A stretch of DNA of 64,000 nucleotides from a virus. The position numbers were made by a program, and so were the translations under genes. Location: positions 1 through 64,000 of IMG/VR virus record IMGVR_UViG_3300044941_000276. The stretch is one strand, 5' to 3'. Positions 1 to 64,000 of this stretch are shown here, in pieces. How positions within the stretch are numbered: position 1 is the first letter of the stretch; every line of letters begins with the position of its first letter. The notes under the pieces are model-generated. The model worked only from the letters and a program-made list of their open reading frames with translations, was not told the DNA's origin and searched no databases.

Positions 1-3000
1 TTTTCCATCAAGGTAAACACTTGATTGATCTGTTACTACACCTCCTTCTATATCAATTACTCCATCGTGTATCATTTGAGCTATAAACATTATCTCCCTA
101 AATTTTTGGTCACCTATGGCATTAAACCACATCATATTACTTGATGCCCAAGCCATACCTGTTATTTGTTGTCGTCTTGCATATAACATAGACTCTACGT
201 TCATATTATCCATGTTATATTTAAGTCTAAGTTGTAATAAAAACTCTTCGTTATCTGGATTAAAAACAAACCTCATAGCTTTCATTACACCTCTTCTAGT
301 TACTCTATCGCTTCCTATACCTCCGTTTAATATTGGAAGCGTAGAAAACATAGTACTCAATAATTGAATAAAAGATGTACGAGCAGATAGACCCAATTGT
401 TGAAGAGTTACAGCTGATTTAAACGCGCTAATGTTACGAGCTAACATTTCTTCTTCTTCTTTAAGACCCGCTTTTCCAAATACATTGGTTCTAATAAATG
501 TATCCATCAAATCGGTTATTTCTGGGAAGTTTTTATGCCATACAAAATTACTCATCGATATCATACTACGAGCAGCCATGATTTGAGGAAGAGATTTATT
601 CCACTCTCTGGTTTTATTTTCTTGATAATTAGCCCATAGATATAAACTTTCTATATCGGTTTCCCATTGATCTTGTTGTGTTTCATCTAACATTTTTTGT
701 CTATTCTTAGGGTCTTTTTGATACATCATAGAACTTTTAATCTTAGCTTTGAACACATTGTTATCGTCAATGGATCTTTCGTTTTCATTTTGTGCAGCAA
801 TAGTCTCATTAAAACTATTTTTAAAAGACAAAAGAGCTTCTTTAAAATTTCCTTTTTTAACAGATTCTGCAAACTTTGCACTTGCTGATTTTTCAATTAA
901 AGGCAGTTCTCTTACAGTTACATCATCCAAGTTATCATCGGCTCTCATTTCTCTTAGATTTTCAATCATCTTAGAAACGAGGTTTCTTTCAGCGTTAGTT
1001 AGCTCGGTTTGATTAAATTTTTTATAATCATAATTTTGATCATAAGGATCGCGTAACCTAAAAGTATTTCTTATTTTTATAGTTCCATCGGGAGCTTCTA
1101 TTTCTTCATATTCATATAAATTATTAAAGTGATTTGATGTTGTAAGACTTGTTAATTTTCCCTTTTCTTTGTAATATTCTGCAAATTCTTCTCTTATTTT
1201 ATCAAAATATTTATTATAAGCCATTTTAAACCTTTGTCTCATATTAAGAACGATAGATCTAATACTTTGAAACATAGGAGATCTAACTTCATCAGGAGGA
1301 GTAATGCTTTTAGAAAGTCTTGACATGTCACCTTCATCTGCGTATAATTCAATGTTACCAACAGTAAGAATAAGTTCATTTAACAATTTTAATTCATACA
1401 AGTCTTCTTCGGTCACTCTACCTTCCATTCGTTGACGTTCAAGTTCTTGTTGTCTTTGTACTATATCGTTATAAAAATTATTATCTATTGAGTTGTTTAT
1501 ATTTAATGTTCCTACTGATTGACCAGGTTTTGCTTTTAAATTGTTTAGTAATTTATATTGAAATGCTGCTCTAGGGGCACCTATATTACTTACACCAATG
1601 AATCTCGATTGATAAAATGAATATATATCGATTATTCTATCTCTTACACTTTGTCTATTAGCATAACTATTATATGATTTTATAGCATCATCCATATCGG
1701 TAGTTTCTCCTGAAACCTCGATAAGTTTTTTAACATCTCTATCAATTTTAGTTATATTCATTATAGTGGGTTTAGAAGTTACTTGATTAGATATCGATAC
1801 AATCGACCCTATTTTACGATCACTGTTAAACTTTTGATTTATTATAAATAGATATGTTTTAATAGCTTCTATATTTCCATAACGAGCGTCCATAAGATTG
1901 TACATATTATCTTGCTCGGCATTTAAAAAGTTACCAGCTATACTACCCGATGATACTTTTTCTCCAAATATAGGCATGGAACTAAACGATGTGTTGTTTA
2001 ATATATCGCGGTCTTCATTGGGTTTAGGATGAAGATTTAAAAAGTCTATAACGTTGGTTTCTGTGTTTAACATCATTACAATACCCAATTCTAATGATTC
2101 TGGTGTAGATACATCGGTCCACAATGGCACATAAGTTACATGTTTAGTTGTAGGATCATATTCTGCTTTAAACTCTGACCAATACTTACTAAAAGCTGAA
2201 TTAAATACCTTTCTATATTCACTATCATCATAATCACCTGTAAAGTCAAAACTAGGTTCCGGCATAGGTTTGTTATTATAAGTGTATTGACTATTTAATT
2301 GATCAGGTCTAAATCTATTTTGCAAACTATAAATTTGCATCATGTTAAAATAATTAGATAATAACAGACCATAATCTTGTTTTTGAGAATAAGTGTATTC
2401 AAGATAATCATCTAATAATTTTTCATAATCGTTTACATCTTGGCTGCGTATTACTTTACGTTCGATAGCGTTAAAGAAATATCCTTTAGCCATAGCTTTT
2501 TCTTTTTTCTTTGCTTTTTGCTTAGCTATATCATCAGGATCATCCGTTAGCGATTCATAATTAAAGTATTTTTTCATGAAGTTTCTGATAGGTTTATTTT
2601 TTATAGAAACTTCACCTTTATTTAACAATGGAGTACCGTATCTTGAATTTAACTGATGTTGCATATTACGGTAAGTTCCAAGCGTTTTAATATTTCTTGG
2701 AGCTACATCAACTCCACTTTTATTATCGAGTTGTAGATTTTTAAAACTAGTGATAACTCCTTTATCAACATTAGTATGATTAACTGTAAGTTGTATAGGA
2801 ATAGGAGTGATAGTAGATACATTGATACCATTTTCCGCTAACATGTGAGCATATGTAGCCATTTGAGCTTGTACGGCTTTATCTTTACTTTTACTCCAAA
2901 ATTCTCTAGGTTTAAGCGATGTTTTATAGTCTATAATGTGAGCGTCCCCTTTACTATCTATTACAAGTAAATCTATGGTACCAGCCACATTACCTAGTCC

Positions 3001-4278
3001 AGTATCACCTACTCCAGTAATTTTAAGTTCTGGATAGACATGTACAGCATCTTTTGGTATAACAGGTAATATCCGTGTTAAAAAAGTATCGGCTATTAAC
3101 GATTTAAAACTTTCAAGATCATCAATATCTTTAAATTTTTTAGTACCGTCATCTTGTACAGGTAATTCATCAAGAGATGTGAGTGCTTCAAATATTTCTT
3201 CTTTAGTAATATTTCGATTAAAGCTATTACCCATAGAAGTTATTATTACTTCAAATCCTTTATGTACAGCTGTACCTACCAACGATATATTCTTTTTCCA
3301 TTGGAGATCAGCTTTTACATATTGTTTTAATTGATTTTGCATTCTTTTGGTTATAGCTATACTATCACCTATTATATCTTTACTTTTTACATTAAAATCA
3401 GTGATTTTTATTTTACTAACTGTTTTCTTAACACTATCGGATATATCGGGATCTTTTTTTACTTCTTCAACCCACTTGTTATAATCGGCTATAAACTTAG
3501 GTGTCTTTGATCTAACTTCTAAACTATTATTAAACTTATATTTGCCATTTTCAAAATAGAAAAGATCAGGTACTATTTTTGTTAATTTATTATAAGACTC
3601 GGCATCGATATATTCCTCTTCGTTATATTCTTGTGATGTTTCAAGAAACATATCTTTTATAAAATTACTAACCCTTTCATAAGTCTTACCATCTTTAACA
3701 TATACCGATGATTCCTCGGTACCTTTTAATTTCATTTTTTGATTACTTGTTATTATATCGTTTATCTTTTTAACTACGTTAGAAAGATTATCGATACTTC
3801 TTCTTCTAAAACTGTCTATTCCCTTTTTACGTTTTGCTTGAAAACTTTCATCGAGGTATACAGCAAGATCATTTATAGTAGTAAACTTTGATAAATCTTG
3901 TTCTATACCTAACCATTGTTTTATAACATCCATCAATCTTAAAAACCATGATTTAGGGGGACGATCTTTCTTTACTTCTTCGTGAACGCCCCTAGTAAGA
4001 ACTTCTGCGATTAATTCTTTTCCAGAAAGATAAGGATAATTTAATTGAACGTATGATAAAACTTGTTTACCTTCGGTAGTCATGATATAACTATTATATA
4101 TCTTCTTTATAGATTTTTCATCCTTATCATATATTTCATCTATAAATGGGTGTATTGCTTCGTGAAGTAATATATTATTATCAAGCTGTCCTACAAAATC
4201 AAGATTGTTATTGATATAATCAATGACTTGATCCAGCGTATAAGTAGTATTGTTAAGTATGTAATAGCAGTTCTTCAT
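1..4278 (-). CDS. Giant zincin metalloprotease / PD-(D/E)XK nuclease protein (3' end beyond window)
   Basis: An open frame with no stop seen in the lines I translated runs from an ATG at 4278 off the left edge, giving at least 1426 residues. Near residue 50 is a zinc-protease helix, LLHEAIHPF (HExxH), followed about 45 residues later by ELIAEVLTR, whose glutamate fits the third zinc ligand of a gluzincin. Near residues 420-455 is a RecB/Cas4-type nuclease core: YPELKI, then GTIDLLVID and HIIDYKTS, the classic E...GxxD...DYK arrangement. The rest is charged and mostly helical with no motif I recognise. It follows the 69-residue gene with 2 bases between. Giant multidomain proteins with zincin domains are known beside the RNA polymerase of crAss-like phages and are probably injected. 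The combination of protease and nuclease is read directly; its role in the infected cell is inference. Confidence 0.8.
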   Translation of the reverse strand, partial: MKNCYYILNNTTYTLDQVIDYINNNLDFVGQLDNNILLHEAIHPFIDEIYDKDEKSIKKIYNSYIMTTEGKQVLSYVQLNYPYLSGKELIAEVLTRGVHEEVKKDRPPKSWFLRLMDVIKQWLGIEQDLSKFTTINDLAVYLDESFQAKRKKGIDSFRRRSIDNLSNVVKKINDIITSNQKMKLKGTEESSVYVKDGKTYERVSNFIKDMFLETSQEYNEEEYIDAESYNKLTKIVPDLFYFENGKYKFNNSLEVRSKTPKFIADYNKWVEEVKKDPDISDSVKKTVSKIKITDFNVKSKDIIGDSIAITKRMQNQLKQYVKADLQWKKNISLVGTAVHKGFEVIITSMGNSFNRNITKEEIFEALTSLDELPVQDDGTKKFKDIDDLESFKSLIADTFLTRILPVIPKDAVHVYPELKITGVGDTGLGNVAGTIDLLVIDSKGDAHIIDYKTSLKPREFWSKSKDKAVQAQMATYAHMLAENGINVSTITPIPIQLTVNHTNVDKGVITSFKNLQLDNKSGVDVAPRNIKTLGTYRNMQHQLNSRYGTPLLNKGEVSIKNKPIRNFMKKYFNYESLTDDPDDIAKQKAKKKEKAMAKGYFFNAIERKVIRSQDVNDYEKLLDDYLEYTYSQKQDYGLLLSNYFNMMQIYSLQNRFRPDQLNSQYTYNNKPMPEPSFDFTGDYDDSEYRKVFNSAFSKYWSEFKAEYDPTTKHVTYVPLWTDVSTPESLELGIVMMLNTETNVIDFLNLHPKPNEDRDILNNTSFSSMPIFGEKVSSGSIAGNFLNAEQDNMYNLMDARYGNIEAIKTYLFIINQKFNSDRKIGSIVSISNQVTSKPTIMNITKIDRDVKKLIEVSGETTDMDDAIKSYNSYANRQSVRDRIIDIYSFYQSRFIGVSNIGAPRAAFQYKLLNNLKAKPGQSVGTLNINNSIDNNFYNDIVQRQQELERQRMEGRVTEEDLYELKLLNELILTVGNIELYADEGDMSRLSKSITPPDEVRSPMFQSIRSIVLNMRQRFKMAYNKYFDKIREEFAEYYKEKGKLTSLTTSNHFNNLYEYEEIEAPDGTIKIRNTFRLRDPYDQNYDYKKFNQTELTNAERNLVSKMIENLREMRADDNLDDVTVRELPLIEKSASAKFAESVKKGNFKEALLSFKNSFNETIAAQNENERSIDDNNVFKAKIKSSMMYQKDPKNRQKMLDETQQDQWETDIESLYLWANYQENKTREWNKSLPQIMAARSMISMSNFVWHKNFPEITDLMDTFIRTNVFGKAGLKEEEEMLARNISAFKSAVTLQQLGLSARTSFIQLLSTMFSTLPILNGGIGSDRVTRRGVMKAMRFVFNPDNEEFLLQLRLKYNMDNMNVESMLYARRQQITGMAWASSNMMWFNAIGDQKFREIMFIAQMIHDGVIDIEGGVVTDQSSVYLDGK

Positions 4279-4280
4279 TA

Positions 4281-4490
4281 TTAGTTATAGTTTAAATATC
4301 CTATTATTTTAACTTTATCTTGTTCGTAAAAATAAATGGCTCCAAAATTATTGAGATAACTTGAAACAAGAGGTCGATGTTCTTTCTTAACTTTGAAACT
4401 AAATCGCGTATTGTAATATAGATATAAAGATGCTTGAGCCAAATCATATCCAAATTGGATGTCACTATTATCGGTTTTTAACTTTTTCAT
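4281..4490 (-). CDS. Small hypothetical protein between two giant-region genes
   Basis: This 69-residue product has many aromatic residues (YLYYN, YFYEQ) and is not recognised. The stop of the upstream gene and this ATG overlap as TAATG, so the start at 4490 is preferred over an in-frame ATG two codons upstream at 4496. It lies 2 bases before the giant protease/nuclease gene and is probably cotranslated with its neighbours. It could be a fragment of an ancestral single giant polypeptide, because its neighbours also look like pieces of crAss-type multidomain proteins. No catalytic motif, signal peptide or membrane segment is visible. Confidence 0.6.
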   Translation of the reverse strand: MKKLKTDNSDIQFGYDLAQASLYLYYNTRFSFKVKKEHRPLVSSYLNNFGAIYFYEQDKVKIIGYLNYN

Positions 4491-5236
4491 TAACATATTG
4501 TTTTAATATTAAATCGTTTAAGTATAGACTCCCATTCTTTATCGCTAGGTCGATAATTTATTTTATCTCCATCATACCAAGCCTGAGTTGAATCTTCAAG
4601 TTTTCTAGCCCACGATACTATATCAGGCCTAGTTGATAATATAACATCTTGATCATAAAATCCAAATTGATTAATTATTTCTTCTTGATTGCGTGATAAT
4701 ACATCTTGGTCACTCATAGGTAATGATGATACAATCGCTATACTTGTACCTACTCTTGAAAGTATATTGTTTAATTTACTTTGTGTAGCTTTACCTTTGT
4801 CAGACTCGATATAGTATATACTATCTATAGTAGGTTCTAAATTATCATCTACCATTGTTTCATCTATACCATTACTTCTAACAGCTTGTATCCAAGTTTT
4901 TTCTCCTGATAACCACTCGGCCTGTGCTTTTCTCCAATCTCCAAAGTGTTTTATAAAATCATGACTGTGTACCATTTCATAATCTCTCATGGGATCATCA
5001 GATCTGTTATAGAGAGCTTCCCATAATCGACTTTGATTATTATTAGCAGCTTTTACAAACGGTCTGTTATTCCTATAAACTATTTGACCGTTCTTTATTA
5101 ATTGTTTCTCGAAATCAGATCTATTGGCTATATTAGCGGCTAAGTTGTCCGACTCTAATTCTAATATATTGTTTACATATGAGTCTTCAACTACATCATG
5201 ACCCATAACATTTAATAAACATATTTGATTACTCAT
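4490..5236 (-). CDS. Hypothetical 248-residue protein with an FGDW-type segment
   Basis: The frame is open from 5386, but the sequence only looks like a real protein from the ATG at 5236 (MSNQICLLNV). The longer version would lie fully inside the opposite gene. A segment near residue 95, HDFIKHFGDWRKA, resembles a short motif seen in many large phage and polymorphic-toxin polypeptides just before other domains; this is recalled from family knowledge, not tested. No catalytic site is visible. It is followed by TAATG coupling to the 69-residue gene. Its start codon overlaps the divergent start codon of the plus-strand giant gene by two bases, so its promoter must lie inside that gene. It may be the detached N-terminal part of the giant protease/nuclease protein. 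Confidence 0.65.
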   Translation of the reverse strand: MSNQICLLNVMGHDVVEDSYVNNILELESDNLAANIANRSDFEKQLIKNGQIVYRNNRPFVKAANNNQSRLWEALYNRSDDPMRDYEMVHSHDFIKHFGDWRKAQAEWLSGEKTWIQAVRSNGIDETMVDDNLEPTIDSIYYIESDKGKATQSKLNNILSRVGTSIAIVSSLPMSDQDVLSRNQEEIINQFGFYDQDVILSTRPDIVSWARKLEDSTQAWYDGDKINYRPSDKEWESILKRFNIKTIC

Positions 5237-8200
5237 GGCTTTATGTATTAATTTAACTGATATCAATAATAATGGTAACGTTCGTTTAAAATTTGCAGAC
5301 GACGTAAGTGTTCGTGATATGATAGATATACTATCTAAGTTTGATAAAGATCTAACAAAAATTATAACCCAACGCAAATATAGCAATATCCAATCACTTA
5401 CTACTATAATAGATACTAATTTAAAACTGTTAGATCAGAATCAAAGAGATAGAGTATTTTTTGAAGTTATGACCGATGATGGTTTTTATATATCGGATCA
5501 GCGATATGATACTAACGTTGAAGAAATAAAAGAAGAAGTTAAAAATGAAAAAGCTGAAGATGTTTTAAAAGAAGTAATTGATGCAAAAGCTCAACAAAAT
5601 ACAACCGATATAGACGACGAAGAAATAAGATATTACGAGCAAGTTGTTGAATCGACAGAAGAATCTAGTCTTGTAATAAGTAATTATATCAACGGTGAAG
5701 TCGATCCAATAATAGAAGGAGTTATCAATCAATATATAGACGAAACACAATCATATGTAGATGAAGAAGATAATAGATCATCAATTCGAGAAAACATAAT
5801 AAATAGACTTAAATCGTTTAAAGTTAAAATATTATCTGAAAAAGAAGCTGCTGAAAACGGCATATTATCTAGTGAAGAAAATAAAAACAAAAAAATAAAA
5901 GGATATGTATCGTATGAGGATAATACAATATACATAACTCCTAATACAACCGAAGATGAAATATCAGAAGTAATATTACACGAACTTACTCACACAGTAT
6001 TAAGATTAAAAGATAATGTAGGAGACGAATCTTTCTTACAAGGCGCTGAACAAATAAAACAACTATTATCTTCTAAAGAAGATGAAATACTTAGTAGTAA
6101 TAATCAGTCGCTGATAACTATATATAATAGAATAAAAAATAGCGAAGGTGATGATTTAATAAACAATGTTGAAGAGTTGGCTGTACGAGCTTTAACAAAT
6201 AAAGCTTTTGCTGATAGTTTAAACAATATACAACTTGATAAATCCAATGTTACATATGGCACATTATGGAGTAAAATAATTGATATAATAAGATCAGTTC
6301 TTAATATTGGAAGTAAACAAAACACATTAAGATCAGCGATACTTAGTCCAGTTGTTGAGTATATTGATAAAAGAGAATCTATAGAAACTCAATTTGAAAA
6401 TGACATATCATATCAATTGTATGAAGAAACTCTTACAATGAGTGATTATGTCAACGGTAGAATAGTATGGGAAAATTATACAAAAGATGTAACCGTAAAT
6501 TACAAGAAAGACAATAAAGAACAATCGTTTAAAACATTTGATCGTTATTATCTTGAACGTATAGATAGACACGTACCAAAAAACAAAAAAGAACTTACTC
6601 GATATGACCAATATCAATTATCTCGTTGGGATTATGCTATAAGCAATCTTGAACAAGGAGATCTTGTATTGGTTCCTAAAATGAAAAAGGTTGGCGATCA
6701 ATGGCATTATGAATATAAAGATGCCGATGGTAATTGGAGGAGTCATAATGTAAATCAAGGTATAAGACCTAACCTTGAATACAAAACTATGTATCTTCCA
6801 GTATTATATCCAACTACTCCTTATTATAATACAATTGCTGTAGCTACACCTAATAGTGAAGAAGGTGGTCGAGTTTCAAAAGTAGATAAGTCTACTATTA
6901 TATCAATAAGAAAACGAGATAGTAGCAATATAAAAAAATTAGATAAAATAACTCGATCTGGAAATGAAATTACTGATGAATTTAGAGCCCATGCCGATAC
7001 AGTATTTGAAGAACTAGGAGAATTTAGAGATAGTAGAAGTAGATTTTATAAAAAAGACGAAAAAGGTCGATATGTAAAATCTTGGATTGATAAAGATGGA
7101 AATCCTGATAATGATAAATTAAAACAATTATTACAAGAACATCAATGGGTAGCTTTATTTTCTCCTGATAGAAATTTTCAAATAAAAGATTTTCAAGAAG
7201 GAGACATTGTAAAAATAAGCTTTAAAAAGTGGGATTCGGTTAATAAGAGATGGGTTGCAAGAGATGATAGAGAAATAAACGCTAGAGTTAATTTCACTGT
7301 TGGAGGTAAAATAAGCGTAAGTTATATAGCCAGTGATTCTGATGATCCATTGAGTGTAAGTAGTTTTCTTATAGATCCAGAAGATGTAATAGAATTAAAC
7401 AAGAAGAAAAGTAATATATCAATTGATTCTCTTAATAATATTAAATTAGGCACTAAACTAAAAGAAGATCCCAACTGGTCAATTAGATCTGTAAAAGGAT
7501 CGACATTGATGACAGAAGAAGAATATATCAATTATAGAAAAGAAAAAGATAGTAGATTAACTGAAGACAAATTAAGAGAAGATTATAAAAAATATTTAGA
7601 CAAAGAAGAACAAAGAAAAGAAGCAGGTCAAGAATACGTAGGGAATCTTAATCCTGGAGACGCAGTACTTTTACCTTGGAGAGGTGAAAAATCAAACGGT
7701 GAAATAGTTGAAGGATTTAAATGGAGAAAGGTATTATTTGCTTCTACCAATGGGGTATTTGTAGAAGAAATTAATAAAGAAGGCGATCCTTATCCGAAAT
7801 ACTATCCGACTAGTAGTGTAAAACACGTAGGTATATATGTAGGCGACGATAAAAAGATATACCTAGAACACGAAAGAAAATTTCCTAAAATAGAGGATAG
7901 TGACAGCGATAGTGTAAAAATATCTAAGTATAAATTAAAAAACGATAGCTTTTTATCTATACCTATATACATACCAAAGCTTACTGAAGATAATGAAATT
8001 GAAGTAAGAATCGCCAGAGAAGAATCAATGAGGTATATTAAACTTCTAGAACCTGGAGATCTTATAACTGAAAATGTAGATATCGATGGTAAAACAGTAA
8101 CTCTCGAAAAAGTAGTTATATCAGTAGATGGAGGTATTGTAAAAACAGCTTATAAAACAAAAACTGGTGATATTATAATAACAAGAGTAACAATAGATAA

Positions 8201-10310
8201 TATAAGAAAGATACAATATAAAGGTCCCAGACATGTTGATTATAAAACTACTGGTTATACCAGAGATGGTATACAAGATATGTTTGAAAGAAAATCTGCT
8301 AGATTTAGCGAAAATTTATTTAGTAAAAAAGTATTTAAACATTTCAAACCTGTAACATGGGAAGGATATACTAGTATTCAAGTTAATAACATAAACGATG
8401 CTAAGTATCTTTTTGAAAGCGACAATATACTTTATAATCGGTATAACGACGATAGACCAAAATATAAAGTAAAATCTCTTTCTGGTGGAAAATTTGAAGT
8501 TGTAGCTTTATCACCGTATGATCCATCAACCGGACAACAAAATGAATTATATGTTGTTTTTTCAAGTGATGGTAGTGGTAAGCAAAGTGATGATAGCGGT
8601 AAGCACGTAAGACTTAAAAAACTCAAAGGTGGCGTAATGATCGATTCTGGGAAAACTAGAGCATTTGACTTTAAGTACTTTTATACTAACGAAAATGGAA
8701 AAAGAAGACCTAAAAGTAATATCGACGAAATGATGTTATCGGCTCGACCAGGAGAATTATTAACTTATACTTATGAAAACAAATCTGGTGAGTTGGTATA
8801 TGTTGACGCTCAAATATTAAATGTTGGTTATAAAGCTACTGTAGTAGGCAAAGTAGGTAATAAAAATGTATACGAAGATCAGCCTATTATAACTGTACTT
8901 ACAATGTCAAATGGAGAGTATATAACTATAGATGTAAGTAAAAAAGATGTAGTAGCAATAGGTAAATATAGAACACTTGGAAGTTATGTTAAAGCCAAGA
9001 AAAAAGTAGAAATTGTTTCCGACGATGACACGATAGATATAGATGCAGAAATAGTAAACGACGATGATGATTTTGAAGATACAACATTTACTGAAAATAA
9101 ACAGAAAACTGTTTATGTTCAACCATCAGATATTTATACTGGAGAAGTGCCATTTTATGAAGATTTGAGCGTATCGTATGAACCTAGTCAAAGTAACGAA
9201 AAACCCATAGGTGCTAAAAAATCAGAAATCTTGATGGGTAGTCCAGATGAAAGAGCTATTATATTAAAACCTAGCGATAAACAACCAAAATCAGGATTGG
9301 TGTTACCTATAGGTATAAGTGGTAGCGGAAAATCTACTTGGATAAACACTCTAACTAATCGTACTGTTATATCTCCAGACGAAATAAGAAAGGAATTAAC
9401 TGGTAATATATCAGACCAATCTAGAAATAAAGAAGTATTTGCTATAGCTAAAAAAAGAGCAATAGAAGCTCTAAAAAATGGTAAACTTGTAGTATTTGAT
9501 GCTACCAATCTTAATACGAAATTAAGAAACGATCTTATATCAGAAATAGAATTTGGTGTAGGAGGACAGATACCTATAGCTTATAAAGTTTTTCCTAGCG
9601 ATCCTGAAATATCTAAGAGTAGAATAAGAAAAGATCTACTCTCAGGTAAAGAGAGAGCCGCTGTACCAGATAACGTTATTGATATTCAATATAAACAATA
9701 TTTACAAACATTGGCTGATCTTGGAATTGAACCTCCACCACCTATTAATCAAGTAACAATTAAATATCATCCAGATAAAAATCATCAAGGATATCGTTCT
9801 ATGGTTAGAACATTTTTAGAGATTATAGGTAATCGATTACCTTCGGTAGATATATCGGTAGTGAAAAACAAAGATATGAGTTTGTATCAAATGGTAAACG
9901 GTAAGTTAAGTATAAATGAAAGTTATCCAATGAAGGACTTAACGATACAAGAATTAATTATACCGATATTAGATAAATCATCTCTTGTTAATCCAGATCT
10001 CAGTGGGCTATCGATATTTGAAGAATACACCGATAACAGAGATGAACAATTGATATTGTTATCAAAAATTGTATCTAATCTTGATGCTTATAGTAAAGAT
10101 GTACAAGATGTAATTACTCCAATACTTGACCAATATAAAGAAATATATGAAAGTTTGGTTAGTTATAAATGGGAAGGAACTTTGTTTGATAATGTAAAAA
10201 ATGATCCTATATTTAAAGGATCGTTATCTGAGTTGGAAGTAGATATAACTTTGAATGAAGATCAATTAAGAGATTTAGAAATAATAAAAGAAGTAAAATG
10301 TTTAAAATAA
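5235..10310 (+). CDS. Giant zincin metalloprotease / SH3-like repeat / P-loop kinase protein, plus strand
   Basis: This 1691-residue protein is the only giant gene on the plus strand. Residues 1-200 are acidic. A zincin site follows: HELTH at 249-253, with a likely third ligand in NVEELAVRAL near 313. From about 470 to 1230 a beta-rich module opening with a Gly-Asp turn recurs five times (LEQGDLVLV, FQEGDIVKI, LNPGDAVLL, LEPGDLITE, ARPGELLTY), suggesting SH3/KOW-like barrels. Residues 1350-1500 form a polynucleotide-kinase-like P-loop domain: GISGSGKST at 1360-1368 with Lys1366, then VFDATNLNTKLR. The C terminus is helical and unassigned. Protease plus kinase suggests processing of virion or host proteins and of nucleic acid ends. 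The protein is likely virion-delivered like its neighbours, which is inference. The gene ends 3 bases before a bidirectional terminator. Confidence 0.85.
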   Translation: MALCINLTDINNNGNVRLKFADDVSVRDMIDILSKFDKDLTKIITQRKYSNIQSLTTIIDTNLKLLDQNQRDRVFFEVMTDDGFYISDQRYDTNVEEIKEEVKNEKAEDVLKEVIDAKAQQNTTDIDDEEIRYYEQVVESTEESSLVISNYINGEVDPIIEGVINQYIDETQSYVDEEDNRSSIRENIINRLKSFKVKILSEKEAAENGILSSEENKNKKIKGYVSYEDNTIYITPNTTEDEISEVILHELTHTVLRLKDNVGDESFLQGAEQIKQLLSSKEDEILSSNNQSLITIYNRIKNSEGDDLINNVEELAVRALTNKAFADSLNNIQLDKSNVTYGTLWSKIIDIIRSVLNIGSKQNTLRSAILSPVVEYIDKRESIETQFENDISYQLYEETLTMSDYVNGRIVWENYTKDVTVNYKKDNKEQSFKTFDRYYLERIDRHVPKNKKELTRYDQYQLSRWDYAISNLEQGDLVLVPKMKKVGDQWHYEYKDADGNWRSHNVNQGIRPNLEYKTMYLPVLYPTTPYYNTIAVATPNSEEGGRVSKVDKSTIISIRKRDSSNIKKLDKITRSGNEITDEFRAHADTVFEELGEFRDSRSRFYKKDEKGRYVKSWIDKDGNPDNDKLKQLLQEHQWVALFSPDRNFQIKDFQEGDIVKISFKKWDSVNKRWVARDDREINARVNFTVGGKISVSYIASDSDDPLSVSSFLIDPEDVIELNKKKSNISIDSLNNIKLGTKLKEDPNWSIRSVKGSTLMTEEEYINYRKEKDSRLTEDKLREDYKKYLDKEEQRKEAGQEYVGNLNPGDAVLLPWRGEKSNGEIVEGFKWRKVLFASTNGVFVEEINKEGDPYPKYYPTSSVKHVGIYVGDDKKIYLEHERKFPKIEDSDSDSVKISKYKLKNDSFLSIPIYIPKLTEDNEIEVRIAREESMRYIKLLEPGDLITENVDIDGKTVTLEKVVISVDGGIVKTAYKTKTGDIIITRVTIDNIRKIQYKGPRHVDYKTTGYTRDGIQDMFERKSARFSENLFSKKVFKHFKPVTWEGYTSIQVNNINDAKYLFESDNILYNRYNDDRPKYKVKSLSGGKFEVVALSPYDPSTGQQNELYVVFSSDGSGKQSDDSGKHVRLKKLKGGVMIDSGKTRAFDFKYFYTNENGKRRPKSNIDEMMLSARPGELLTYTYENKSGELVYVDAQILNVGYKATVVGKVGNKNVYEDQPIITVLTMSNGEYITIDVSKKDVVAIGKYRTLGSYVKAKKKVEIVSDDDTIDIDAEIVNDDDDFEDTTFTENKQKTVYVQPSDIYTGEVPFYEDLSVSYEPSQSNEKPIGAKKSEILMGSPDERAIILKPSDKQPKSGLVLPIGISGSGKSTWINTLTNRTVISPDEIRKELTGNISDQSRNKEVFAIAKKRAIEALKNGKLVVFDATNLNTKLRNDLISEIEFGVGGQIPIAYKVFPSDPEISKSRIRKDLLSGKERAAVPDNVIDIQYKQYLQTLADLGIEPPPPINQVTIKYHPDKNHQGYRSMVRTFLEIIGNRLPSVDISVVKNKDMSLYQMVNGKLSINESYPMKDLTIQELIIPILDKSSLVNPDLSGLSIFEEYTDNRDEQLILLSKIVSNLDAYSKDVQDVITPILDQYKEIYESLVSYKWEGTLFDNVKNDPIFKGSLSELEVDITLNEDQLRDLEIIKEVKCLK

Positions 10311-10313
10311 AAA

Positions 10314-10337
10314 GAGACCCTCAAGATTGAGGGTCTC
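10314..10337. terminator. Bidirectional terminator between convergent giant genes
   Basis: A perfect 11-bp inverted repeat (GAGACCCTCAA / TTGAGGGTCTC) with only 2 bases between the arms is flanked by A-rich sequence on the left and T-rich sequence on the right. It sits between the stop codons of the plus-strand 1691-residue gene and the minus-strand RNA polymerase gene, where it can end transcription from both sides. Confidence 0.9.
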
Positions 10338-10343
10338 GTTATT

Positions 10344-13300
10344 TTAACATTCTTGAGTTAATATCTCCATATTTATTAAACCTAAGAAAACAGCTTTTCT
10401 ATTTTTTTGCGATTCTAATATTCGTTCTAGTTCTATTTTTTTAGCTTCTTGTTTTTTATAATCTTCTGCTTTTTTGTTTAAAGATACCATCTTATTTCTA
10501 GCTGTTTTCTTTTCACTATTTGATAGAAGAGGTTCTATACTACTAGATATTTCAATTGTACTTTTTTCTAGTTCGTTGTTTGTGCTATCTTCTTTAATTC
10601 TACTTATAGTAACAACAGCTTTATCTTGATTTACTTTTACTTTTACTTCAGGTTTTTCTTTAGTTCGGTAATCGTCTTCTGGAAAATAAAAATCATCAAA
10701 ATCTTGATCGTAAGATCTATTGTATTCAAATGAACCAAATCCAAATCTTGTAGCGTAAGCTATAATTGTATTTTGTACGTCTACACTTTTCATTTCTTCA
10801 TTTAAAGCAGAACCATAATTGGCTTCATAAGTCCAATAATCAGTCATAATCTCAGGGATATATTCGAAATATTTTGTAAAACTACCTTTTTTAAGAGTAT
10901 CCCCAAACAATATAAGATTATAAAGACGCAAAGCTTCTTGAGTTTCCCTATCTAAATCTTTTATACCAGCTTTCATTGATAATTCTTCAATAACATCTCT
11001 TTGTGACATACCTGTAGGATTAGGATCAAAACTTACTTGAGCTACCCCAGATAAACTCATACCCACTCTATCTCTTTTTGTAGTATCAACTGTTACTTTA
11101 CTTAAAAATCCTGGCGCTACTCCTTTTTGTTTCAAGTCCATCAAATGTTCACTTACATCTTCTATAAAAGATTTTCTACCGTAAAAAACAACTTTGTTAT
11201 TCTTGTCTTTATCGTCGTCTAATACATCGAGTCTATATTTTTTTCCGTTAAATTCTATTTTTTTACCGTTCAAATATTTATCGATTATATATCGATTAAT
11301 CCCGTTATACAAAGCTACAAATTGCTCTTCTTTAATTCTGCCAGTAAATATTTTAGCTTCACGTAAAGCCTCGATTAATTTTATAGTCATATCTAATTTT
11401 TTACCTATAACTCTTTGTGCTTTTAATGAGTTAACTGCTATACTTAATTGAGCAATTGTATCGGGTTTATTATTTAACACACTTAAAATATTAACGCCTC
11501 GTTTTACTTTTTCGTATTCTTCTACAGCTTTGGATCTGTAATCACTATCTAAAATAAATTTCTCAAAGCTAAAAGGTTTATCGTCTACTAATAAACCTTC
11601 TTCGCTTATTTTACTCATAAATACATCAATGTTGTATATCCTTGTATATACCCCATATGATGTAGGCTTTAACCCTTGATTTATACCTAATATTTGACCT
11701 AATGTTGTTAATTCTTCTCCTATTAATAACATATTTTGATAAAAAGGTAGCAATGTTCTGTACATATCTACGCTTTTTTTCGCATCATCGTCAAGTTGTT
11801 CATATTTTAATCCAAGTCGATTAAGATATATCTCTTCTCCTTTTTCTAATTGATCACCCAAGCTTACATAATCACCCTTTTCTTTAAATATTGATCCAGA
11901 ATAATCGTCAATAGCTGCTTTGAATACATTATTTGTGAGTAATTCACTCATTTGTTCAATATTCATACCCATCATAATCATGGCGTTTGCGATACCTGTA
12001 GTAGTAAGATTTAGGTTAAGACTTGATAGATATAGATACTTAGCGTTATCAGTAGCAGCGTTAAGTAATTGACCTAGTTCGTCTGCAACTTGAGGTTGTA
12101 TATTTCTAATATCTTTTAATTTATTTTTAAACCCTTCTTTATCTTTTTTTATTTCTTTTACAATATCTTCATATTTTGGATTAGTGTTATACTGAAGAGC
12201 TTCAACTATTGTATCGATATCGTTAGCAGGTAAGTTAGGTAAAAATATACTCATAGTTATATCTTTGTTACTGAGTAAACTTTGAACTTTATTTCCTTCA
12301 ACAGTATCTTCTATCGATATAAGAACATATTCAATTAATTTACCAGCTTCTTTTACTTTACCTTCAGTTAACAATTGTCTTATAGTATTGATTGTTTGTA
12401 CAAACGAAGAAGTTATTGCGCTAAACGACTTGATCGATACAGCTTCTGGACCAATGTTTACTTTGCCATCAACGTTAGCATATCGAGCTTCCATTCTTGC
12501 TACGCTACTGTCTTCATTTAAAGATCTGGAAGTGCTTCTTTTTTTTGCGTTATCGGCAGCGGTTTTAACGTCGCCCATATCAACCCCCGATTCTCTTTGA
12601 ACATAGTTTTTATGATTCATAGCTGCTTCTTTTATTGCATCAAATAAACCATTAACTATAGCTTTTTTGTTAAATTCTTTACTATCTTTTGAAGATAATT
12701 CTTCAAGGGTAGGGGATTGGTAAACAATGCCCTCATTATCTACAAAATAAGTCATCAATGTAGTCTTATCCACGTCATAGTCACCACCAGTTAATATTTG
12801 ATGTTCGTGATTAATCATAGCTGTATTTTCAGCAGTATCAATAAATCCTACTATTTTATTACCCATAACCGAAGCTAAAGACTGAAGTGGAATACGTGTA
12901 GTAACTGTTTCTGTAGCCTTTTTAAACGAATTGTATAAATCAATAGCGTATTGTTCTTTGCTATAATACTCGCTATAATCCCCATTGTAATTTTCATCAA
13001 CTTGACTTTCTCCTATTTTCTTAGCTCTTCTTTTATATGCGGCATTTATTTTTTTACCTCTATCACTTTTATCATTTAAAAGGTTAATGTAATATTCTAC
13101 ACTTATATCATTATAATCAGTTTGATCTTCCAAGAAAAATCTACTTTTCCATATTTTAGGAGCTAATATTTCACCTGGGTAATTTATTATAAAATTATCT
13201 TTTGATAACTCATTTAAAGTGTCGTTTAGTTTATTTAGTAAAACAGCTCTCTCTTGAGAGGTTAAATCTTCATTTTGTAATCGGATAACTTCTTCCAATC

Positions 13301-15989
13301 TATATATATCGGTTACAACACCGGTTTCTTTGTTTATTATCTTACTTCTTGCAGGTCTAAGATCTCTTGGTTTATTTGTGTCTATATAAAAATTAACAAA
13401 ACTAGTGTCTTTTAATTTATTGCTTATATTATTAAGTTTATCTTCCATTTCTTCAAAGGTCAAAGAAGGATCGATCGTCTCTCTTTTTATTTCTCCACTC
13501 TTGTTTTCTTTATATTCTAAAACGTAAGTCGATTTTGTATCCATTAATAATAAAAGTTTTTTAATACTTACATCTTGAGAATACAATCTATTAAAATCTT
13601 CTTCGCTAATTTGCGATTTTATATAATCGGGTAAATCTTTATATTCAAGAGAAATAGGTTTAAGACTTTCTCCTTCGATAGATCCAAATCTTATACCTCC
13701 CTCTCCATTATCAAATACTTGAATAGGAGGAGCTAATATAAATTGACCGCCCGATACTTTTTGTCTTATGCCCTCGGAAGTAAGATAGCTATTTAAAGCA
13801 GCAGTAACAATAGTGATTAATTGAGGATTGTCATATGGTATATTAGTTTGTGATAATATGCTACTAGCAAGAGTGGATATATTGGTAGTAGCCAATGCGT
13901 TTAAAGTAAGATTTCTAATAAAATTTTTTATTCTATCAAGCTCTTCTGGAGTTATATTATCTCCTATGTTTAGTGATATATCATTAATAACAAGTTCTTT
14001 TAGATACCCATATGCTTTTTTTGCTTCTTCTTGTGTAGCAGAAGCAAGACCTAATGCGCCCAGTACCTGAGTAGGTAACGATGCTTCTTTATCATCGGTT
14101 TCTTTTGAAGCGTTTAATTGTATACCCTCGTGACCTCTATCTACGGTAAATGTTACAAAATCATTATTTTTTAAATCATCCAGAGTGTTCAAATTAGGTT
14201 GTGAAGATTTTAACGATTCCTTAAAATTAAAACCGTTAATAATATTTGGTCTCACATCTTTTTTATTCATGACACTGTGAGCTATGATATCGTTGAGTAT
14301 AGTACTACTATGCCCTTTTTCGCTCATGATAGTGTATCTTTTATTTATATTGTCATAAGTATACGCTCCACCTAAAGCATCGTATAATTGACTAAGGTTT
14401 TCTATTTTAATTTTAGACTCGGAAGTTTCTTTTATCGATCCGTCTTCATTTAAAGTTGCTTCATTTACAATAGCGTATATATAATCTTTAAATCCATCAT
14501 TTTGTTTTGTAAAAACAACTACTCTTTTTTTAATTTCATTTTTATTAGGATCGGGTTTTACATATACTGTTAAATTTTCACCGTGTTCGTTAAAATAAGA
14601 GGGGCCGAAATTATCTAAATTTATATCACTTATGTCACTATTTTTAAACATATTGTCTTGTATCAATCCAAAATCCAAATCGGTACCTTTTGTTTTCCTT
14701 ATCATTTCGTGAGTTATTGTAAAATCGTTGTGTTTTTTAAACGTCATAGTTTCAGTATGGGGATCGTGATATACACCTATAGTTTTCATACTACCATTTC
14801 CTGATGGTTGTCCCATAGTATTACCAAGACTATGTTTCATCTGGCTCATATGAAGCTCTGTTGAGTAAGAAGCACCATCATAAGCCCATTCTTTTTTTCT
14901 ACCTGTTACAGTTACTATTTCTACTTTTGGATTAATAACAGCTACAAATTTTCCATTCTTTGATATACCATAAGGATTGGTAGTATCGAAAGGTACAATA
15001 GTTGACATCAATGCTGCTTCACGTTTATTTTTTTCAATAAACATAGCTTCTTCATTAGCTCCTTTGTAAAAGTAAGTACTTCCCATCAAAGCTGTATTGT
15101 GCATTCTTGTGGCTAACATTCTTTCAAGAATATATTGTCGATATACATTATCACCGTAATCTTTTTTAATATATAAATTTGAAGAACCACTATCAGAGCT
15201 ACTTACTCTAAATGACTCAAAGTATTCATCGGTATCACCCTCTATATTATAAGCTTCTCTTATATCAGATGTTGTGCTAGTGGTATTTAATTTATTAACA
15301 AGATATGCGGCATGGGTTCCTAATGGAACCATTTGTTTAAGAACTTTTAGATCTTCTTCCATAGTGGTTATTACATTTTTTCTTATTTCTTCTTTAGATA
15401 AAGAAAAAGCGTCAAATAGTGAATTTTTTAAGACAATACCATTTTTTGTTTCTACATAATGATAATCTAATACGAAAGGTATATTGTTTTTATTAAATGC
15501 TTTTATTAGTTTTTTTCTAACCTTATTTATATTTTCATTATTATCGACATATAATTGATTTAACGCAGCGTTTATAGCATTTTTCTTATCTTGATAAGTA
15601 GCCGATGGGTCAAATAATATATTGATGCCCATAGATTGAAGGGCTTTTTGATAATCGTCTATTATTTTATCAAGATGTTTTTTATAATATGTTTCTTTTA
15701 AATTTACTATTTCATCAATAAGATAATTTATTCTATTATCGGTAAACTCTTCTATTTTATCAGGATAACTTCTTTCAAATACGTGAGTAAAAGTTCTTGA
15801 TTTATCCGATCCAACACTAGTAATAACTTTTAAATTCTTGCCCCCACTTTCACTTAACTCTGTAAGGTAATCGTATATTATTTCATGGGTCGCCATTTCT
15901 TTTACGTTATACTTTGATGATTTTTTAACTCTATCACCAAACTTGGCGCCATCTCTCATACGAGTCTCTTTAAGTTTTATACAGAACAT
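10344..15989 (-). CDS. Virion RNA polymerase, catalytic subunit (crAss-like, two-barrel type)
   Basis: This is an 1881-residue DNA-directed RNA polymerase candidate. The key evidence is LTGGDYDVDKTTL, with Asp1070, Asp1072 and Asp1074 (12768-12782) forming the DxDxD magnesium-binding signature of a double-psi beta-barrel. It is preceded by a hydrophobic strand and a His-Glu-His turn. In characterised crAss-like phages (for example Cellulophaga phage phi14:2) this enzyme is a single-chain, YonO/RNAi-polymerase-related polymerase that is packaged and injected to transcribe early genes. The start at 15989 lies 12 bases after the helicase-like gene. The second barrel with its basic residues could not be placed by eye. 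The C terminus (about 1820-1870) is a Lys/Glu coiled coil. Function is strongly supported by motif, size and context. Confidence 0.85.
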   Translation of the reverse strand: MFCIKLKETRMRDGAKFGDRVKKSSKYNVKEMATHEIIYDYLTELSESGGKNLKVITSVGSDKSRTFTHVFERSYPDKIEEFTDNRINYLIDEIVNLKETYYKKHLDKIIDDYQKALQSMGINILFDPSATYQDKKNAINAALNQLYVDNNENINKVRKKLIKAFNKNNIPFVLDYHYVETKNGIVLKNSLFDAFSLSKEEIRKNVITTMEEDLKVLKQMVPLGTHAAYLVNKLNTTSTTSDIREAYNIEGDTDEYFESFRVSSSDSGSSNLYIKKDYGDNVYRQYILERMLATRMHNTALMGSTYFYKGANEEAMFIEKNKREAALMSTIVPFDTTNPYGISKNGKFVAVINPKVEIVTVTGRKKEWAYDGASYSTELHMSQMKHSLGNTMGQPSGNGSMKTIGVYHDPHTETMTFKKHNDFTITHEMIRKTKGTDLDFGLIQDNMFKNSDISDINLDNFGPSYFNEHGENLTVYVKPDPNKNEIKKRVVVFTKQNDGFKDYIYAIVNEATLNEDGSIKETSESKIKIENLSQLYDALGGAYTYDNINKRYTIMSEKGHSSTILNDIIAHSVMNKKDVRPNIINGFNFKESLKSSQPNLNTLDDLKNNDFVTFTVDRGHEGIQLNASKETDDKEASLPTQVLGALGLASATQEEAKKAYGYLKELVINDISLNIGDNITPEELDRIKNFIRNLTLNALATTNISTLASSILSQTNIPYDNPQLITIVTAALNSYLTSEGIRQKVSGGQFILAPPIQVFDNGEGGIRFGSIEGESLKPISLEYKDLPDYIKSQISEEDFNRLYSQDVSIKKLLLLMDTKSTYVLEYKENKSGEIKRETIDPSLTFEEMEDKLNNISNKLKDTSFVNFYIDTNKPRDLRPARSKIINKETGVVTDIYRLEEVIRLQNEDLTSQERAVLLNKLNDTLNELSKDNFIINYPGEILAPKIWKSRFFLEDQTDYNDISVEYYINLLNDKSDRGKKINAAYKRRAKKIGESQVDENYNGDYSEYYSKEQYAIDLYNSFKKATETVTTRIPLQSLASVMGNKIVGFIDTAENTAMINHEHQILTGGDYDVDKTTLMTYFVDNEGIVYQSPTLEELSSKDSKEFNKKAIVNGLFDAIKEAAMNHKNYVQRESGVDMGDVKTAADNAKKRSTSRSLNEDSSVARMEARYANVDGKVNIGPEAVSIKSFSAITSSFVQTINTIRQLLTEGKVKEAGKLIEYVLISIEDTVEGNKVQSLLSNKDITMSIFLPNLPANDIDTIVEALQYNTNPKYEDIVKEIKKDKEGFKNKLKDIRNIQPQVADELGQLLNAATDNAKYLYLSSLNLNLTTTGIANAMIMMGMNIEQMSELLTNNVFKAAIDDYSGSIFKEKGDYVSLGDQLEKGEEIYLNRLGLKYEQLDDDAKKSVDMYRTLLPFYQNMLLIGEELTTLGQILGINQGLKPTSYGVYTRIYNIDVFMSKISEEGLLVDDKPFSFEKFILDSDYRSKAVEEYEKVKRGVNILSVLNNKPDTIAQLSIAVNSLKAQRVIGKKLDMTIKLIEALREAKIFTGRIKEEQFVALYNGINRYIIDKYLNGKKIEFNGKKYRLDVLDDDKDKNNKVVFYGRKSFIEDVSEHLMDLKQKGVAPGFLSKVTVDTTKRDRVGMSLSGVAQVSFDPNPTGMSQRDVIEELSMKAGIKDLDRETQEALRLYNLILFGDTLKKGSFTKYFEYIPEIMTDYWTYEANYGSALNEEMKSVDVQNTIIAYATRFGFGSFEYNRSYDQDFDDFYFPEDDYRTKEKPEVKVKVNQDKAVVTISRIKEDSTNNELEKSTIEISSSIEPLLSNSEKKTARNKMVSLNKKAEDYKKQEAKKIELERILESQKNRKAVFLGLINMEILTQEC

Positions 15990-16000
15990 ATATATAATAT

Positions 16001-19000
16001 TTATTTTGAACAGTTATTTAAATCATTCCACATAGTAGCAATGCGATTGTATATATTTGATAATATAACATTGGTGTTAGAAAATATACCACTACTATTG
16101 CCATCTACTGTAGAAAAAGTAGTTTTTGTTTTTAACGATTGTTCGCTTTCCATTTTAATAGAAGCTAATTCATTTAAAGCTTGAGATCTAATTTCTGGAT
16201 CATTTCCACCATTAATAATGTTGTTTACAAAATTTATAATCTTTTGTGGATTAATAAATAAATTATTTACTTCTTTTTCTTCGAGCACTTTAAATAATGA
16301 GTTCACTAATTTTAAAATTGCTTCATTTTCCGCTTTATCTGATTTCAATACAATAACATTTCTCTTGGTTATTTTATTATAAGCAATGTAATAATATTCT
16401 TCGATGTACTCTCGGATATCATTTATCATTGAACCTATATCTAAACTTTCAATTTTTTCTGTGTAACGAGAAACAATAGTATTTTTTATTCTATCGCTTT
16501 CTTTTGTGGCTTGACCGTTGATAACCATATCGGGTTTTACTTGTTTGAGTTTAAACATATTTATAAAAGCAGATCTTAGATCATACAGAGCTTTGATTTG
16601 ACCCGATGTTAAATTTTTATTGTTAATCATATTATTTATACTATATCGTTTACTAGACGATGTTGATGTAAACGCAGATGTAGAGATATTAATAGGATCG
16701 GTGGAATTTTCAACACCAAGTATCATGTTAAGTGTAGCTAGAGTGTTTAAAGCTCTATAACTAAATTTGTTAGGATTTGCTTTTGCAGTTTCCATACCTT
16801 TAACTAATACATCATTGATATCTTCGCTATCATATTTTATATTAAGAGCGTTTAATGTATCGATTACCTCTTCCCATCCATATAATAATTCACCTTTATT
16901 TACAAAAACATTGCTTACTGTTTGTACATTATCAAAATCAATTACAACATTTCCTTTATCATCTTTTGTTACTGTAGGCGATACCTTTTCGTAACGATTT
17001 AAGAAAGCTGTTAAGAATTGACTTCCTCCTTCTAATCCGTCCACTTCCCCTGATTCTTGCATATAACTATGCTCTTTTACTATATTTGTCATAGAGTAAA
17101 CAATCTTTTGATTTTTATCGGTTGTTACTTTTATTACTCTATTTAAATCAGCAAAAACATTTCCTTTTATAAGATGATGTCCTACATTGTAGGCTAAGAA
17201 TACAGCTATTTGTTTCTTAGCGTTGTGATTAATTTTTCCAGGGTCAATGTCTAGTAATAACTTTAACATTAAAACAACATCGTTATTTAAGTCACCTGTA
17301 CTCTTAAAACCCATCTCGGTAAATAATTGTAACGTGTCTTTGTTAACCTGTTCTCTTGTAGCTTTTATTTTATTATTTAATTGTTTTACTTTATCGTGAG
17401 TAAGTCCCATCTCTCCCGTTCTTGGATTATATAAAAATATATCTCCAAACATTCCATTTAACATCTCATCGTATACAAGAACTTCAATATCAGTATTATT
17501 ACCAAATATCATTTTTCTTAAATCTGCTGGTGGTATTTTTGATGTTTCTATACCAACATCATCTCCAAAACTATTAACCCATAAACCCAATTGATTTTCT
17601 AAAGCTTCATTTATTTCTTGACCAGTGTTAGTAAACACATAAGTATTAGGCACTGGTGTGTTTTTATCAGTAGGATAAGTAACGTTAAGTATATACGGTT
17701 TAGCGGGCGGGGTAATCTCATCAATCTCTGTATCTAATTCAATCGTAGGAATACTTTTAACATCAGTGCTGATTACAGCATCGGTGCTAGTAGGTCTACT
17801 AGAACTTTCTGGTGTAACAACTGTACTACTTGTTATTGAAGAACTTGAAGTACCAGGTGTACTAGTAGTAGTATCAGGAGTAGGAGTTGTTGATGTAGAT
17901 TTAGAAGGAGTAGGAGCGATCCCAATAAACTTACTTATCTTACTTTTTGGTATAGCTATAGTAGGGAATATTTCTTTATTGTTTTCATAATCAAGATCAG
18001 CATCTGGAGAAGCAGCGGCTGAATAATTATCTTTATCTAACTTGTTCCATATAATACCTGTTCTATAATTAATACTACCGATAGTGACACCTAACATAGA
18101 TAAAGCGTTTTCTATTTCTTTTATAGAAGATGCTTCATCACTAGCATTATTAAGATTATCTGTGTTAATTGCATCTATTAATTGATAAAGTAAAAAAGAA
18201 CTATTTACTCTACCTCGATCGTTATTAAATTTATAAGTCCCCAGTGAAGTTATTAAAGTACTATCTTGTGTATAATCCAAATTTTTACCCATATCCATTG
18301 CTATTCTTGTACTTCTATCATCACTATTTTGCAATATTATAGGTACATCGGTATTATTTATTTTTCTAGATTTGATATATGGTACTTTTTTACCATCTTT
18401 TTTATCACCTTCTACAGGATAATGTTCGGTAATGTAGTATTTTCCTGATGGGTCTTTATCTACACTAAATCCAAAAAGAGCTTCTGTTATAGATATAGAA
18501 TCACCAACCTTATATTTTTCTACTACTTTACCAGAACTGTCTTTTGTATATACAGGTTCTCCTAAAGTTATTCTAGTACTTGCATCTTTACTTATTAATT
18601 TTGCTAATAAAGGATCGGTATAATTTCCAGCTTCCAATTGTTTTACTACATGTTCATATATAGATAATCCTATCCTTCTAAGATCTGAAATATCCATAGC
18701 TGCTTCAAAAAAAGCGTCTATTTCAACATTAGGATCTTTTTTTATAATTTGTTTAATCAAATCATATTTTTGTTTTACTCTGTATAGATATCTAGATAGA
18801 GAGTCTTTTTTAGCTTTTCTAAAAATGATACTCATTCTTTTATTAGCGTACTCATTTTTAAATTTGTCTATTCTAGACAAAATATTACTTAACATGTATT
18901 GTTTTAAAATATTTTTTGTTGAGGTTGCGTCTTCAGGGGATGAGTTTTTAAATTCAATGTCTGTAGTAACAAATGAAATAGCTCTACCTAATAATTTTCT

Positions 19001-22000
19001 ATATCTATTAAATTCTGAGCGTATGATATTTTTAATGTTTTCATCAGGTATATCATCGATTGTATATATAGGAATATAACCAAATGCTTTTTTTAATTCA
19101 CTTAATAAAAGTGTTTCTATAGTATTACCATCTTCATCAAGAACAGTATTTATAGGATCAACAGTTAATATGAATGTAGGTGTAATATATACACCTTGTT
19201 CTTCATGAATTTTTAAATAATCTTCTTGATTTAAAGGTGACGATAAACGATTTCTTTTAAAAGGCATAACTGTAGGCTCAACACCTTCACCATTTGTAAA
19301 TAACAATCCTATTTCGTTTATTTCTTCTTTTGTAAGAGGTGTGGGTTTTATAAGACTTTCTAATTTATTTTTTAAAGCTGTTTTTTCAGCATCTGTGAGC
19401 GAACTTATTCCATCAATCCCAGGGAATCTAAATAAAGTAGTATCGCCATATTTTATTTTGTAGAATAATTTATCTTCATAGTTTTCTTTAACTATTCTTA
19501 TAGAATTTCCTATGTTTTTACCATTTAATGTGACATCATATAAACTTGTACCGTTAATTAATTGATTAAATACATCAATAGCGTCTTTAAAAGATGGTTG
19601 TTTGCTTTCTCCAAAATAAAAGAAAACGTTTTGTTTAGCAAAATCATCTCCGTCATCGGAATAATCATCTTCATCTAATTTATCATCTATTCGTTTTAAT
19701 CCAGCATAAGTTCCTGCCGGAACTGATAAAGCTTCTTCTTCTGGGGACAGCTCTTCTTTTGATGTTGACGAAGTAGTAGATGAAGAAGTTCCTGATTTTT
19801 CAGGTGTAGGTACACCTGTTCCTATTGGTGATCCAGAAACTGGTACCGACCCTTTTATTGTTCCACTTGATGTTCTAGATGTAGCGGCCAGACTTATGTT
19901 TTTCATAGATTCGGCTTTTTCAGGAGTCATTACAAGCTGATCCACTACCTTTTCAACATCATTGAATTTTACCTCTATACCATAATAGTTATTATTTTTT
20001 GATACAGGTAACAACATAGCTCTCTTATAACGAGAAAGAAGTGTATTTAAAGTTTGAATCTTTTCAAAAGGATTCATACCCATACCTGTATCATCAGGTA
20101 ATTTTCTTATGATAACATAGTCAAATTCTCTGCCTTGTATCTCTTTAAAAGAAAGAACATTGGGATCGGTTGATTTACCAATTACATCATCAATAATTAC
20201 ATAAGAAGCTCCCTCGGCGTTTGCTTTTGCTATTATCTCATCTTCTAACTCTTTGCTATAAACAGTAACACCTTTTGTATCTTTTTTGCTATAATTAAAA
20301 AACAAAGGATTGTTTTTAGCATTAACTTCATAAACGTTATCGATTTCGCTTATATTAGCATCGTGAACCGTATTAGATAATCTCGCTAAAGTCATAGCAT
20401 TACTATCGTAATTTTCAGTTCTATTTCTAAAACTCATAGTAATGCGAGGAGATCTCTCTATTCCAGGTAAATAACTTAAAGTTGGAGTCTTAACAGGAGC
20501 GCTTGTGCCGTTTTCTAGATTTATTGTAGCCCCAAGTTGGTTAGTATCACCAAACATGAATACAAATTGATCCGAGTCGTGTAATAATTGTATATCTGAC
20601 TTTGTAAGATGAGTTGCTTCGTCTAAAATCAGATATTTATTTACAGGTTTATCTGTTTTTTTGAGATCATAGTCGGGTACAATAACGTCGCTTTTGCTTG
20701 TAAAAGCACTTTTTTCAACCATTCTTGGCGTAGATTTGTTATCTACTTGACCAGTTATTTTGACCAATGAAGGGTTTTTTATTTTCTTTTTGATTTTACT
20801 TTCAACACTACCTGGTTCACTAGTTGATTTAAAAACTCCATATAATACATTATCTACAATTTCTTGTTTTGGACTAGATATGGTATAATCGGCAGTTACA
20901 GATTCTAATAATCGAGCCAAATAATTTATTAATACTTCGGTTTTTCCTATACCTGGGTTGGAATTAATAAATATACCTCGATTAAATCCAGGTGTTTCTA
21001 TTTCTGGAATGGTATTGTCAACGGCAGTAACTTTACTTCCTCTTGACTTAACGCTCTTGATTTTTAATTTTTCGTGATATTGATAAGCGCTAAACGCTTG
21101 AAACAATACCATCTCTTGTTCAAAAGTAGGTACTTTTCCATTTGGATCTTTTGTTATTTCTTTTTTTATAGCGTGTATTTTTTCAAAGAATGCGTCAATA
21201 TCGCCTCTCATCATTGACACTAACATCATGTCGGCTAAATCTTCAGGATTATCCATTGATCTCTCAGACCCAACATCGATCATTGATTTTTTAGATGCTT
21301 TTAAAGCATTTTTTAATTTATCCGCTTCTTCACCACCCTTCTTATATATTTCGTGAAGTTTTTTATTTAGTTTAATTAATTCCTGATATGATTTAAAAGC
21401 AAGCTGTTCAAGATTAGATTTTGCAGCTATTGTTTTTTCATCGCTGTTTAATATTTCAATTAACTCGTCATCATAAGAATATCCCGATATACCTACTTTC
21501 GCTACTATATTTTTTACAACTTGTAGCGCTCCGTATATATAACGAGCTTCTATACTTTTAGTTTGAACTTTACCGTTTAATCTGGCTAATTTAAGTAAAT
21601 CGCTTGCTTGTTTTAATTGAGCCCTATACATGTTATCTATAACATTGGCTTCATCTTTGCTTATATCGGGCGTTTCGGTTTCTCGTTTTTTTCCAGAAAA
21701 ATAACTAGGTTCAAGAGATTTAAGTTTATTTATAATAGGTTTTATATAAGCAGGTATTTGAAGTATTGCTCTTTTTTGATTTATTTTATCAATCAGTTCT
21801 TCTAATTCATTTTCTATATCGTCTCCTTTAAAATCCGATTGCATTGTGTCAGCTTGCGATCTAAGCTTTTCAATAGTTGATTGAACTTCATTATCTACTA
21901 TTGATCTAGGAACAAACGACGAGTCAGGATTGTTACCTACTTTTTGAGCAATGGTGTTGTAAAGAGGTAGATTTTCTTTAACATCTAATAGATGTTCTTT

Positions 22001-25000
22001 TACTTTTTCTTCGCTATTTTCTATTATAAGATCTAATAATTCATCTAATGATTTTAAATTTTTAATTTTATTTTTTAATTCCAGATAATCATCATCTAAA
22101 TCTTCATCTTCTAAGAGATCTAGATGTTTTTTTAACTCTTCAAGTTTTTCTGATTTTGTTTTATCCGATCCTAACTCGATGTATAATTTATTTAAAGGAT
22201 CATCTTCAAAAAGATCTATAACGGGACTATTGATTGGTAATTTGCTAATATATTTTTCAAGAGTAAATTCTTTATCCTCTAAAATTTTACCATCTTTATC
22301 TTTTACATAATAATTATCGAAACCTATATCGTTTTTACCTGTATCGCTAGACACTTTATATCCAGGATATATATAAGGCAGAACGTCCGACGACGGTATG
22401 TAACCAGGCGTTGATATTATGGTATCGATTTCTTTTAATATTTCTTTTTTCCTTCCCTCGTCCGATTCTTTGTATTCATTAGCTAACCTAAATAATTTAT
22501 TATCAAGAGCCGCTTGTTTTATTTTAATTTTTTCATCACTTTCTTTATCACCTTGATTATATAAAGCTCTGAAATAAGGATCTCCCTCAGGAGATTTGCT
22601 AATCTTTGATTTTGCTTGTATAAAAGCTTCTCTCAATTCTTTTGGTCTTTGAGTAGTACGATATTTTTCCCAATCATCCAATGCTTTTTTAAGATCGGCG
22701 CCTTTTTTCATACTACCGTCTTCATTGGTTATAAAGTCAATTTTATTCTTAACGTTAAATCCTTGTTGAAGAACATAGTTTTTATTAAATAAAGCTTCTT
22801 CCAGATAATCTTCTATTATAGGATTGGCATCTTTACCAATAGAACGATAATATTCAAACTTTTCTTGAAGTTCTTTTTCTTTAGCTTCTAATTGTTTTAA
22901 AATTTCTTTATTTCTAGCATCGCTTCCAGCTGGGTCTCTTCCAGCAATGTCGTTAAGTACTTTTTCTTTTTCAAGTTGAACTTTTACTAGTTCTCTCGAT
23001 ACTGATCGAGCGTCATTAACAATACTGCTAAGAGATGCTGCTTGAAACAAATTAGCTCCTCCTGCTACTTTATTAAATCTTTGACTTATACCATCAAATT
23101 CATCTTTAGTTGCACCTATACCTTCGTAAGCCGTTTTCAGTTTTTTAATATCGGCTGCCATAGTATTGGCTATATAATCAGCTTGTGATATATCGGTAGG
23201 GTCATTGCTATTATATGATCGGTATACTCTTTTACCATCAATAGTATCATAATAAACCGCAGATAGATTATTTGATGCTATATTGGCTTTTCTAAGATTC
23301 TCTATTTGTTTTAAAGCAGTATCGGTGTATCCTGATTGAACTATATCGGATAAAGTTTGAAGTCGATCATTATTTTTACCATTTTGAATACGATCAACTA
23401 TACCAGTAGTACCGCCAGCAAGAGCTCCCGCTACAGCCGATACAGCCAATTCACTAAAGAAATCTTCTCCCCACGGATTAAGAGCTTTATACTTACTAGC
23501 ATCTTTTTCGTCAAGTAAATTAAACTTATTCATTACTTGAGCAGCTGTCTTAAAAACTTCACCAAATATAACTTCGGTTGGTTCTTCAAGACCTTCTCCT
23601 ACAACACCTTTTATAATTTCATTTCCGCTATAACCTTTACCTAAGAAATCACCTATCCCTTGAAGCTTCTTTTTAACAGTGTTCATAAAACTAGAAGCTA
23701 CTGCCGCTTTTTGAGGCTCTGACATATTATTGATAGCTTGAGGACTATATACTTTCTTAAAATCATCCATAGTCTCTTTAAGAATCTTTTTCACTTGACT
23801 CTTAGCTATCTTGTCATCAAATTTATCCAACATCCATGTTTCAAAAGGAGAAATTTTATAAAAGGCACCAAGTGTAATAGCAGCAATACCCATAAAGATA
23901 TCCTTTGTACCTTTATCAAAACCAGCTCTCTCAAATTGTTCTCCTACTTCTTGAGCAGATTGTGCTGTCATATATGCAGTTGCTGCATTTTTAGCAACAT
24001 TTAAAAATCTTTTAGCTGATTTGTCGCCAGCTTGTAACGCTTTTTGAAAGTTAGGGTCGGCTACCGATTTAATAAACAACGGAGCCTCCATAAGTAATCT
24101 TTGTCCTGCAATTTGAGTAGCTCCACTACCTATCATACTAAGTATACCTTCCATAGAGAAAGGATCGCGTTGAGCTTGTTCTGTTTGACTAGATATAGTC
24201 AACATTTTACCCCAATTAGTAATTGTGTTACCAATATCTTCTGCTTCTTTAGAAGGTTTATATTTATCAGGATCAAATGAGCCGTTAGCAAAAGCGTTAC
24301 TTAAAGCGCTTACTGATTTATAAGCTTCTCCAAAAAGACTCATGCCTGTTGTAGCTAACCAACCAGCAGCTAATAATCCTTTTGTTACAGGGTTAAATAA
24401 TGAAGCTACTTTTAATCCTTCTTTTATAAGAGATCTTCCAACATTTTGTTCTATTTGATCGCTATCCATGAAATCAAAATTGTTAAGCGCAGAATCTTCA
24501 TCTGTAATAGCATTATCAAAAGATAACATCAAGTGTTCTTTTCCAGAAGTATCCCTTGTACCTATAGTTTCATAATAATAGTTTCCGTATATATCGGTAA
24601 CTGGATTTTTATTTTCATCGTGAGCTAACCATAATCCGCCCTTTTTAGCACCAATAGAAAAAAAGTCCAATATTCCTCCAACACCATCACCATTATCGAT
24701 CATTTTACCGGTATCGTGATCTTTGTAATAGGTGTTTTTTTGAGCAACTTCGTGCATACTATATCGAGCCTTTTCTATATTATCGTAGCTTTTGGTATAT
24801 TCTCTTTTATTAGGTAAGAAGCTAACGCTCAAATTTGGAGCCGATACCAAACCTATAGTTCTAGAAATAGGATCATCGAGCGCATAACCAGCAGAAATAC
24901 TAGTAGGATTGGCAACTCTACCGTTTTCATATTCATTATACGCTTGTTCGACACTTTTGTACCACTTATTAAAATCTTCCTCAGGTACATTTTTAAATGT

Positions 25001-25126
25001 ATCGGTATTACGATATTCTTTTGCAGGTTTTAATTTAAAATTTTCGTAATTACCATAAGTACCAGTAAGTACGCCAAAATCATAATTTGATTGATGAAGC
25101 GCAGCGGCAAAATCTTTTTCTTCCAT
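16001..25126 (-). CDS. 3041-residue giant protein with SF1 helicase core, probable virion cargo
   Basis: The largest gene in the window. Residues about 250-600 contain several hydrophobic Gly/Ala-rich stretches (LLAAGWLATTGMSLFG, LAVSAVAGALAGGTTGIV) that could insert in or cross membranes. A superfamily 1 helicase core lies at roughly 1380-1790: Walker A SNPGIGKTE (Lys1395), Walker B LILDEATHL (Asp1502-Glu1503), motif III GDTNQLG, an arginine motif SFRNRTE, QGREFDYVII and a final SRYKRAML. Two Ser/Thr/Pro-rich linkers (about 1750-1800 and 2400-2460) separate three large modules. It sits 7 bases after the 642-residue cargo gene and directly before the RNA polymerase, so it probably travels with the polymerase and remodels or translocates DNA. 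The Walker A starts with Ser instead of Ala/Gly, which is unusual but tolerated. Confidence 0.8.
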   Translation of the reverse strand: MEEKDFAAALHQSNYDFGVLTGTYGNYENFKLKPAKEYRNTDTFKNVPEEDFNKWYKSVEQAYNEYENGRVANPTSISAGYALDDPISRTIGLVSAPNLSVSFLPNKREYTKSYDNIEKARYSMHEVAQKNTYYKDHDTGKMIDNGDGVGGILDFFSIGAKKGGLWLAHDENKNPVTDIYGNYYYETIGTRDTSGKEHLMLSFDNAITDEDSALNNFDFMDSDQIEQNVGRSLIKEGLKVASLFNPVTKGLLAAGWLATTGMSLFGEAYKSVSALSNAFANGSFDPDKYKPSKEAEDIGNTITNWGKMLTISSQTEQAQRDPFSMEGILSMIGSGATQIAGQRLLMEAPLFIKSVADPNFQKALQAGDKSAKRFLNVAKNAATAYMTAQSAQEVGEQFERAGFDKGTKDIFMGIAAITLGAFYKISPFETWMLDKFDDKIAKSQVKKILKETMDDFKKVYSPQAINNMSEPQKAAVASSFMNTVKKKLQGIGDFLGKGYSGNEIIKGVVGEGLEEPTEVIFGEVFKTAAQVMNKFNLLDEKDASKYKALNPWGEDFFSELAVSAVAGALAGGTTGIVDRIQNGKNNDRLQTLSDIVQSGYTDTALKQIENLRKANIASNNLSAVYYDTIDGKRVYRSYNSNDPTDISQADYIANTMAADIKKLKTAYEGIGATKDEFDGISQRFNKVAGGANLFQAASLSSIVNDARSVSRELVKVQLEKEKVLNDIAGRDPAGSDARNKEILKQLEAKEKELQEKFEYYRSIGKDANPIIEDYLEEALFNKNYVLQQGFNVKNKIDFITNEDGSMKKGADLKKALDDWEKYRTTQRPKELREAFIQAKSKISKSPEGDPYFRALYNQGDKESDEKIKIKQAALDNKLFRLANEYKESDEGRKKEILKEIDTIISTPGYIPSSDVLPYIYPGYKVSSDTGKNDIGFDNYYVKDKDGKILEDKEFTLEKYISKLPINSPVIDLFEDDPLNKLYIELGSDKTKSEKLEELKKHLDLLEDEDLDDDYLELKNKIKNLKSLDELLDLIIENSEEKVKEHLLDVKENLPLYNTIAQKVGNNPDSSFVPRSIVDNEVQSTIEKLRSQADTMQSDFKGDDIENELEELIDKINQKRAILQIPAYIKPIINKLKSLEPSYFSGKKRETETPDISKDEANVIDNMYRAQLKQASDLLKLARLNGKVQTKSIEARYIYGALQVVKNIVAKVGISGYSYDDELIEILNSDEKTIAAKSNLEQLAFKSYQELIKLNKKLHEIYKKGGEEADKLKNALKASKKSMIDVGSERSMDNPEDLADMMLVSMMRGDIDAFFEKIHAIKKEITKDPNGKVPTFEQEMVLFQAFSAYQYHEKLKIKSVKSRGSKVTAVDNTIPEIETPGFNRGIFINSNPGIGKTEVLINYLARLLESVTADYTISSPKQEIVDNVLYGVFKSTSEPGSVESKIKKKIKNPSLVKITGQVDNKSTPRMVEKSAFTSKSDVIVPDYDLKKTDKPVNKYLILDEATHLTKSDIQLLHDSDQFVFMFGDTNQLGATINLENGTSAPVKTPTLSYLPGIERSPRITMSFRNRTENYDSNAMTLARLSNTVHDANISEIDNVYEVNAKNNPLFFNYSKKDTKGVTVYSKELEDEIIAKANAEGASYVIIDDVIGKSTDPNVLSFKEIQGREFDYVIIRKLPDDTGMGMNPFEKIQTLNTLLSRYKRAMLLPVSKNNNYYGIEVKFNDVEKVVDQLVMTPEKAESMKNISLAATSRTSSGTIKGSVPVSGSPIGTGVPTPEKSGTSSSTTSSTSKEELSPEEEALSVPAGTYAGLKRIDDKLDEDDYSDDGDDFAKQNVFFYFGESKQPSFKDAIDVFNQLINGTSLYDVTLNGKNIGNSIRIVKENYEDKLFYKIKYGDTTLFRFPGIDGISSLTDAEKTALKNKLESLIKPTPLTKEEINEIGLLFTNGEGVEPTVMPFKRNRLSSPLNQEDYLKIHEEQGVYITPTFILTVDPINTVLDEDGNTIETLLLSELKKAFGYIPIYTIDDIPDENIKNIIRSEFNRYRKLLGRAISFVTTDIEFKNSSPEDATSTKNILKQYMLSNILSRIDKFKNEYANKRMSIIFRKAKKDSLSRYLYRVKQKYDLIKQIIKKDPNVEIDAFFEAAMDISDLRRIGLSIYEHVVKQLEAGNYTDPLLAKLISKDASTRITLGEPVYTKDSSGKVVEKYKVGDSISITEALFGFSVDKDPSGKYYITEHYPVEGDKKDGKKVPYIKSRKINNTDVPIILQNSDDRSTRIAMDMGKNLDYTQDSTLITSLGTYKFNNDRGRVNSSFLLYQLIDAINTDNLNNASDEASSIKEIENALSMLGVTIGSINYRTGIIWNKLDKDNYSAAASPDADLDYENNKEIFPTIAIPKSKISKFIGIAPTPSKSTSTTPTPDTTTSTPGTSSSSITSSTVVTPESSSRPTSTDAVISTDVKSIPTIELDTEIDEITPPAKPYILNVTYPTDKNTPVPNTYVFTNTGQEINEALENQLGLWVNSFGDDVGIETSKIPPADLRKMIFGNNTDIEVLVYDEMLNGMFGDIFLYNPRTGEMGLTHDKVKQLNNKIKATREQVNKDTLQLFTEMGFKSTGDLNNDVVLMLKLLLDIDPGKINHNAKKQIAVFLAYNVGHHLIKGNVFADLNRVIKVTTDKNQKIVYSMTNIVKEHSYMQESGEVDGLEGGSQFLTAFLNRYEKVSPTVTKDDKGNVVIDFDNVQTVSNVFVNKGELLYGWEEVIDTLNALNIKYDSEDINDVLVKGMETAKANPNKFSYRALNTLATLNMILGVENSTDPINISTSAFTSTSSSKRYSINNMINNKNLTSGQIKALYDLRSAFINMFKLKQVKPDMVINGQATKESDRIKNTIVSRYTEKIESLDIGSMINDIREYIEEYYYIAYNKITKRNVIVLKSDKAENEAILKLVNSLFKVLEEKEVNNLFINPQKIINFVNNIINGGNDPEIRSQALNELASIKMESEQSLKTKTTFSTVDGNSSGIFSNTNVILSNIYNRIATMWNDLNNCSK

Positions 25127-25133
25127 TTTTTAA

Positions 25134-27062
25134 TTATTTGTTATTAAAGATGTCAATAGTAGGAGCGTTATTAGATTTAATTGGTCTTCTGTCAAAATTA
25201 AGAGCTTGTTGTTGTAAATAGTAAGCATCATCTGACTGTGGTGGAGTTTCAACTTTCGATACAGTTTCAGCCCCTCTCGATCTCATTGCAAACTCGCTTG
25301 AAGCTGGAGCAAACATTGTAACAACAGCAGCTCCATCTTTTGAAAGAAGTTCTACACCAGTATCGTCACCATATACTTCTTTTATCTTTCTTTCATAGAT
25401 GTCTGCTTCCTCGCCAGTAAGTTTACGAAAAGCGGGGTTTCCTCCTGCCCAACTTCTTGTCCAGTCTGATAACCAACTAGTACCTCGATATTCCGAAGAG
25501 TTAGGTATTACAGCTTTGTATATTACAATAGGAACTACTTCATACGATTCACCTAATTCTTTTTGTAATTTTTGATTTAGTGCTTTTATTTTAGCAAGCT
25601 GTTGTTCTTGTGTGCTATTACCTCTCTCACTCTCAATTTTTTTCATCGCTTCGGCATATCTTTTACCAATTTCAGAATCTTCGTTTATAATATATCTATC
25701 AGTACCTTTTCTTCTTAATGTATAAGTATAAACAAGACTTCTTGGATCATAAGCAAGCTGTTCTCTAGGAGGTACGGGTTTAGCATCGCTCGATGCGCCA
25801 ATAACTCTTGATTTATTAAGATCACCTACTTCATTTATACGAGTATTGATTACACTTAATACCGATCGGTTATCTCCAGTACCGGTAAAGATGTCATCTT
25901 TGCCGTACATTATATTAGCAAAATTACTACCTCTTATATTCATAACCATTCCACTGGGAAGAGTGATGTCGAAACTAACAGGATCACCCATAACCGCCTC
26001 GGCTTGATTAAGCGATAAATCTGCCATCTTATTACTACTACCCCCTGAACCAAGATTATTACCTATAGAAGCACCGTCTTTATTTTCATATTCGTATATA
26101 TGTTGTCTATTCATACTAGATACTAAGTATTGATTTACAACAGCCGATATGTTATCGGAAGTAACTGGTCTACCCGATCTCATGAGATACATAACAGCGT
26201 TACTTTTCATAGTATCTATTTCCTCTTGAGTAAATGATTTCATCAGTGTATTAAACGCTTCTTGTAATCTTGAGTAATTATCTTTTAATCTATACCCTCC
26301 TTCTGAATTAATTTCATATAAACTTCCATTTATTTCTCTAATATCAAAAGATTTATTATCTTTTCCTGTTAATTTGTAACCAACATTAGCAAAAACATCT
26401 CTTACTCTATTTCTTAATTGATCACCATTAACTCCCCAGTTAATATAAGCATCAAGATCATATCTCCCAGCTAATTCTGGTACGTAATCCCTTAAATCAT
26501 TAAGTTCTTGTACACTAACCGGACTATAACCAGCTGCTTGATATTCGTCTAGTTTATCGATGGGTATTGTTTTAATTTCATTTTTATTATTTTTTACCAT
26601 CATCGAGTCTTCTTTAACTACATATTGTCCAGTTATTCCTTTTTTAGCTGCATCTTGATAAGCTTGATCGGTTCTGCTTTTTGAAACAATAAGTTCATTT
26701 AAAACACTTGGGGATGTAAGTTTAGCATATCCGTTCATAATAGCTTGATATCGCTCGCTATTTCCTAATATATCAAGATCACTTAAAGATTGTAATTGAG
26801 AATCGAGGGCTTTTTTCATTTGATATAGCTGATTTACTTCATTTGTGTGACCTTTACCTTTTAATTCGGCTATCATTCCGTCAATGTTTGGAGATAATTT
26901 AGATTTATCTATATTAGGAAATTGAGCAACAGGTGCAGGTTGAAGAGCTATTCCTGTTTGTCTTGGTTTAAAAGTAGATCTATTGGTCATAGTAATAAAA
27001 TTACTACCACCACCGATCATTCCTCCCGATTGATAACGTTTTTTAAATCTCAGCAATCTCAT
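25134..27062 (-). CDS. Probable virion cargo protein with Gly-Gly leader motif
   Basis: A 642-residue protein of unrecognised fold. Its basic N terminus, MRLLRFKKRYQSGGMIGGGS, carries the aromatic-x-x-Gly-Gly motif (Gly13-Gly14) that recurs across this region. The body is mixed helical and beta with a Gly/Ser-rich linker near residue 345 and a disordered Gln/Asn-rich C terminus. No enzyme motif is visible. It overlaps the upstream coiled-coil gene by 4 bases (ATGA) and precedes the helicase giant by 7 bases, in the position where crAss-like phages place proteins stored in the tail or capsid and ejected with DNA. The cargo role is inferred from position. Confidence 0.6.
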   Translation of the reverse strand: MRLLRFKKRYQSGGMIGGGSNFITMTNRSTFKPRQTGIALQPAPVAQFPNIDKSKLSPNIDGMIAELKGKGHTNEVNQLYQMKKALDSQLQSLSDLDILGNSERYQAIMNGYAKLTSPSVLNELIVSKSRTDQAYQDAAKKGITGQYVVKEDSMMVKNNKNEIKTIPIDKLDEYQAAGYSPVSVQELNDLRDYVPELAGRYDLDAYINWGVNGDQLRNRVRDVFANVGYKLTGKDNKSFDIREINGSLYEINSEGGYRLKDNYSRLQEAFNTLMKSFTQEEIDTMKSNAVMYLMRSGRPVTSDNISAVVNQYLVSSMNRQHIYEYENKDGASIGNNLGSGGSSNKMADLSLNQAEAVMGDPVSFDITLPSGMVMNIRGSNFANIMYGKDDIFTGTGDNRSVLSVINTRINEVGDLNKSRVIGASSDAKPVPPREQLAYDPRSLVYTYTLRRKGTDRYIINEDSEIGKRYAEAMKKIESERGNSTQEQQLAKIKALNQKLQKELGESYEVVPIVIYKAVIPNSSEYRGTSWLSDWTRSWAGGNPAFRKLTGEEADIYERKIKEVYGDDTGVELLSKDGAAVVTMFAPASSEFAMRSRGAETVSKVETPPQSDDAYYLQQQALNFDRRPIKSNNAPTIDIFNNK

Positions 27063-28438
27063 CGTATATTAGCTAATTTGTTTAATAAACTATTGATTCT
27101 TTTTAAACTATTGTCTTGTCTTGATCTTTCTAGTTTTAAAGCTTGTTCTCGTTCTTTCAAATATACTTTATCTTGAACAGTCATTTCTTTTTTATTCTTT
27201 TTTTCTATCATTCTTAGTTTAGATTTGTGACTTTCAAGATCTTTTAGTTCTTCAAGTGTCAAGCCTCCTTTTTTATAAGTTTCTACTCCCATAGAATTGA
27301 GTACGCCAGCTCCTTCTTTTTTGTAAGATGTAACTGGTATCATGCCTTCCCCTGGACGCCGTCCTCTAAGGTTCATTTGTCTTTCTTGCATATATTGTGA
27401 AAAGAGAAGTTGAGCTTGCTGCTCCCATCTTTTTTTGTTCTCTTCGTAATCTTTATTTGCATCGTCGTAATCTTGGTTAGCTTTTTCTATTAATGGACGA
27501 TATCTTTCAACTATTTTTTCTCTCTCTTCATCAGTAGTAGCTTTAGCTATATCATTTTGATAATTTTTTAATATTTCATTTTTTTCTTTTGTTGATTCTT
27601 TTAATTTTTCAGCGTATTCTTTAATTTTATTATTTACATACGATTGAGTGTATTGTTGTATTTCTAATGCCGCTTGATTCTGAGCATTTAAGTCATTGAT
27701 TTGATTATCATATTCATTACCATATGCAGCATCGACCATTAATTTTACTCTTTCAGCATCGTTCATCTTTTGTTCCTCAAAATTAGCTTGAGCTGCTATA
27801 TTTTTTGCGTCTATTAAATCATTTTCAAAATTAAGTCTATTTCTATTATTTTTATTTATAGCATCTGTTTGATACAAATAAGCTTTAGATAATTGATCTT
27901 GTATATTACTTAAAGTCTTCTCTCTAAAATCGTTTGTGTTAGCTTGTTGAGCTGTGCTTTGAATAATATTAGCGTGTTGATCAGCACTATTAATATTTGT
28001 AATATTTTGATTTGCTATCTGTTGATTAATTTTATTTGGATCAAATGTCATAGGTTGAGGTACAATGTCATCTCGATATAATTTATTTTTTACTTCAAGT
28101 GTTCTTTTATTAGCTTGATTTAATAGATGTTCATAAAGATCCCTTCTAAAGTTTTCGTTAGTTTTATAAAACTTATCATTACCATCTTTGTTTTTACTTA
28201 CTATTACTTGAGTTTCGACTTGAGACTCGTTTGGTGTTTCTTTAGACTCGGTTATTATTTGACCGCTTTCCGGTAAACTTCCAGACTTCATACTTTCTAA
28301 TCTATTCTTCATGGAGTCAACAAGGCTTTTTTGAGCTATATCGGTTATGTTATTTTTTATTATAGGATCTCTTCTAATGGGTGTAACATCACCAGAAGAC
28401 AAAGAAACGGGTCGATCTCCCTTATTTTGAGAAACCAA
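27059..28438 (-). CDS. Coiled-coil probable cargo protein; N terminus probably extended through an A10 tract
   Basis: As written, the longest start is TTG at 28438 (459 residues). The frame continues upstream without a start codon through NSFINRLKGGLVSQNK to a stop at 28493-28495. An ATG at 28504-28506 opens MNVFKKK in another frame and reaches an A10 run on the minus strand. Changing the run by +1 or -2 would fuse the two into a product with a basic leader and a Gly-Gly motif like its neighbours. The body is rich in Gln, Asn, Lys and Glu, with long coiled coils (about 150-360). A second motif, TYKKGGLTLEE, lies near residue 390. No enzymatic signature was found. It lies between two other cargo candidates. 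Either a sequencing indel or slippage explains the start. Confidence 0.65.
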   Translation of the reverse strand: MVSQNKGDRPVSLSSGDVTPIRRDPIIKNNITDIAQKSLVDSMKNRLESMKSGSLPESGQIITESKETPNESQVETQVIVSKNKDGNDKFYKTNENFRRDLYEHLLNQANKRTLEVKNKLYRDDIVPQPMTFDPNKINQQIANQNITNINSADQHANIIQSTAQQANTNDFREKTLSNIQDQLSKAYLYQTDAINKNNRNRLNFENDLIDAKNIAAQANFEEQKMNDAERVKLMVDAAYGNEYDNQINDLNAQNQAALEIQQYTQSYVNNKIKEYAEKLKESTKEKNEILKNYQNDIAKATTDEEREKIVERYRPLIEKANQDYDDANKDYEENKKRWEQQAQLLFSQYMQERQMNLRGRRPGEGMIPVTSYKKEGAGVLNSMGVETYKKGGLTLEELKDLESHKSKLRMIEKKNKKEMTVQDKVYLKEREQALKLERSRQDNSLKRINSLLNKLANIR

Positions 28439-28484
28439 CCCTCCCTTTAATCTATTTATAAAACTATTAGTTAATTCTTCAGAC

Positions 28485-28494
28485 TTTTTTTTTT
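28485..28494 (-). other. A10 homopolymer at a frame junction (slippage site or indel)
   Basis: Ten consecutive T on the plus strand (A10 in the coding sense) lie exactly where the frame from the ATG at 28504-28506 must shift to join the 459-residue coding frame. In the present frame the short ORF stops at 28471-28473. One extra A, or two fewer, removes that stop and gives a continuous protein with a leader like its neighbours. Confidence 0.55.
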
Positions 28495-28506
28495 AAACAC
28501 GTTCAT

Positions 28507-28630
28507 ATCTTTATTAATAATTAATGATTACAAAATTAAATTATTTATAGGATAACTCTTATTATTTTTTATTTAGTACTTTATTTATTTAAGAGTTAAT
28601 TTTTTTATTCAACCTATTTAATGATTGTTT
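28507..28630 (-). promoter_or_regulatory. AT-rich intergenic region with a weak inverted repeat
   Basis: With the ORF start region, this is one of the longer non-coding gaps in the minus-strand operon. It is almost pure A/T and contains a 9-bp inverted repeat, TAACTCTTA (28553-28561) and TAAGAGTTA (28590-28598), separated by 28 bases. It probably holds the promoter for the cargo and polymerase operon and possibly a weak terminator for the upstream gene. No clear TAnnTTTG box was identified. Confidence 0.35.
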
Positions 28631-30814
28631 TTATGGATTATTCTTTTGTATCTTATTTATATTTCTTCCTTGATTAAAAGCTGTTGTAGTAGCATCATAT
28701 AACCTACCCGCGCCAATAACAGTGTTTTTAGCTATATTTGAAATATTATCACTTAATTTAGACCAAAAACCTGGACCTTTATCTTCAAGTTTAGCTTTTG
28801 GTTGAGGTTGAGGTTTAGGTTTAACATTTTGAGAAGGTGATCTAGTTAAACCAAATTGTTCTTCTGCCCTTTGTGTATAAGTAAGTCCCTTTTTACTTTT
28901 ATCTATAGGGTCAAGTTTTACAAAGTTTTTAGCTTTATTACTAATACCCATAATAACTTGTCCCAGATTGAGTAATATATTGGCTACCTCCGGATCTCTA
29001 AAAAATTCACTTGGATCATTTTGATATTTTTTTACAGCATTGTTTAATGTATCGCTAATATATGTCGCATCGGAAGCATTATACAATCCTGTTGCTGTAA
29101 TTGCTCCAATGATTACATTTCTATTAGTGACTATATCTTTTAATTTTTTAAACACTCTTGGTAAAAGAGCAACGTCGCCTACTATAGGTACGATGCTGGC
29201 AATGTTTGCTCCTGCGTTAGCTGCGCTGTATAGAAAATCGTTAATTCCATAACTTTCACCTTTTTTCTGTCTTAACAGATATCTAGCCCTTTCATCAAGT
29301 CCTTGTGAACCAATAGCGGCAACACCAGCGCTAATAGGTTCTGGACTTATTATAGATAAAGCGTCAGCGACAGCTGAAGCAAAGTATAATTTATCAGGAT
29401 CATCCCAAAAAGATTTATCAACCTTATTATTGTCTCTATTTCCAGGTTTATCCGTTACAACTTTAGCAGTATCAGATTTAACACCGGATGAATCTATTTG
29501 TGTATTTCTAGTAGTTGTATCGGTTTGAGTTTTTGTTTTTAGTTTAGCAATTTCAGCTCCTGTTTGATATAAAACAAGTCCTCCATTTTTATTTGAAGGT
29601 ACTTTGTTTTTTGCCACATTGGTATTTCTTCTATTTTCATTTTGAAACAGTGTTCTTTCTAATAAATCGTCGGTATAAAATCCATCACCTTCTAATAACT
29701 GAGAAGTTCCTTTTTTAAACGGAATTAATCTATTATTTCCAGGAAAATATCTATAAGTAACTGTTCCTATATTATTACCTACATCAACATCTAAATCATA
29801 AACTTCTCCAATTTTAGGAACGTTTTGTTTTTTATATCCTATGATTTCTAAAAGAGCTTCTTTTATTTGTTGATCAGTAAATTTGTTTAATTCTTCCATC
29901 ATTTTTTTGTGAAATTTTATATACGCATCTCCTTTAGCTGTTTGCATCTTATCCATAAGATAAGCCTTCTGATAATATAATCTTTTAATTGGAGAAAGAC
30001 TATTGAATTCTTTTTCAATAGTTACATAAGTTTCCGGTTTATATTTAGGTTGTCTTCTAGACGGTTTTTCTTCTTTTTTAACGGGTTCCTCTTTCGTTAC
30101 ATCAGGTTTCGTTACATCAGGTTTAGAAACAGGTTGTTCTTCAATAGGATCTTGTTTAACCGATTCTTGTTTAGCCGGTTCTTCTTTTTTAGGAAAATAT
30201 TGATCAAGTAAAGAACTATCGTTAGCTACAGCATCGGAAACAATATTATGAATAAGTTGTGCTTTATTTTCACCAAAGTTTCCTAATTGTTTTAGTATAT
30301 TAGGTTTATCTTTAGTAAAGTTTTTTCCAGATCCTACTGATGTATTCCAACCTTTACCAAGATATTCTATCTGTCCGTTTTTATATACTCTTATTACTTT
30401 ACCTTGCGTGTTAGCAAGATTACTAATTTCTTCTCTACCTCTTACAGCTCTACGAGATGTATCTTTTCCAGTTATTTTATTAACAAGATCAAAGTATTCG
30501 GTACCTGTAAGGTCTACATAATCAACTCCCGACGGTACTCCGTTTCCAGTTACTCCTTTTTGATAAAAGAGAGTACCTCCTTTCTCAAAGGACTCATAAC
30601 CAAAGGTTGATTCAATAATATCTCTTGCTGCAAGTTCATGCATCGTCTCATATACATAATCTTTAAATTGATTATATGTCATATCAGGATAAGCAGATCG
30701 AAAATCAAAATCCTTTAACATATAATCTAACGCTTGTTCGTCATATTCTGTCCACACAGGTTTACTTTCTGTCCCGAGTGCACTTTGTATATTATTTAAT
30801 ATCAAATCTTTCAT
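28631..30814 (-). CDS. Probable virion cargo protein, 727 residues, with two Gly-Gly motifs
   Basis: The protein has a helical N-terminal region and then FGYESFEKGGTLFYQKG (Gly79-Gly80). A low-complexity Lys/Glu/Pro linker follows near residues 208-255 and includes a direct repeat, KPDVTKPDVTKEEPV. A second motif, NKNGGLVLYQTG, lies near residue 418. The C-terminal third has a hydrophobic, small-residue segment (ANIASIVPIVGDVALLP) like membrane-active parts of injected or toxin proteins, and ends basic. It overlaps the lysin-candidate stop by one base (TAATG). No catalytic site was found. Its position next to the other cargo candidates and its repeated motif favour a packaged protein; alternatives are a tail-tape or minor structural protein. 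Confidence 0.6.
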   Translation of the reverse strand: MKDLILNNIQSALGTESKPVWTEYDEQALDYMLKDFDFRSAYPDMTYNQFKDYVYETMHELAARDIIESTFGYESFEKGGTLFYQKGVTGNGVPSGVDYVDLTGTEYFDLVNKITGKDTSRRAVRGREEISNLANTQGKVIRVYKNGQIEYLGKGWNTSVGSGKNFTKDKPNILKQLGNFGENKAQLIHNIVSDAVANDSSLLDQYFPKKEEPAKQESVKQDPIEEQPVSKPDVTKPDVTKEEPVKKEEKPSRRQPKYKPETYVTIEKEFNSLSPIKRLYYQKAYLMDKMQTAKGDAYIKFHKKMMEELNKFTDQQIKEALLEIIGYKKQNVPKIGEVYDLDVDVGNNIGTVTYRYFPGNNRLIPFKKGTSQLLEGDGFYTDDLLERTLFQNENRRNTNVAKNKVPSNKNGGLVLYQTGAEIAKLKTKTQTDTTTRNTQIDSSGVKSDTAKVVTDKPGNRDNNKVDKSFWDDPDKLYFASAVADALSIISPEPISAGVAAIGSQGLDERARYLLRQKKGESYGINDFLYSAANAGANIASIVPIVGDVALLPRVFKKLKDIVTNRNVIIGAITATGLYNASDATYISDTLNNAVKKYQNDPSEFFRDPEVANILLNLGQVIMGISNKAKNFVKLDPIDKSKKGLTYTQRAEEQFGLTRSPSQNVKPKPQPQPKAKLEDKGPGFWSKLSDNISNIAKNTVIGAGRLYDATTTAFNQGRNINKIQKNNP

Positions 30815-31425
30815 TATTTTATAAGATCGTTTTCGTTAATTAACGTATAGGTAAATCTTTTTTGACCGGATAACTTGCAAAGATTTATAAATTCTTCAAA
30901 TTCTGACTTACTTCTAAACACTTGACAACCTGCACTAAAAGTATCAATTGTTTCTGTAATATCAAACCAAGGGGAAGCTCTATGAATATTTAATCCAAAT
31001 AAACCTTTGTCCGATCCTACAAAATCATGTCGGTCATCTTTATTGTTATCTCTATAGACTTCTACAGGAAGTACTTGTATCAGCGCTTCATGTCTAAATC
31101 TACCTTTACCATGAAAACCTAATGTGTAGGCGTCAATATATTGTCCAGGTTTCAATATAGCAGCACCTTTTTGATTAAAAGGTTTCAATAACCAAGGTAG
31201 TCCGGGCTCTGTTGTAATAATATATCTAAAATAACGTTCTAACCGATTATCTTTATCCAACCAAAACATAAATAAACTATCATTAAAAGTATTATTACTT
31301 TTAATATTGTTTCGTATGGATATTATGTTAGGTCTATCGTTGTATAATCGATATCCCAACTTATTTGCTGTCGGTATTATCCTGTTTGTTATCAGTCTTG
31401 CCTGCGGGGTTTTCAAGTTCATCAT
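30814..31425 (-). CDS. L,D-transpeptidase-like cysteine hydrolase, probable endolysin
   Basis: A 203-residue protein whose C-terminal half contains GLFGLNIHRAS followed by DTFSAGCQVF. This places His148 and Cys167 like the H-x(14-17)-S/T-x-G-C signature of YkuD (L,D-transpeptidase-like) enzymes, which act on peptidoglycan peptides. No signal peptide is visible, so export would need the adjacent holin candidate. The start overlaps the holin candidate by 65 bases, and a second Met follows directly. Context (patatin, holin candidate, then this gene) supports peptidoglycan degradation at lysis. The motif is clear, but the exact bond cut is unknown and the usual Asn after Cys is replaced by Gln. 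Confidence 0.55.
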   Translation of the reverse strand: MMNLKTPQARLITNRIIPTANKLGYRLYNDRPNIISIRNNIKSNNTFNDSLFMFWLDKDNRLERYFRYIITTEPGLPWLLKPFNQKGAAILKPGQYIDAYTLGFHGKGRFRHEALIQVLPVEVYRDNNKDDRHDFVGSDKGLFGLNIHRASPWFDITETIDTFSAGCQVFRSKSEFEEFINLCKLSGQKRFTYTLINENDLIK

Positions 31426-31741
31426 TTTTTATAGTTGATCCAAAATAATACGAAATTATAATACTTCTTTCTGTAAGTAAGTTACTTAAAATCATTGTTA
31501 TAAGAGCCAAAATAGCATTGGCAGCTCCAGGTGATATTGCTGGTACGGTTAATTTAATATCTTGATATTCAAAAGAAAACTTATTAGACCCAGAGAACAT
31601 CAAAGCTAATGATGCAATAAGAATTAAACTCAATATTAGCTTTGTGTTGTTGAATAATTTTAGAGCTATGTTTCTTTTTAATAACCCATTGGTACCTATA
31701 TCAATTTTGTCTTTTCGCTTTATCCACCGCGATAATATCAT
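31361..31741 (-). CDS. Two-helix membrane protein, holin candidate
   Basis: A 126-residue protein with a basic N terminus (WIKRKDKID), a first hydrophobic helix at about 35-50 (LILSLILIASLALMF), a short extracytoplasmic segment, a second helix at about 70-90 (NAILALITMILSNLL) and a charged, polar C-terminal tail. Size, two membrane helices and position between a phospholipase and a peptidoglycan-hydrolase candidate fit a class II-type holin. It overlaps the patatin gene by 41 bases and the lysin candidate by 65, implying tight coupling. There is no sequence-family match that I can name, and an antiholin or other membrane protein remains possible. Confidence 0.5.
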   Translation of the reverse strand: MILSRWIKRKDKIDIGTNGLLKRNIALKLFNNTKLILSLILIASLALMFSGSNKFSFEYQDIKLTVPAISPGAANAILALITMILSNLLTERSIIISYYFGSTIKNDELENPAGKTDNKQDNTDSK

Positions 31742-32543
31742 TTTCTATTTTTAATTTTAATTGCTCTCCAAAATAAGATAACTCTTGCATTTTACTTAAA
31801 TCATCCATTGCAATATAAGGAATATCTATATCGTAATTCTTATATCCAAATTTACCTTGACATTGTTCTATCACTATATCGTGAGAACTGTCCATAAACG
31901 CACTTATTAATGGAGTACGACCCCATACTAACCATTGTCCAATACCCCAATTCTTTGGTCTAAATGATTCGCTAGTACGACCTGTACCTAAGTTAATGAT
32001 AGTACCATCCCATCCTTCTCTTTCAAACTCTCTTACCAATATCCCCGATGGATTATTAGCATACACACCACCATCAACAAGACACCCTCGGTTCCATTCA
32101 TGACATCCAAAGAATGTTGGTGCAGCACAAGATGCTGCAATAGCATCTATTAAAAGTACATCTTTAAACTGTGGTTTATATGATTTAAAAAGAACTGGTT
32201 CTCCTTTCACTGTATCGTAAGCAGTGAGAATCAATTTGATTTTTAAATCTCCTAATTTTACATCACCTATTACTTTTCTTAATTCTTCATATAAGTTTTG
32301 AGTAGAATATTTAGCACTCAATGTTCCTGGTAGAAACCTTGATTTTTTAAAAGCTGAGGTAGCCAATTGATTATACAGTTGGGTAATCTCAGAAGGTTTC
32401 TTACCAATGGCTAATAACCCAGCAATTATACTTCCTGTAGAAGTACCAGCAACTACATCCCAAGTCTCGTTTTCAAAAGCTTTTAGAGCTACGGTGGTAA
32501 GTAATCCTCTTATACCGCCCCCATTTAATGATAATCCTTTCAT
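31701..32543 (-). CDS. Patatin-like phospholipase
   Basis: A 280-residue protein with all patatin family elements: glycine-rich oxyanion loop LNGGGIRG at 6-13, nucleophile elbow GTSTG with Ser35, and the catalytic aspartate in LVDGGVYANNP (Asp157), giving the Ser-Asp dyad of patatin lipases. Such enzymes cleave acyl chains from membrane phospholipids. It begins with an ATGA overlap after the PAS/membrane gene and overlaps the holin candidate. In a lysis cassette it could break down the inner or outer membrane in place of a spanin. Patatin effectors are also known in abortive anti-phage systems, so an exclusion role is an alternative. The family call is firm; the biological role is inferred. 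Confidence 0.85.
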   Translation of the reverse strand: MKGLSLNGGGIRGLLTTVALKAFENETWDVVAGTSTGSIIAGLLAIGKKPSEITQLYNQLATSAFKKSRFLPGTLSAKYSTQNLYEELRKVIGDVKLGDLKIKLILTAYDTVKGEPVLFKSYKPQFKDVLLIDAIAASCAAPTFFGCHEWNRGCLVDGGVYANNPSGILVREFEREGWDGTIINLGTGRTSESFRPKNWGIGQWLVWGRTPLISAFMDSSHDIVIEQCQGKFGYKNYDIDIPYIAMDDLSKMQELSYFGEQLKLKIENDIIAVDKAKRQN

Positions 32544-33307
32544 TCTATACCAATGTTAAATCCGTATCTTTTAATGTCTTTAATAATTTGTCTTTTATCG
32601 GCTTCCGAGTTTTTTCTAATTTCTCTTAATGTTTTTAACACTTCTTTTTCTCTTACTTCTAATATTTGTAAAGTACGATTATTCAATTCGTTTGCTTGTT
32701 TTATAGCCTCTAGCATTTGAATTTTAACTTCGTTTTGTTCAACTATAAACTCGGACATGCGTTTTCTATCCTTTTCGTACTCTCCAATATAATAGTCTTT
32801 AATTAAATTTGATATCAGTCCTAAAAATACAATAAAACCAAATAATATTTGTATTATTCTAGAAGATAATATCGACCAAAGTCTTATGTTTTTCATAAGA
32901 AGATATTTTCTACTTTTTTCTAATTCTTTCAACTCTTCATTTTTTTCTTTGTAGTTTTTTAAAAGTCTTCTTACTTGCGTTACATCAACAAATAATATGA
33001 AATATGCAGCGCTGTTAACTATCTGTGTTTTTATAATCACGTCACCTATTTCAGATTCGTAGCTATATACTTGTGTTTCACGAGTTTTTTCTACAATGTC
33101 AAGAAAAGTATTATACAAATCTCGAGGATAATCTTTTATATTTTCTAAATTATCAGGTGATATTTTAAAGTAATTTAATAAGAATATTCTGTATGCAATA
33201 TTCCAATAAAGAACGTCGTATGTTTCCTTATCTACTAAAAGAATAGGATTGGGATTATCGTTTAACGAACGCTCAAATATTTCGATATCTTTAACTCTAC
33301 TGTACAT
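32540..33307 (-). CDS. PAS-domain, single-helix membrane, coiled-coil protein
   Basis: Residues about 10-112 look like a PAS sensor fold: NPNPILLVDKETYDVLYWN at the start and YFILFVDVTQ at the end, as in PAS domains that close with a D-I/V-T-x motif. A coiled coil (115-140), one transmembrane helix (146-169, ILFGFIVFLGLI) and a second Glu/Lys-rich coiled coil (175-250) follow. The gene is coupled by ATGA overlaps to the 139-residue gene before it and the patatin gene after it. A membrane-tethered sensor beside a phospholipase and a holin suggests control of lysis timing or of phospholipase activity. PAS domains are uncommon in phages. Ligand and topology are unknown. Confidence 0.55.
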   Translation of the reverse strand: MYSRVKDIEIFERSLNDNPNPILLVDKETYDVLYWNIAYRIFLLNYFKISPDNLENIKDYPRDLYNTFLDIVEKTRETQVYSYESEIGDVIIKTQIVNSAAYFILFVDVTQVRRLLKNYKEKNEELKELEKSRKYLLMKNIRLWSILSSRIIQILFGFIVFLGLISNLIKDYYIGEYEKDRKRMSEFIVEQNEVKIQMLEAIKQANELNNRTLQILEVREKEVLKTLREIRKNSEADKRQIIKDIKRYGFNIGIE

Positions 33308-33726
33308 TAAATTCGAGTTTCAAAGTTATTATCTTCTAAGGCTTGATTAATATAATTAACCTCTTCTTGGCTAAACGGCTCATTCATAACAGGTAACAAC
33401 ATACTTAAAGCAAGTTGTAAGGCTTGTTCTGATGCGCCTGTTGTTTTGCCATCAGATAACACCCGCAACAAAAACATAGCCGCGTTGCCTGTTGAATTTA
33501 AAACCTTAGATACTATACCAAAGTTTTTATACAATTCTCTTTCAAGATTTAACCAATTATCACTTGTTAATTCTGGTCTTGGGGGTACGTATTCTTCATA
33601 CTCTTGCTCTACTTGCCTAACACTCATATTATTCTGTTGCGCATAACTGGTTGCATCAGCTTCTTGTAAAAATTGCGCAATGAAAGTATTATCTTCATTA
33701 TGCACTTCGTAAATTGTCCGTATCAT
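33307..33726 (-). CDS. Hypothetical 139-residue protein after the spike gene
   Basis: A soluble acidic protein with an N-terminal beta-rich part, a Pro-rich turn (YEEYVPPRPEL) and a helical C terminus. No family is recognised. It starts with an ATGA overlap at the end of the SGNH spike gene and ends with a similar overlap into the PAS gene, so it is translated with both. It might be a spike chaperone or attachment protein, but nothing in the sequence decides this. Confidence 0.6.
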   Translation of the reverse strand: MIRTIYEVHNEDNTFIAQFLQEADATSYAQQNNMSVRQVEQEYEEYVPPRPELTSDNWLNLERELYKNFGIVSKVLNSTGNAAMFLLRVLSDGKTTGASEQALQLALSMLLPVMNEPFSQEEVNYINQALEDNNFETRI

Positions 33727-36617
33727 CGATTTGTTGTTTTTATAATAGCACTAAAATAATCTATATCTAAATTGCGTACAGCACCTGTTGTTGTTGTAAT
33801 TAAATTACCAAAGTGTAATAAGTCAGTACCATCTGGAATATTAGTTGTTATTGTAGCAACCAACTGATCATCTATTTTATATTTAATAGTATCACCATGT
33901 TTTTTAATTTCAAGTTTATAATATTGATTCTGTACCACTGGAATAAGTGTATCTACTTTTGTTTGAATACCATTATTTCTAGAAACAGCTTGCCAAGTAG
34001 TATCTGATTCTGTTTTTTCAAAATAAAAACTATGAGCGGGGTTAAGCGCGCCCCAGTTTGAAGAAGCTCCTATTTGAATTACAGTTGTAGCAACATCATC
34101 TACTAATCTCACTATCCATATATTAGATACATAATCGTTGTATGAAAAATTAGGAGCGTTAGTAGCACGACCCATATAAAATGAACATATTTGATTAGCT
34201 GTTGTACCGCTTGCTCTTCTGACAACCCCGGGTCTTCCTGTTTCAGCTGCGTTAGTGTTTGACATGGAACCGTTAGTAAATTGCCAATTGTATTGTCCAA
34301 TTTCACCTGTCTCAATACCACCTACCATGAAATCATCAGATAATACTTTAATTGTGTTAGGTGAATATCCATCAGAAGTACTTACTAACCCTGTGTTATT
34401 CTCTAAAATCCAAAATGTAGTGTCATCTTCAATTCCAACAATTCGATTTGTTGGTGATGCAAGACCTGAAAAGATATTATCAGTAATATGTCCACCGCCT
34501 TGAGTGGTAAAGACAACGTTAGGGTTAATTTCAATACCTATATTATTAACTCTAAAATCATTATCTGATATTTTAACAGTTCTAAATGTGCCAGAAGGAA
34601 TGTATAATATTCTTGCTGCGGTTTCATTAGCAAAATAGTTAGTCGATATACCTAAGTTTCTTACTTGTCCACTTATGGTCAAACCTCCTGACATATTAAC
34701 CGAGCATATATTATTATTGAAAGCTATAATGTTTCCTCCTTGAACAGTACCTATGCTACCCGATCCAATAATACACTCACGTATTTGCAAACTATCTAAA
34801 CCCTCTCTACCAATGAACTGTATTAAAGATCCGTTACTGTGAGATGTAAATATATTAGATATCGTAAGAGTTTGGTTTATTGATACTATTGCAGAGCCTG
34901 TTCCGGTGTAAATAATACCATCATCGGACTTATCATATCCTAATATAGTATTACTCTCATCAGCAATTATTTGACTATCGCCTAAATATATCAATCCTTT
35001 TAATATATAAGTGACTCTTGGTTTAAGTTTATAATTATTACCAACTCTTGGAAGTTGATTACCATTGGTTATTTCTTGTACTTTATCGGTAACATTTATT
35101 TTCTTATAACTTTTTACACCTTGTAGGGTTGATTTAATGATGACTTCGTTATCATAATATCTTCTTTTTAATATGTTGGGTGCGTGATGAATGTAAATAT
35201 TGGCTATTTTATGGTGACTTGTTGCATCAGGGTGTATGTTATCGGTATTTACTACATCAACTTGAGGTAACAATACATATTGGTTATAAGCCAACGTTAA
35301 ATAATTATTAAAAGGGTTTACATCTATAACACCCTCGTTTAATAACAAAGAAGGATATACTCGTACTCCCGACGCTGTTATAGTTGCGTATAGAGTATCG
35401 TAATTAATTTGAATATTAGGATTATTAAATCTTACGTCATTTGAACCAAGTGCTATGATAGCAGTAAGAGGTCGAGATTCAGGAATATTAATATTAAAAT
35501 ATCTTGAATTGTTTACAACCATCTGCAAATCAGATGCTGTGTTAGCAATACCTGATAGGACTACAGTTCTTGGATTATAGGTTTTAATAATACTCGTCCA
35601 TCTATTAGAAAAACTACCGCTATTATAACCCTTTACTTTACTATCACCAATTATAATCAAATCAGGTTTTTCAACTTCATTCACTTGATAAGAAAACTCA
35701 TAGATTTCAAAACTACCACCAAAAATCCATAAAGCTGGTGATCCCATATTAGGTAAAAAATAAGGATGACCAGTGGTCAATGGAAATGAGTATTGTACGG
35801 AACATTGATTATCAGTAGTCTCATTAAGCGATGTTACAGTAAACACTTGATCTCTTAACGATACTTCTACAGAAATCACATCGTTGTTTGATATTGGTAT
35901 AGTATTGGCTCCGCTGTCTGCAATGTTTACGTTAAAGTTACCATTTTGATTATGGGATATTATAGATCTTCCCAAAAAAGGATCAGCAGCTGTACCTACT
36001 CTACCTAATAATGAGTATTTTTCTACTTGACTCATGCTTTTTAATCCTACACCTATTCCAAATGTATTACCGCCTGGTGTAAAATTAACTCTTGCTCTTA
36101 CTTTAACACGCCATCGATCACTTGCTATATATTTGTCAAGTAGATTTAAATTAGCTACACTTTGATTCAAATTAAAAGAAGCGTGATTGTTTGTAATAGT
36201 CACTGTATTACCGGTAACTTGCCAACCATTGACCGTTTGATCAGTTAACATACTTGTTAAGTCACCGCCAACAACATTAACAGGTGAACACAGATTGTTT
36301 TCATCAAATCCTGAGCTGTATTGGTTGTCATCTATTGGATAGTATACATTTCCTAATCCGTCCCTGATTAAATCATCGTTTACTACTTCAGGAAGTGGCG
36401 AATAACTTTCAAAAACATCAGTGGCGTTATTAGATTTCAGTAGTTGATAATTACCTCCTGTCCAATAGTAATTTTGATTACTTGATGCGTCTATATATAT
36501 CTTCCCCGACTCTCCAGGTATTGGAAACTGGTTAATATCGGGGTAGGTGAATACTTCTTCATTTGCTTCACTTGCAAAATCAAGATTTCCAGTGAAAGGA
36601 TTAAATTTATACGCCAT
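33723..36617 (-). CDS. Tail spike with SGNH esterase domain
   Basis: A 964-residue receptor-interacting protein. The N terminus, MAYKFNPFTGNLDF, matches that of the other fibre (MSQYIFNPFVENLD) and is probably the particle-attachment peptide. Residues 115-315 form a beta-rich, lectin-like domain. Residues 317-480 are an SGNH hydrolase: IIIGDSKVKG (Ser326), Gly356, GSNDV (Asn393) and DNIHPD (Asp459, His462). Then come a right-handed beta-helix-like stretch (about 490-760, repeated SDNDF, TDNIF and ENNTG turns) and a C-terminal concanavalin-like domain. SGNH esterases on phage spikes remove acetyl groups from surface polysaccharides, so capsule or O-antigen deacetylation is likely. The particle location is inferred from the shared N terminus. 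Confidence 0.8.
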   Translation of the reverse strand: MAYKFNPFTGNLDFASEANEEVFTYPDINQFPIPGESGKIYIDASSNQNYYWTGGNYQLLKSNNATDVFESYSPLPEVVNDDLIRDGLGNVYYPIDDNQYSSGFDENNLCSPVNVVGGDLTSMLTDQTVNGWQVTGNTVTITNNHASFNLNQSVANLNLLDKYIASDRWRVKVRARVNFTPGGNTFGIGVGLKSMSQVEKYSLLGRVGTAADPFLGRSIISHNQNGNFNVNIADSGANTIPISNNDVISVEVSLRDQVFTVTSLNETTDNQCSVQYSFPLTTGHPYFLPNMGSPALWIFGGSFEIYEFSYQVNEVEKPDLIIIGDSKVKGYNSGSFSNRWTSIIKTYNPRTVVLSGIANTASDLQMVVNNSRYFNINIPESRPLTAIIALGSNDVRFNNPNIQINYDTLYATITASGVRVYPSLLLNEGVIDVNPFNNYLTLAYNQYVLLPQVDVVNTDNIHPDATSHHKIANIYIHHAPNILKRRYYDNEVIIKSTLQGVKSYKKINVTDKVQEITNGNQLPRVGNNYKLKPRVTYILKGLIYLGDSQIIADESNTILGYDKSDDGIIYTGTGSAIVSINQTLTISNIFTSHSNGSLIQFIGREGLDSLQIRECIIGSGSIGTVQGGNIIAFNNNICSVNMSGGLTISGQVRNLGISTNYFANETAARILYIPSGTFRTVKISDNDFRVNNIGIEINPNVVFTTQGGGHITDNIFSGLASPTNRIVGIEDDTTFWILENNTGLVSTSDGYSPNTIKVLSDDFMVGGIETGEIGQYNWQFTNGSMSNTNAAETGRPGVVRRASGTTANQICSFYMGRATNAPNFSYNDYVSNIWIVRLVDDVATTVIQIGASSNWGALNPAHSFYFEKTESDTTWQAVSRNNGIQTKVDTLIPVVQNQYYKLEIKKHGDTIKYKIDDQLVATITTNIPDGTDLLHFGNLITTTTGAVRNLDIDYFSAIIKTTNR

Positions 36618-36621
36618 AATA

Positions 36622-36945
36622 TTAATTGTTTAAAGTTGCAAAAAAACCAAGAGTTTTTGATAAATTAGACTCAGGGTTATTTAATAACAGCGATGCTTGT
36701 TGAGCCAATAAAGTTCTAATTGCTTGTCCAGCCTCACTATTATACCAATTGTTAAAATCTTCACCAGTATCGTTACCAGTAACCAGTTCTGTTTTTATTA
36801 CATTATTATCTTGATCTACTATCTCAAGTAACCAAGGTGTTGTAATAATAGGTTGTTGTGTACCTATATACAACTCATTTAATACAAGATTTACTTGAAA
36901 GCCTTGTATAGTAGTAGCTATGTTATTTATTCTTACTAAGTTCAT
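36622..36945 (-). CDS. Hypothetical 107-residue protein between two fibre genes
   Basis: A small protein whose first half is beta-strand-rich (FQVNLVLNELYIG) and second half helical (AIRTLLAQQASLLL). It contains no motif I recognise. It lies 4 bases before the spike and 20 bases after the long fibre, so it is part of the receptor-binding operon. It may be a fibre-associated structural protein or assembly chaperone. Confidence 0.6.
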   Translation of the reverse strand: MNLVRINNIATTIQGFQVNLVLNELYIGTQQPIITTPWLLEIVDQDNNVIKTELVTGNDTGEDFNNWYNSEAGQAIRTLLAQQASLLLNNPESNLSKTLGFFATLNN

Positions 36946-36965
36946 AGTTTTATTTTTTTTAAAAA

Positions 36966-39900
36966 TTAATGTAAATTAACCCATCCTGAATTGGTATAAC
37001 CTTGAAATTTGTTATCTGTAGTGTTGTAAATCATCATTCCAATATCAGTTGTAGCGTTCCAAGCCACAGCATTTCTTTCGGCAGTTGTAAGACGTGGTAA
37101 TTGGAAACCGCGATTAGTTGAATTTACTTCTAGTTGTGCACGCGGATTAATACTTGTAATATTACCAACTATTATTCGCGGTATTGATAAAAAACCATTA
37201 GTTCCAAACTCCAACCATCCATTATCGTATAATTGCATTAATAATGTACCAGCTGAATTTTCCAATCTTTGTGTGATTGTACCTTGTGTTGCACCGAAAC
37301 CCCGAATAAAAACGCGAACACCTGATAATGTCAATGTTGTACCAAAACTAAATCGGCCATCGTTGCTAATGGCTTGTCTTATAATGTTGTTAGTTTTAAA
37401 CATTAAGGCCGTGTTCTCAATAGAGCCAATAATTATGCTTGTGGTTGGGCCAAAATTGTTACCGTTTTGTAAGATTGCATTAGTTATATTAAAAGTAGTC
37501 AATGTAGCTGATAGGTTACCGCTAGAATCAGCAACAACAATACGATTACCTGATCCTGCAAGATTGGCTATATTAACACCTCCGCCTGAATTTATTGTAA
37601 TTCGTGGAGTGTTATTGGTTTCTATAATTACAGGATGGTTATCATTGCTTCCGATTGTTATAGTTGTACCAAAACTGTTACCGTTTTGCAGAATAGAATT
37701 TGTTATGTTAGTTATACTTGTAACATCTATCGTAGCAGACAAATCACCGCTATCATTAGCTACAACAACTCTATTGCCAACTCCTGAAAGATTTCCAACA
37801 TTAACGTTACCACCAGAACCCACTGTAAAACGCGGAATATTGTTAGTTTTAATGATTACAGATTGTGAATCATTAGAACCAATAACTACATTGGTTCCGA
37901 AACTATTTCCATTTTGAAGTATAACTTGGTTAAGATCAACAGTGGTGTTGATGCTCATTGAGTTGTTAGTGTCATCGTAACTGACTGTAACTCCACTATG
38001 ACTACCAGCGGCAAATAATTGTCCAACAATGTCTTGTATAAACTCTGCGTCAACAGGAATTTGGGTATTTTCAATTAATATCTCGCCCGATATATCGTTA
38101 TAAGTTACACTGATACCTGTACCTGCTGTTAATGAAGCGCCTACAACATCTTGAACGGCTTCTTCAAAGTCTGTTATATCGTTGGATACGTGAGTATGGT
38201 TAATATCGGCTTTATTATTCAAAGCAGGTTGTAAACCTACTATATCAGATATACCGTGGGTGTGTATTGTTAATTGAGAATTTGGTAATCTTCCTGATGA
38301 ATCAAGACTTGCATAACCATTGGGTTGTCCTTTTTGGGATGTCAACTGATAATTAGATAACAAATTAATCAAGTCAAGTTGATTAATTATGTTACCGTTT
38401 ATCTGACCCCATACAGCATTAGGGGCTGTTAGTGTAGTAGTCGTAACGCCTGTTACTATACCTCTATCATTTACAGTGATAACAGGAATAAGTGTAGAGC
38501 TACCATAAGTTCCAGGTGTTACGGTAGATATAGGTAAATCATTATTTACAAGTGCTCTAAATAAAGGTTGATTTGAAGGTGGACTTATAGGGCCAGCAAA
38601 TACAGTGTTAGGTGTTTGATTACCAAATGTAGGTGTTACAACAGCAAATTGTCCATCTCCTCTTAAAAATGTATTGGGTTGAGGATTAACACCTAATCTT
38701 GCTACATTGATTATACCTGTGGTTATATGACTACCATCATGATTGTGAACAGGTATGTCACTTGAAGATAAAAATGTACCTGTTACAATTCTACCTTTAC
38801 TGTCTACCGATACTTTTGTATAAGTACCTGCTGTAACCCCTGTGGGTTGTAATACCGCATCGATTTGATTTAATGTATCGTTGTATCTAAATTCAATTTC
38901 TGATGAATCGATTAATGCGTTGCCCACTGCATCTTGCGCAGCTTCTGTAAAGTCGGTTACTTGAGAAGCGTTTATTGTTGCTGCTGCCCAATTAATATTA
39001 ACCAATCCTACATTAACTACTCTTCCTTTTACGTCGGTAGTGATAACAGGTATGGTCGATCCATCGCCATATGTACCTAAGGTTCCAACATTTGTAAGAT
39101 CTGCTAATATTTGATTAGTTACAGGATTCCAAGTTAAAGCTATGTTAGATGTATTTCCAACACTTGTAGATAAAACGTTCCTGACACCAGTTACAAAATC
39201 AGCTATCTGTGCTGTAACAATATTAATATTAACATTACTCGCAGCTGTTAATCTACCTTGTGAGTTCACTGTAAAAGTTGGTATGGTTGATTGACTTCCA
39301 TAAGTACCACTTGTTACAGGCGTATTGGGTATTTCAATTGTTGTTAATCCGCTGGGGTCATCATAACTTATATTTAAAGTTGTTGAATTTAAAGATGTTC
39401 CAATAATATCTTGTACATCTTCAATGAAGTTAGGATTACCTGTTATAGATGTAGTGGTTATAGACGTTACTCTACCATATTGATCTATTGTTATGATTGG
39501 AAAGTTAGAACTATTACCATAAGTGCCAGCTGTTGTCAATGTAGGCAAATCTATCGTTCCACCGGTTACATCCAATGTACTCGATGTGATAATAGTTGGA
39601 AAATTATTGGTTATGTATGATACTAGATCACCAACTTGACTTGCTGATATCTGTATTGGTTGCGATGTTACATTTGTAACTCTACCTCTATCATCAGTGG
39701 TTATCGTTAATGTTTGATCAACATCTCCCACAGTGGTTGCTGTACCAATAACTGGTAATGAAAAAGTAAGCGATGTGGTATTATCAGTAATAGTTATACT
39801 ACCATCACTCAATAACCGATTGAACAGTTGAGGTACAAGGGTATCACCAAAGTCAGTTGATTGTAAAAAGTTAAATAATTTTAATGGTGTTACAGCTGCA

Positions 39901-40235
39901 TCGTCCACAGAACCCTGTTCTGTTTCTGCAATGGTTGCCACTCTTATACTACCATATATAATTTCAGTGGCCAAAGGTATTGTTACAGTACCATTGGGGA
40001 TAATTTCCCAACCATTAACTGTATATAAAACAATATCACCTATGACAACAGGTTCACCACCAACAGTACCGTCATTATCAGCTACTAACCACGCTTGGTT
40101 AGGTAAAGGTGTAGGTGTTGGAAACCCAGGGTTTAAATTTGCGTTTCTAATTACACCTACAAATTGTATACCTGTGATTAAACCTGATACACGGTCTAAG
40201 TTTTCTACGAAAGGGTTAAATATATACTGACTCAT
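36966..40235 (-). CDS. Long repetitive tail fibre
   Basis: A 1089-residue fibre. The N terminus carries the FNPF attachment peptide shared with the spike. Residues about 160-600 hold at least six repeats of the form GTYG-x(4-6)-P-x-x-T-x(3)-GRV-T (for example TAGTYGNSSNFPIITID and TSGTYGSQSTIPTFTVN). Residues about 770-960 hold three longer repeats beginning ILQNGNSFGT. The C terminus (RGFQLPRLTTAERNA, then MIYNTTDNKFQGYTNSGW) is the common end of Bacteroidota phage fibres, probably the host-contact tip or trimerisation unit. Expression ends beyond the spike genes, with an isolated hairpin terminator directly upstream at 40265-40297. The fibre call is robust; the receptor is unknown. Confidence 0.85.
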   Translation of the reverse strand: MSQYIFNPFVENLDRVSGLITGIQFVGVIRNANLNPGFPTPTPLPNQAWLVADNDGTVGGEPVVIGDIVLYTVNGWEIIPNGTVTIPLATEIIYGSIRVATIAETEQGSVDDAAVTPLKLFNFLQSTDFGDTLVPQLFNRLLSDGSITITDNTTSLTFSLPVIGTATTVGDVDQTLTITTDDRGRVTNVTSQPIQISASQVGDLVSYITNNFPTIITSSTLDVTGGTIDLPTLTTAGTYGNSSNFPIITIDQYGRVTSITTTSITGNPNFIEDVQDIIGTSLNSTTLNISYDDPSGLTTIEIPNTPVTSGTYGSQSTIPTFTVNSQGRLTAASNVNINIVTAQIADFVTGVRNVLSTSVGNTSNIALTWNPVTNQILADLTNVGTLGTYGDGSTIPVITTDVKGRVVNVGLVNINWAAATINASQVTDFTEAAQDAVGNALIDSSEIEFRYNDTLNQIDAVLQPTGVTAGTYTKVSVDSKGRIVTGTFLSSSDIPVHNHDGSHITTGIINVARLGVNPQPNTFLRGDGQFAVVTPTFGNQTPNTVFAGPISPPSNQPLFRALVNNDLPISTVTPGTYGSSTLIPVITVNDRGIVTGVTTTTLTAPNAVWGQINGNIINQLDLINLLSNYQLTSQKGQPNGYASLDSSGRLPNSQLTIHTHGISDIVGLQPALNNKADINHTHVSNDITDFEEAVQDVVGASLTAGTGISVTYNDISGEILIENTQIPVDAEFIQDIVGQLFAAGSHSGVTVSYDDTNNSMSINTTVDLNQVILQNGNSFGTNVVIGSNDSQSVIIKTNNIPRFTVGSGGNVNVGNLSGVGNRVVVANDSGDLSATIDVTSITNITNSILQNGNSFGTTITIGSNDNHPVIIETNNTPRITINSGGGVNIANLAGSGNRIVVADSSGNLSATLTTFNITNAILQNGNNFGPTTSIIIGSIENTALMFKTNNIIRQAISNDGRFSFGTTLTLSGVRVFIRGFGATQGTITQRLENSAGTLLMQLYDNGWLEFGTNGFLSIPRIIVGNITSINPRAQLEVNSTNRGFQLPRLTTAERNAVAWNATTDIGMMIYNTTDNKFQGYTNSGWVNLH
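37330..37925 (-). repeat. Three tandem roughly 75-residue repeats in the fibre distal part
   Basis: Units start with ILQNGNSFGT or close variants and continue through a Ser-Asn-Asp turn, a TNN-x-PR strand and a GNRxVVAxxSG loop. Two copies are nearly complete and the third is truncated. The DNA copies remain visibly similar (repeated plus-strand blocks around accgttttg), so this duplication is younger than the GTYG repeats and could change copy number by recombination. Confidence 0.7.
38455..39740 (-). repeat. Coding repeats (GTYG type) in the tail fibre
   Basis: At least six degenerate copies of a roughly 30-residue beta unit with the pattern Gly-Thr-Tyr-Gly ... Gly-Arg-Val-Thr, alternating with more variable spacers. 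Conservation is at the protein level; the DNA copies are diverged, so these are old internal duplications of a fibre shaft, not a mobile repeat. Confidence 0.75.
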
Positions 40236-40264
40236 AATCTTATTATTTGATATCGAATATAAAA

Positions 40265-40297
40265 AAAAGTTACAAGGATGTTTACCTTGTAACTTTT
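40265..40297 (-). terminator. Intrinsic terminator upstream of the fibre operon
   Basis: A perfect 13-bp inverted repeat, AAAAGTTACAAGG / CCTTGTAACTTTT, with a 7-base loop, lies between the stop of the 155-residue gene (40319) and the start of the long fibre (40235). T/A-rich flanks on both sides fit an intrinsic terminator. It isolates the fibre operon from upstream transcription. Confidence 0.85.
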
Positions 40298-40318
40298 AAA
40301 TCCAAAATGTTTATTTGG

Positions 40319-40786
40319 TTATGAATAAACAAGTGAAAGATAATTATTAAATACAAAGTTTGGTAGGAGAGTCCCTCCTGCATATGTTGTAGTAACATTA
40401 CCTGACGCTGTTTCGACTGTTCTAGCAACTCTCCAACCTGTAGATCCTGGGGCAGTTCCAGGTAAAGCCCAGCCTCTATAATAAGTAACATCTCCTACAT
40501 TTGGCGTATCGGCTAATCTAATAACTCTAAGTAATTCTAAAGGATCAGTAGATACATGAAGTCTACCTGTATTATCAGTCTTAAGAGGCTGATAATTATT
40601 ATCACCAGACGTTGTAACAGTAGGTATAGTTGAACGTACGGTAAATATGGGTACGCCCGTATCACTTATTGTAGATGGAGTGTTACCTGATTTTATAAGA
40701 TTTTCGAGTATCGAAGATACATTACCACTTTTTAATTGAAGTTCAAGTAATATATCTATTACCCGTTGAGCGTTAAATTCTGTCAT
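40319..40786 (-). CDS. Small virion-type hypothetical protein, 155 residues
   Basis: The N-terminal helix (about 5-32) is followed by a Thr/Ser-rich beta region containing NTGRLHVSTDPLELLRV and a C-terminal GWALPGTAPGSTGWRV segment. No family is recognised. The composition resembles small phage structural or baseplate-decorating proteins. It ends 22 bases before a strong terminator and starts 15 bases after the 107-residue acidic protein, so it closes that operon. Confidence 0.6.
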   Translation of the reverse strand: MTEFNAQRVIDILLELQLKSGNVSSILENLIKSGNTPSTISDTGVPIFTVRSTIPTVTTSGDNNYQPLKTDNTGRLHVSTDPLELLRVIRLADTPNVGDVTYYRGWALPGTAPGSTGWRVARTVETASGNVTTTYAGGTLLPNFVFNNYLSLVYS

Positions 40787-40800
40787 GATTATTTAAGAAA

Positions 40801-41124
40801 TTAATCTTGATAGTCCATGTAGTCATAATCTACTTTTCCTCCCATACCCATGGCGGGCTGTTCTTCTTGAGCAGCGGGTTCTCGTTTACTTGAAGTTTGT
40901 CCAGCTTGACCTTGTACAAATTCTACAAGCATTTCACAAGCTTCCATTGCCAAGTCGCTATTCTTTTCTTCTACAGCTTGCATTGCCATCATTACAATGT
41001 CTTCCATAGGATTTTTTTCAGTATCGGGAGTACCTTCTTCAAGAGGCATTAAAGCTCCACCACTTTGATATAAACCAAGTACATGAAGAGGTACATATGG
41101 CGCTTGATCGTTATTTTTTACAAA
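40801..41124 (-). CDS. Acidic small protein with Gly-Gly motif
   Basis: A 107-residue product from the ATG at 41124; an upstream in-frame ATG at 41181 would overlap the previous gene by about 30 bases and is less likely. The N terminus ends in HVLGLYQSGGALMP (Gly23-Gly24), the motif shared with neighbouring proteins. An acidic helical part (MEDIVMMAMQAVEEKNSD), a Gln/Glu-rich disordered tail and a second GG (MGMGGKVDYDY) follow. Function is unknown. The motif suggests processing or packaging together with its neighbours. Confidence 0.6.
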   Translation of the reverse strand, partial: FVKNNDQAPYVPLHVLGLYQSGGALMPLEEGTPDTEKNPMEDIVMMAMQAVEEKNSDLAMEACEMLVEFVQGQAGQTSSKREPAAQEEQPAMGMGGKVDYDYMDYQD

Positions 41125-41149
41125 CATGTTTATAATTGATTTTATTTTA

Positions 41150-41350
41150 CTAATTTTTAACGTATTCTTTTTTTCTTGCACGCTGTTTCATTCTAACTTG
41201 GTGCATATATTTTCCTAAATTTATAAAATCATCTTCAGATGAAGCTGATTTTGCCATTTCAATAAGCTTTTTAGTTTCTACTCTTGATATAACTAATTCC
41301 CCTCCTCTTAGATACATTTGAGGATTTCCGTTATGATCAAGAAGTACCAT
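41150..41350 (-). CDS. Small basic protein with GGELVIS motif
   Basis: The preferred start is the ATG at 41350, one base after the upstream stop (TAATATG), giving 66 residues. An ATG at 41392 would add 14 residues but overlap the previous gene by 41 bases. MYLRGGELVISRVETKKLIE is followed by a basic helix (MKQRARKKEYVKN). The segment parallels VGEIIIRDNYAKEINRLVDE in the 119-residue protein two genes upstream, so the two probably share a small domain. Function is unknown. Confidence 0.6.
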   Translation of the reverse strand: MVLLDHNGNPQMYLRGGELVISRVETKKLIEMAKSASSEDDFINLGKYMHQVRMKQRARKKEYVKN

Positions 41351-41351
41351 A

Positions 41352-41666
41352 TTAGCCCCCGGTGGCTTTAATAAGTTTTTTTTTGATTTCATTTATAGTA
41401 TTGTTATTAAAAAACGGATAAGTTTCTATAGCATAATACGCATCATATTCTTCTACTTTTTGATTAGGTTTCATATAGTAACTAGTTATAACTTGAAAAT
41501 CTTTGTCAGTAAATATAACTTTTATAGGGAATTTCATTCCCGATGTATGAATATGTTTTGTGTTGGGAAAAACAAATATTTCATTGGGTGATATTTTACT
41601 ATGACCTAACAAACCCTTTTTCTTTTCTTCGATGGTATTAAATACTGTAATTTTAAAGTCTCTCAT
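41352..41666 (-). CDS. DUF192-like protein ending in Gly-Gly
   Basis: A start at 41666 (MRDFKITV) gives an exact ATGA overlap with the upstream stop; 104 residues. KKKGLLGHSKI followed by IFVFPNTKHIHTSGMKFPIK and VIFTDKDFQVI matches the DUF192 (COG1430) pattern of GLM...MLFVF...H-T-x-x-M-x-x-P-I-D-V-x-F. The family has no firmly known biochemical role; most cellular members are exported, but no signal peptide is seen here. The last two residues are Gly-Gly, which is notable in a region where Gly-Gly motifs recur. The family call rests on pattern recall. Confidence 0.6.
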   Translation of the reverse strand: MRDFKITVFNTIEEKKKGLLGHSKISPNEIFVFPNTKHIHTSGMKFPIKVIFTDKDFQVITSYYMKPNQKVEEYDAYYAIETYPFFNNNTINEIKKKLIKATGG

Positions 41667-42022
41667 CGTTTTAACAAACAAACTCCGTTAATATCACATT
41701 GATTATCTGACAAATTATCTATAACAAACTTAGTCAATTTTCCAAGTTGCAATAGTACCATAGGACATTTACAATCATTATACTCATCAACTAAGCGATT
41801 TATTTCTTTTGCGTAGTTATCCCTGATAATAATTTCACCTACTTCTATTTCAGCAATTTTAAGTTGATTATCGTATCGAGTTGTTTCTATTGGTACTAAA
41901 GGGATACCTTTGTCACCAATGTTATTCCTTTCTCTATGCAATACACCTGCAGTAATTATACCGCCAATCTCATATTTTCGTTTCAGTGTACTAGTAATAT
42001 TTTTAAATACCAATCCCCCCAT
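41663..42022 (-). CDS. Small gut-phage protein with Gly-Gly motif and GVLHRERNN segment
   Basis: A 119-residue protein. KRKYEIGGIITAGVLHRERN (Gly20-Gly21), DKGIPLVPIE, KIAEIEVGEIII and a Cys pair near 78-80 (NDCKCPMV) are followed by QLGKLTKFVI. This order (G-x-LHxxxN, KGIPVV, AEIExxEII, LGKL) resembles a widespread unnamed family in gut phages whose members also begin after a Gly-Gly; this is recalled knowledge, not tested. It heads a coupled four-gene set running to 40801. Its start codon (42020-42022) overlaps by one base the -33 TTG (42022-42024) of the divergent promoter. Confidence 0.6.
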   Translation of the reverse strand: MGGLVFKNITSTLKRKYEIGGIITAGVLHRERNNIGDKGIPLVPIETTRYDNQLKIAEIEVGEIIIRDNYAKEINRLVDEYNDCKCPMVLLQLGKLTKFVIDNLSDNQCDINGVCLLKR

Positions 42023-42052
42023 TGCGAACTATAATGATTTTTTATAAATTTG
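42022..42052 (+). promoter_or_regulatory. Bacteroides-type promoter for the plus-strand exported-protein cassette
   Basis: TTG at 42022-42024, a 20-base spacer and TAAATTTG at 42045-42052 match the Bacteroidota primary-sigma consensus (TTTG, about 19-21 bases, TAnnTTTG). Transcription would start a few bases before the ATG at 42080 and proceed on the plus strand, away from the minus-strand late genes. Confidence 0.65.
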
Positions 42053-42079
42053 TATGTAATAATTAATCGACACAAATAT

Positions 42080-42325
42080 ATGAAAACTTTAATTTTAACA
42101 ACTATATTATTTATTTCTTCTTCAGTTATAGAATTATATTATAACGCTATTAATGTTTATCGTCTTTTAAATGATCAGAATGAACTATACTATGCTGAAA
42201 ACATGGATACAAAAGGTATTGAGCCAATAGTAGCAGAAGAATTTGACATTGATGATCGCTATTTAAAAGATGCCGATAGCGTAAAGATAGTTTATGATTC
42301 TGTGTTTTATGTTTATTTGAAGTAA
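42080..42325 (+). CDS. Small exported or membrane-anchored protein (first gene of plus-strand cassette)
   Basis: The ATG at 42080 (MKTLILTTILFISSSVIELY) gives 81 residues with an N-terminal hydrophobic segment that is either an uncleaved anchor or a signal peptide. An upstream ATG at 42050 would lie within the promoter and is unlikely. The rest is acidic (IVAEEFDIDDRYLKDADS). No family is recognised. It is followed with one base between by a second exported protein, and a Bacteroides-type promoter sits just upstream. Orientation opposite to the late genes and export suggest a moron-type function such as superinfection exclusion, which is speculative. Confidence 0.6.
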   Translation: MKTLILTTILFISSSVIELYYNAINVYRLLNDQNELYYAENMDTKGIEPIVAEEFDIDDRYLKDADSVKIVYDSVFYVYLK

Positions 42326-42326
42326 T

Positions 42327-42674
42327 ATGAAAAAAATACTTATAGTTTTTGGATTCTTAATCTTTGCTTTGAAAGGTGTTGCGCAAACTTCTTTACCTGT
42401 AGAAGACTTAAAAAACACTTTATCTAAGTATGCAAAAGTAGAATATAGCTATTCAGAAGACGACTTCTTTTCAGTAGATGAAAACAATTCTTATTTTTAT
42501 AGTTTAAAGTTTCATTTAAACAGCCAAAAAGAAGTATATGAACAATATAAAAATAAGTTAGTGGAAATGACAAAACAATACAAAAAAATAAAAATCTACA
42601 ACAGCAATAAAACACTAGTTGAACATAAATCAGAACCTTATTACAGTTGGACACATTTTATGTTTTATAATTAA
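42327..42674 (+). CDS. Small secreted protein (second gene of plus-strand cassette)
   Basis: A 115-residue protein with a typical type I signal peptide: MKKILIVFGFLIFALKGVAQ, likely cleaved after Gln20. The mature part is Lys/Tyr/Glu-rich with one helical region and a beta-rich end (KIKIYNSNKTLVEHKSEPYY). It has no Cys and no known motif. It ends 26 bases before a strong bidirectional terminator shared with the convergent 328-residue gene. Probably periplasmic, acting with the membrane protein encoded just before it. Confidence 0.65.
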   Translation: MKKILIVFGFLIFALKGVAQTSLPVEDLKNTLSKYAKVEYSYSEDDFFSVDENNSYFYSLKFHLNSQKEVYEQYKNKLVEMTKQYKKIKIYNSNKTLVEHKSEPYYSWTHFMFYN

Positions 42675-42699
42675 CTTCTCATCTTATAAATTATAAATA

Positions 42700-42736
42700 A
42701 AAAAATAAGCCTCTACTTGATAGAGGCTTATTTTTT
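42700..42736. terminator. Bidirectional terminator closing the plus-strand cassette
   Basis: A perfect 16-bp inverted repeat, AAAAAATAAGCCTCTA / TAGAGGCTTATTTTTT, with a 5-base loop. The outer A/T arms provide the U-tract on either strand. It ends the plus-strand cassette, and the minus-strand 328-residue gene stops inside its right arm (42735-42737). Confidence 0.92.
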
Positions 42737-43721
42737 ATTTACCGTAGTTTTTTCCTGGTTGTATTTGCCCTTTGTTTACTTTTCTAAAATTATTTCCTGG
42801 ACCTATACCTTCTTTTGTTTTTCCTTCCATTTCAGCAGAATAAGGCGCTAATCGTTCGCTATTCAAAGTTTCATCAAATTCTGGAAGCCTAATTAGTTTA
42901 CCAGTTTCTTCATCTTTGTAATATGCTTCTTTTACACCAGGATAATTCTCAACACCCATGTAAGATCTACCTTTCCAAGTTAGTGGAATTCTGCGACTAC
43001 CAGAATTTTTAATTACGAAATAGTTAGGTTTATATTGTTCAGTAGGTGGAGGTGGGGGCGGAGGCGGAACAATTTTTGGTTGTTGGTTAACTACTCCAAG
43101 ATCATATTCCATATCTGAAGTTAAATTGTCAAAACCTCTGAAACTGCGATTTTTTTCTTTTGCTTTTTTTGCAAGATAGTTATTAAGTTCATCGCGATAC
43201 GCTGTTATTGCACCGTTTTCTTTTAAATCAAACGTAATGCCAGTGACATCATCTTTATATTTTGGAGTTATTTTACCTTGTTGACCAAGCTCTCTTGCTC
43301 TTTCAATAGCAATTGCTTGTATCAATAGCTGAGCTTCATACGGTTTAATTCTACCAGCATCGAGAAGATCTATTATCTGCTGTTGACTATTTACTTCTGG
43401 AAACCTTGATCTAATTGTAGCTAAAGCTTGATTGTTTTTATTTACTTGCGCTTGAGTTTGAGCGCGTCCACGACGAACATAGTTGCTTTTTTTACCAACT
43501 ATATCAACGGTATTAAGATTAAAGTTAACATCGTTTGTTGTTTGAGAACCAGTGTTTTGATTTTTTGGAACAGTACTTCCTCCTTGTTGATACATCATCG
43601 GGTTCATACCTCCATTTCTAAATGATGGAAGTACACCGCCAACTTGAAAACTATATCCCAAAGCAGTTGGAGATTTTAGTATATCTATAGCGGGTCTCGG
43701 AATCAATCTTTTCTTTCTCAT
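42735..43721 (-). CDS. 328-residue protein with LIPR leader and three Gly-Gly motifs
   Basis: The N terminus MRKKRLIPRPAIDILKSPTA leads to YSFQVGGVLPSFRNGGMNPM and MYQQGGSTVP, placing Gly-Gly at 28-29, 37-38 and 47-48. The first 32 residues align with the 155-residue protein encoded upstream (LIPR, IL, T-x-LG-x-SF, GG at 28-29). The body has a basic RRGRAQTQAQ segment, a helical LLDAGRIKPYEAQLLIQAI region, an eight-proline run (IVPPPPPPPPTEQ) and a Gly/Lys-rich end. Function is unknown. The gene has its own upstream region with a 16-bp palindrome and ends in a shared terminator. Confidence 0.65.
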   Translation of the reverse strand: MRKKRLIPRPAIDILKSPTALGYSFQVGGVLPSFRNGGMNPMMYQQGGSTVPKNQNTGSQTTNDVNFNLNTVDIVGKKSNYVRRGRAQTQAQVNKNNQALATIRSRFPEVNSQQQIIDLLDAGRIKPYEAQLLIQAIAIERARELGQQGKITPKYKDDVTGITFDLKENGAITAYRDELNNYLAKKAKEKNRSFRGFDNLTSDMEYDLGVVNQQPKIVPPPPPPPPTEQYKPNYFVIKNSGSRRIPLTWKGRSYMGVENYPGVKEAYYKDEETGKLIRLPEFDETLNSERLAPYSAEMEGKTKEGIGPGNNFRKVNKGQIQPGKNYGK

Positions 43722-43733
43722 TTTCTACTTAAT

Positions 43734-43749
43734 ATTTGTACGTACAAAT
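43734..43749. promoter_or_regulatory. 16-bp perfect palindrome upstream of the 328-residue gene
   Basis: ATTTGTACGTACAAAT is a perfect palindrome 12 bases upstream of the ATG at 43721. It could be an operator for a dimeric repressor or overlap the -7 region of a promoter, as TTTG is part of the Bacteroidota promoter box. The next 150 bases to the terminator at 43937 are AT-rich with a short GC island (CGCGCG near 43830) and no gene. Confidence 0.5.
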
Positions 43750-43898
43750 TTTTATTGTTAGCTAATGTATTTAGTTTTATTTTTAAAAAAAATTCTTTTT
43801 AAATAAATATTGTATAATTATAATAATCGCGCGCTATTCTTATATATTAATCGTCGTAAAACAAAATAAAATTATTTTTTTGTTTTATTTAAAATAAA

Positions 43899-43937
43899 AA
43901 TTAAAAGAGTTTCTATTATACAGAAACTCTTTTAATT
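43899..43937 (-). terminator. Intrinsic terminator after the 155-residue LIPR-leader gene
   Basis: A perfect 16-bp inverted repeat, AATTAAAAGAGTTTCT / AGAAACTCTTTTAATT, with a 7-base loop starts 22 bases downstream of the stop at 43960 on the minus strand and is followed by A/T-rich sequence. Confidence 0.88.
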
Positions 43938-43959
43938 TATTGATTGTAAAAAACTATTA

Positions 43960-44427
43960 TTATCTATCTTGTTTGAATTTACCACCAGAAGCAATACTTT
44001 TTAATTTAGCGTACTGAGCGTCTGTTAGTTGACTCATTCCTTGAGGATTTGCTCCAATTGACTCTAAGTAATCTACTATAGCCATAAAGTTTGGATGATT
44101 TGGACCTATTTCCATGTCTTGTGAATGACGGGTATTGTTACCATAAAGATTATTATAAGTCATTTTTTTTCCTGCTATTATACTTCTAATGCCTCTAGAT
44201 CCATTTTGGATATGTACATAATTTTGTTCAACTTCAGGTACTCCAACTCCTTGTTTATTAGTCCAAATGGAAGGTTTTCCAGTCTCGCCACGATACCTCA
44301 AATCTTCTTGTTGTCTTTGGCTAGGAGACATCGGAAACATGCCTCCGTCTTGATAAAAAGAAAGTCCCAACGGGGTAAATTCTGAAAGAATAGATCTTTT
44401 TCTTCTAGGTATAAGTTGTTTTTTCAT
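43960..44427 (-). CDS. 155-residue protein with LIPR leader and Gly-Gly motif
   Basis: The N terminus MKKQLIPRRKRSILSEFTPL then GLSFYQDGGMFPMS (Gly28-Gly29) is clearly related to that of the 328-residue protein, while the remainder differs. After the leader come a Gln/Arg-rich part and a globular region with VPEVEQNYVHIQNGSRG, then a short helix (DYLESIGANPQG). No known fold. It is a single gene: about 190 non-coding bases (44428-44616) precede it and a strong terminator follows. The shared leader with unrelated bodies argues for a targeting or processing signal. Confidence 0.65.
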   Translation of the reverse strand: MKKQLIPRRKRSILSEFTPLGLSFYQDGGMFPMSPSQRQQEDLRYRGETGKPSIWTNKQGVGVPEVEQNYVHIQNGSRGIRSIIAGKKMTYNNLYGNNTRHSQDMEIGPNHPNFMAIVDYLESIGANPQGMSQLTDAQYAKLKSIASGGKFKQDR

Positions 44428-44616
44428 AATTTTAAAATAAATTGTTTAAACGTTTATTTAGTTGAATTAAATAATTATTTATTATAACATAACAAATGTA
44501 CATTAAAGTAATAATATTAGAAATAATAAGTGTAATCAGTAAAGAAAAAATATTTCATCGTATTTTATTTTAAAAATTAAACTTGTCATCTAATATTTTA
44601 CATACTTCACTCACAT

Positions 44617-44991
44617 TTATTTTCCAATTGACGCTAAGTAATTATAATAATCAATATCTTTTTCTTGCGAACCAAAAAATTGATTTATTACCGTTCTGTT
44701 TTCTGGATCATCTTTTGCATAAAATAAAGATTCTTGTTCAGCCAATGACTTTAAATGCTGATGTTCTGGTTTAAAATCTACAGACAAACACCAAACTTGT
44801 TGGTAATTATATAAACGATTATCGTTTAATTCAAACACTAACTCGTTTATTTTAGTGGCGTTCCAAAAAGACAGATGTCCAATTTCATCTCTTGGTACAG
44901 AATTTAAAACTTCTATAAAAGTTGAAATCTTATCCAATCCAAATACATAAATAGTTGGTGCTCTTTCTATTTGTTCAATCTCTTCACTCAT
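44617..44991 (-). CDS. Hypothetical 124-residue acidic protein
   Basis: A soluble acidic protein (MSEEIEQIERAPTIYVFGLD) with alternating strand and helix and several aromatic residues, not recognised. It lies 18 bases after the gene for a 282-residue beta-rich protein and ends before a roughly 190-base AT-rich gap (44428-44616) in which I see no gene and only weak inverted repeats. It is the last gene of the operon that begins upstream near 52 kb. Confidence 0.6.
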   Translation of the reverse strand: MSEEIEQIERAPTIYVFGLDKISTFIEVLNSVPRDEIGHLSFWNATKINELVFELNDNRLYNYQQVWCLSVDFKPEHQHLKSLAEQESLFYAKDDPENRTVINQFFGSQEKDIDYYNYLASIGK

Positions 44992-45009
44992 ATCGTTTAA
45001 CTTATAATA

Positions 45010-45858
45010 TTACAAAGAATAAAAATCTGCGTATGTAGTGCCTGCTGTGTCTGGCGTTGTGTTGTTATACGGTGTAACAGTTAATTGTCTTGTGCTTGGG
45101 CGACAAATGGGTGCTTGCCCGTTCACACGGTTGAAGTCTATACTGATAAGATTCTTTAAGTCTGATATAGCTACTTTACCAGCTTGGTGAGCAGCGTAAA
45201 TTGTTCCATAATTATGAATAGCACGTAACTCTTCTGATGAACATTCTTTTTCTAACAAAATTTCAAAACTGCGGATATATCCTAAAAACGCGTTTTGTGC
45301 TTCTCTTGGCACAGGCCCTAACCTGCGATTTGGATAAGCTCCAATAGCGGCAAAATTACTTGTTGTATTTCTTCTTACATTAAAATTGTATTGCTGTGTG
45401 TATCGTCTACCGTTGAAAGTATTATTTGGATTTTCTACAATCGGATTTGAATTATATGCAACAGAAAAAATAGAACGTCTGTTTGATGTATTAATATTTA
45501 CTCCCACTGATTTTCGCCCTGTTAATACAGTAGATGGATGTAAAGCTAATGAAATTTGCGAAAGGAGTTCAGTCCCAGCATAAAGAATGTATAAATTTAC
45601 TCTTCCTTCCCCTGATACCCAATCGCTCAGCCCCTGATTAAATATTACGTTGCCGCCATCATTAAAGCTAACTGGCTCCGTCCTTTGATTAAAAAATGCT
45701 ACCGAAACTGTTAAAGGTATCTGCAAAAACGGCAAAGTATCTGCGCCGTCGCCAAGCAATATCCACCTGTTTACGTTAAACAACATTGCATTGCCCGCCA
45801 ATGCGCTGCGGTGAAATTGGTTATCTCTATCGCCTAAAACTTTAACTAATCTACTCAT
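45010..45858 (-). CDS. 282-residue LamG/concanavalin-like virion surface candidate
   Basis: Beta-rich protein starting MSRLVKVLGDRDNQFHRSAL. Near residues 195-225, FLGYIRSFEILLEKECSSEE resembles the closing strand and 'Ls-x-E' helix of LamG/concanavalin-type carbohydrate-binding domains. Codon use is visibly richer in G and C than the genes around it, suggesting either high expression or recent acquisition. It begins with an ATGA overlap after the 283-residue gene. A glycan-binding head or tail appendage is likely by composition and context, but no specific family can be named. Confidence 0.55.
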   Translation of the reverse strand: MSRLVKVLGDRDNQFHRSALAGNAMLFNVNRWILLGDGADTLPFLQIPLTVSVAFFNQRTEPVSFNDGGNVIFNQGLSDWVSGEGRVNLYILYAGTELLSQISLALHPSTVLTGRKSVGVNINTSNRRSIFSVAYNSNPIVENPNNTFNGRRYTQQYNFNVRRNTTSNFAAIGAYPNRRLGPVPREAQNAFLGYIRSFEILLEKECSSEELRAIHNYGTIYAAHQAGKVAISDLKNLISIDFNRVNGQAPICRPSTRQLTVTPYNNTTPDTAGTTYADFYSL

Positions 45859-46706
45859 ATTTTATTTACAACAAACGTTCCTATTGCACTAGTATTACTT
45901 CCTGAATAATTAACCCAAACTTGAACAGCATATGGTTGATTTGCAGGTACAGCATTAATCGCTGAGTTCAAAGCTGCTAAAGTTGTCAAATCCCCAACTG
46001 TAAAATCATTTACATCGTTATTTATTATCAAATTATAAACAAACGTACTACCATTATTGCTTGTGGCTGATACAAATTGATATTTTGCAGAACCATCAAA
46101 ATATAAAACAACATCTTGTGAAATACCTTGAAAGTTATATTGAAAATTAGCAGGAAGAAAAGTTGATGCGTAGTTTAAACAGATACCACAATCTGTTCCT
46201 TGTGTGTAATCTTGTACAGTGATTCTAAGAGAATAAGGTAAAGAAGTTGTACCAAGAGCAGATATAAGTTGAGCTTGGGTTAATTGAGGAATACCCGTCC
46301 AGTTAGTTATACCTAATCCTGATGCTAATTGATATTGAATACCTACACAAGAATTGAAAACATTTACAAATGATGGATTGTTTAATCTAACGTTAGATTC
46401 AAATACTAATGATTTACTTTGTCCTCTAAAATGAAAAGAAACCCACTGTTCTATGAATAATTCAGGTAATATATCAATAATTTCTTTAGGACAAGATTCT
46501 CCGTTGTTATCTACGATCAGCCGCACTCTGATAGTTATTTCACCTGTAACTTCGTTATCTGGTATATTAGCAGATATTGTTAGAGTATTAACAGTTTCAG
46601 TAAGAGTACTTGATCTTACAACATTACCTACTAAAACCTCTGCGGTTTTAGTAAAAGGTAAACCTGAAGAATTAGTAAAAGTATATGTTTTATTTAATAC
46701 TGGCAT
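45855..46706 (-). CDS. 283-residue beta-rich protein, paralogous domain to the 73-residue gene
   Basis: It starts MPVLNKTYTFTNSSGLPFTK; the first 70 residues end in NNGESCP. The 73-residue protein encoded two genes upstream starts MPIVNKTYNLN and ends DYCP, so both carry the same Ig-like/beta-sandwich unit. Here the unit is followed by two more units of similar style (SFHFRGQSKSLVFES, FQYNFQGISQDVVLYF). The repeated beta-sandwich architecture fits an appendage or capsid-decoration protein. It begins 3 bases after the 430-residue gene. Confidence 0.55.
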   Translation of the reverse strand: MPVLNKTYTFTNSSGLPFTKTAEVLVGNVVRSSTLTETVNTLTISANIPDNEVTGEITIRVRLIVDNNGESCPKEIIDILPELFIEQWVSFHFRGQSKSLVFESNVRLNNPSFVNVFNSCVGIQYQLASGLGITNWTGIPQLTQAQLISALGTTSLPYSLRITVQDYTQGTDCGICLNYASTFLPANFQYNFQGISQDVVLYFDGSAKYQFVSATSNNGSTFVYNLIINNDVNDFTVGDLTTLAALNSAINAVPANQPYAVQVWVNYSGSNTSAIGTFVVNKI

Positions 46707-46709
46707 CTA

Positions 46710-48002
46710 CTATGTTATAGTTAATCTTGGAAAACTTAAAAACGGATTTTCTCCATATATATAAGGATAACTCGACACCATATCAAATTGACCTCTTATG
46801 TTTGTACTATTATTAAATAAGACTAAGGGTCTAGTACCTTCTGGTAAACTTAAATTACATGATATTAGAATAGGTCTTGTGTTATATCCGCCTGTTATAA
46901 AAGGAGATATATATTGATTATCGTGTAGTGTATTATAAGTATGAGAAAATCTATTACCATAATTAAACTCTACGTGATTTGTAGCTGAATTAAAATTGAA
47001 AGTTAAAAGGTCAGATAGTTCTAATATTATGCTACCACAAGAAAGATTAAAAGGTCCCTCAAATGGAAGAAATGAATCGGTATATACACAAGTAGTTCTT
47101 TTTTTAATCTTATACCAAGCTCTAAACTTTGTGAAACGACTGTCAGGTAACATAGATACATTTAATTTTAGACCCGCGTATGTCATACTACCTATTTGCA
47201 CATTATACGTTACAAACGCATCAAAAGAAGCATCCATTTCTTCCCTTGTTAATTCAAAAAGGTATCCATAAAATCCACAAAATGCATCTTCTTCGTTATA
47301 ATTATTAGGGTTTGTTGGTACTCCCACAAAACGAGGAGTACAATCATACCAGTTACATCTACGGTGTCCATGCTCAAGATATAACCACCAAGATTTAGTT
47401 AGATTTGAATTAAAAAATGCTACTAATAAACCTCCGTCTAATGGAGGCACTCTTAATGTATTAGTTAAATTATCACTGACTGCATCAGTTCTAAGTCTAT
47501 AATTTTCATCTGTATATATAATGTTTGGAAATCTAGCAAGATAACTTTCTGGATTAAATGCGCAATTAGGATAACCGTGAAAAAAAGCACCTTGCCCCCA
47601 TCCTATATGTTTAATATTTACTATTAAATTTCTTCCATAAAAATATGAGGCGTTTTCGGGACGAGAAGCATTTCTAAGCATAGATGATTGTCTACTAGAG
47701 CCACTGGTTAGACTCATATAAGGAAAATTAAATCGATATAACCCAGATTCTTCTGAATAATATTGATTCATATTAAGGCTATTGTTACTATATTGTGTGT
47801 AACAAACAGCTGGTAAACCTAAACCTTCAAAATTATCTTCGTCTGTGTATCTCCTATTATTATCACTAGGAACAAAAAGCGCACCGCCACCGGCTACACC
47901 TTGCATTCTTATTCTTTCACTTGGCGATGAGAAATTGATTCTATTACTCTCCGAATAACTGATATTATCAGTTATTGTTTTATTACATTCAATACAAGCC
48001 AT
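46710..48002 (-). CDS. 430-residue Cys-containing virion surface candidate
   Basis: The start at 48002 (MACIECNKTITD) overlaps the upstream stop by one base (TGATG) and is preferred over an ATG three codons earlier. The N-terminal Cys pair and further Cys residues (RRCNWYDCTP) may form a metal site or disulfides. The body is rich in Asn, Ser and aromatics with predicted beta structure (YNVQIGSMTYAGLKLNVSML), typical of fibre or decoration proteins. No family is recognised. It is part of a four-gene set of beta-rich proteins between 45 and 48.2 kb. Confidence 0.55.
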   Translation of the reverse strand: MACIECNKTITDNISYSESNRINFSSPSERIRMQGVAGGGALFVPSDNNRRYTDEDNFEGLGLPAVCYTQYSNNSLNMNQYYSEESGLYRFNFPYMSLTSGSSRQSSMLRNASRPENASYFYGRNLIVNIKHIGWGQGAFFHGYPNCAFNPESYLARFPNIIYTDENYRLRTDAVSDNLTNTLRVPPLDGGLLVAFFNSNLTKSWWLYLEHGHRRCNWYDCTPRFVGVPTNPNNYNEEDAFCGFYGYLFELTREEMDASFDAFVTYNVQIGSMTYAGLKLNVSMLPDSRFTKFRAWYKIKKRTTCVYTDSFLPFEGPFNLSCGSIILELSDLLTFNFNSATNHVEFNYGNRFSHTYNTLHDNQYISPFITGGYNTRPILISCNLSLPEGTRPLVLFNNSTNIRGQFDMVSSYPYIYGENPFLSFPRLTIT

Positions 48003-48223
48003 CAGGGACAATAATCTATACTGTTTATACTAATCTTTATTTGATAATCACCAACATTCCCAATAGGAAGTGAGCCGCTACTAACTGTTATTGTTGTTGG
48101 AGTAGTAGTTACAATCAAAGGTATAACTGTAGATCCTTGAACAAAATCAGCTGATATTATATAATCAGACAATTTAGATGGATCAGATATATTGAGATTA
48201 TATGTTTTATTTACAATTGGCAT
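48002..48223 (-). CDS. 73-residue beta-sandwich protein
   Basis: The start at 48223 (MPIVNKTYNLN), 5 bases after the upstream stop, is preferred to an ATG four codons earlier. The sequence is a single Thr/Val/Ile-rich beta domain (TTTPTTITVSSGSLPIG) ending DYCP. Its first and last residues match the first domain of the 283-residue protein. It probably arose by domain duplication and acts with that protein in an appendage. Confidence 0.6.
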   Translation of the reverse strand: MPIVNKTYNLNISDPSKLSDYIISADFVQGSTVIPLIVTTTPTTITVSSGSLPIGNVGDYQIKISINSIDYCP

Positions 48224-48228
48224 AATTT

Positions 48229-48942
48229 TTACCATTTAACGCGATCAGACCAGAACGCAGCACTCATTTTACCCTTTGCTATATTTTTAGCATGACGTGC
48301 TTTAAACGCTTCTCTTCTTTTACGATAACTTTCTGATTCACCCTCTTTTTTAGGTGAACCTTTTACACCTTGTTGACCAAATCTAATCAGTTTTTGTTTT
48401 CCTCCTTCACAAGCCAATACAACATGGGACTTGGTTTTATGATCAGGGGTACGCTTTGGAGTATTGCATTTTAATGCTCCACCTTGTTTAAAATATCCAA
48501 CTCTTTTTTTAAAGTTTTCAATATCAGTGGATATGTTTTCTCTTTTAAATTGAGCTATTACATCATCGGTAATATCTCTTCTATTCTTTTTATCTCTAAT
48601 TTTTCTTATGATATTAACGATACCATCAACCATAGCTTTATCTTGTTTGTTTACAGTACCGCCGCTTTTCATTTTAGAATACAGATTTTTTCCATATTGC
48701 TTCATTCCAGAAATGTCATCTACTGGTCTAAGATAACCTCGTACAGAAGATTTATTGTCGCGACGTAGTTTACCGTTCACTAACTTGTATCCGTCTAAGG
48801 TGTGATCTCTATTAGTCTTGGTTCTTACAAATTCCATAGGTCTATCGCCTTGATTTAAAGTTCCTCCCTTTTTTAAAATCGCAGCAATCCAATTGGAACC
48901 ATTGCAAGATTTTTTATTTTTTTTATACCTGATGCCTGCCAT
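48229..48942 (-). CDS. 237-residue basic protein with three Gly-Gly motifs and LIRFGQQG segment
   Basis: It starts MAGIRYKKNKKSCNGSNWIA. Gly-Gly occurs at 26-27 (LKKGGTLNQGDRP), 94-95 (MKSGGTVNKQDKA) and 154-155 (FKQGGALKC), each opening a short module. The C-terminal part contains SHVVLACEGGKQKLIRFGQ and then a Lys/Arg-rich helix ending MSAAFWSDRVKW. This resembles small basic domains found scattered in large phages and phycodnaviruses (recall only). It overlaps the topoisomerase gene by 20 bases. The high positive charge suggests DNA or RNA binding inside the particle. Function is unproven. Confidence 0.6.
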   Translation of the reverse strand: MAGIRYKKNKKSCNGSNWIAAILKKGGTLNQGDRPMEFVRTKTNRDHTLDGYKLVNGKLRRDNKSSVRGYLRPVDDISGMKQYGKNLYSKMKSGGTVNKQDKAMVDGIVNIIRKIRDKKNRRDITDDVIAQFKRENISTDIENFKKRVGYFKQGGALKCNTPKRTPDHKTKSHVVLACEGGKQKLIRFGQQGVKGSPKKEGESESYRKRREAFKARHAKNIAKGKMSAAFWSDRVKW

Positions 48943-49750
48943 ATATTAATCCTCCATACTCTTTCTTTTCTTTATCCCATTGATCTTCACTGCCCCAATT
49001 ATACACAAAAAGATCGGGATCGATATAACTAGTTTTAACTACTTGAGGTGTGTTATTTAGTTTTTTTGAAACCATAGTACACACATATTTTACTGATTCT
49101 TTGTATGTTTTCTTATCGGTAGGTGTCGGCAAAGACATAAGATACCTATATCCGTAAACGTTAGCTCTAAATGTTCTAAAATCTTTAGATGAGAAATATG
49201 GAGACGTTTCATCTTTAATAAATTTAGTAAGAGTATAATCATCTATATTAAAAACAGGATCATATCCCGATTGATAAATAGATATAACATATTGACTAAG
49301 CTCTTTATCAAGAACAAAATGATTATCTACATGCTTTTTGCCAATAAAATCAAACGATACAATACCATTGGGAGATATTTTTATGTGATTTCGCTCCATA
49401 GTAGTAAGACCATAAGTCTTAGCAAGAACTCTCTTACCTTTTTCTTTGTATTCGGAATAGAAACCCTCAGCGCTATCTTCATTTCCTATTCTGATACCAG
49501 TTTTTAATATAATCAATGTTGCTACTGCACAATTATATCTTATTGATGTTGGGATTGATTTACTGCTATTAATAATATTTCTTAGTTTATTAACAATTTC
49601 GGTATATCTGCTAGCAATCATAGCAACCCTGTTAAATTTTACATCGGTTGACCCATTTACATTCCCGTAAAAACCTACTTCTCGTCCATCTATTAAAAAA
49701 CGATGACTATATTTAACATCTCCTCCCTTTTTAAATCCTATCATTTCCAA
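48923..49750 (-). CDS. DNA topoisomerase IB (poxvirus/bacterial type) with Gly-Gly leader
   Basis: This 275-residue protein begins MEMIGFKKGGDVKY (Gly9-Gly10) and continues into a compact type IB topoisomerase. Catalytic residues are placed as in the family: Arg87 in GIRIGNED, YGLTTMERNHI, Lys138/139 in FDFIGKKHV, Arg192 in KDFRTFRA, and the nucleophile Tyr242 (codon 49025-49027) in NTPQVVKTSYIDP. Such enzymes relax supercoils by nicking and rejoining one strand through a 3' phosphotyrosine. The length matches minimal bacterial and viral members. It overlaps its neighbours by 10 and 20 bases within a run of motif-bearing genes, so it may be packaged to relax or help release the DNA; that is inference. 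Confidence 0.85.
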   Translation of the reverse strand: MEMIGFKKGGDVKYSHRFLIDGREVGFYGNVNGSTDVKFNRVAMIASRYTEIVNKLRNIINSSKSIPTSIRYNCAVATLIILKTGIRIGNEDSAEGFYSEYKEKGKRVLAKTYGLTTMERNHIKISPNGIVSFDFIGKKHVDNHFVLDKELSQYVISIYQSGYDPVFNIDDYTLTKFIKDETSPYFSSKDFRTFRANVYGYRYLMSLPTPTDKKTYKESVKYVCTMVSKKLNNTPQVVKTSYIDPDLFVYNWGSEDQWDKEKKEYGGLIYGRHQV

Positions 49751-49986
49751 TTAACGTTTTTACCCATCGACTTTTTTCTTTTAATTGCTTCAAGTTTATT
49801 ATTATCAGGACAATCAGATAGAGTTGGTCGGCATAATCTTTTCTTTCCAGCTCTATCTCCACCACACGGACCTCGTGATATACAATCTACCCAACCTTTT
49901 CCGCCATTTCTACTAAACCATCCACGCAGTCCTTGCTCTCTTTCTTTATCAAAGATACCGCCTTTTTTAAACTTTAATCCCTTCAT
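49741..49986 (-). CDS. 81-residue Cys-rich basic protein with Gly-Gly leader
   Basis: MKGLKFKKGGIFDKEREQGL (Gly9-Gly10) is followed by GWFSRNGGKGWVDCISRGPC and RLCRPTLSDCP. The GWVDC...PCGG...CRPT pattern resembles a small unnamed Cys-containing domain of large phages and algal viruses (possibly DUF5872; recall only). Four Cys could bind zinc. The start forms an ATGA overlap with the 52-residue gene and the end overlaps the topoisomerase start, so the three are translated together. Nucleic-acid binding is likely from the charge. Confidence 0.6.
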   Translation of the reverse strand: MKGLKFKKGGIFDKEREQGLRGWFSRNGGKGWVDCISRGPCGGDRAGKKRLCRPTLSDCPDNNKLEAIKRKKSMGKNVNWK

Positions 49987-50141
49987 GACTTTTTCTTTCT
50001 ACATTTAGACATGTACCCAGAACGATAAGCGCTGGTTTTTGGACCATATATCTCTACAGCTTTGCGATAACAATCATCCTTAGTACCAGAACCTTTATAT
50101 CGAGGTATCGATTTGCTCTTTTTAAACTTTAATCCTCCCAT
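49983..50141 (-). CDS. 52-residue basic protein
   Basis: A short frame that is certainly read: its ATG overlaps the stop of the 601-residue gene (TAATG) and its TGA overlaps the next ATG (ATGA). The product starts MGGLKFKKSKSIPRYKG and contains GTKDDCYRKAVEIYG and SAYRSGYMSKCRKKK, with two Cys and many Lys/Arg. The segment resembles small domains that occur with the GWVDC and LIRFGQQG types in other large phages. It carries MGG at its start, like the 119-residue protein. Confidence 0.7.
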   Translation of the reverse strand: MGGLKFKKSKSIPRYKGSGTKDDCYRKAVEIYGPKTSAYRSGYMSKCRKKKS

Positions 50142-51946
50142 TATTTTTTAAATCCTTTTAAAGTCTTTGCCAAATTACAACGTTGTTTACTCTTAGTTGA
50201 AAGATTAGATTGCGCACAATATTCTGATATACTCATACCAGCACGTTTAGCCGATGCTGTTAAAGCACCAGGTTTCTTGATTGCATTTTTAATCCAGCCA
50301 CCTTTTTTGAAAGACAATGGTTTCTTTTTTTTATTTTCTTGTGCTTGTTTATGTAATCCCAATCCTAATGTTGCTCCGACAACTGCTTTATGAATATTAG
50401 GATCATCCCAGTTCCATTTTGCAAGATGTTCACGAAATAGTGATTTTACATAATTTGGATAAAATGTTGCTATTTGAGGTTCTGCGTAGTTCAAATCATT
50501 AACAACAACTTTCATATTATCATATCCTTTTTTTATAGAATCTTTAATAGATTTACTCATTGCTGTACTATTATATGGAGGAATAACATCTTTATTATTT
50601 GGTAGCAAAGATTCGTAATACTCTTGAACATTTCTTCTATTATTATTTTTAGTTAGTAATGGGAATATAGTAGGAGAAAATTTTCTATTTTTTGGAAATG
50701 CAAAACGACTATAATCTTTCGCAACTTTTTTAAAAGGTGTTGTGAATATAGCTGGTTCTGGTGCAGTTATATCAATGTTAAATTCGTCACCATCTAATCT
50801 TTCAACCCCTGTACCATGATACTCTAAATTATCAGTTGCTTCTTTTAAACCTTTTCTGGCTTGTTCGGTTTTAGTTGATAACCATAAACCATCAGCTATT
50901 TGTTGATCAGATAATTTTGGATTTATTTTTTGAAAATAAGTATTTGACTTTTCATCATAAATAGCGTTTCTTTTTTTCCAAAATGATTCGGCAGCTTCGC
51001 TTCTGAGATTATCTGATTGCAGTCCTTTACTAGAACTATAGTTGCTAATAATATTATTTAATCTATTATAAACTTCATTTGTAATTCCTTTTCTTTGATA
51101 TTCTGGTTTTAGATTTGCCATTTTTATTTGGGAGGCTCCTTGCCCAACAAAATATTCTCCAACTCTACTTCCGTTTTTATCTTTTAATATTATAGAAAAT
51201 TCACCGTCAGGTTGTTTTTTAATTTTTACTACAATGTCATCTTTAAAGTTAGAAAATTCTTTTATTAAATCTTCTTCTATATTATTTGTTGCAACGCTGT
51301 TATTAAAATCTTTATAATATTTTCTTGCTCCTGGTACTTCTTCCAATATTTGTTTGTACAGATTACTTTCTCTATTGACTTTTATTCCTTGTTCTTCTGC
51401 CTGTTTTATTATATCTAAAAACATTTCGGTGCTATTACGGTATTCTTTTATTACTGGTTTAAACACTTTTGCAGCATCACCAGCAATACCTAACACAGGC
51501 AATATTGCAGCAATAGATATTGGACTAACTGTTCCTTTTGATTTATATTCATTCCAAACATCATAAAGTCCTTTTATATCTCCAATACCAGGTATAAAAT
51601 CAATACCTCCTGTTATAGTTTTACTCAGCCCTCGAGCATTGGTTGCTTCTTGTTTATTAGAATACCCTGTGTATCTTCTAACTGGTTTTCCATAACCAAA
51701 TCCCCCATCATTTGTTGTTTGAGCAGTGGGTATAAAGCTACTCTTGATTTCCACCTCTGGTAAAGTAGCTCCTTCGTATATACCATACTTATATTTTAAT
51801 TCTTTTGCTTTTTCAGGATTCTTTTCTTGATATGATTTCCACATCAATCTGCCTTGATTTGTACTTAAATCAAAAGGAAAACCTCTATCATATCCTACTA
51901 TTTTTTTAGGACTAGGAATATTATTGCCTTTTTGAAATCGTAACAT
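50141..51946 (-). CDS. 601-residue toxin-like virion effector: GNAT plus ADP-ribosyltransferase-like domains
   Basis: The N terminus MLRFQKGNNIPSPK is a variant of the regional leader. Residues 113-165 (GGIDFIPGIGDIKGLYDVWN and a hydrophobic ISIAAILPVLGIAG) resemble pre-toxin segments of polymorphic toxins. Residues about 240-330 look like a GNAT acetyltransferase (LKPEYQRKGITNEVYNRL, then RSEAAESFWKKRNA). Residues 374-500 look like an ADP-ribosyltransferase-type fold: LEYHGTGVERLDGDEFN, AIFTTPFKKVAKDYSRF and PQIATFYPNYVKSLF, as in phage MuF-associated effectors. The end has SFKKGG (549-550) and a basic KPGALTASAKRAGMS tail. T4 Alt is a precedent for an injected ADP-ribosyltransferase. The domain calls are from pattern recall. 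Confidence 0.6.
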   Translation of the reverse strand: MLRFQKGNNIPSPKKIVGYDRGFPFDLSTNQGRLMWKSYQEKNPEKAKELKYKYGIYEGATLPEVEIKSSFIPTAQTTNDGGFGYGKPVRRYTGYSNKQEATNARGLSKTITGGIDFIPGIGDIKGLYDVWNEYKSKGTVSPISIAAILPVLGIAGDAAKVFKPVIKEYRNSTEMFLDIIKQAEEQGIKVNRESNLYKQILEEVPGARKYYKDFNNSVATNNIEEDLIKEFSNFKDDIVVKIKKQPDGEFSIILKDKNGSRVGEYFVGQGASQIKMANLKPEYQRKGITNEVYNRLNNIISNYSSSKGLQSDNLRSEAAESFWKKRNAIYDEKSNTYFQKINPKLSDQQIADGLWLSTKTEQARKGLKEATDNLEYHGTGVERLDGDEFNIDITAPEPAIFTTPFKKVAKDYSRFAFPKNRKFSPTIFPLLTKNNNRRNVQEYYESLLPNNKDVIPPYNSTAMSKSIKDSIKKGYDNMKVVVNDLNYAEPQIATFYPNYVKSLFREHLAKWNWDDPNIHKAVVGATLGLGLHKQAQENKKKKPLSFKKGGWIKNAIKKPGALTASAKRAGMSISEYCAQSNLSTKSKQRCNLAKTLKGFKK

Positions 51947-51951
51947 TTTAA

Positions 51952-52962
51952 TTATTTTTTACTTTTTTCCCATTGTTTAATAAAATCAGCTACTCTTTTA
52001 TCTATTGACATCACATAACTTCTAAGATTCATATTATCAGGCACGCTATATTTAAGTAGCATTTTTACTTTATTACTATAAGGTGTGTTTTCAGGTAAAT
52101 TTATTCTCTTTAAAACTAAATTAAATAGTTTTTTATTCATTGCGTAAAATACATCGGTGTCAAGCCCGTCTTTATCCTTAGTGCAACCACATTTTGATTT
52201 TGGTATCATAGCTCCCTTTTTAGCATAAGTTCCAAAAGCAGGATTAAGAGCTACTCTTTGCAATCGATTAGCCTCTGCCATAGCTTCAGCTTTCTTTTGA
52301 TTAAGTTGATTACTATAATCAAATCTATTCAAAGATGAAATGTTTGCAAGATTGATCTTTCTGTTATTTATATCATCTTGTATTCCATATATTTTTCCAA
52401 TAGGTGTACTTGCAAATATACTAGACGCTACATCTTTAGCGCTATGACCCTTGCCTATATTTTTTAAAGAATTAACAAAATCTTGTACATTACCAGCAAA
52501 AGATAAAGCATCGGCTTTATTTTTCTTTTTTAAACATTGACCTGTTGTAGGATCTATCATAGGCTCTCCTGTAATAGGATCAAGGACGCAATCATCTTTT
52601 GCAAGAGCTGTTTCTCCTATGCTAATAAGATTACCTACCGTTTCTCCTACCATTCCTCCAAGAGGTCCAAAAGCTGCGTTACCTGCTGTACTTAATATTT
52701 GTTTTCTAGTACCTTGAACGAAATGAGCGGTTGGATTATTTTTATTAAAATCGGGATCGATTTTATTTTGAGCTTTAACAGTCAAGATATTTGCTAAATC
52801 CGATCCCATGCTCATAGCATCTTGTTTCAATAAATTTTTACCAATATCTCCTTTATATTTTTCTAACCCGCCTAATCCACCGCTCATAAAATTTTCTAGA
52901 AAAGGTACAGATCCGATACCTGATTTTCCTTTTATATGTCTCTTTGTACGTTTTTTAAGCAT
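51952..52962 (-). CDS. Probable cargo or internal virion protein, 336 residues
   Basis: The very basic N terminus (MLKKRTKRHIKGKSGIGSVP) is followed by Gly/Ala-rich, membrane-friendly segments (GNAAFGPLGGMVGETVGNLI) and Cys-containing parts (KDDCVLDPITGEP, IPKSKCGCTKDKDG). AKKGAMIPK near residue 250 resembles the regional motif. The C-terminal 80 residues are a compact helical domain. It overlaps the muzzle-type gene by 8 bases and precedes the effector by 5. The position right after the muzzle gene matches cargo genes of crAss001-like phages, but no homology can be proven here. Confidence 0.55.
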   Translation of the reverse strand: MLKKRTKRHIKGKSGIGSVPFLENFMSGGLGGLEKYKGDIGKNLLKQDAMSMGSDLANILTVKAQNKIDPDFNKNNPTAHFVQGTRKQILSTAGNAAFGPLGGMVGETVGNLISIGETALAKDDCVLDPITGEPMIDPTTGQCLKKKNKADALSFAGNVQDFVNSLKNIGKGHSAKDVASSIFASTPIGKIYGIQDDINNRKINLANISSLNRFDYSNQLNQKKAEAMAEANRLQRVALNPAFGTYAKKGAMIPKSKCGCTKDKDGLDTDVFYAMNKKLFNLVLKRINLPENTPYSNKVKMLLKYSVPDNMNLRSYVMSIDKRVADFIKQWEKSKK

Positions 52963-55900
52963 CGCTTCTTCTCATTAATGTTAATATATTTTTAATATAC
53001 AAATATTGGTTAGTTTTATAAGTGATCCGTATTTTACAATATTTGTCTCTAATTCTTCTGTTTATAAAGTTAGATAATTTTCTTGTATCGCTCTCATCTT
53101 TTATTACTGTTATATACATGCGATCTTCTTTATATACAGCATCATAAGTAAATAAAGAATTGGCAGGATTTTGTAAAAAAGGTTTTGATCCATTATCTAC
53201 TACGTTTCTGGGACGTATTGTTTGTATATAAGTACCACTGTCAGTAGTATATTCTATGGTATGAGGATATATATGATTGCCAATTATAATAAGATTGTCT
53301 ATTATTACTTGTGTTTGAGCATCAAGAGATGCAACAAATTCAATTACTGTATCGTATTGATTACCATAATAATTGGAATGATCTTCTGACACATAATGTT
53401 GATATATCAGAGAGTCTTTGATACCATATATCTCATCTCTTATATTAAACATTATATCGGGATATATAGGTTTAAAACTTAACCACCTACCTATCGGCAT
53501 TTCATTATACAATAATGATTGCGATACACCATCAGCTAAAAACGAAAACCATATATTTTGTTTAAATGTATCGTAAGTAGCTCTTATTTGTGTGGTTTGA
53601 TATACATCGGGAACATCTATAAACTTTTCGCTTATTGATCTAAGATACTTTTGAACCCTAAGATCAGATATTAGTTCCAATTGATTTCCTCCTACTCTCC
53701 ATATTTTACTTCTATCAATATCTACCCCATATACAGTATTATCGCTAGCTACTACTGAAGCTTGCCAACGAGATCCATATCGTTCTGATAAATAATTAAT
53801 TGCTCCTTCTGGTGGAAGAACTCCAGCTGATTGAAAAAACACAGCGCCTGCGCTGTCTCCAGTTTGAGCAATGCGTTGATTTACAGGAATCATAGCTACC
53901 CCGTGAGAAAACACTACGATTAAACCTTGACCGTTATAAGGTCTTATAGCTACTATATCTCCTACGTGATTTGGATAATCTCTATAATTTAACCCAGAGA
54001 ATCTTCTATATCCATTATCAAATGATTTTGAAACAAATAACTCAGAATATTGTATACGTGTTGAAAAATCAGTTTGTATAAAAGGTATGCGATTTCCTAA
54101 TGATTTATATATGGTATCGCCTTTTACTCTATTATAACCAGTATTGTAATTATCTGATTCTAAAAATTGATATTGTCTCCAAGTATTTTTATTACCAGTC
54201 CATTCTATCTGTTCATATGGAGGGTTGGGTTTAGTATAATATGGAGCCCATTCTCTTATACCTTCTGCTACATCAAATATCTGTTGGTTTCTAATATTTA
54301 TGTTTACATTACTATCTGAAGCAAATGATATCGTAGGTCCCAATCTAACATATCGAGATAAGTTGCCATCGTTCACAAGAGGATCGAGTTGATTTTTATA
54401 TAATCTTCTAAAAGTAATCGATACAAAATTATCTCCATTGTAACCTTCTATTTTACCATTGGTAAGTACTTGACTACTAGCCGATCCTTGATTTTCAGAA
54501 ATCGATTGTTGATTCCAATATGTCCAATGAGTTATTGGCATATAATCCTCTGCTTCTGGAAGATGGGTATCGATAAGAGCTTTACCATCAACTGGACCAA
54601 ATCTTGGATATATATTAGCGTGGGCCGCTACTACTCTTCTTGTAGTTTTTACACTAGCTCCGAACATTTCATATTCTTCATTGGGTGTATCGCTTTTACT
54701 AGATATAAAAAATCCAGACTCAGCATTACCTACTCTTGATGAATAAAAACTGTTATTGTAACCATTAAAAGGAGATAATAAATTTTCATTACTAGTATCG
54801 ATTGTTACACCTACATAATCATTATATGATAAAGGATGATAGCTGTAAGCACCTGATCGATCTCTATTTCCAGTAGCAAACATGACTTTATTGAAAGCTT
54901 GAAATAAAGCTCTACCTGTGAATCTATTTTTAGTAACAGTCGACGAATCTTTATCTATAAACTCAAGCTCTGCACTCTTAATAGTGAGAGTGCGTGTGTT
55001 AGTCGATACCTCTTTATACAGACTAAACATTGAAGGTAATGGTTCAAAATCTCCTCTTGATATACCACTTTCAAAATCTTCAAAGCTATCCATGTTTCTA
55101 GAACCGGCTATATTAGGTTGCGTCACACTATATACAAATTGACTATTTTCATATACTAGCAAACCTTTATCTCTTCCACTTAATCTTTGAGAAAATATAC
55201 CTTTTTCCCCCATAAAATCAGGGCTGATAAAAGCATATCTTTTATTAATATACAATGGTATAGAAGCGTTTTGAGGATAAGCTGCATTATTAAGATCTCT
55301 TACATAATTATTATTATTCATTAAAAACTTTACAGCTTCTACCGAATAACTATATATCGTATCGGTTCTATTAATTTGTCTACCGTTATTTGATTGATTT
55401 GCTTTGTATATACCTGCCGATTCCAGTATGTATTCTGGTGCAGGTATAAACTTAGAATTTAATTCACTATATCCTCTTTTTGACTGATCGGGTATATTAT
55501 TATAAGTAGTTAATTCTCCACCTCCGTCTCCGTTTCCCATTTTTTTATAAGAAGTATCAACATAATCGTTTTCTGGTATAATAAAAGTGTTTATTATTAT
55601 ACCTGATGATATCGCATCGCGTTTTCTTTCTTTTGCTCTGTGAATACGAAAACCCACAGTGTTTTCCTTTATATAATCAGAGACTTCGGGAATGTTAAAT
55701 ATCGGATGGATTATCCCAACACTTCCATTTTCAAGAATCTTATTCAAATAACTTCTTAACGGAAATCGATATATACCTCTTACATTTTCGTAATTATTAC
55801 GTTCATCATAATCAATATCTCCGCTAAGATCAGACATATTATATGACGCATCGTTATATATATTATCGATACCTCTAATTGGAAATACAGGACTCAACGA

Positions 55901-57316
55901 ACCATTTTTAAACATATATTGTATACCAAACATATAGGGTTCTCCTGGCCAATATCCAAGCCTGTCATGTACATTTCTTGGATTGGCATAACCCGATGGA
56001 TAGCCATCAAATCCTGCTCCTGATGTTATGGGGTCATATATATCAGAGATCACATTGTCAAAAGTAGCACCCTTTACGCCCAATCGTTTTTGTGCATAAT
56101 CTATTGTAACTTTATTAGAAAATTTTTTAAGTTCGTTATAATCAAAACCTGCTGTTTTAATATTACCTACAAACAATCTACCTTGTAATTCTGCACCTGT
56201 ACGATAAGTCAAAATGTTAGACGTTGTTAGTGAGAGATTGTTTATATTAATTTGATTCGCTATTTCTGTACCTCTATGAGTATAAGATACTTCGGTTTTA
56301 CCATCTATTACTATTTCTTGTTGTACTTCAAATAATGATGGTTGAGGTTCTACATCTTGCCCCGATACATAAGTATAATATAACTTTAAAGCGTAATAAT
56401 CAGGATCTATATTATGAAATACTAGTTGATTAGCTTTTGTTGTTAATTCATTTGGTACACCGCCTCTAATATCAGCTACAGTATTTCCAAAAAATACAGG
56501 AATTGAAAACGATTGACATATCACATCAGTAAGATTACCATCTCTAGTGCTATATCGTATATAGTAAGTATATGTACCAACTGGCAATCTACCTGAGTTA
56601 TCTTGTCCTAAAAACTCTATCCATCCCAATCGGTTAGATGTAATAATATGATTAAGATTGGAGTCAAAATCAGAAGCTTCATATCGATTATCATCGGTTG
56701 CGCCAATGCGATTTACCATAACATATCGATTGTTAGGCATAACGGAAAACCCACTATTTATTAACCGAGGTTTATTGTAATTATCTGTGAATATAACATT
56801 AACTGACCCATCGTAGCTTGGTTGTATAGCTACTATCTCGCAATGGTTTGTTTCTTTAAAATTAAACAAGTCGGTATTAAAATCACCGTAACTTCCTATT
56901 TTATTATCTCCATCTTTATAATTTTTAAAAGGTTGATATCGATTGACCATTTCTCCCAATCGCGAACAATTATCGACATCATTTCCTCCAATACACGATT
57001 CGAGAGTATAATTATCATAATCTGGACTAGGATAACTACCTATCTCTCCTCTACCTGTAAACACACCATTGATACTCTCTGCTGAAATTATATAACATAC
57101 GTTACCGTATGTTTTCCAAGCAATAGGATGATAATTTTGTTTTAATTCCGATCGCAATAGAGTACCTTTTTCATTTTGAAGTATAAGCTCGTTTCCATTA
57201 TGAGAAACAAAAGTAACGTTCTCAGCATAAGTATATACGTTATCAGGGGTAGCATATATTGCGCTATCGGTAGTTAACCCATCGTTAAATACATTATTTT
57301 TTACTTCTTTTGACAT
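52955..57316 (-). CDS. Muzzle / tail stabilisation-type protein, 1453 residues
   Basis: The second-largest structural gene. MSKEVKNNVFNDGLTTDSAI and DNVYTYAENVTFVSHNGNEL are typical starts of nozzle or stabilisation proteins (P22 gp10/T7 gp12-like, muzzle of crAss-like phages). The body is beta-rich with many aromatic and Asn/Asp residues, without membrane helices or Cys clusters. In crAss-like virions this protein forms the distal tail tube through which DNA and cargo pass. Length, composition, position after the ring-type genes and before cargo and fibre genes support the call. It overlaps the upstream 105-residue gene by 23 bases. Confidence 0.7.
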   Translation of the reverse strand: MSKEVKNNVFNDGLTTDSAIYATPDNVYTYAENVTFVSHNGNELILQNEKGTLLRSELKQNYHPIAWKTYGNVCYIISAESINGVFTGRGEIGSYPSPDYDNYTLESCIGGNDVDNCSRLGEMVNRYQPFKNYKDGDNKIGSYGDFNTDLFNFKETNHCEIVAIQPSYDGSVNVIFTDNYNKPRLINSGFSVMPNNRYVMVNRIGATDDNRYEASDFDSNLNHIITSNRLGWIEFLGQDNSGRLPVGTYTYYIRYSTRDGNLTDVICQSFSIPVFFGNTVADIRGGVPNELTTKANQLVFHNIDPDYYALKLYYTYVSGQDVEPQPSLFEVQQEIVIDGKTEVSYTHRGTEIANQININNLSLTTSNILTYRTGAELQGRLFVGNIKTAGFDYNELKKFSNKVTIDYAQKRLGVKGATFDNVISDIYDPITSGAGFDGYPSGYANPRNVHDRLGYWPGEPYMFGIQYMFKNGSLSPVFPIRGIDNIYNDASYNMSDLSGDIDYDERNNYENVRGIYRFPLRSYLNKILENGSVGIIHPIFNIPEVSDYIKENTVGFRIHRAKERKRDAISSGIIINTFIIPENDYVDTSYKKMGNGDGGGELTTYNNIPDQSKRGYSELNSKFIPAPEYILESAGIYKANQSNNGRQINRTDTIYSYSVEAVKFLMNNNNYVRDLNNAAYPQNASIPLYINKRYAFISPDFMGEKGIFSQRLSGRDKGLLVYENSQFVYSVTQPNIAGSRNMDSFEDFESGISRGDFEPLPSMFSLYKEVSTNTRTLTIKSAELEFIDKDSSTVTKNRFTGRALFQAFNKVMFATGNRDRSGAYSYHPLSYNDYVGVTIDTSNENLLSPFNGYNNSFYSSRVGNAESGFFISSKSDTPNEEYEMFGASVKTTRRVVAAHANIYPRFGPVDGKALIDTHLPEAEDYMPITHWTYWNQQSISENQGSASSQVLTNGKIEGYNGDNFVSITFRRLYKNQLDPLVNDGNLSRYVRLGPTISFASDSNVNINIRNQQIFDVAEGIREWAPYYTKPNPPYEQIEWTGNKNTWRQYQFLESDNYNTGYNRVKGDTIYKSLGNRIPFIQTDFSTRIQYSELFVSKSFDNGYRRFSGLNYRDYPNHVGDIVAIRPYNGQGLIVVFSHGVAMIPVNQRIAQTGDSAGAVFFQSAGVLPPEGAINYLSERYGSRWQASVVASDNTVYGVDIDRSKIWRVGGNQLELISDLRVQKYLRSISEKFIDVPDVYQTTQIRATYDTFKQNIWFSFLADGVSQSLLYNEMPIGRWLSFKPIYPDIMFNIRDEIYGIKDSLIYQHYVSEDHSNYYGNQYDTVIEFVASLDAQTQVIIDNLIIIGNHIYPHTIEYTTDSGTYIQTIRPRNVVDNGSKPFLQNPANSLFTYDAVYKEDRMYITVIKDESDTRKLSNFINRRIRDKYCKIRITYKTNQYLYIKNILTLMRRSDA

Positions 57317-57611
57317 CTCGATATAATTTTTCTAATTTACTACTGTCAAGGTTTTCTCCTAAAACCGTTATAGGGGATTCTCTTAACTTTGTTAAAAAAT
57401 CCCACATTGTGGAACGAGGTACTAATAAAAAATCTTCTTTTAATCGAGTTCCTATTTTTACTATAATACGATAAACTATTGCAAAAGATATAACAGTATC
57501 TACTGCAAATATTAATATTTTTGCTTGTTTACGAGTCATTCCTGGATAATATCCCATCATTATATCGTAGTAATCACTAGGTCTTTTAAAAAATAGCGAC
57601 TTTTTTTTCAT
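57294..57611 (-). CDS. Small protein with one hydrophobic segment
   Basis: This 105-residue product starts MKKKSLFFKRPSDYYDIMMG and has a hydrophobic stretch at about 31-50 (LIFAVDTVISFAIVYRIIV) and a basic end. It is not recognised. It overlaps both neighbours by about 25 bases, so it belongs to the tail-assembly operon. It could be a small membrane-active tail component or a chaperone. Confidence 0.6.
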   Translation of the reverse strand: MKKKSLFFKRPSDYYDIMMGYYPGMTRKQAKILIFAVDTVISFAIVYRIIVKIGTRLKEDFLLVPRSTMWDFLTKLRESPITVLGENLDSSKLEKLYRDVKRSKK

Positions 57612-58035
57612 CTATTGTTTTATCTAAACGGTCCATATATTCTTTTTTAAGTAATAATTCTGATCTGACATTACTTCTTATAAACAATATACAATACATC
57701 TTAAAATTTCTTTTAATTATATTACCTTTATAATAAGGCATAAGTCTTTTAGCTGTTTTTTCGTGTCTAGCAGCTATCCTGATTTGATATCCGTTACCTC
57801 TATATATTTTACCTTCATCTATTACGTCTTCTATAACATGACTCATGTATCGTCTAGCAAATTCGGAAAGAAATTCGCTATAAGTACTATACTTCCCCCA
57901 TTTTCTTATACCTATTTTGGCAGAAGTTAATATTTTTAATTTTAATTTTGAAAACAATTGTATAAAACTTATAGACCCCAAATCAAGCAGAGCTATAAAA
58001 GTTTTAGCTGATCGTATACGGTTTATAAGGTACAT
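57586..58035 (-). CDS. Basic 149-residue tail-assembly hypothetical protein
   Basis: Strongly basic and helical (KLKLKILTSAKIGIRKWGKY), with no known motif. It overlaps the upstream ring-type gene by 32 bases and the following gene by 26. Its position between ring-type and muzzle-type genes suggests a head-tail or tail completion factor. No shorter start keeps the conserved-looking N-terminal part. Confidence 0.55.
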   Translation of the reverse strand: MYLINRIRSAKTFIALLDLGSISFIQLFSKLKLKILTSAKIGIRKWGKYSTYSEFLSEFARRYMSHVIEDVIDEGKIYRGNGYQIRIAARHEKTAKRLMPYYKGNIIKRNFKMYCILFIRSNVRSELLLKKEYMDRLDKTIDEKKVAIF

Positions 58036-58708
58036 TGAATCTTTTTCTATTAGATGATGATAATACGTCTAGATATTGATTCATAAAGTTTTGACTAAAT
58101 CCTTCACTTATATCTACTCGCGCTTGATTAACCGCCTTGTTTTTATCTTTTTCTACTAGTGGTAGTATACTCATAGCAAGTTGATTACCTTGATATAATT
58201 TTCTTCTAGTATCAATCCATTTCCACCAATAAGCACAAGCTTCAGCCTCCGATTCTGTGATCATCGGTAAACCTTCATCATCGTGTACAAAAGTTCTATA
58301 TATCACTTGAAGATTAGTATTAGGAGTGGATATTATATGATCTCCATAAAACTCATATCGATTATAAAATCCTCTACCGTGAAGGTTAGAACTATTTATC
58401 CACAAAGAATCCTCTATTCTATCAACAACTGTAGGTACAGTTACCGATTCTATTTTAAAAGCTCTGACAGGCAAACATAATTTACCCTGATTATCAGTTT
58501 TGCCGTTTATTGCTTCTATTCTAGGATACATATTACCTATTTGACGTAGACAATTTAATGCGTTGTCTAGATAATCATCTACCGAAGGATTATCGCCAAA
58601 TAGATAATTTATTTTAGTCATTCCCATATAAATAGAATGAAGATCATATGATGAGTTGTTTTCTACAACCATCATAGGTCTGCTATGGTTTGGAAAATTA
58701 TTACCCAT
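58004..58708 (-). CDS. Ring / head-tail connector-type protein, 234 residues
   Basis: MGNNFPNHSRPMMVVENNSS is followed by a helical DNALNCLRQIGNMYPRIEAI segment, a beta-rich middle (LCLPVRAFKIESVTVPTVVD) and a long C-terminal helix with TESEAEACAYWWKWIDTRRK. This alternation of helix bundle and beta barrel, with small size and position, is typical of connector or ring proteins stacked below the portal in crAss-like phages. It overlaps its neighbours by 1 and 32 bases. The exact ring cannot be assigned. Confidence 0.55.
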   Translation of the reverse strand: MGNNFPNHSRPMMVVENNSSYDLHSIYMGMTKINYLFGDNPSVDDYLDNALNCLRQIGNMYPRIEAINGKTDNQGKLCLPVRAFKIESVTVPTVVDRIEDSLWINSSNLHGRGFYNRYEFYGDHIISTPNTNLQVIYRTFVHDDEGLPMITESEAEACAYWWKWIDTRRKLYQGNQLAMSILPLVEKDKNKAVNQARVDISEGFSQNFMNQYLDVLSSSNRKRFNVPYKPYTIS

Positions 58709-59373
58709 TAGATTTGACTATTTGCGTTATACTTACTAAATCTGTAATACCAATTTGCCCAATTACTTGTTATTTCATTTATTATCATATTAACCATCTC
58801 AGGAGATACTGGAAATCTGTCTGTTTCTGGATTTAACGGACAGCAACCATATCGATTTACCTCAAATGGGTTTTCTAAAATCATAGAAGCCGATATATAT
58901 TCAATATTAAAAGTTGGAGGGTTTATTAAAAATCCATGATTAACTCCGTCTTTTCTACGTAACCATACGTAGGGTCGATTTCTTAAAGCTTGATTCCTAT
59001 ACTGATGATAATTCCACATTTCATCAGTATATATTTTAAATTCAATAGTTCTATGAGGAGTTCCTATAAAATCAAGCTCTAGATAATTGGGTAATATAAA
59101 ATGAAGAGCTGTTTGCTTACTAGGATCACAACATAAACTTAACGATTCACAATCAAGAGGAATGCAATTTATTTCTTGCATCATACCAAATTTATTCAAT
59201 TGTCCGTTCAGTTTTTGTTTTTCGTATAACTCATTTCTTACAGCGATAACAGTATGTTCCAACTGTTCTATACTAAAAGGATAACCATTGCTGGTTTTCA
59301 TACCTGCTTCAAGGTTGTTTTGAACAGCCGATACAATTTTAGCTAATGTCCAAGTTCCTAAAAAATCACTCAT
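58708..59373 (-). CDS. Ring / head-tail connector-type protein, 221 residues
   Basis: The protein has an N-terminal helical part (FLGTWTLAKIVSAVQNNLEA), a Cys-rich beta middle (CIPLDCESLSLCCDPSK) and a C-terminal helix (SPEMVNMIINEITSNWANWY). The layout resembles the next protein and other crAss-like ring proteins. It starts 30 bases past the terminator (59403-59436), so it heads a new operon that runs into the muzzle gene. Conservation could not be tested. Confidence 0.55.
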   Translation of the reverse strand: MSDFLGTWTLAKIVSAVQNNLEAGMKTSNGYPFSIEQLEHTVIAVRNELYEKQKLNGQLNKFGMMQEINCIPLDCESLSLCCDPSKQTALHFILPNYLELDFIGTPHRTIEFKIYTDEMWNYHQYRNQALRNRPYVWLRRKDGVNHGFLINPPTFNIEYISASMILENPFEVNRYGCCPLNPETDRFPVSPEMVNMIINEITSNWANWYYRFSKYNANSQI

Positions 59374-59402
59374 ATTTTTTTAATTTGCCAATAAATATAA
59401 AT

Positions 59403-59436
59403 AAAAAAGTCGCTCTTTATGGGAGCGACTTTTTTT
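59403..59436 (-). terminator. Intrinsic terminator after the abundant 326-residue virion gene
   Basis: A perfect 13-bp inverted repeat, AAAAAAGTCGCTC / GAGCGACTTTTTT, with a 7-base loop lies 13 bases downstream of the stop codon of the 326-residue gene on the minus strand. The A/T arms supply the U-tract. Confidence 0.92.
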
Positions 59437-59449
59437 AATTTAATTACTA

Positions 59450-60430
59450 TTAAGCGTTTGTCTTAAATTGTGCTACAGTAGCTGTATCTTTAACATATGT
59501 ACCAGAAACCACAGCGCTAAATTGTGTACCTGGAACTTGATTAAAGAAATCAGCAAGGTTATCGATCAATGGTTCACAAGAAGACTCCTTGATATACAAT
59601 ACCATAGTAGGACGATTGCTCAAACGAGATGATTTTGGATCAGGTCGGTTAGATACATCATATCCCCAATAGATTTCAGTATATAACTCGGTTTCATGAG
59701 GAATATCTGCAAAATCAAAACCATATGGTATATTGTTATTTCCTGTAACTTTTTCTCTAAATTCTACATCGCTACCATAACCAATACCTTCACTGCTATT
59801 TTGTATACGAGTAGGGTTAAAAATAGTTACATAATTACTAGGTGAACCGTTATCATTGGTTACACGGAAACTTTCAATATAGCTACCACGTTCCAGCAGT
59901 TCAATTTCTAACTCAGTTAATGTAGTAGCTACATCATTAGCACTGATAGTACCAGCAGTACCAGAACCAGGTGCAATAAATAAATCACGATTTTTATCGT
60001 TACGTAGCGTTACAATTGAGTTGTACAATTTTGCTAAGAAGGTGTTAGCTGTTTCGCCAGTAGATAACATCACTGAGAAGGTGAAAGTACGACCAAATTC
60101 GTATTCTGGACGAGCAAGAGCCAGTGCTCTACGGCTACTTCTTACTACCATCTCTACGTGAACATAGGTATTATTTGGAATAGGACCAGAGATAGTAATC
60201 TCTGAGGGCGTAGCGGCGGTTAACGACCACTTTTCAGTTGTTGGAAATTGACCGCGAGTTAGACGAGCACCAAAAATGTTACTTAAACGGAAACGACCGT
60301 AACCTTGTATATCAAGTTGAGTAGCTGTAGCAGCTGCAGTCACATTGTTGTTATTGTCTAAGAAACGGAAATTATATCTTGTTGGGCTGTTTATAATCCG
60401 GGTCTTATCTTCTAATCTAAATTCTGACAT
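59450..60430 (-). CDS. Abundant virion protein, capsid auxiliary candidate (326 residues)
   Basis: Beta-rich soluble protein beginning MSEFRLEDKTRIINSPTRYN, with FGRTFTFSVMLSTGETANTF and DIPHETELYTEIYWGYDVSN further on. Codon use is visibly richer in G and C than most neighbours and resembles that of the capsid gene, and a strong terminator follows, both signs of high expression. crAss-like virions carry an abundant auxiliary or decoration protein encoded shortly after the major capsid protein, and this gene is the best candidate. A tube or head-fibre role is an alternative. Confidence 0.6.
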   Translation of the reverse strand: MSEFRLEDKTRIINSPTRYNFRFLDNNNNVTAAATATQLDIQGYGRFRLSNIFGARLTRGQFPTTEKWSLTAATPSEITISGPIPNNTYVHVEMVVRSSRRALALARPEYEFGRTFTFSVMLSTGETANTFLAKLYNSIVTLRNDKNRDLFIAPGSGTAGTISANDVATTLTELEIELLERGSYIESFRVTNDNGSPSNYVTIFNPTRIQNSSEGIGYGSDVEFREKVTGNNNIPYGFDFADIPHETELYTEIYWGYDVSNRPDPKSSRLSNRPTMVLYIKESSCEPLIDNLADFFNQVPGTQFSAVVSGTYVKDTATVAQFKTNA

Positions 60431-60456
60431 GGTTTTTTATATTTTTATTTAAACTA

Positions 60457-61203
60457 TTATGTAGGTTGAGTTGGTGGTATTGTAGGTTGGACGGTGGTCA
60501 AAGAAGCATGAGTTGCATATCTTTGATCCATATTTCTTTCCATCACTCTCCTAATTACCATCTTAAGTATATGATTACAACTTATTTCATCAAATTCTAA
60601 TTCTTGAGATGTGTCGGTTCCTTCTTGTTCTACCTGATCATATGTAAGAGCTATGCGTTCTGGGGTTTTAATGTAATCAATATTAACTTCTACCAGTTCT
60701 ACGGGAGCTCCACTTCCAACTAATCCTGTGTCAGGTCCAAGAAAGACTTCACATTCGTTACCAATAATACTATATTTTGGAGCAAAAAACCTAGGGCGTA
60801 AAAAGTAATTTCTTACCAATGAAGCTTCGAGATTTGGACTTTGAAGTTGTGCTCCAAAATGAATAATGCTAGGTGATGGTGGATAACAGCGATCCCTGAT
60901 TTCTTTAACTACTCTTATTCCTACAATCACATTGCTCATGTGACGATAATCATCGGGTAAAGTAAATTTAAAAGATCTTTTTAAAGAAGGTCTAAACTCT
61001 TCTATTTTTTTATATCGTTTTACCGACTTTATAGTATCAAGAATTTTTTGATCCTGTTCTACTCTAAATGTCAATACTTGATTGTCAATCCATTCGTTTA
61101 TAACTTGATTGACATAATGATTAAATTCTCTAAGGTGAAAGTGAGGTGATTCTTCTTTAATTACCTCAATTAACACACCTTCAAATAGTTCTCTTGCTGT
61201 CAT
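60457..61203 (-). CDS. Head-tail adaptor / ring-type protein, 248 residues
   Basis: The helical N terminus (ARELFEGVLIEVIKEESPHF; VNQVINEWIDNQVLTFRVEQ) is followed by a beta domain (SFKFTLPDDYRHMSNVIVGI) and a C-terminal helix (CNHILKMVIRRVMERNMDQR) with a Thr/Pro tail. This is the usual organisation of adaptor proteins that sit under the portal (T7 gp11/P22 gp4-like), and it is encoded two genes after the capsid protein. The start overlaps the upstream stop (ATGA). Confidence 0.6.
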   Translation of the reverse strand: MTARELFEGVLIEVIKEESPHFHLREFNHYVNQVINEWIDNQVLTFRVEQDQKILDTIKSVKRYKKIEEFRPSLKRSFKFTLPDDYRHMSNVIVGIRVVKEIRDRCYPPSPSIIHFGAQLQSPNLEASLVRNYFLRPRFFAPKYSIIGNECEVFLGPDTGLVGSGAPVELVEVNIDYIKTPERIALTYDQVEQEGTDTSQELEFDEISCNHILKMVIRRVMERNMDQRYATHASLTTVQPTIPPTQPT

Positions 61204-62012
61204 CGTTTATTTAATTCTTCATTAAGCATGTAAAGAAGGTCTTTATCTGCCTCATTAGCGTTTTCTCGAGAAGCTGTATCTAAGAATGTAATGAAGGCTT
61301 CTCTGCTAGGGAAAGATTTATCTTTAAATTTAATTTCACCTGTTTTGCTAACAACTTTAATTACACCTTTCTCTATTAACCTAGAGGCTAGATCTTTGAA
61401 ATCTGCGTTTTTATCTGCCAATACATCTAGTATCGCTTTGGAATTACTAGTTGCAACTTCATAAAGCATTATGCGAATATCTCCTGGGTCTTTATCAGCT
61501 ACATTAAGTCCTAACAATCGAGCGTATTTAGCAAGATATGCTTCTGGTAAACTAGCAACCGCATCCATAGCAGCACGATATGTTTCAAATTTAGTAAGCT
61601 GTGTTTTTTGAGCTGTTGTTTTATCATATATAAAATATTTTTTGTTAGGATCACTCTGTCCCTCTTCGTAAGATAATGCTAATTCGTCTGTTTCAACTAA
61701 CCATTTTAAAATTAATCTGTTAGATTCATCGCTCAAATCCATTCTAGAACCATGACTTATTGTATATCTACTAAGAGTGTTATTTTCATCAAATGGATCT
61801 ACAAAAGGTTTTCCTGATTCTTTATATTCTCTGCTAACGCGATCTACGCCTAAAAACCATCCTGATTTATCAGGCACAGGACACGCGCTCCAACCTTTAT
61901 CTCCACGACGAGTGTGTCCATAATAAGAGTGAAATTCAATTTCACCCGATTTCATTTTCAATAATTGTTCTTTTAACGCTTTTCTTACACTTTCCATATT
62001 AATATATTTCAT
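61200..62012 (-). CDS. Conserved-position hypothetical protein after the capsid gene, 270 residues
   Basis: The protein starts MKYINMESVRKALKEQLLKM; a second ATG five codons on is also possible. It has an aromatic and Gly-rich N-terminal part (HSYYGHTRRGDKGWSACPV), a middle helix set and a C-terminal acidic helix (ENANEADKDLLYMLNEELNK). No motif is recognised. A terminator separates it from the capsid gene, and it overlaps the adaptor gene. A role in head assembly is inferred from position only. Confidence 0.55.
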   Translation of the reverse strand: MKYINMESVRKALKEQLLKMKSGEIEFHSYYGHTRRGDKGWSACPVPDKSGWFLGVDRVSREYKESGKPFVDPFDENNTLSRYTISHGSRMDLSDESNRLILKWLVETDELALSYEEGQSDPNKKYFIYDKTTAQKTQLTKFETYRAAMDAVASLPEAYLAKYARLLGLNVADKDPGDIRIMLYEVATSNSKAILDVLADKNADFKDLASRLIEKGVIKVVSKTGEIKFKDKSFPSREAFITFLDTASRENANEADKDLLYMLNEELNKR

Positions 62013-62055
62013 TATTTAAACTATTTCCCATTTAAATTATTTCCCTAATTAAAGG

Positions 62056-62078
62056 GAGGGAGAGATCCTCTCTCCCTC
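62056..62078 (-). terminator. Intrinsic terminator after the major capsid gene
   Basis: A perfect 10-bp inverted repeat, GAGGGAGAGA / TCTCTCCCTC, with a 3-base loop and A/T-rich tracts on both sides lies 15 bases downstream of the capsid stop codon. It would give the capsid gene its own short transcript or attenuate downstream genes. Confidence 0.88.
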
Positions 62079-62092
62079 TTATTTTGTTTTAA

Positions 62093-63598
62093 TTATCGAG
62101 CTACGTTCTCTACCATGATAGTAGCAGCATATGGGTTCATTACGCGTATACCGCGCCATCCTACCACTTCATAGCGAGATGCGTCCAAAGCTGTAGCTAC
62201 AGGTCCATTGCTGCCGCCTGTTGCACCACCCATACCATAGATATAGTTGGCTACAAGACTACGACTCTTCAAAGTCATCAAGCTAATAGCTGGAGTAGTA
62301 CCACTATCAGTTTCATATATACCAGTATCAATAAAGATAGCGTATCCACGATCTTGATAGTAGTTGGTCAAGGCTTCATCGACTACAAATGTAATAGTGT
62401 TGCCTTCATATATATAAGAATTAAACGTTGCGCCTACTGTAACTTCATTAGCCATTACTCTATTTGTCTTCTTGGCTTTAGTTATAGGATCGGTCATATT
62501 TAGACGATCTTTTGTAAAGAACCATGCACCGTAAGGGTTAATGTTAAACACTTCTTGTTGCAAAGCGCGAGCTTTTTGACGAGAGAATCTACGATTACAC
62601 AATACAGTGATATGGTTTCCAGTTGACATACCGCGACGTTCAGCTACGTTTTCAACAGCATCTTGGAACTGCTTAACTGTTAACGTATTATTGGTATAGT
62701 TAATATAGTGAGCATAACGCTCATATTGAGCAATAAGACCATCGCCAGCAATTACATCTTGCATGTTTTCTGTTTGCAACATGCTACGACCATTTTCTTC
62801 GTTCATTGCGCTACGACCGAAAATAAGGGCCGCGTTAGCGCTACGAGTAAAATGTTCCATTACTTGTTGCTCAATAGAATTGAGAGAGTAGATGCGGTAT
62901 TGACCACCATTAGCTCTCTCTGCTTTTTTCAAATCAGCCTCAGTCATGAAGAACTTATCTGACAACACGCGCAAATCAGAGCTATATTGTTGACCGGCTC
63001 TGATTTTCATCAGCCAGTTAATATGCTCTTCCATATTGTACCATTGTTTGTTGGTACCATACTCAGAAAGTTCAGGTTGCAAGTTATATACATAACGAGC
63101 AGTTGAGTTGATTTGAGTAAACGCTGTGTTAAGACGTTCAGTTGGCTTGTTAGTTACTAATTTACACTCATACAAATATTCATTTCCTGAAATTCGTTGA
63201 GGTTCACTAATTACATACAACAACTGAGTGTTTTGCAACGCAAACACATCATATTTGCTGAAGAAACGGTCATCGAGATAAATGTTAAGAATCTCTCCGT
63301 TTGTTCCACTTTGAGTGCATGGACGTTTAAAACGCAGTGTTGGAATTTGACTAGTGTCAATGCGCCACTTGAAAGAGTAGCTATCGATTTCTGAAAGACG
63401 AGTAAAAGATTTTTCATCTTCCATATAAATGTTACCTACTAACTCGGTGATAGTCAAAAGACCTAAGTCCTTTTGCTTGCTAAGACGCACGTAACCAGGA
63501 ATCAATGCGGGTTGTTGACCCATAAGATTCATGAAACGTTCTACCGTATAGTCAGTGTTTGAAAATTTAGCAATTGTTTCTTTTTGTACTAAACGCAT
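62093..63598 (-). CDS. Major capsid protein
   Basis: A 501-residue protein, close to the roughly 490 residues of the p-crAssphage capsid protein. It begins MRLVQKETIAKFSNTDYTVE and contains VYNLQPELSEYGTNKQWYNM and FTKDRLNMTDPITKAKK, and near the end TPAISLMTLKSRSLVANYIY and VGWRGIRVMNPYAATIMVEN, a pattern typical of HK97-fold capsid proteins of this order. Codon use is the most G/C-rich of the window, as expected for the most highly expressed gene. It is flanked by a 46-base gap upstream and a terminator downstream. The protein forms the icosahedral shell. The call rests on size, context and overall resemblance. Confidence 0.75.
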   Translation of the reverse strand: MRLVQKETIAKFSNTDYTVERFMNLMGQQPALIPGYVRLSKQKDLGLLTITELVGNIYMEDEKSFTRLSEIDSYSFKWRIDTSQIPTLRFKRPCTQSGTNGEILNIYLDDRFFSKYDVFALQNTQLLYVISEPQRISGNEYLYECKLVTNKPTERLNTAFTQINSTARYVYNLQPELSEYGTNKQWYNMEEHINWLMKIRAGQQYSSDLRVLSDKFFMTEADLKKAERANGGQYRIYSLNSIEQQVMEHFTRSANAALIFGRSAMNEENGRSMLQTENMQDVIAGDGLIAQYERYAHYINYTNNTLTVKQFQDAVENVAERRGMSTGNHITVLCNRRFSRQKARALQQEVFNINPYGAWFFTKDRLNMTDPITKAKKTNRVMANEVTVGATFNSYIYEGNTITFVVDEALTNYYQDRGYAIFIDTGIYETDSGTTPAISLMTLKSRSLVANYIYGMGGATGGSNGPVATALDASRYEVVGWRGIRVMNPYAATIMVENVAR

Positions 63599-63644
63599 GG
63601 TTAATTTAATTAAATTTTAAATATTATTTCTCCTATTATTTTTT

Positions 63645-64000
63645 CTAAATATCTACTCCGAAAAAGAAATCGGATACATCTTCTACTTCTTCATCTAATT
63701 TACTATTATATCGCTGTTTGCTATTATAATTGTTTTTATCATCTACAACAACTCTTTTCTTTTTTAATTCTGCAATTTCGTCAGTTAACTTATTTACATA
63801 TCCAGCGATTTTAGGTAATATTGCATAAGCTGTAGCTATTTCGAGTAATCCTTCTCTTGTATCGAGTAGATCTATTAATTCTGATCTGCCATTGTTGCTA
63901 AATATAAGTTGCCTTACATTATTTTTTACATCATCATCTACAATAAAATTATGGATGTGACTTATATTATCTATGAGCTCATCAACTACTTGATATTCTT
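63645..64000 (-). CDS. Acidic C-terminal end of the gene upstream of the capsid gene (partial)
   Basis: The frame is open from the right edge to a TAG at 63645 (118 visible residues). The visible part has a helical segment (LLDTREGLLEIATAYAILPK), a basic KLTDEIAELKKKRVVVDDKN stretch and an acidic tail ending DFFFGVDI. Its position just before the capsid gene, and its helical, acidic nature, fit a portal C terminus or a scaffold-like protein. The window does not show enough to choose. Confidence 0.6.
   Translation of the reverse strand, partial: EYQVVDELIDNISHIHNFIVDDDVKNNVRQLIFSNNGRSELIDLLDTREGLLEIATAYAILPKIAGYVNKLTDEIAELKKKRVVVDDKNNYNSKQRYNSKLDEEVEDVSDFFFGVDI

What the first reader, a model, noticed from the sequence alone, without database searches (positions are those of the whole stretch)
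28435..28506. A10 tract whose length decides whether a leader joins the coiled-coil cargo protein
On the minus strand, ATG at 28504-28506 reads MNVFKKK and then stops at 28471-28473, while the main frame continues upstream through NSFINRLKGGLVSQNK without any start codon. One extra A or two fewer in the A10 run would join them into a protein with a basic leader and Gly-Gly like its neighbours. Either transcriptional or translational slippage makes two products, or the assembly has an indel.
Basis: seen in the sequence. Interest (0 to 1): 0.68.

Follow-up and report, generated by a model that had tools for sequence, protein, structure and literature searches.

The report
Phage cargo gene broken at poly-A
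In a crAss-like bacterial virus, the gene for a probable injected virion protein has no usable start codon of its own and joins its short leader only if the copying or reading machinery slips on a run of ten A's, which is probably a genuine slippage site but could still be a one-base error in the assembled sequence.

Summary
A10 (28485-28494, minus) is the longest homopolymer in this 105.6-kb crAss-like phage contig. ATG 28506 reads MNVFKKKSLKN*. The 459-aa ORF is open up to a TAA that abuts A10, with no ATG/GTG. A11 or A8 would give MNVFKKKKSEELTNSFINRLKGG...

The 16 codons between A10 and TTG 28438 look coding (0.5% of open off-frame windows score as high). TTG lies in the most stable of 11,581 60-nt RNA windows scanned on the late strand. 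Translation therefore most likely enters this frame at A10, not at TTG.

Runs of nine or more A's are avoided in this genome's coding DNA (one distinct run against 11.9 expected). The two such tracts at genes, A10 and an A9 at 41376, both lie at reading-frame breaks; the A9 splits a DUF192 gene that is one open frame in 25/25 relatives, though a stop-restart could also explain that split.

Best explanation: slippage at A10, more likely by RNA polymerase than by ribosomes. Unshifted product is only an 11-aa peptide, so slippage would set cargo amount, not choose between leadered and leaderless forms. An assembly or population indel is the main rival. No close relative exists in the collections searched, so this cannot be settled here.

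The parts
28485..28494 (-). A10 tract: candidate slippage site; needs +1 A (or -2) to join the frames
   Evidence: sequence; longest homopolymer in the 105.6-kb contig
28471..28506 (-). leader ORF, ATG, MNVFKKKSLKN*
28493..28495 (-). in-frame TAA that closes the main frame on its upstream side, overlapping the A run
28439..28492 (-). main-frame codons upstream of the TTG (KKKSEELTNSFINRLKGG); the 16 codons from 28486 score as coding
27059..28438 (-). 459-aa coiled-coil ORF as listed from TTG; stands where the C-terminal part of cargo protein C1 lies in relatives
28397..28453 (-). RNA hairpin covering the GG codons and the TTG; most stable 60-nt window of the late strand; more stable than 2000 of 2000 synonymous recodings
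28531..28538 (-). TAATTTTG, match to the Bacteroidota -7 promoter element; the motif is not enriched in intergenic DNA of this genome, so weak
28631..30814 (-). 727-aa ORF, homologous to part of cargo protein C1 (HHalign probability 90%)
25134..27062 (-). 642-aa ORF, homologous along most of its length to cargo protein C2 (97.6%, E 3.5e-12); N-terminus MRLLRFKKRYQSGG
41376..41384 (-). A9 tract at the only homology-defined frame break found in the genome; joining needs -1 A (or +2)
41352..41681 (-). DUF192 ORF ending shortly after the A9; matches Pfam DUF192 positions 1-78 of 96
41150..41392 (-). ORF corresponding to the C-terminal part of the DUF192 protein; fused to DUF192 in the 25 relatives with a match

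Best explanation
The 459-aa ORF is probably the C-terminal half of a crAss-like ejected (cargo) virion protein that has become a separate gene. Its start is the ATG at 28506, with A10 beginning at the fifth codon, in a frame that does not reach the rest of the gene. During expression the tract slips: most likely the RNA polymerase makes transcripts with A11 (or A8), less likely ribosomes shift -1 on the tandem AAA codons. The shifted fraction is read through as MNVFKKK(K)SEELTNSFINRLKGG-cargo; the unshifted fraction ends as an 11-aa peptide. Slippage thus sets the amount of this cargo protein. Shown: the sequence, the frames, coding-like codons up to A10, avoidance of long A runs, the hairpin over the TTG. 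Inferred: that the A10 is real in the phage, that slippage occurs, and that polymerase rather than ribosome is responsible.
For: Main-frame codons between A10 and TTG look coding, while a TAA abuts A10 upstream, so entry is best placed at A10. TTG is buried in the strongest hairpin of the late region, which is stable beyond its amino-acid constraint. A>=9 runs are strongly under-represented in coding DNA (1 distinct vs 11.9), the signature that Baranov et al. 2005 (PMC1088944) tie to slippage-prone runs, and both tracts of this length at genes lie where a shift would join a longer product. The joined leader with GG at residues 22-23 fits the neighbours' leader plus GG pattern. A11 in Citrobacter rodentium tssM1 gives about 20% frameshifted product by transcriptional slippage (PMC4256274).
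Against: One assembled sequence only; no reads. No relative of the 459-aa protein was found in which to see whether the tract and frame break are conserved. The A9 break has an ordinary alternative (TAAT-ATG restart). The hairpin lies 32 nt from A10, outside the usual 5-9 nt of a -1 ribosomal frameshift stimulator (PMC5009743), so its part is unexplained. The leader codons themselves have low coding scores, although seven codons say little.
Confidence: 0.53

Rival explanations
1. Assembly or population artefact: the phage carries A11 (or a mixture of A10 and A11) in frame, and the contig recorded A10. The gene is then ordinary, with a normal ATG start.
For: Long homopolymers are where sequencing, assembly and replication indels fall. 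The only other A>=9 run in coding DNA, A9 at 41376, is also at a frame break. The joined protein looks like a normal leader-GG virion protein.
Against: It needs a true in-frame A11 in coding DNA of a genome that otherwise avoids such runs, or a +2 error from A8. None of the roughly eleven 8-A sense runs in ORFs shows a homology-defined frame break, so the assembly is not generally homopolymer-faulty. The stable hairpin over the TTG is not predicted by an artefact.
Confidence: 0.29
2. Conventional but unusual start: translation begins at TTG 28438, at ATA 28459 or at ATG 28312, and the leader ORF is a chance or regulatory peptide (for example a leader peptide before an attenuator-like hairpin).
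For: TTG is an accepted bacterial start, and would sit right after GG. A short ORF followed by a strong hairpin resembles attenuation architecture.
Against: Codons upstream of the TTG score as coding. The TTG is inside the strongest hairpin. Other late ORFs have a nearby ATG. The hairpin is not followed by the long U run seen at this genome's terminators.
Confidence: 0.13
3. The gene is decaying: a real A10 frameshift has switched it off in this phage.
For: The C1 region is already split into two ORFs here.
Against: The whole 459-aa frame is open with codon usage like other genes, and no other disruption; corresponding cargo genes are present in all 13 relatives examined.
Confidence: 0.05

Closest known systems
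Citrobacter rodentium tssM1 (A11 transcriptional slippage; PMC4256274)
   Same: A long A run just before a premature stop; adding A's restores the full frame; the structural gene looks broken
   Different: There both length variants are needed for function and slippage was measured; here the unshifted product is 11 aa and nothing is measured; phage gene, tract close to the start codon
Shigella spa13 and Thermus dnaX slippage (reviewed in PMC5009743 and PMC1088944)
   Same: Homopolymer-driven polymerase slippage giving a fixed share of frame-shifted product from a structural or replication gene
   Different: Those slip far inside the gene and yield two sizeable products
Campylobacter phage CPt10_0091 methyltransferase (PMC2853527)
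   Same: Phage gene with a frame shift in a poly-A tract for which slippage was proposed
   Different: The frame shift was confirmed there and lies near the gene's 3' end; not a virion protein
Tail-assembly G-T frameshift and coat-protein frameshifts of tailed phages (PMC5009743)
   Same: Frameshifting used to set the ratio of structural proteins
   Different: Ribosomal, at short slippery heptamers, giving C-terminal extensions; here the shift is needed to make the protein at all
Frame-broken RNA polymerase genes of zeta-group crAss-like phages (Yutin et al. 2021, PMC7886860)
   Same: crAss-like late or virion genes with frameshifts and an unknown expression mechanism
   Different: Not linked there to A tracts; a different gene; no evidence here that the window phage belongs to the zeta group

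Membership tests
Transcriptional slippage site (A>=9 type) | Run of nine or more A's inside an expressed reading frame | tested here: met
   A10 starting at the fifth codon after an ATG, in the overlap of leader frame and main frame; expression itself not tested
Transcriptional slippage site (A>=9 type) | Indel in the run joins two coding frames | tested here: met
   A11 or A8 joins them; main frame downstream scores as coding
Transcriptional slippage site (A>=9 type) | Such runs otherwise avoided in the genome's coding DNA | tested here: met
   1 distinct vs 11.9 expected
Transcriptional slippage site (A>=9 type) | Heterogeneous transcript lengths at the run | not testable with these tools
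   needs RNA and DNA reads
Transcriptional slippage site (A>=9 type) | Conservation of run and frame break among homologues | tested here: inconclusive
   no close homologue of the 459-aa protein found
Programmed -1 ribosomal frameshift | Slippery heptamer in the zero frame | tested here: met
   A_AAA_AAA in the leader frame
Programmed -1 ribosomal frameshift | 3' stimulatory structure 5-9 nt downstream | tested here: not met
   strong hairpin, but 32 nt away; only a weak A-U stem nearer
Cargo protein C1 (crAss-like) | Position between the DUF192 gene and C2 plus giant ORF | tested here: met
   same order in relatives, with extra genes between in the window
Cargo protein C1 (crAss-like) | Sequence homology to C1 of relatives | tested here: inconclusive
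   727-aa ORF yes (HHalign probability 90%); 459-aa ORF only weak (3/100 residue shuffles and 5/60 heptad-block shuffles as good), plus position
Cargo protein C1 (crAss-like) | Presence inside virions | not testable with these tools
   needs proteomics

The most novel reading that the evidence does not exclude
This phage uses poly-A slippage as a set-point for late structural genes: the same slippage-prone transcription opens both the cargo gene (A10, +1 A) and the C-terminal half of the widely conserved DUF192 protein (A9, -1 A), with a dedicated RNA hairpin closing off internal initiation at the cargo gene. Similar slippage might explain other frame-broken crAss-like genes whose expression is unknown.
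Probability: 0.2. Interest if true: 0.75.

Novelty: new member of a known kind. Interest (0 to 1): 0.48.

Why it matters
If the A10 is real, gene callers will misannotate this and similar virion genes, and slippage becomes a testable answer to the open question of how crAss-like phages express genes that look broken (Yutin et al. 2021, PMC7886860). It would also be a case in which a phage sets the dose of an ejected protein by slippage. If it is an indel, it warns that single-contig frame breaks at A9 or longer should not be read as biology.

Tried and rejected
Close relatives of the 459-aa protein by DNA, tblastn, peptide-pattern and six-frame searches in phages, IMG/VR and about 43 related records: none usable. 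Bacteroidota -7 promoter motif: present but not enriched in intergenic DNA, so not used as evidence. Hairpin as a classical -1 frameshift stimulator: rejected on spacing. Self-splicing intron or bypass between the 727- and 459-aa ORFs: no Rfam hit in the window, and the spacer is only about 125 nt and AT-rich. A general habit of crAss-like phages: among 1.6 Mb of related loci coding A9 runs are rare, and I saw no second clear gene broken at a long A run. Alternative genetic code: the window phage uses standard stops, unlike many relatives with TAG or TGA recoded; recoding would not open the TAA stops here. AlphaFold on the single sequence: mean pLDDT 55, only long helices confident; no fold search made. 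PDB profile searches: no match. GG as a protease site: plausible, but no paper found that states it.

Full report
What was checked. The window is 64 kb of a 105,641-bp virus record of a crAss-like phage. The capsid protein of its closest named relative (MT835470) matches crAss-like major head proteins, the window phage's portal and terminase match PHROGs, and gene order is shared with MT835470, MT835492 and many IMG/VR records. That second frame is closed on its upstream side by a TAA (28493-28495) that overlaps the run, so a switch between frames can take place only between there and the leader stop at 28471. A11 or A8 would give MNVFKKK(K)SEELTNSFINRLKGGLVSQNK...

Is the stretch before the TTG coding? 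A codon model trained on this phage's other long ORFs gives the 16 codons from A10 to the TTG 5.17 bits. Only 0.5% of open off-frame windows of that length score as high, while 32% of genuine in-frame windows score at or below it. From A10 to residue 42 the frame scores 26 bits against about -21 and -22 for the other two frames, and a 56-codon off-frame stretch stays open 0.3% of the time. So the protein most likely begins upstream of the TTG. Unlike other TTG- or GTG-listed ORFs of the late cluster, it has no nearby ATG in frame.

The hairpin. From 28453 to 28397 the transcript folds into a hairpin that contains the GG codons and the TTG. The 60-nt window there is the most stable of 11,581 on the late strand, terminators included. 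None of 2000 synonymous recodings of the same peptide is as stable (z -5.5), lower than every one of 600 control windows. It is therefore probably a selected RNA element, with the caveat that I looked at it after the fact. It makes initiation at the TTG unlikely. It begins 32 nt after A10, too far to be a textbook -1 frameshift stimulator, for which 5-9 nt is usual (PMC5009743). Its real job is open.

Long A runs in this genome. A10 is the longest homopolymer; the only other runs of nine are A9 at 41376-41384 and an A9 at 96623 outside any listed ORF. Synonymous shuffles predict 11.9 A>=9 runs on the coding sense strand (minimum 7 of 200) against one distinct locus, and 33 A>=8 runs against 14 counted. 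Such avoidance is what Baranov et al. 2005 (PMC1088944) use as evidence of slippage-prone transcription, though replication slippage could select the same way, as those authors note. Both tracts at genes sit at a frame break. The A9 separates a DUF192 ORF from its C-terminal part; in the 25 related records with a match the two form one open frame (one record matches in two pieces in the same frame). It is the only homology-defined frame break found in the contig, a test limited to genes with relatives. Dropping one A would join them with a spacing close to the 83-92 residues of relatives. The A9 case is weaker, because the second ORF can also start at an ATG one base after the first ORF's stop.

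What the protein is. Between the DUF192 gene and the giant ORF, 13 of 13 relatives examined have two large genes: C1 (1204-1946 aa) and C2 (597-638 aa). The window's 642-aa ORF is C2 (HHalign 97.6%). The 727-aa ORF is homologous to part of C1 (90%). The 459-aa ORF stands where the C-terminal part of C1 should be, and aligns collinearly with it, but only weakly. By position these correspond to the cargo proteins of PhicrAss001 (PMC10172136); a PDB profile search does not confirm this by sequence. C2 proteins begin with a basic leader and GG in 13 of 13 cases against an 18% chance rate, C1 in 4 of 13. The joined leader, with GG at residues 22-23, fits that pattern.

Mechanism. Most likely the tract slips. 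RNA polymerase is favoured because the length is in the known range (A11 in tssM1 gave about 20% shifted product, PMC4256274), because phage T7 polymerase slips more readily than the host enzyme (PMC6260861; T7 polymerase is not a homologue of crAss-like polymerases, from general knowledge), and because polymerase slippage yields both longer and shorter runs, as A10 (+1) and A9 (-1) would respectively need. Ribosomal -1 shifting on A_AAA_AAA is possible for the A10 only. In either case the unshifted product is an 11-aa peptide, so the tract would control dose, not the choice between leadered and leaderless forms.

The main rival is an indel in assembly or population. It is not excluded: one contig, no reads, no close relative. 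Against it, it needs a true in-frame A11 in a genome that avoids such runs, and none of the roughly eleven 8-A runs in ORFs shows a break. I put slippage at about 0.53, the indel at 0.29, a conventional but unusual start at 0.13 and decay at 0.05.

Verdict. A real and well-described oddity, probably a slippage-dependent start of a virion cargo gene, a new member of a known kind. The most novel reading, a phage-wide slippage set-point with a dedicated hairpin, is possible (0.2) but untested.

Noticed in passing
window 41150-41681 (-): DUF192 gene split in two overlapping frames at an A9 tract; one open frame in the 25 relatives with a match. Either slippage, an indel, or a recent split with a TAAT-ATG restart.
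   Followed up: partly
window 28397-28453 (-): Most stable RNA hairpin of the late strand, inside a coding region, rich in G-U pairs (so specific to the minus-strand RNA), far more stable than synonymous recodings; role unknown.
   Followed up: partly
window 27059-30814 (-): Cargo gene C1, a single ORF of 1204-1946 aa in 13 relatives, is replaced here by two ORFs (727 and 459 aa) with about 125 nt of AT-rich spacer.
   Followed up: partly
window 25134-50141 (-), and relatives L103-L114: Many late proteins begin with a short basic leader followed by a (Y/F)(Q/K)xGG-like motif, and some repeat it internally (FKKGG, YQSGG, FYQDGG); GG is universal near the start of C2 in 13 relatives. It looks like a processing or packaging tag; I found no paper describing it.
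   Followed up: partly
window 31701-32543 (-): 280-aa ORF with GGGIRG and GTSTG motifs, resembling a patatin-like phospholipase, close to an endolysin-like ORF (30814-31425, PHROG endolysin match); possible lysis or entry gene. Motifs read by eye.
   Followed up: no
window 52955-57316 (-) against MT835470 76923-70212 and MT835492 108282-100986: The window's 1453-aa virion protein matches those phages in parts 3-4 kb apart, suggesting an insertion (intein, intron or domain) after about residue 100 in the relatives.
   Followed up: no
window 49640-50145 (-): Two small tandem ORFs beginning MGGLKFKKSKS and MKGLKFKKGG lie just upstream of MIGFKKGG of the 275-aa ORF; an apparent family of tagged small proteins.
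   Followed up: no
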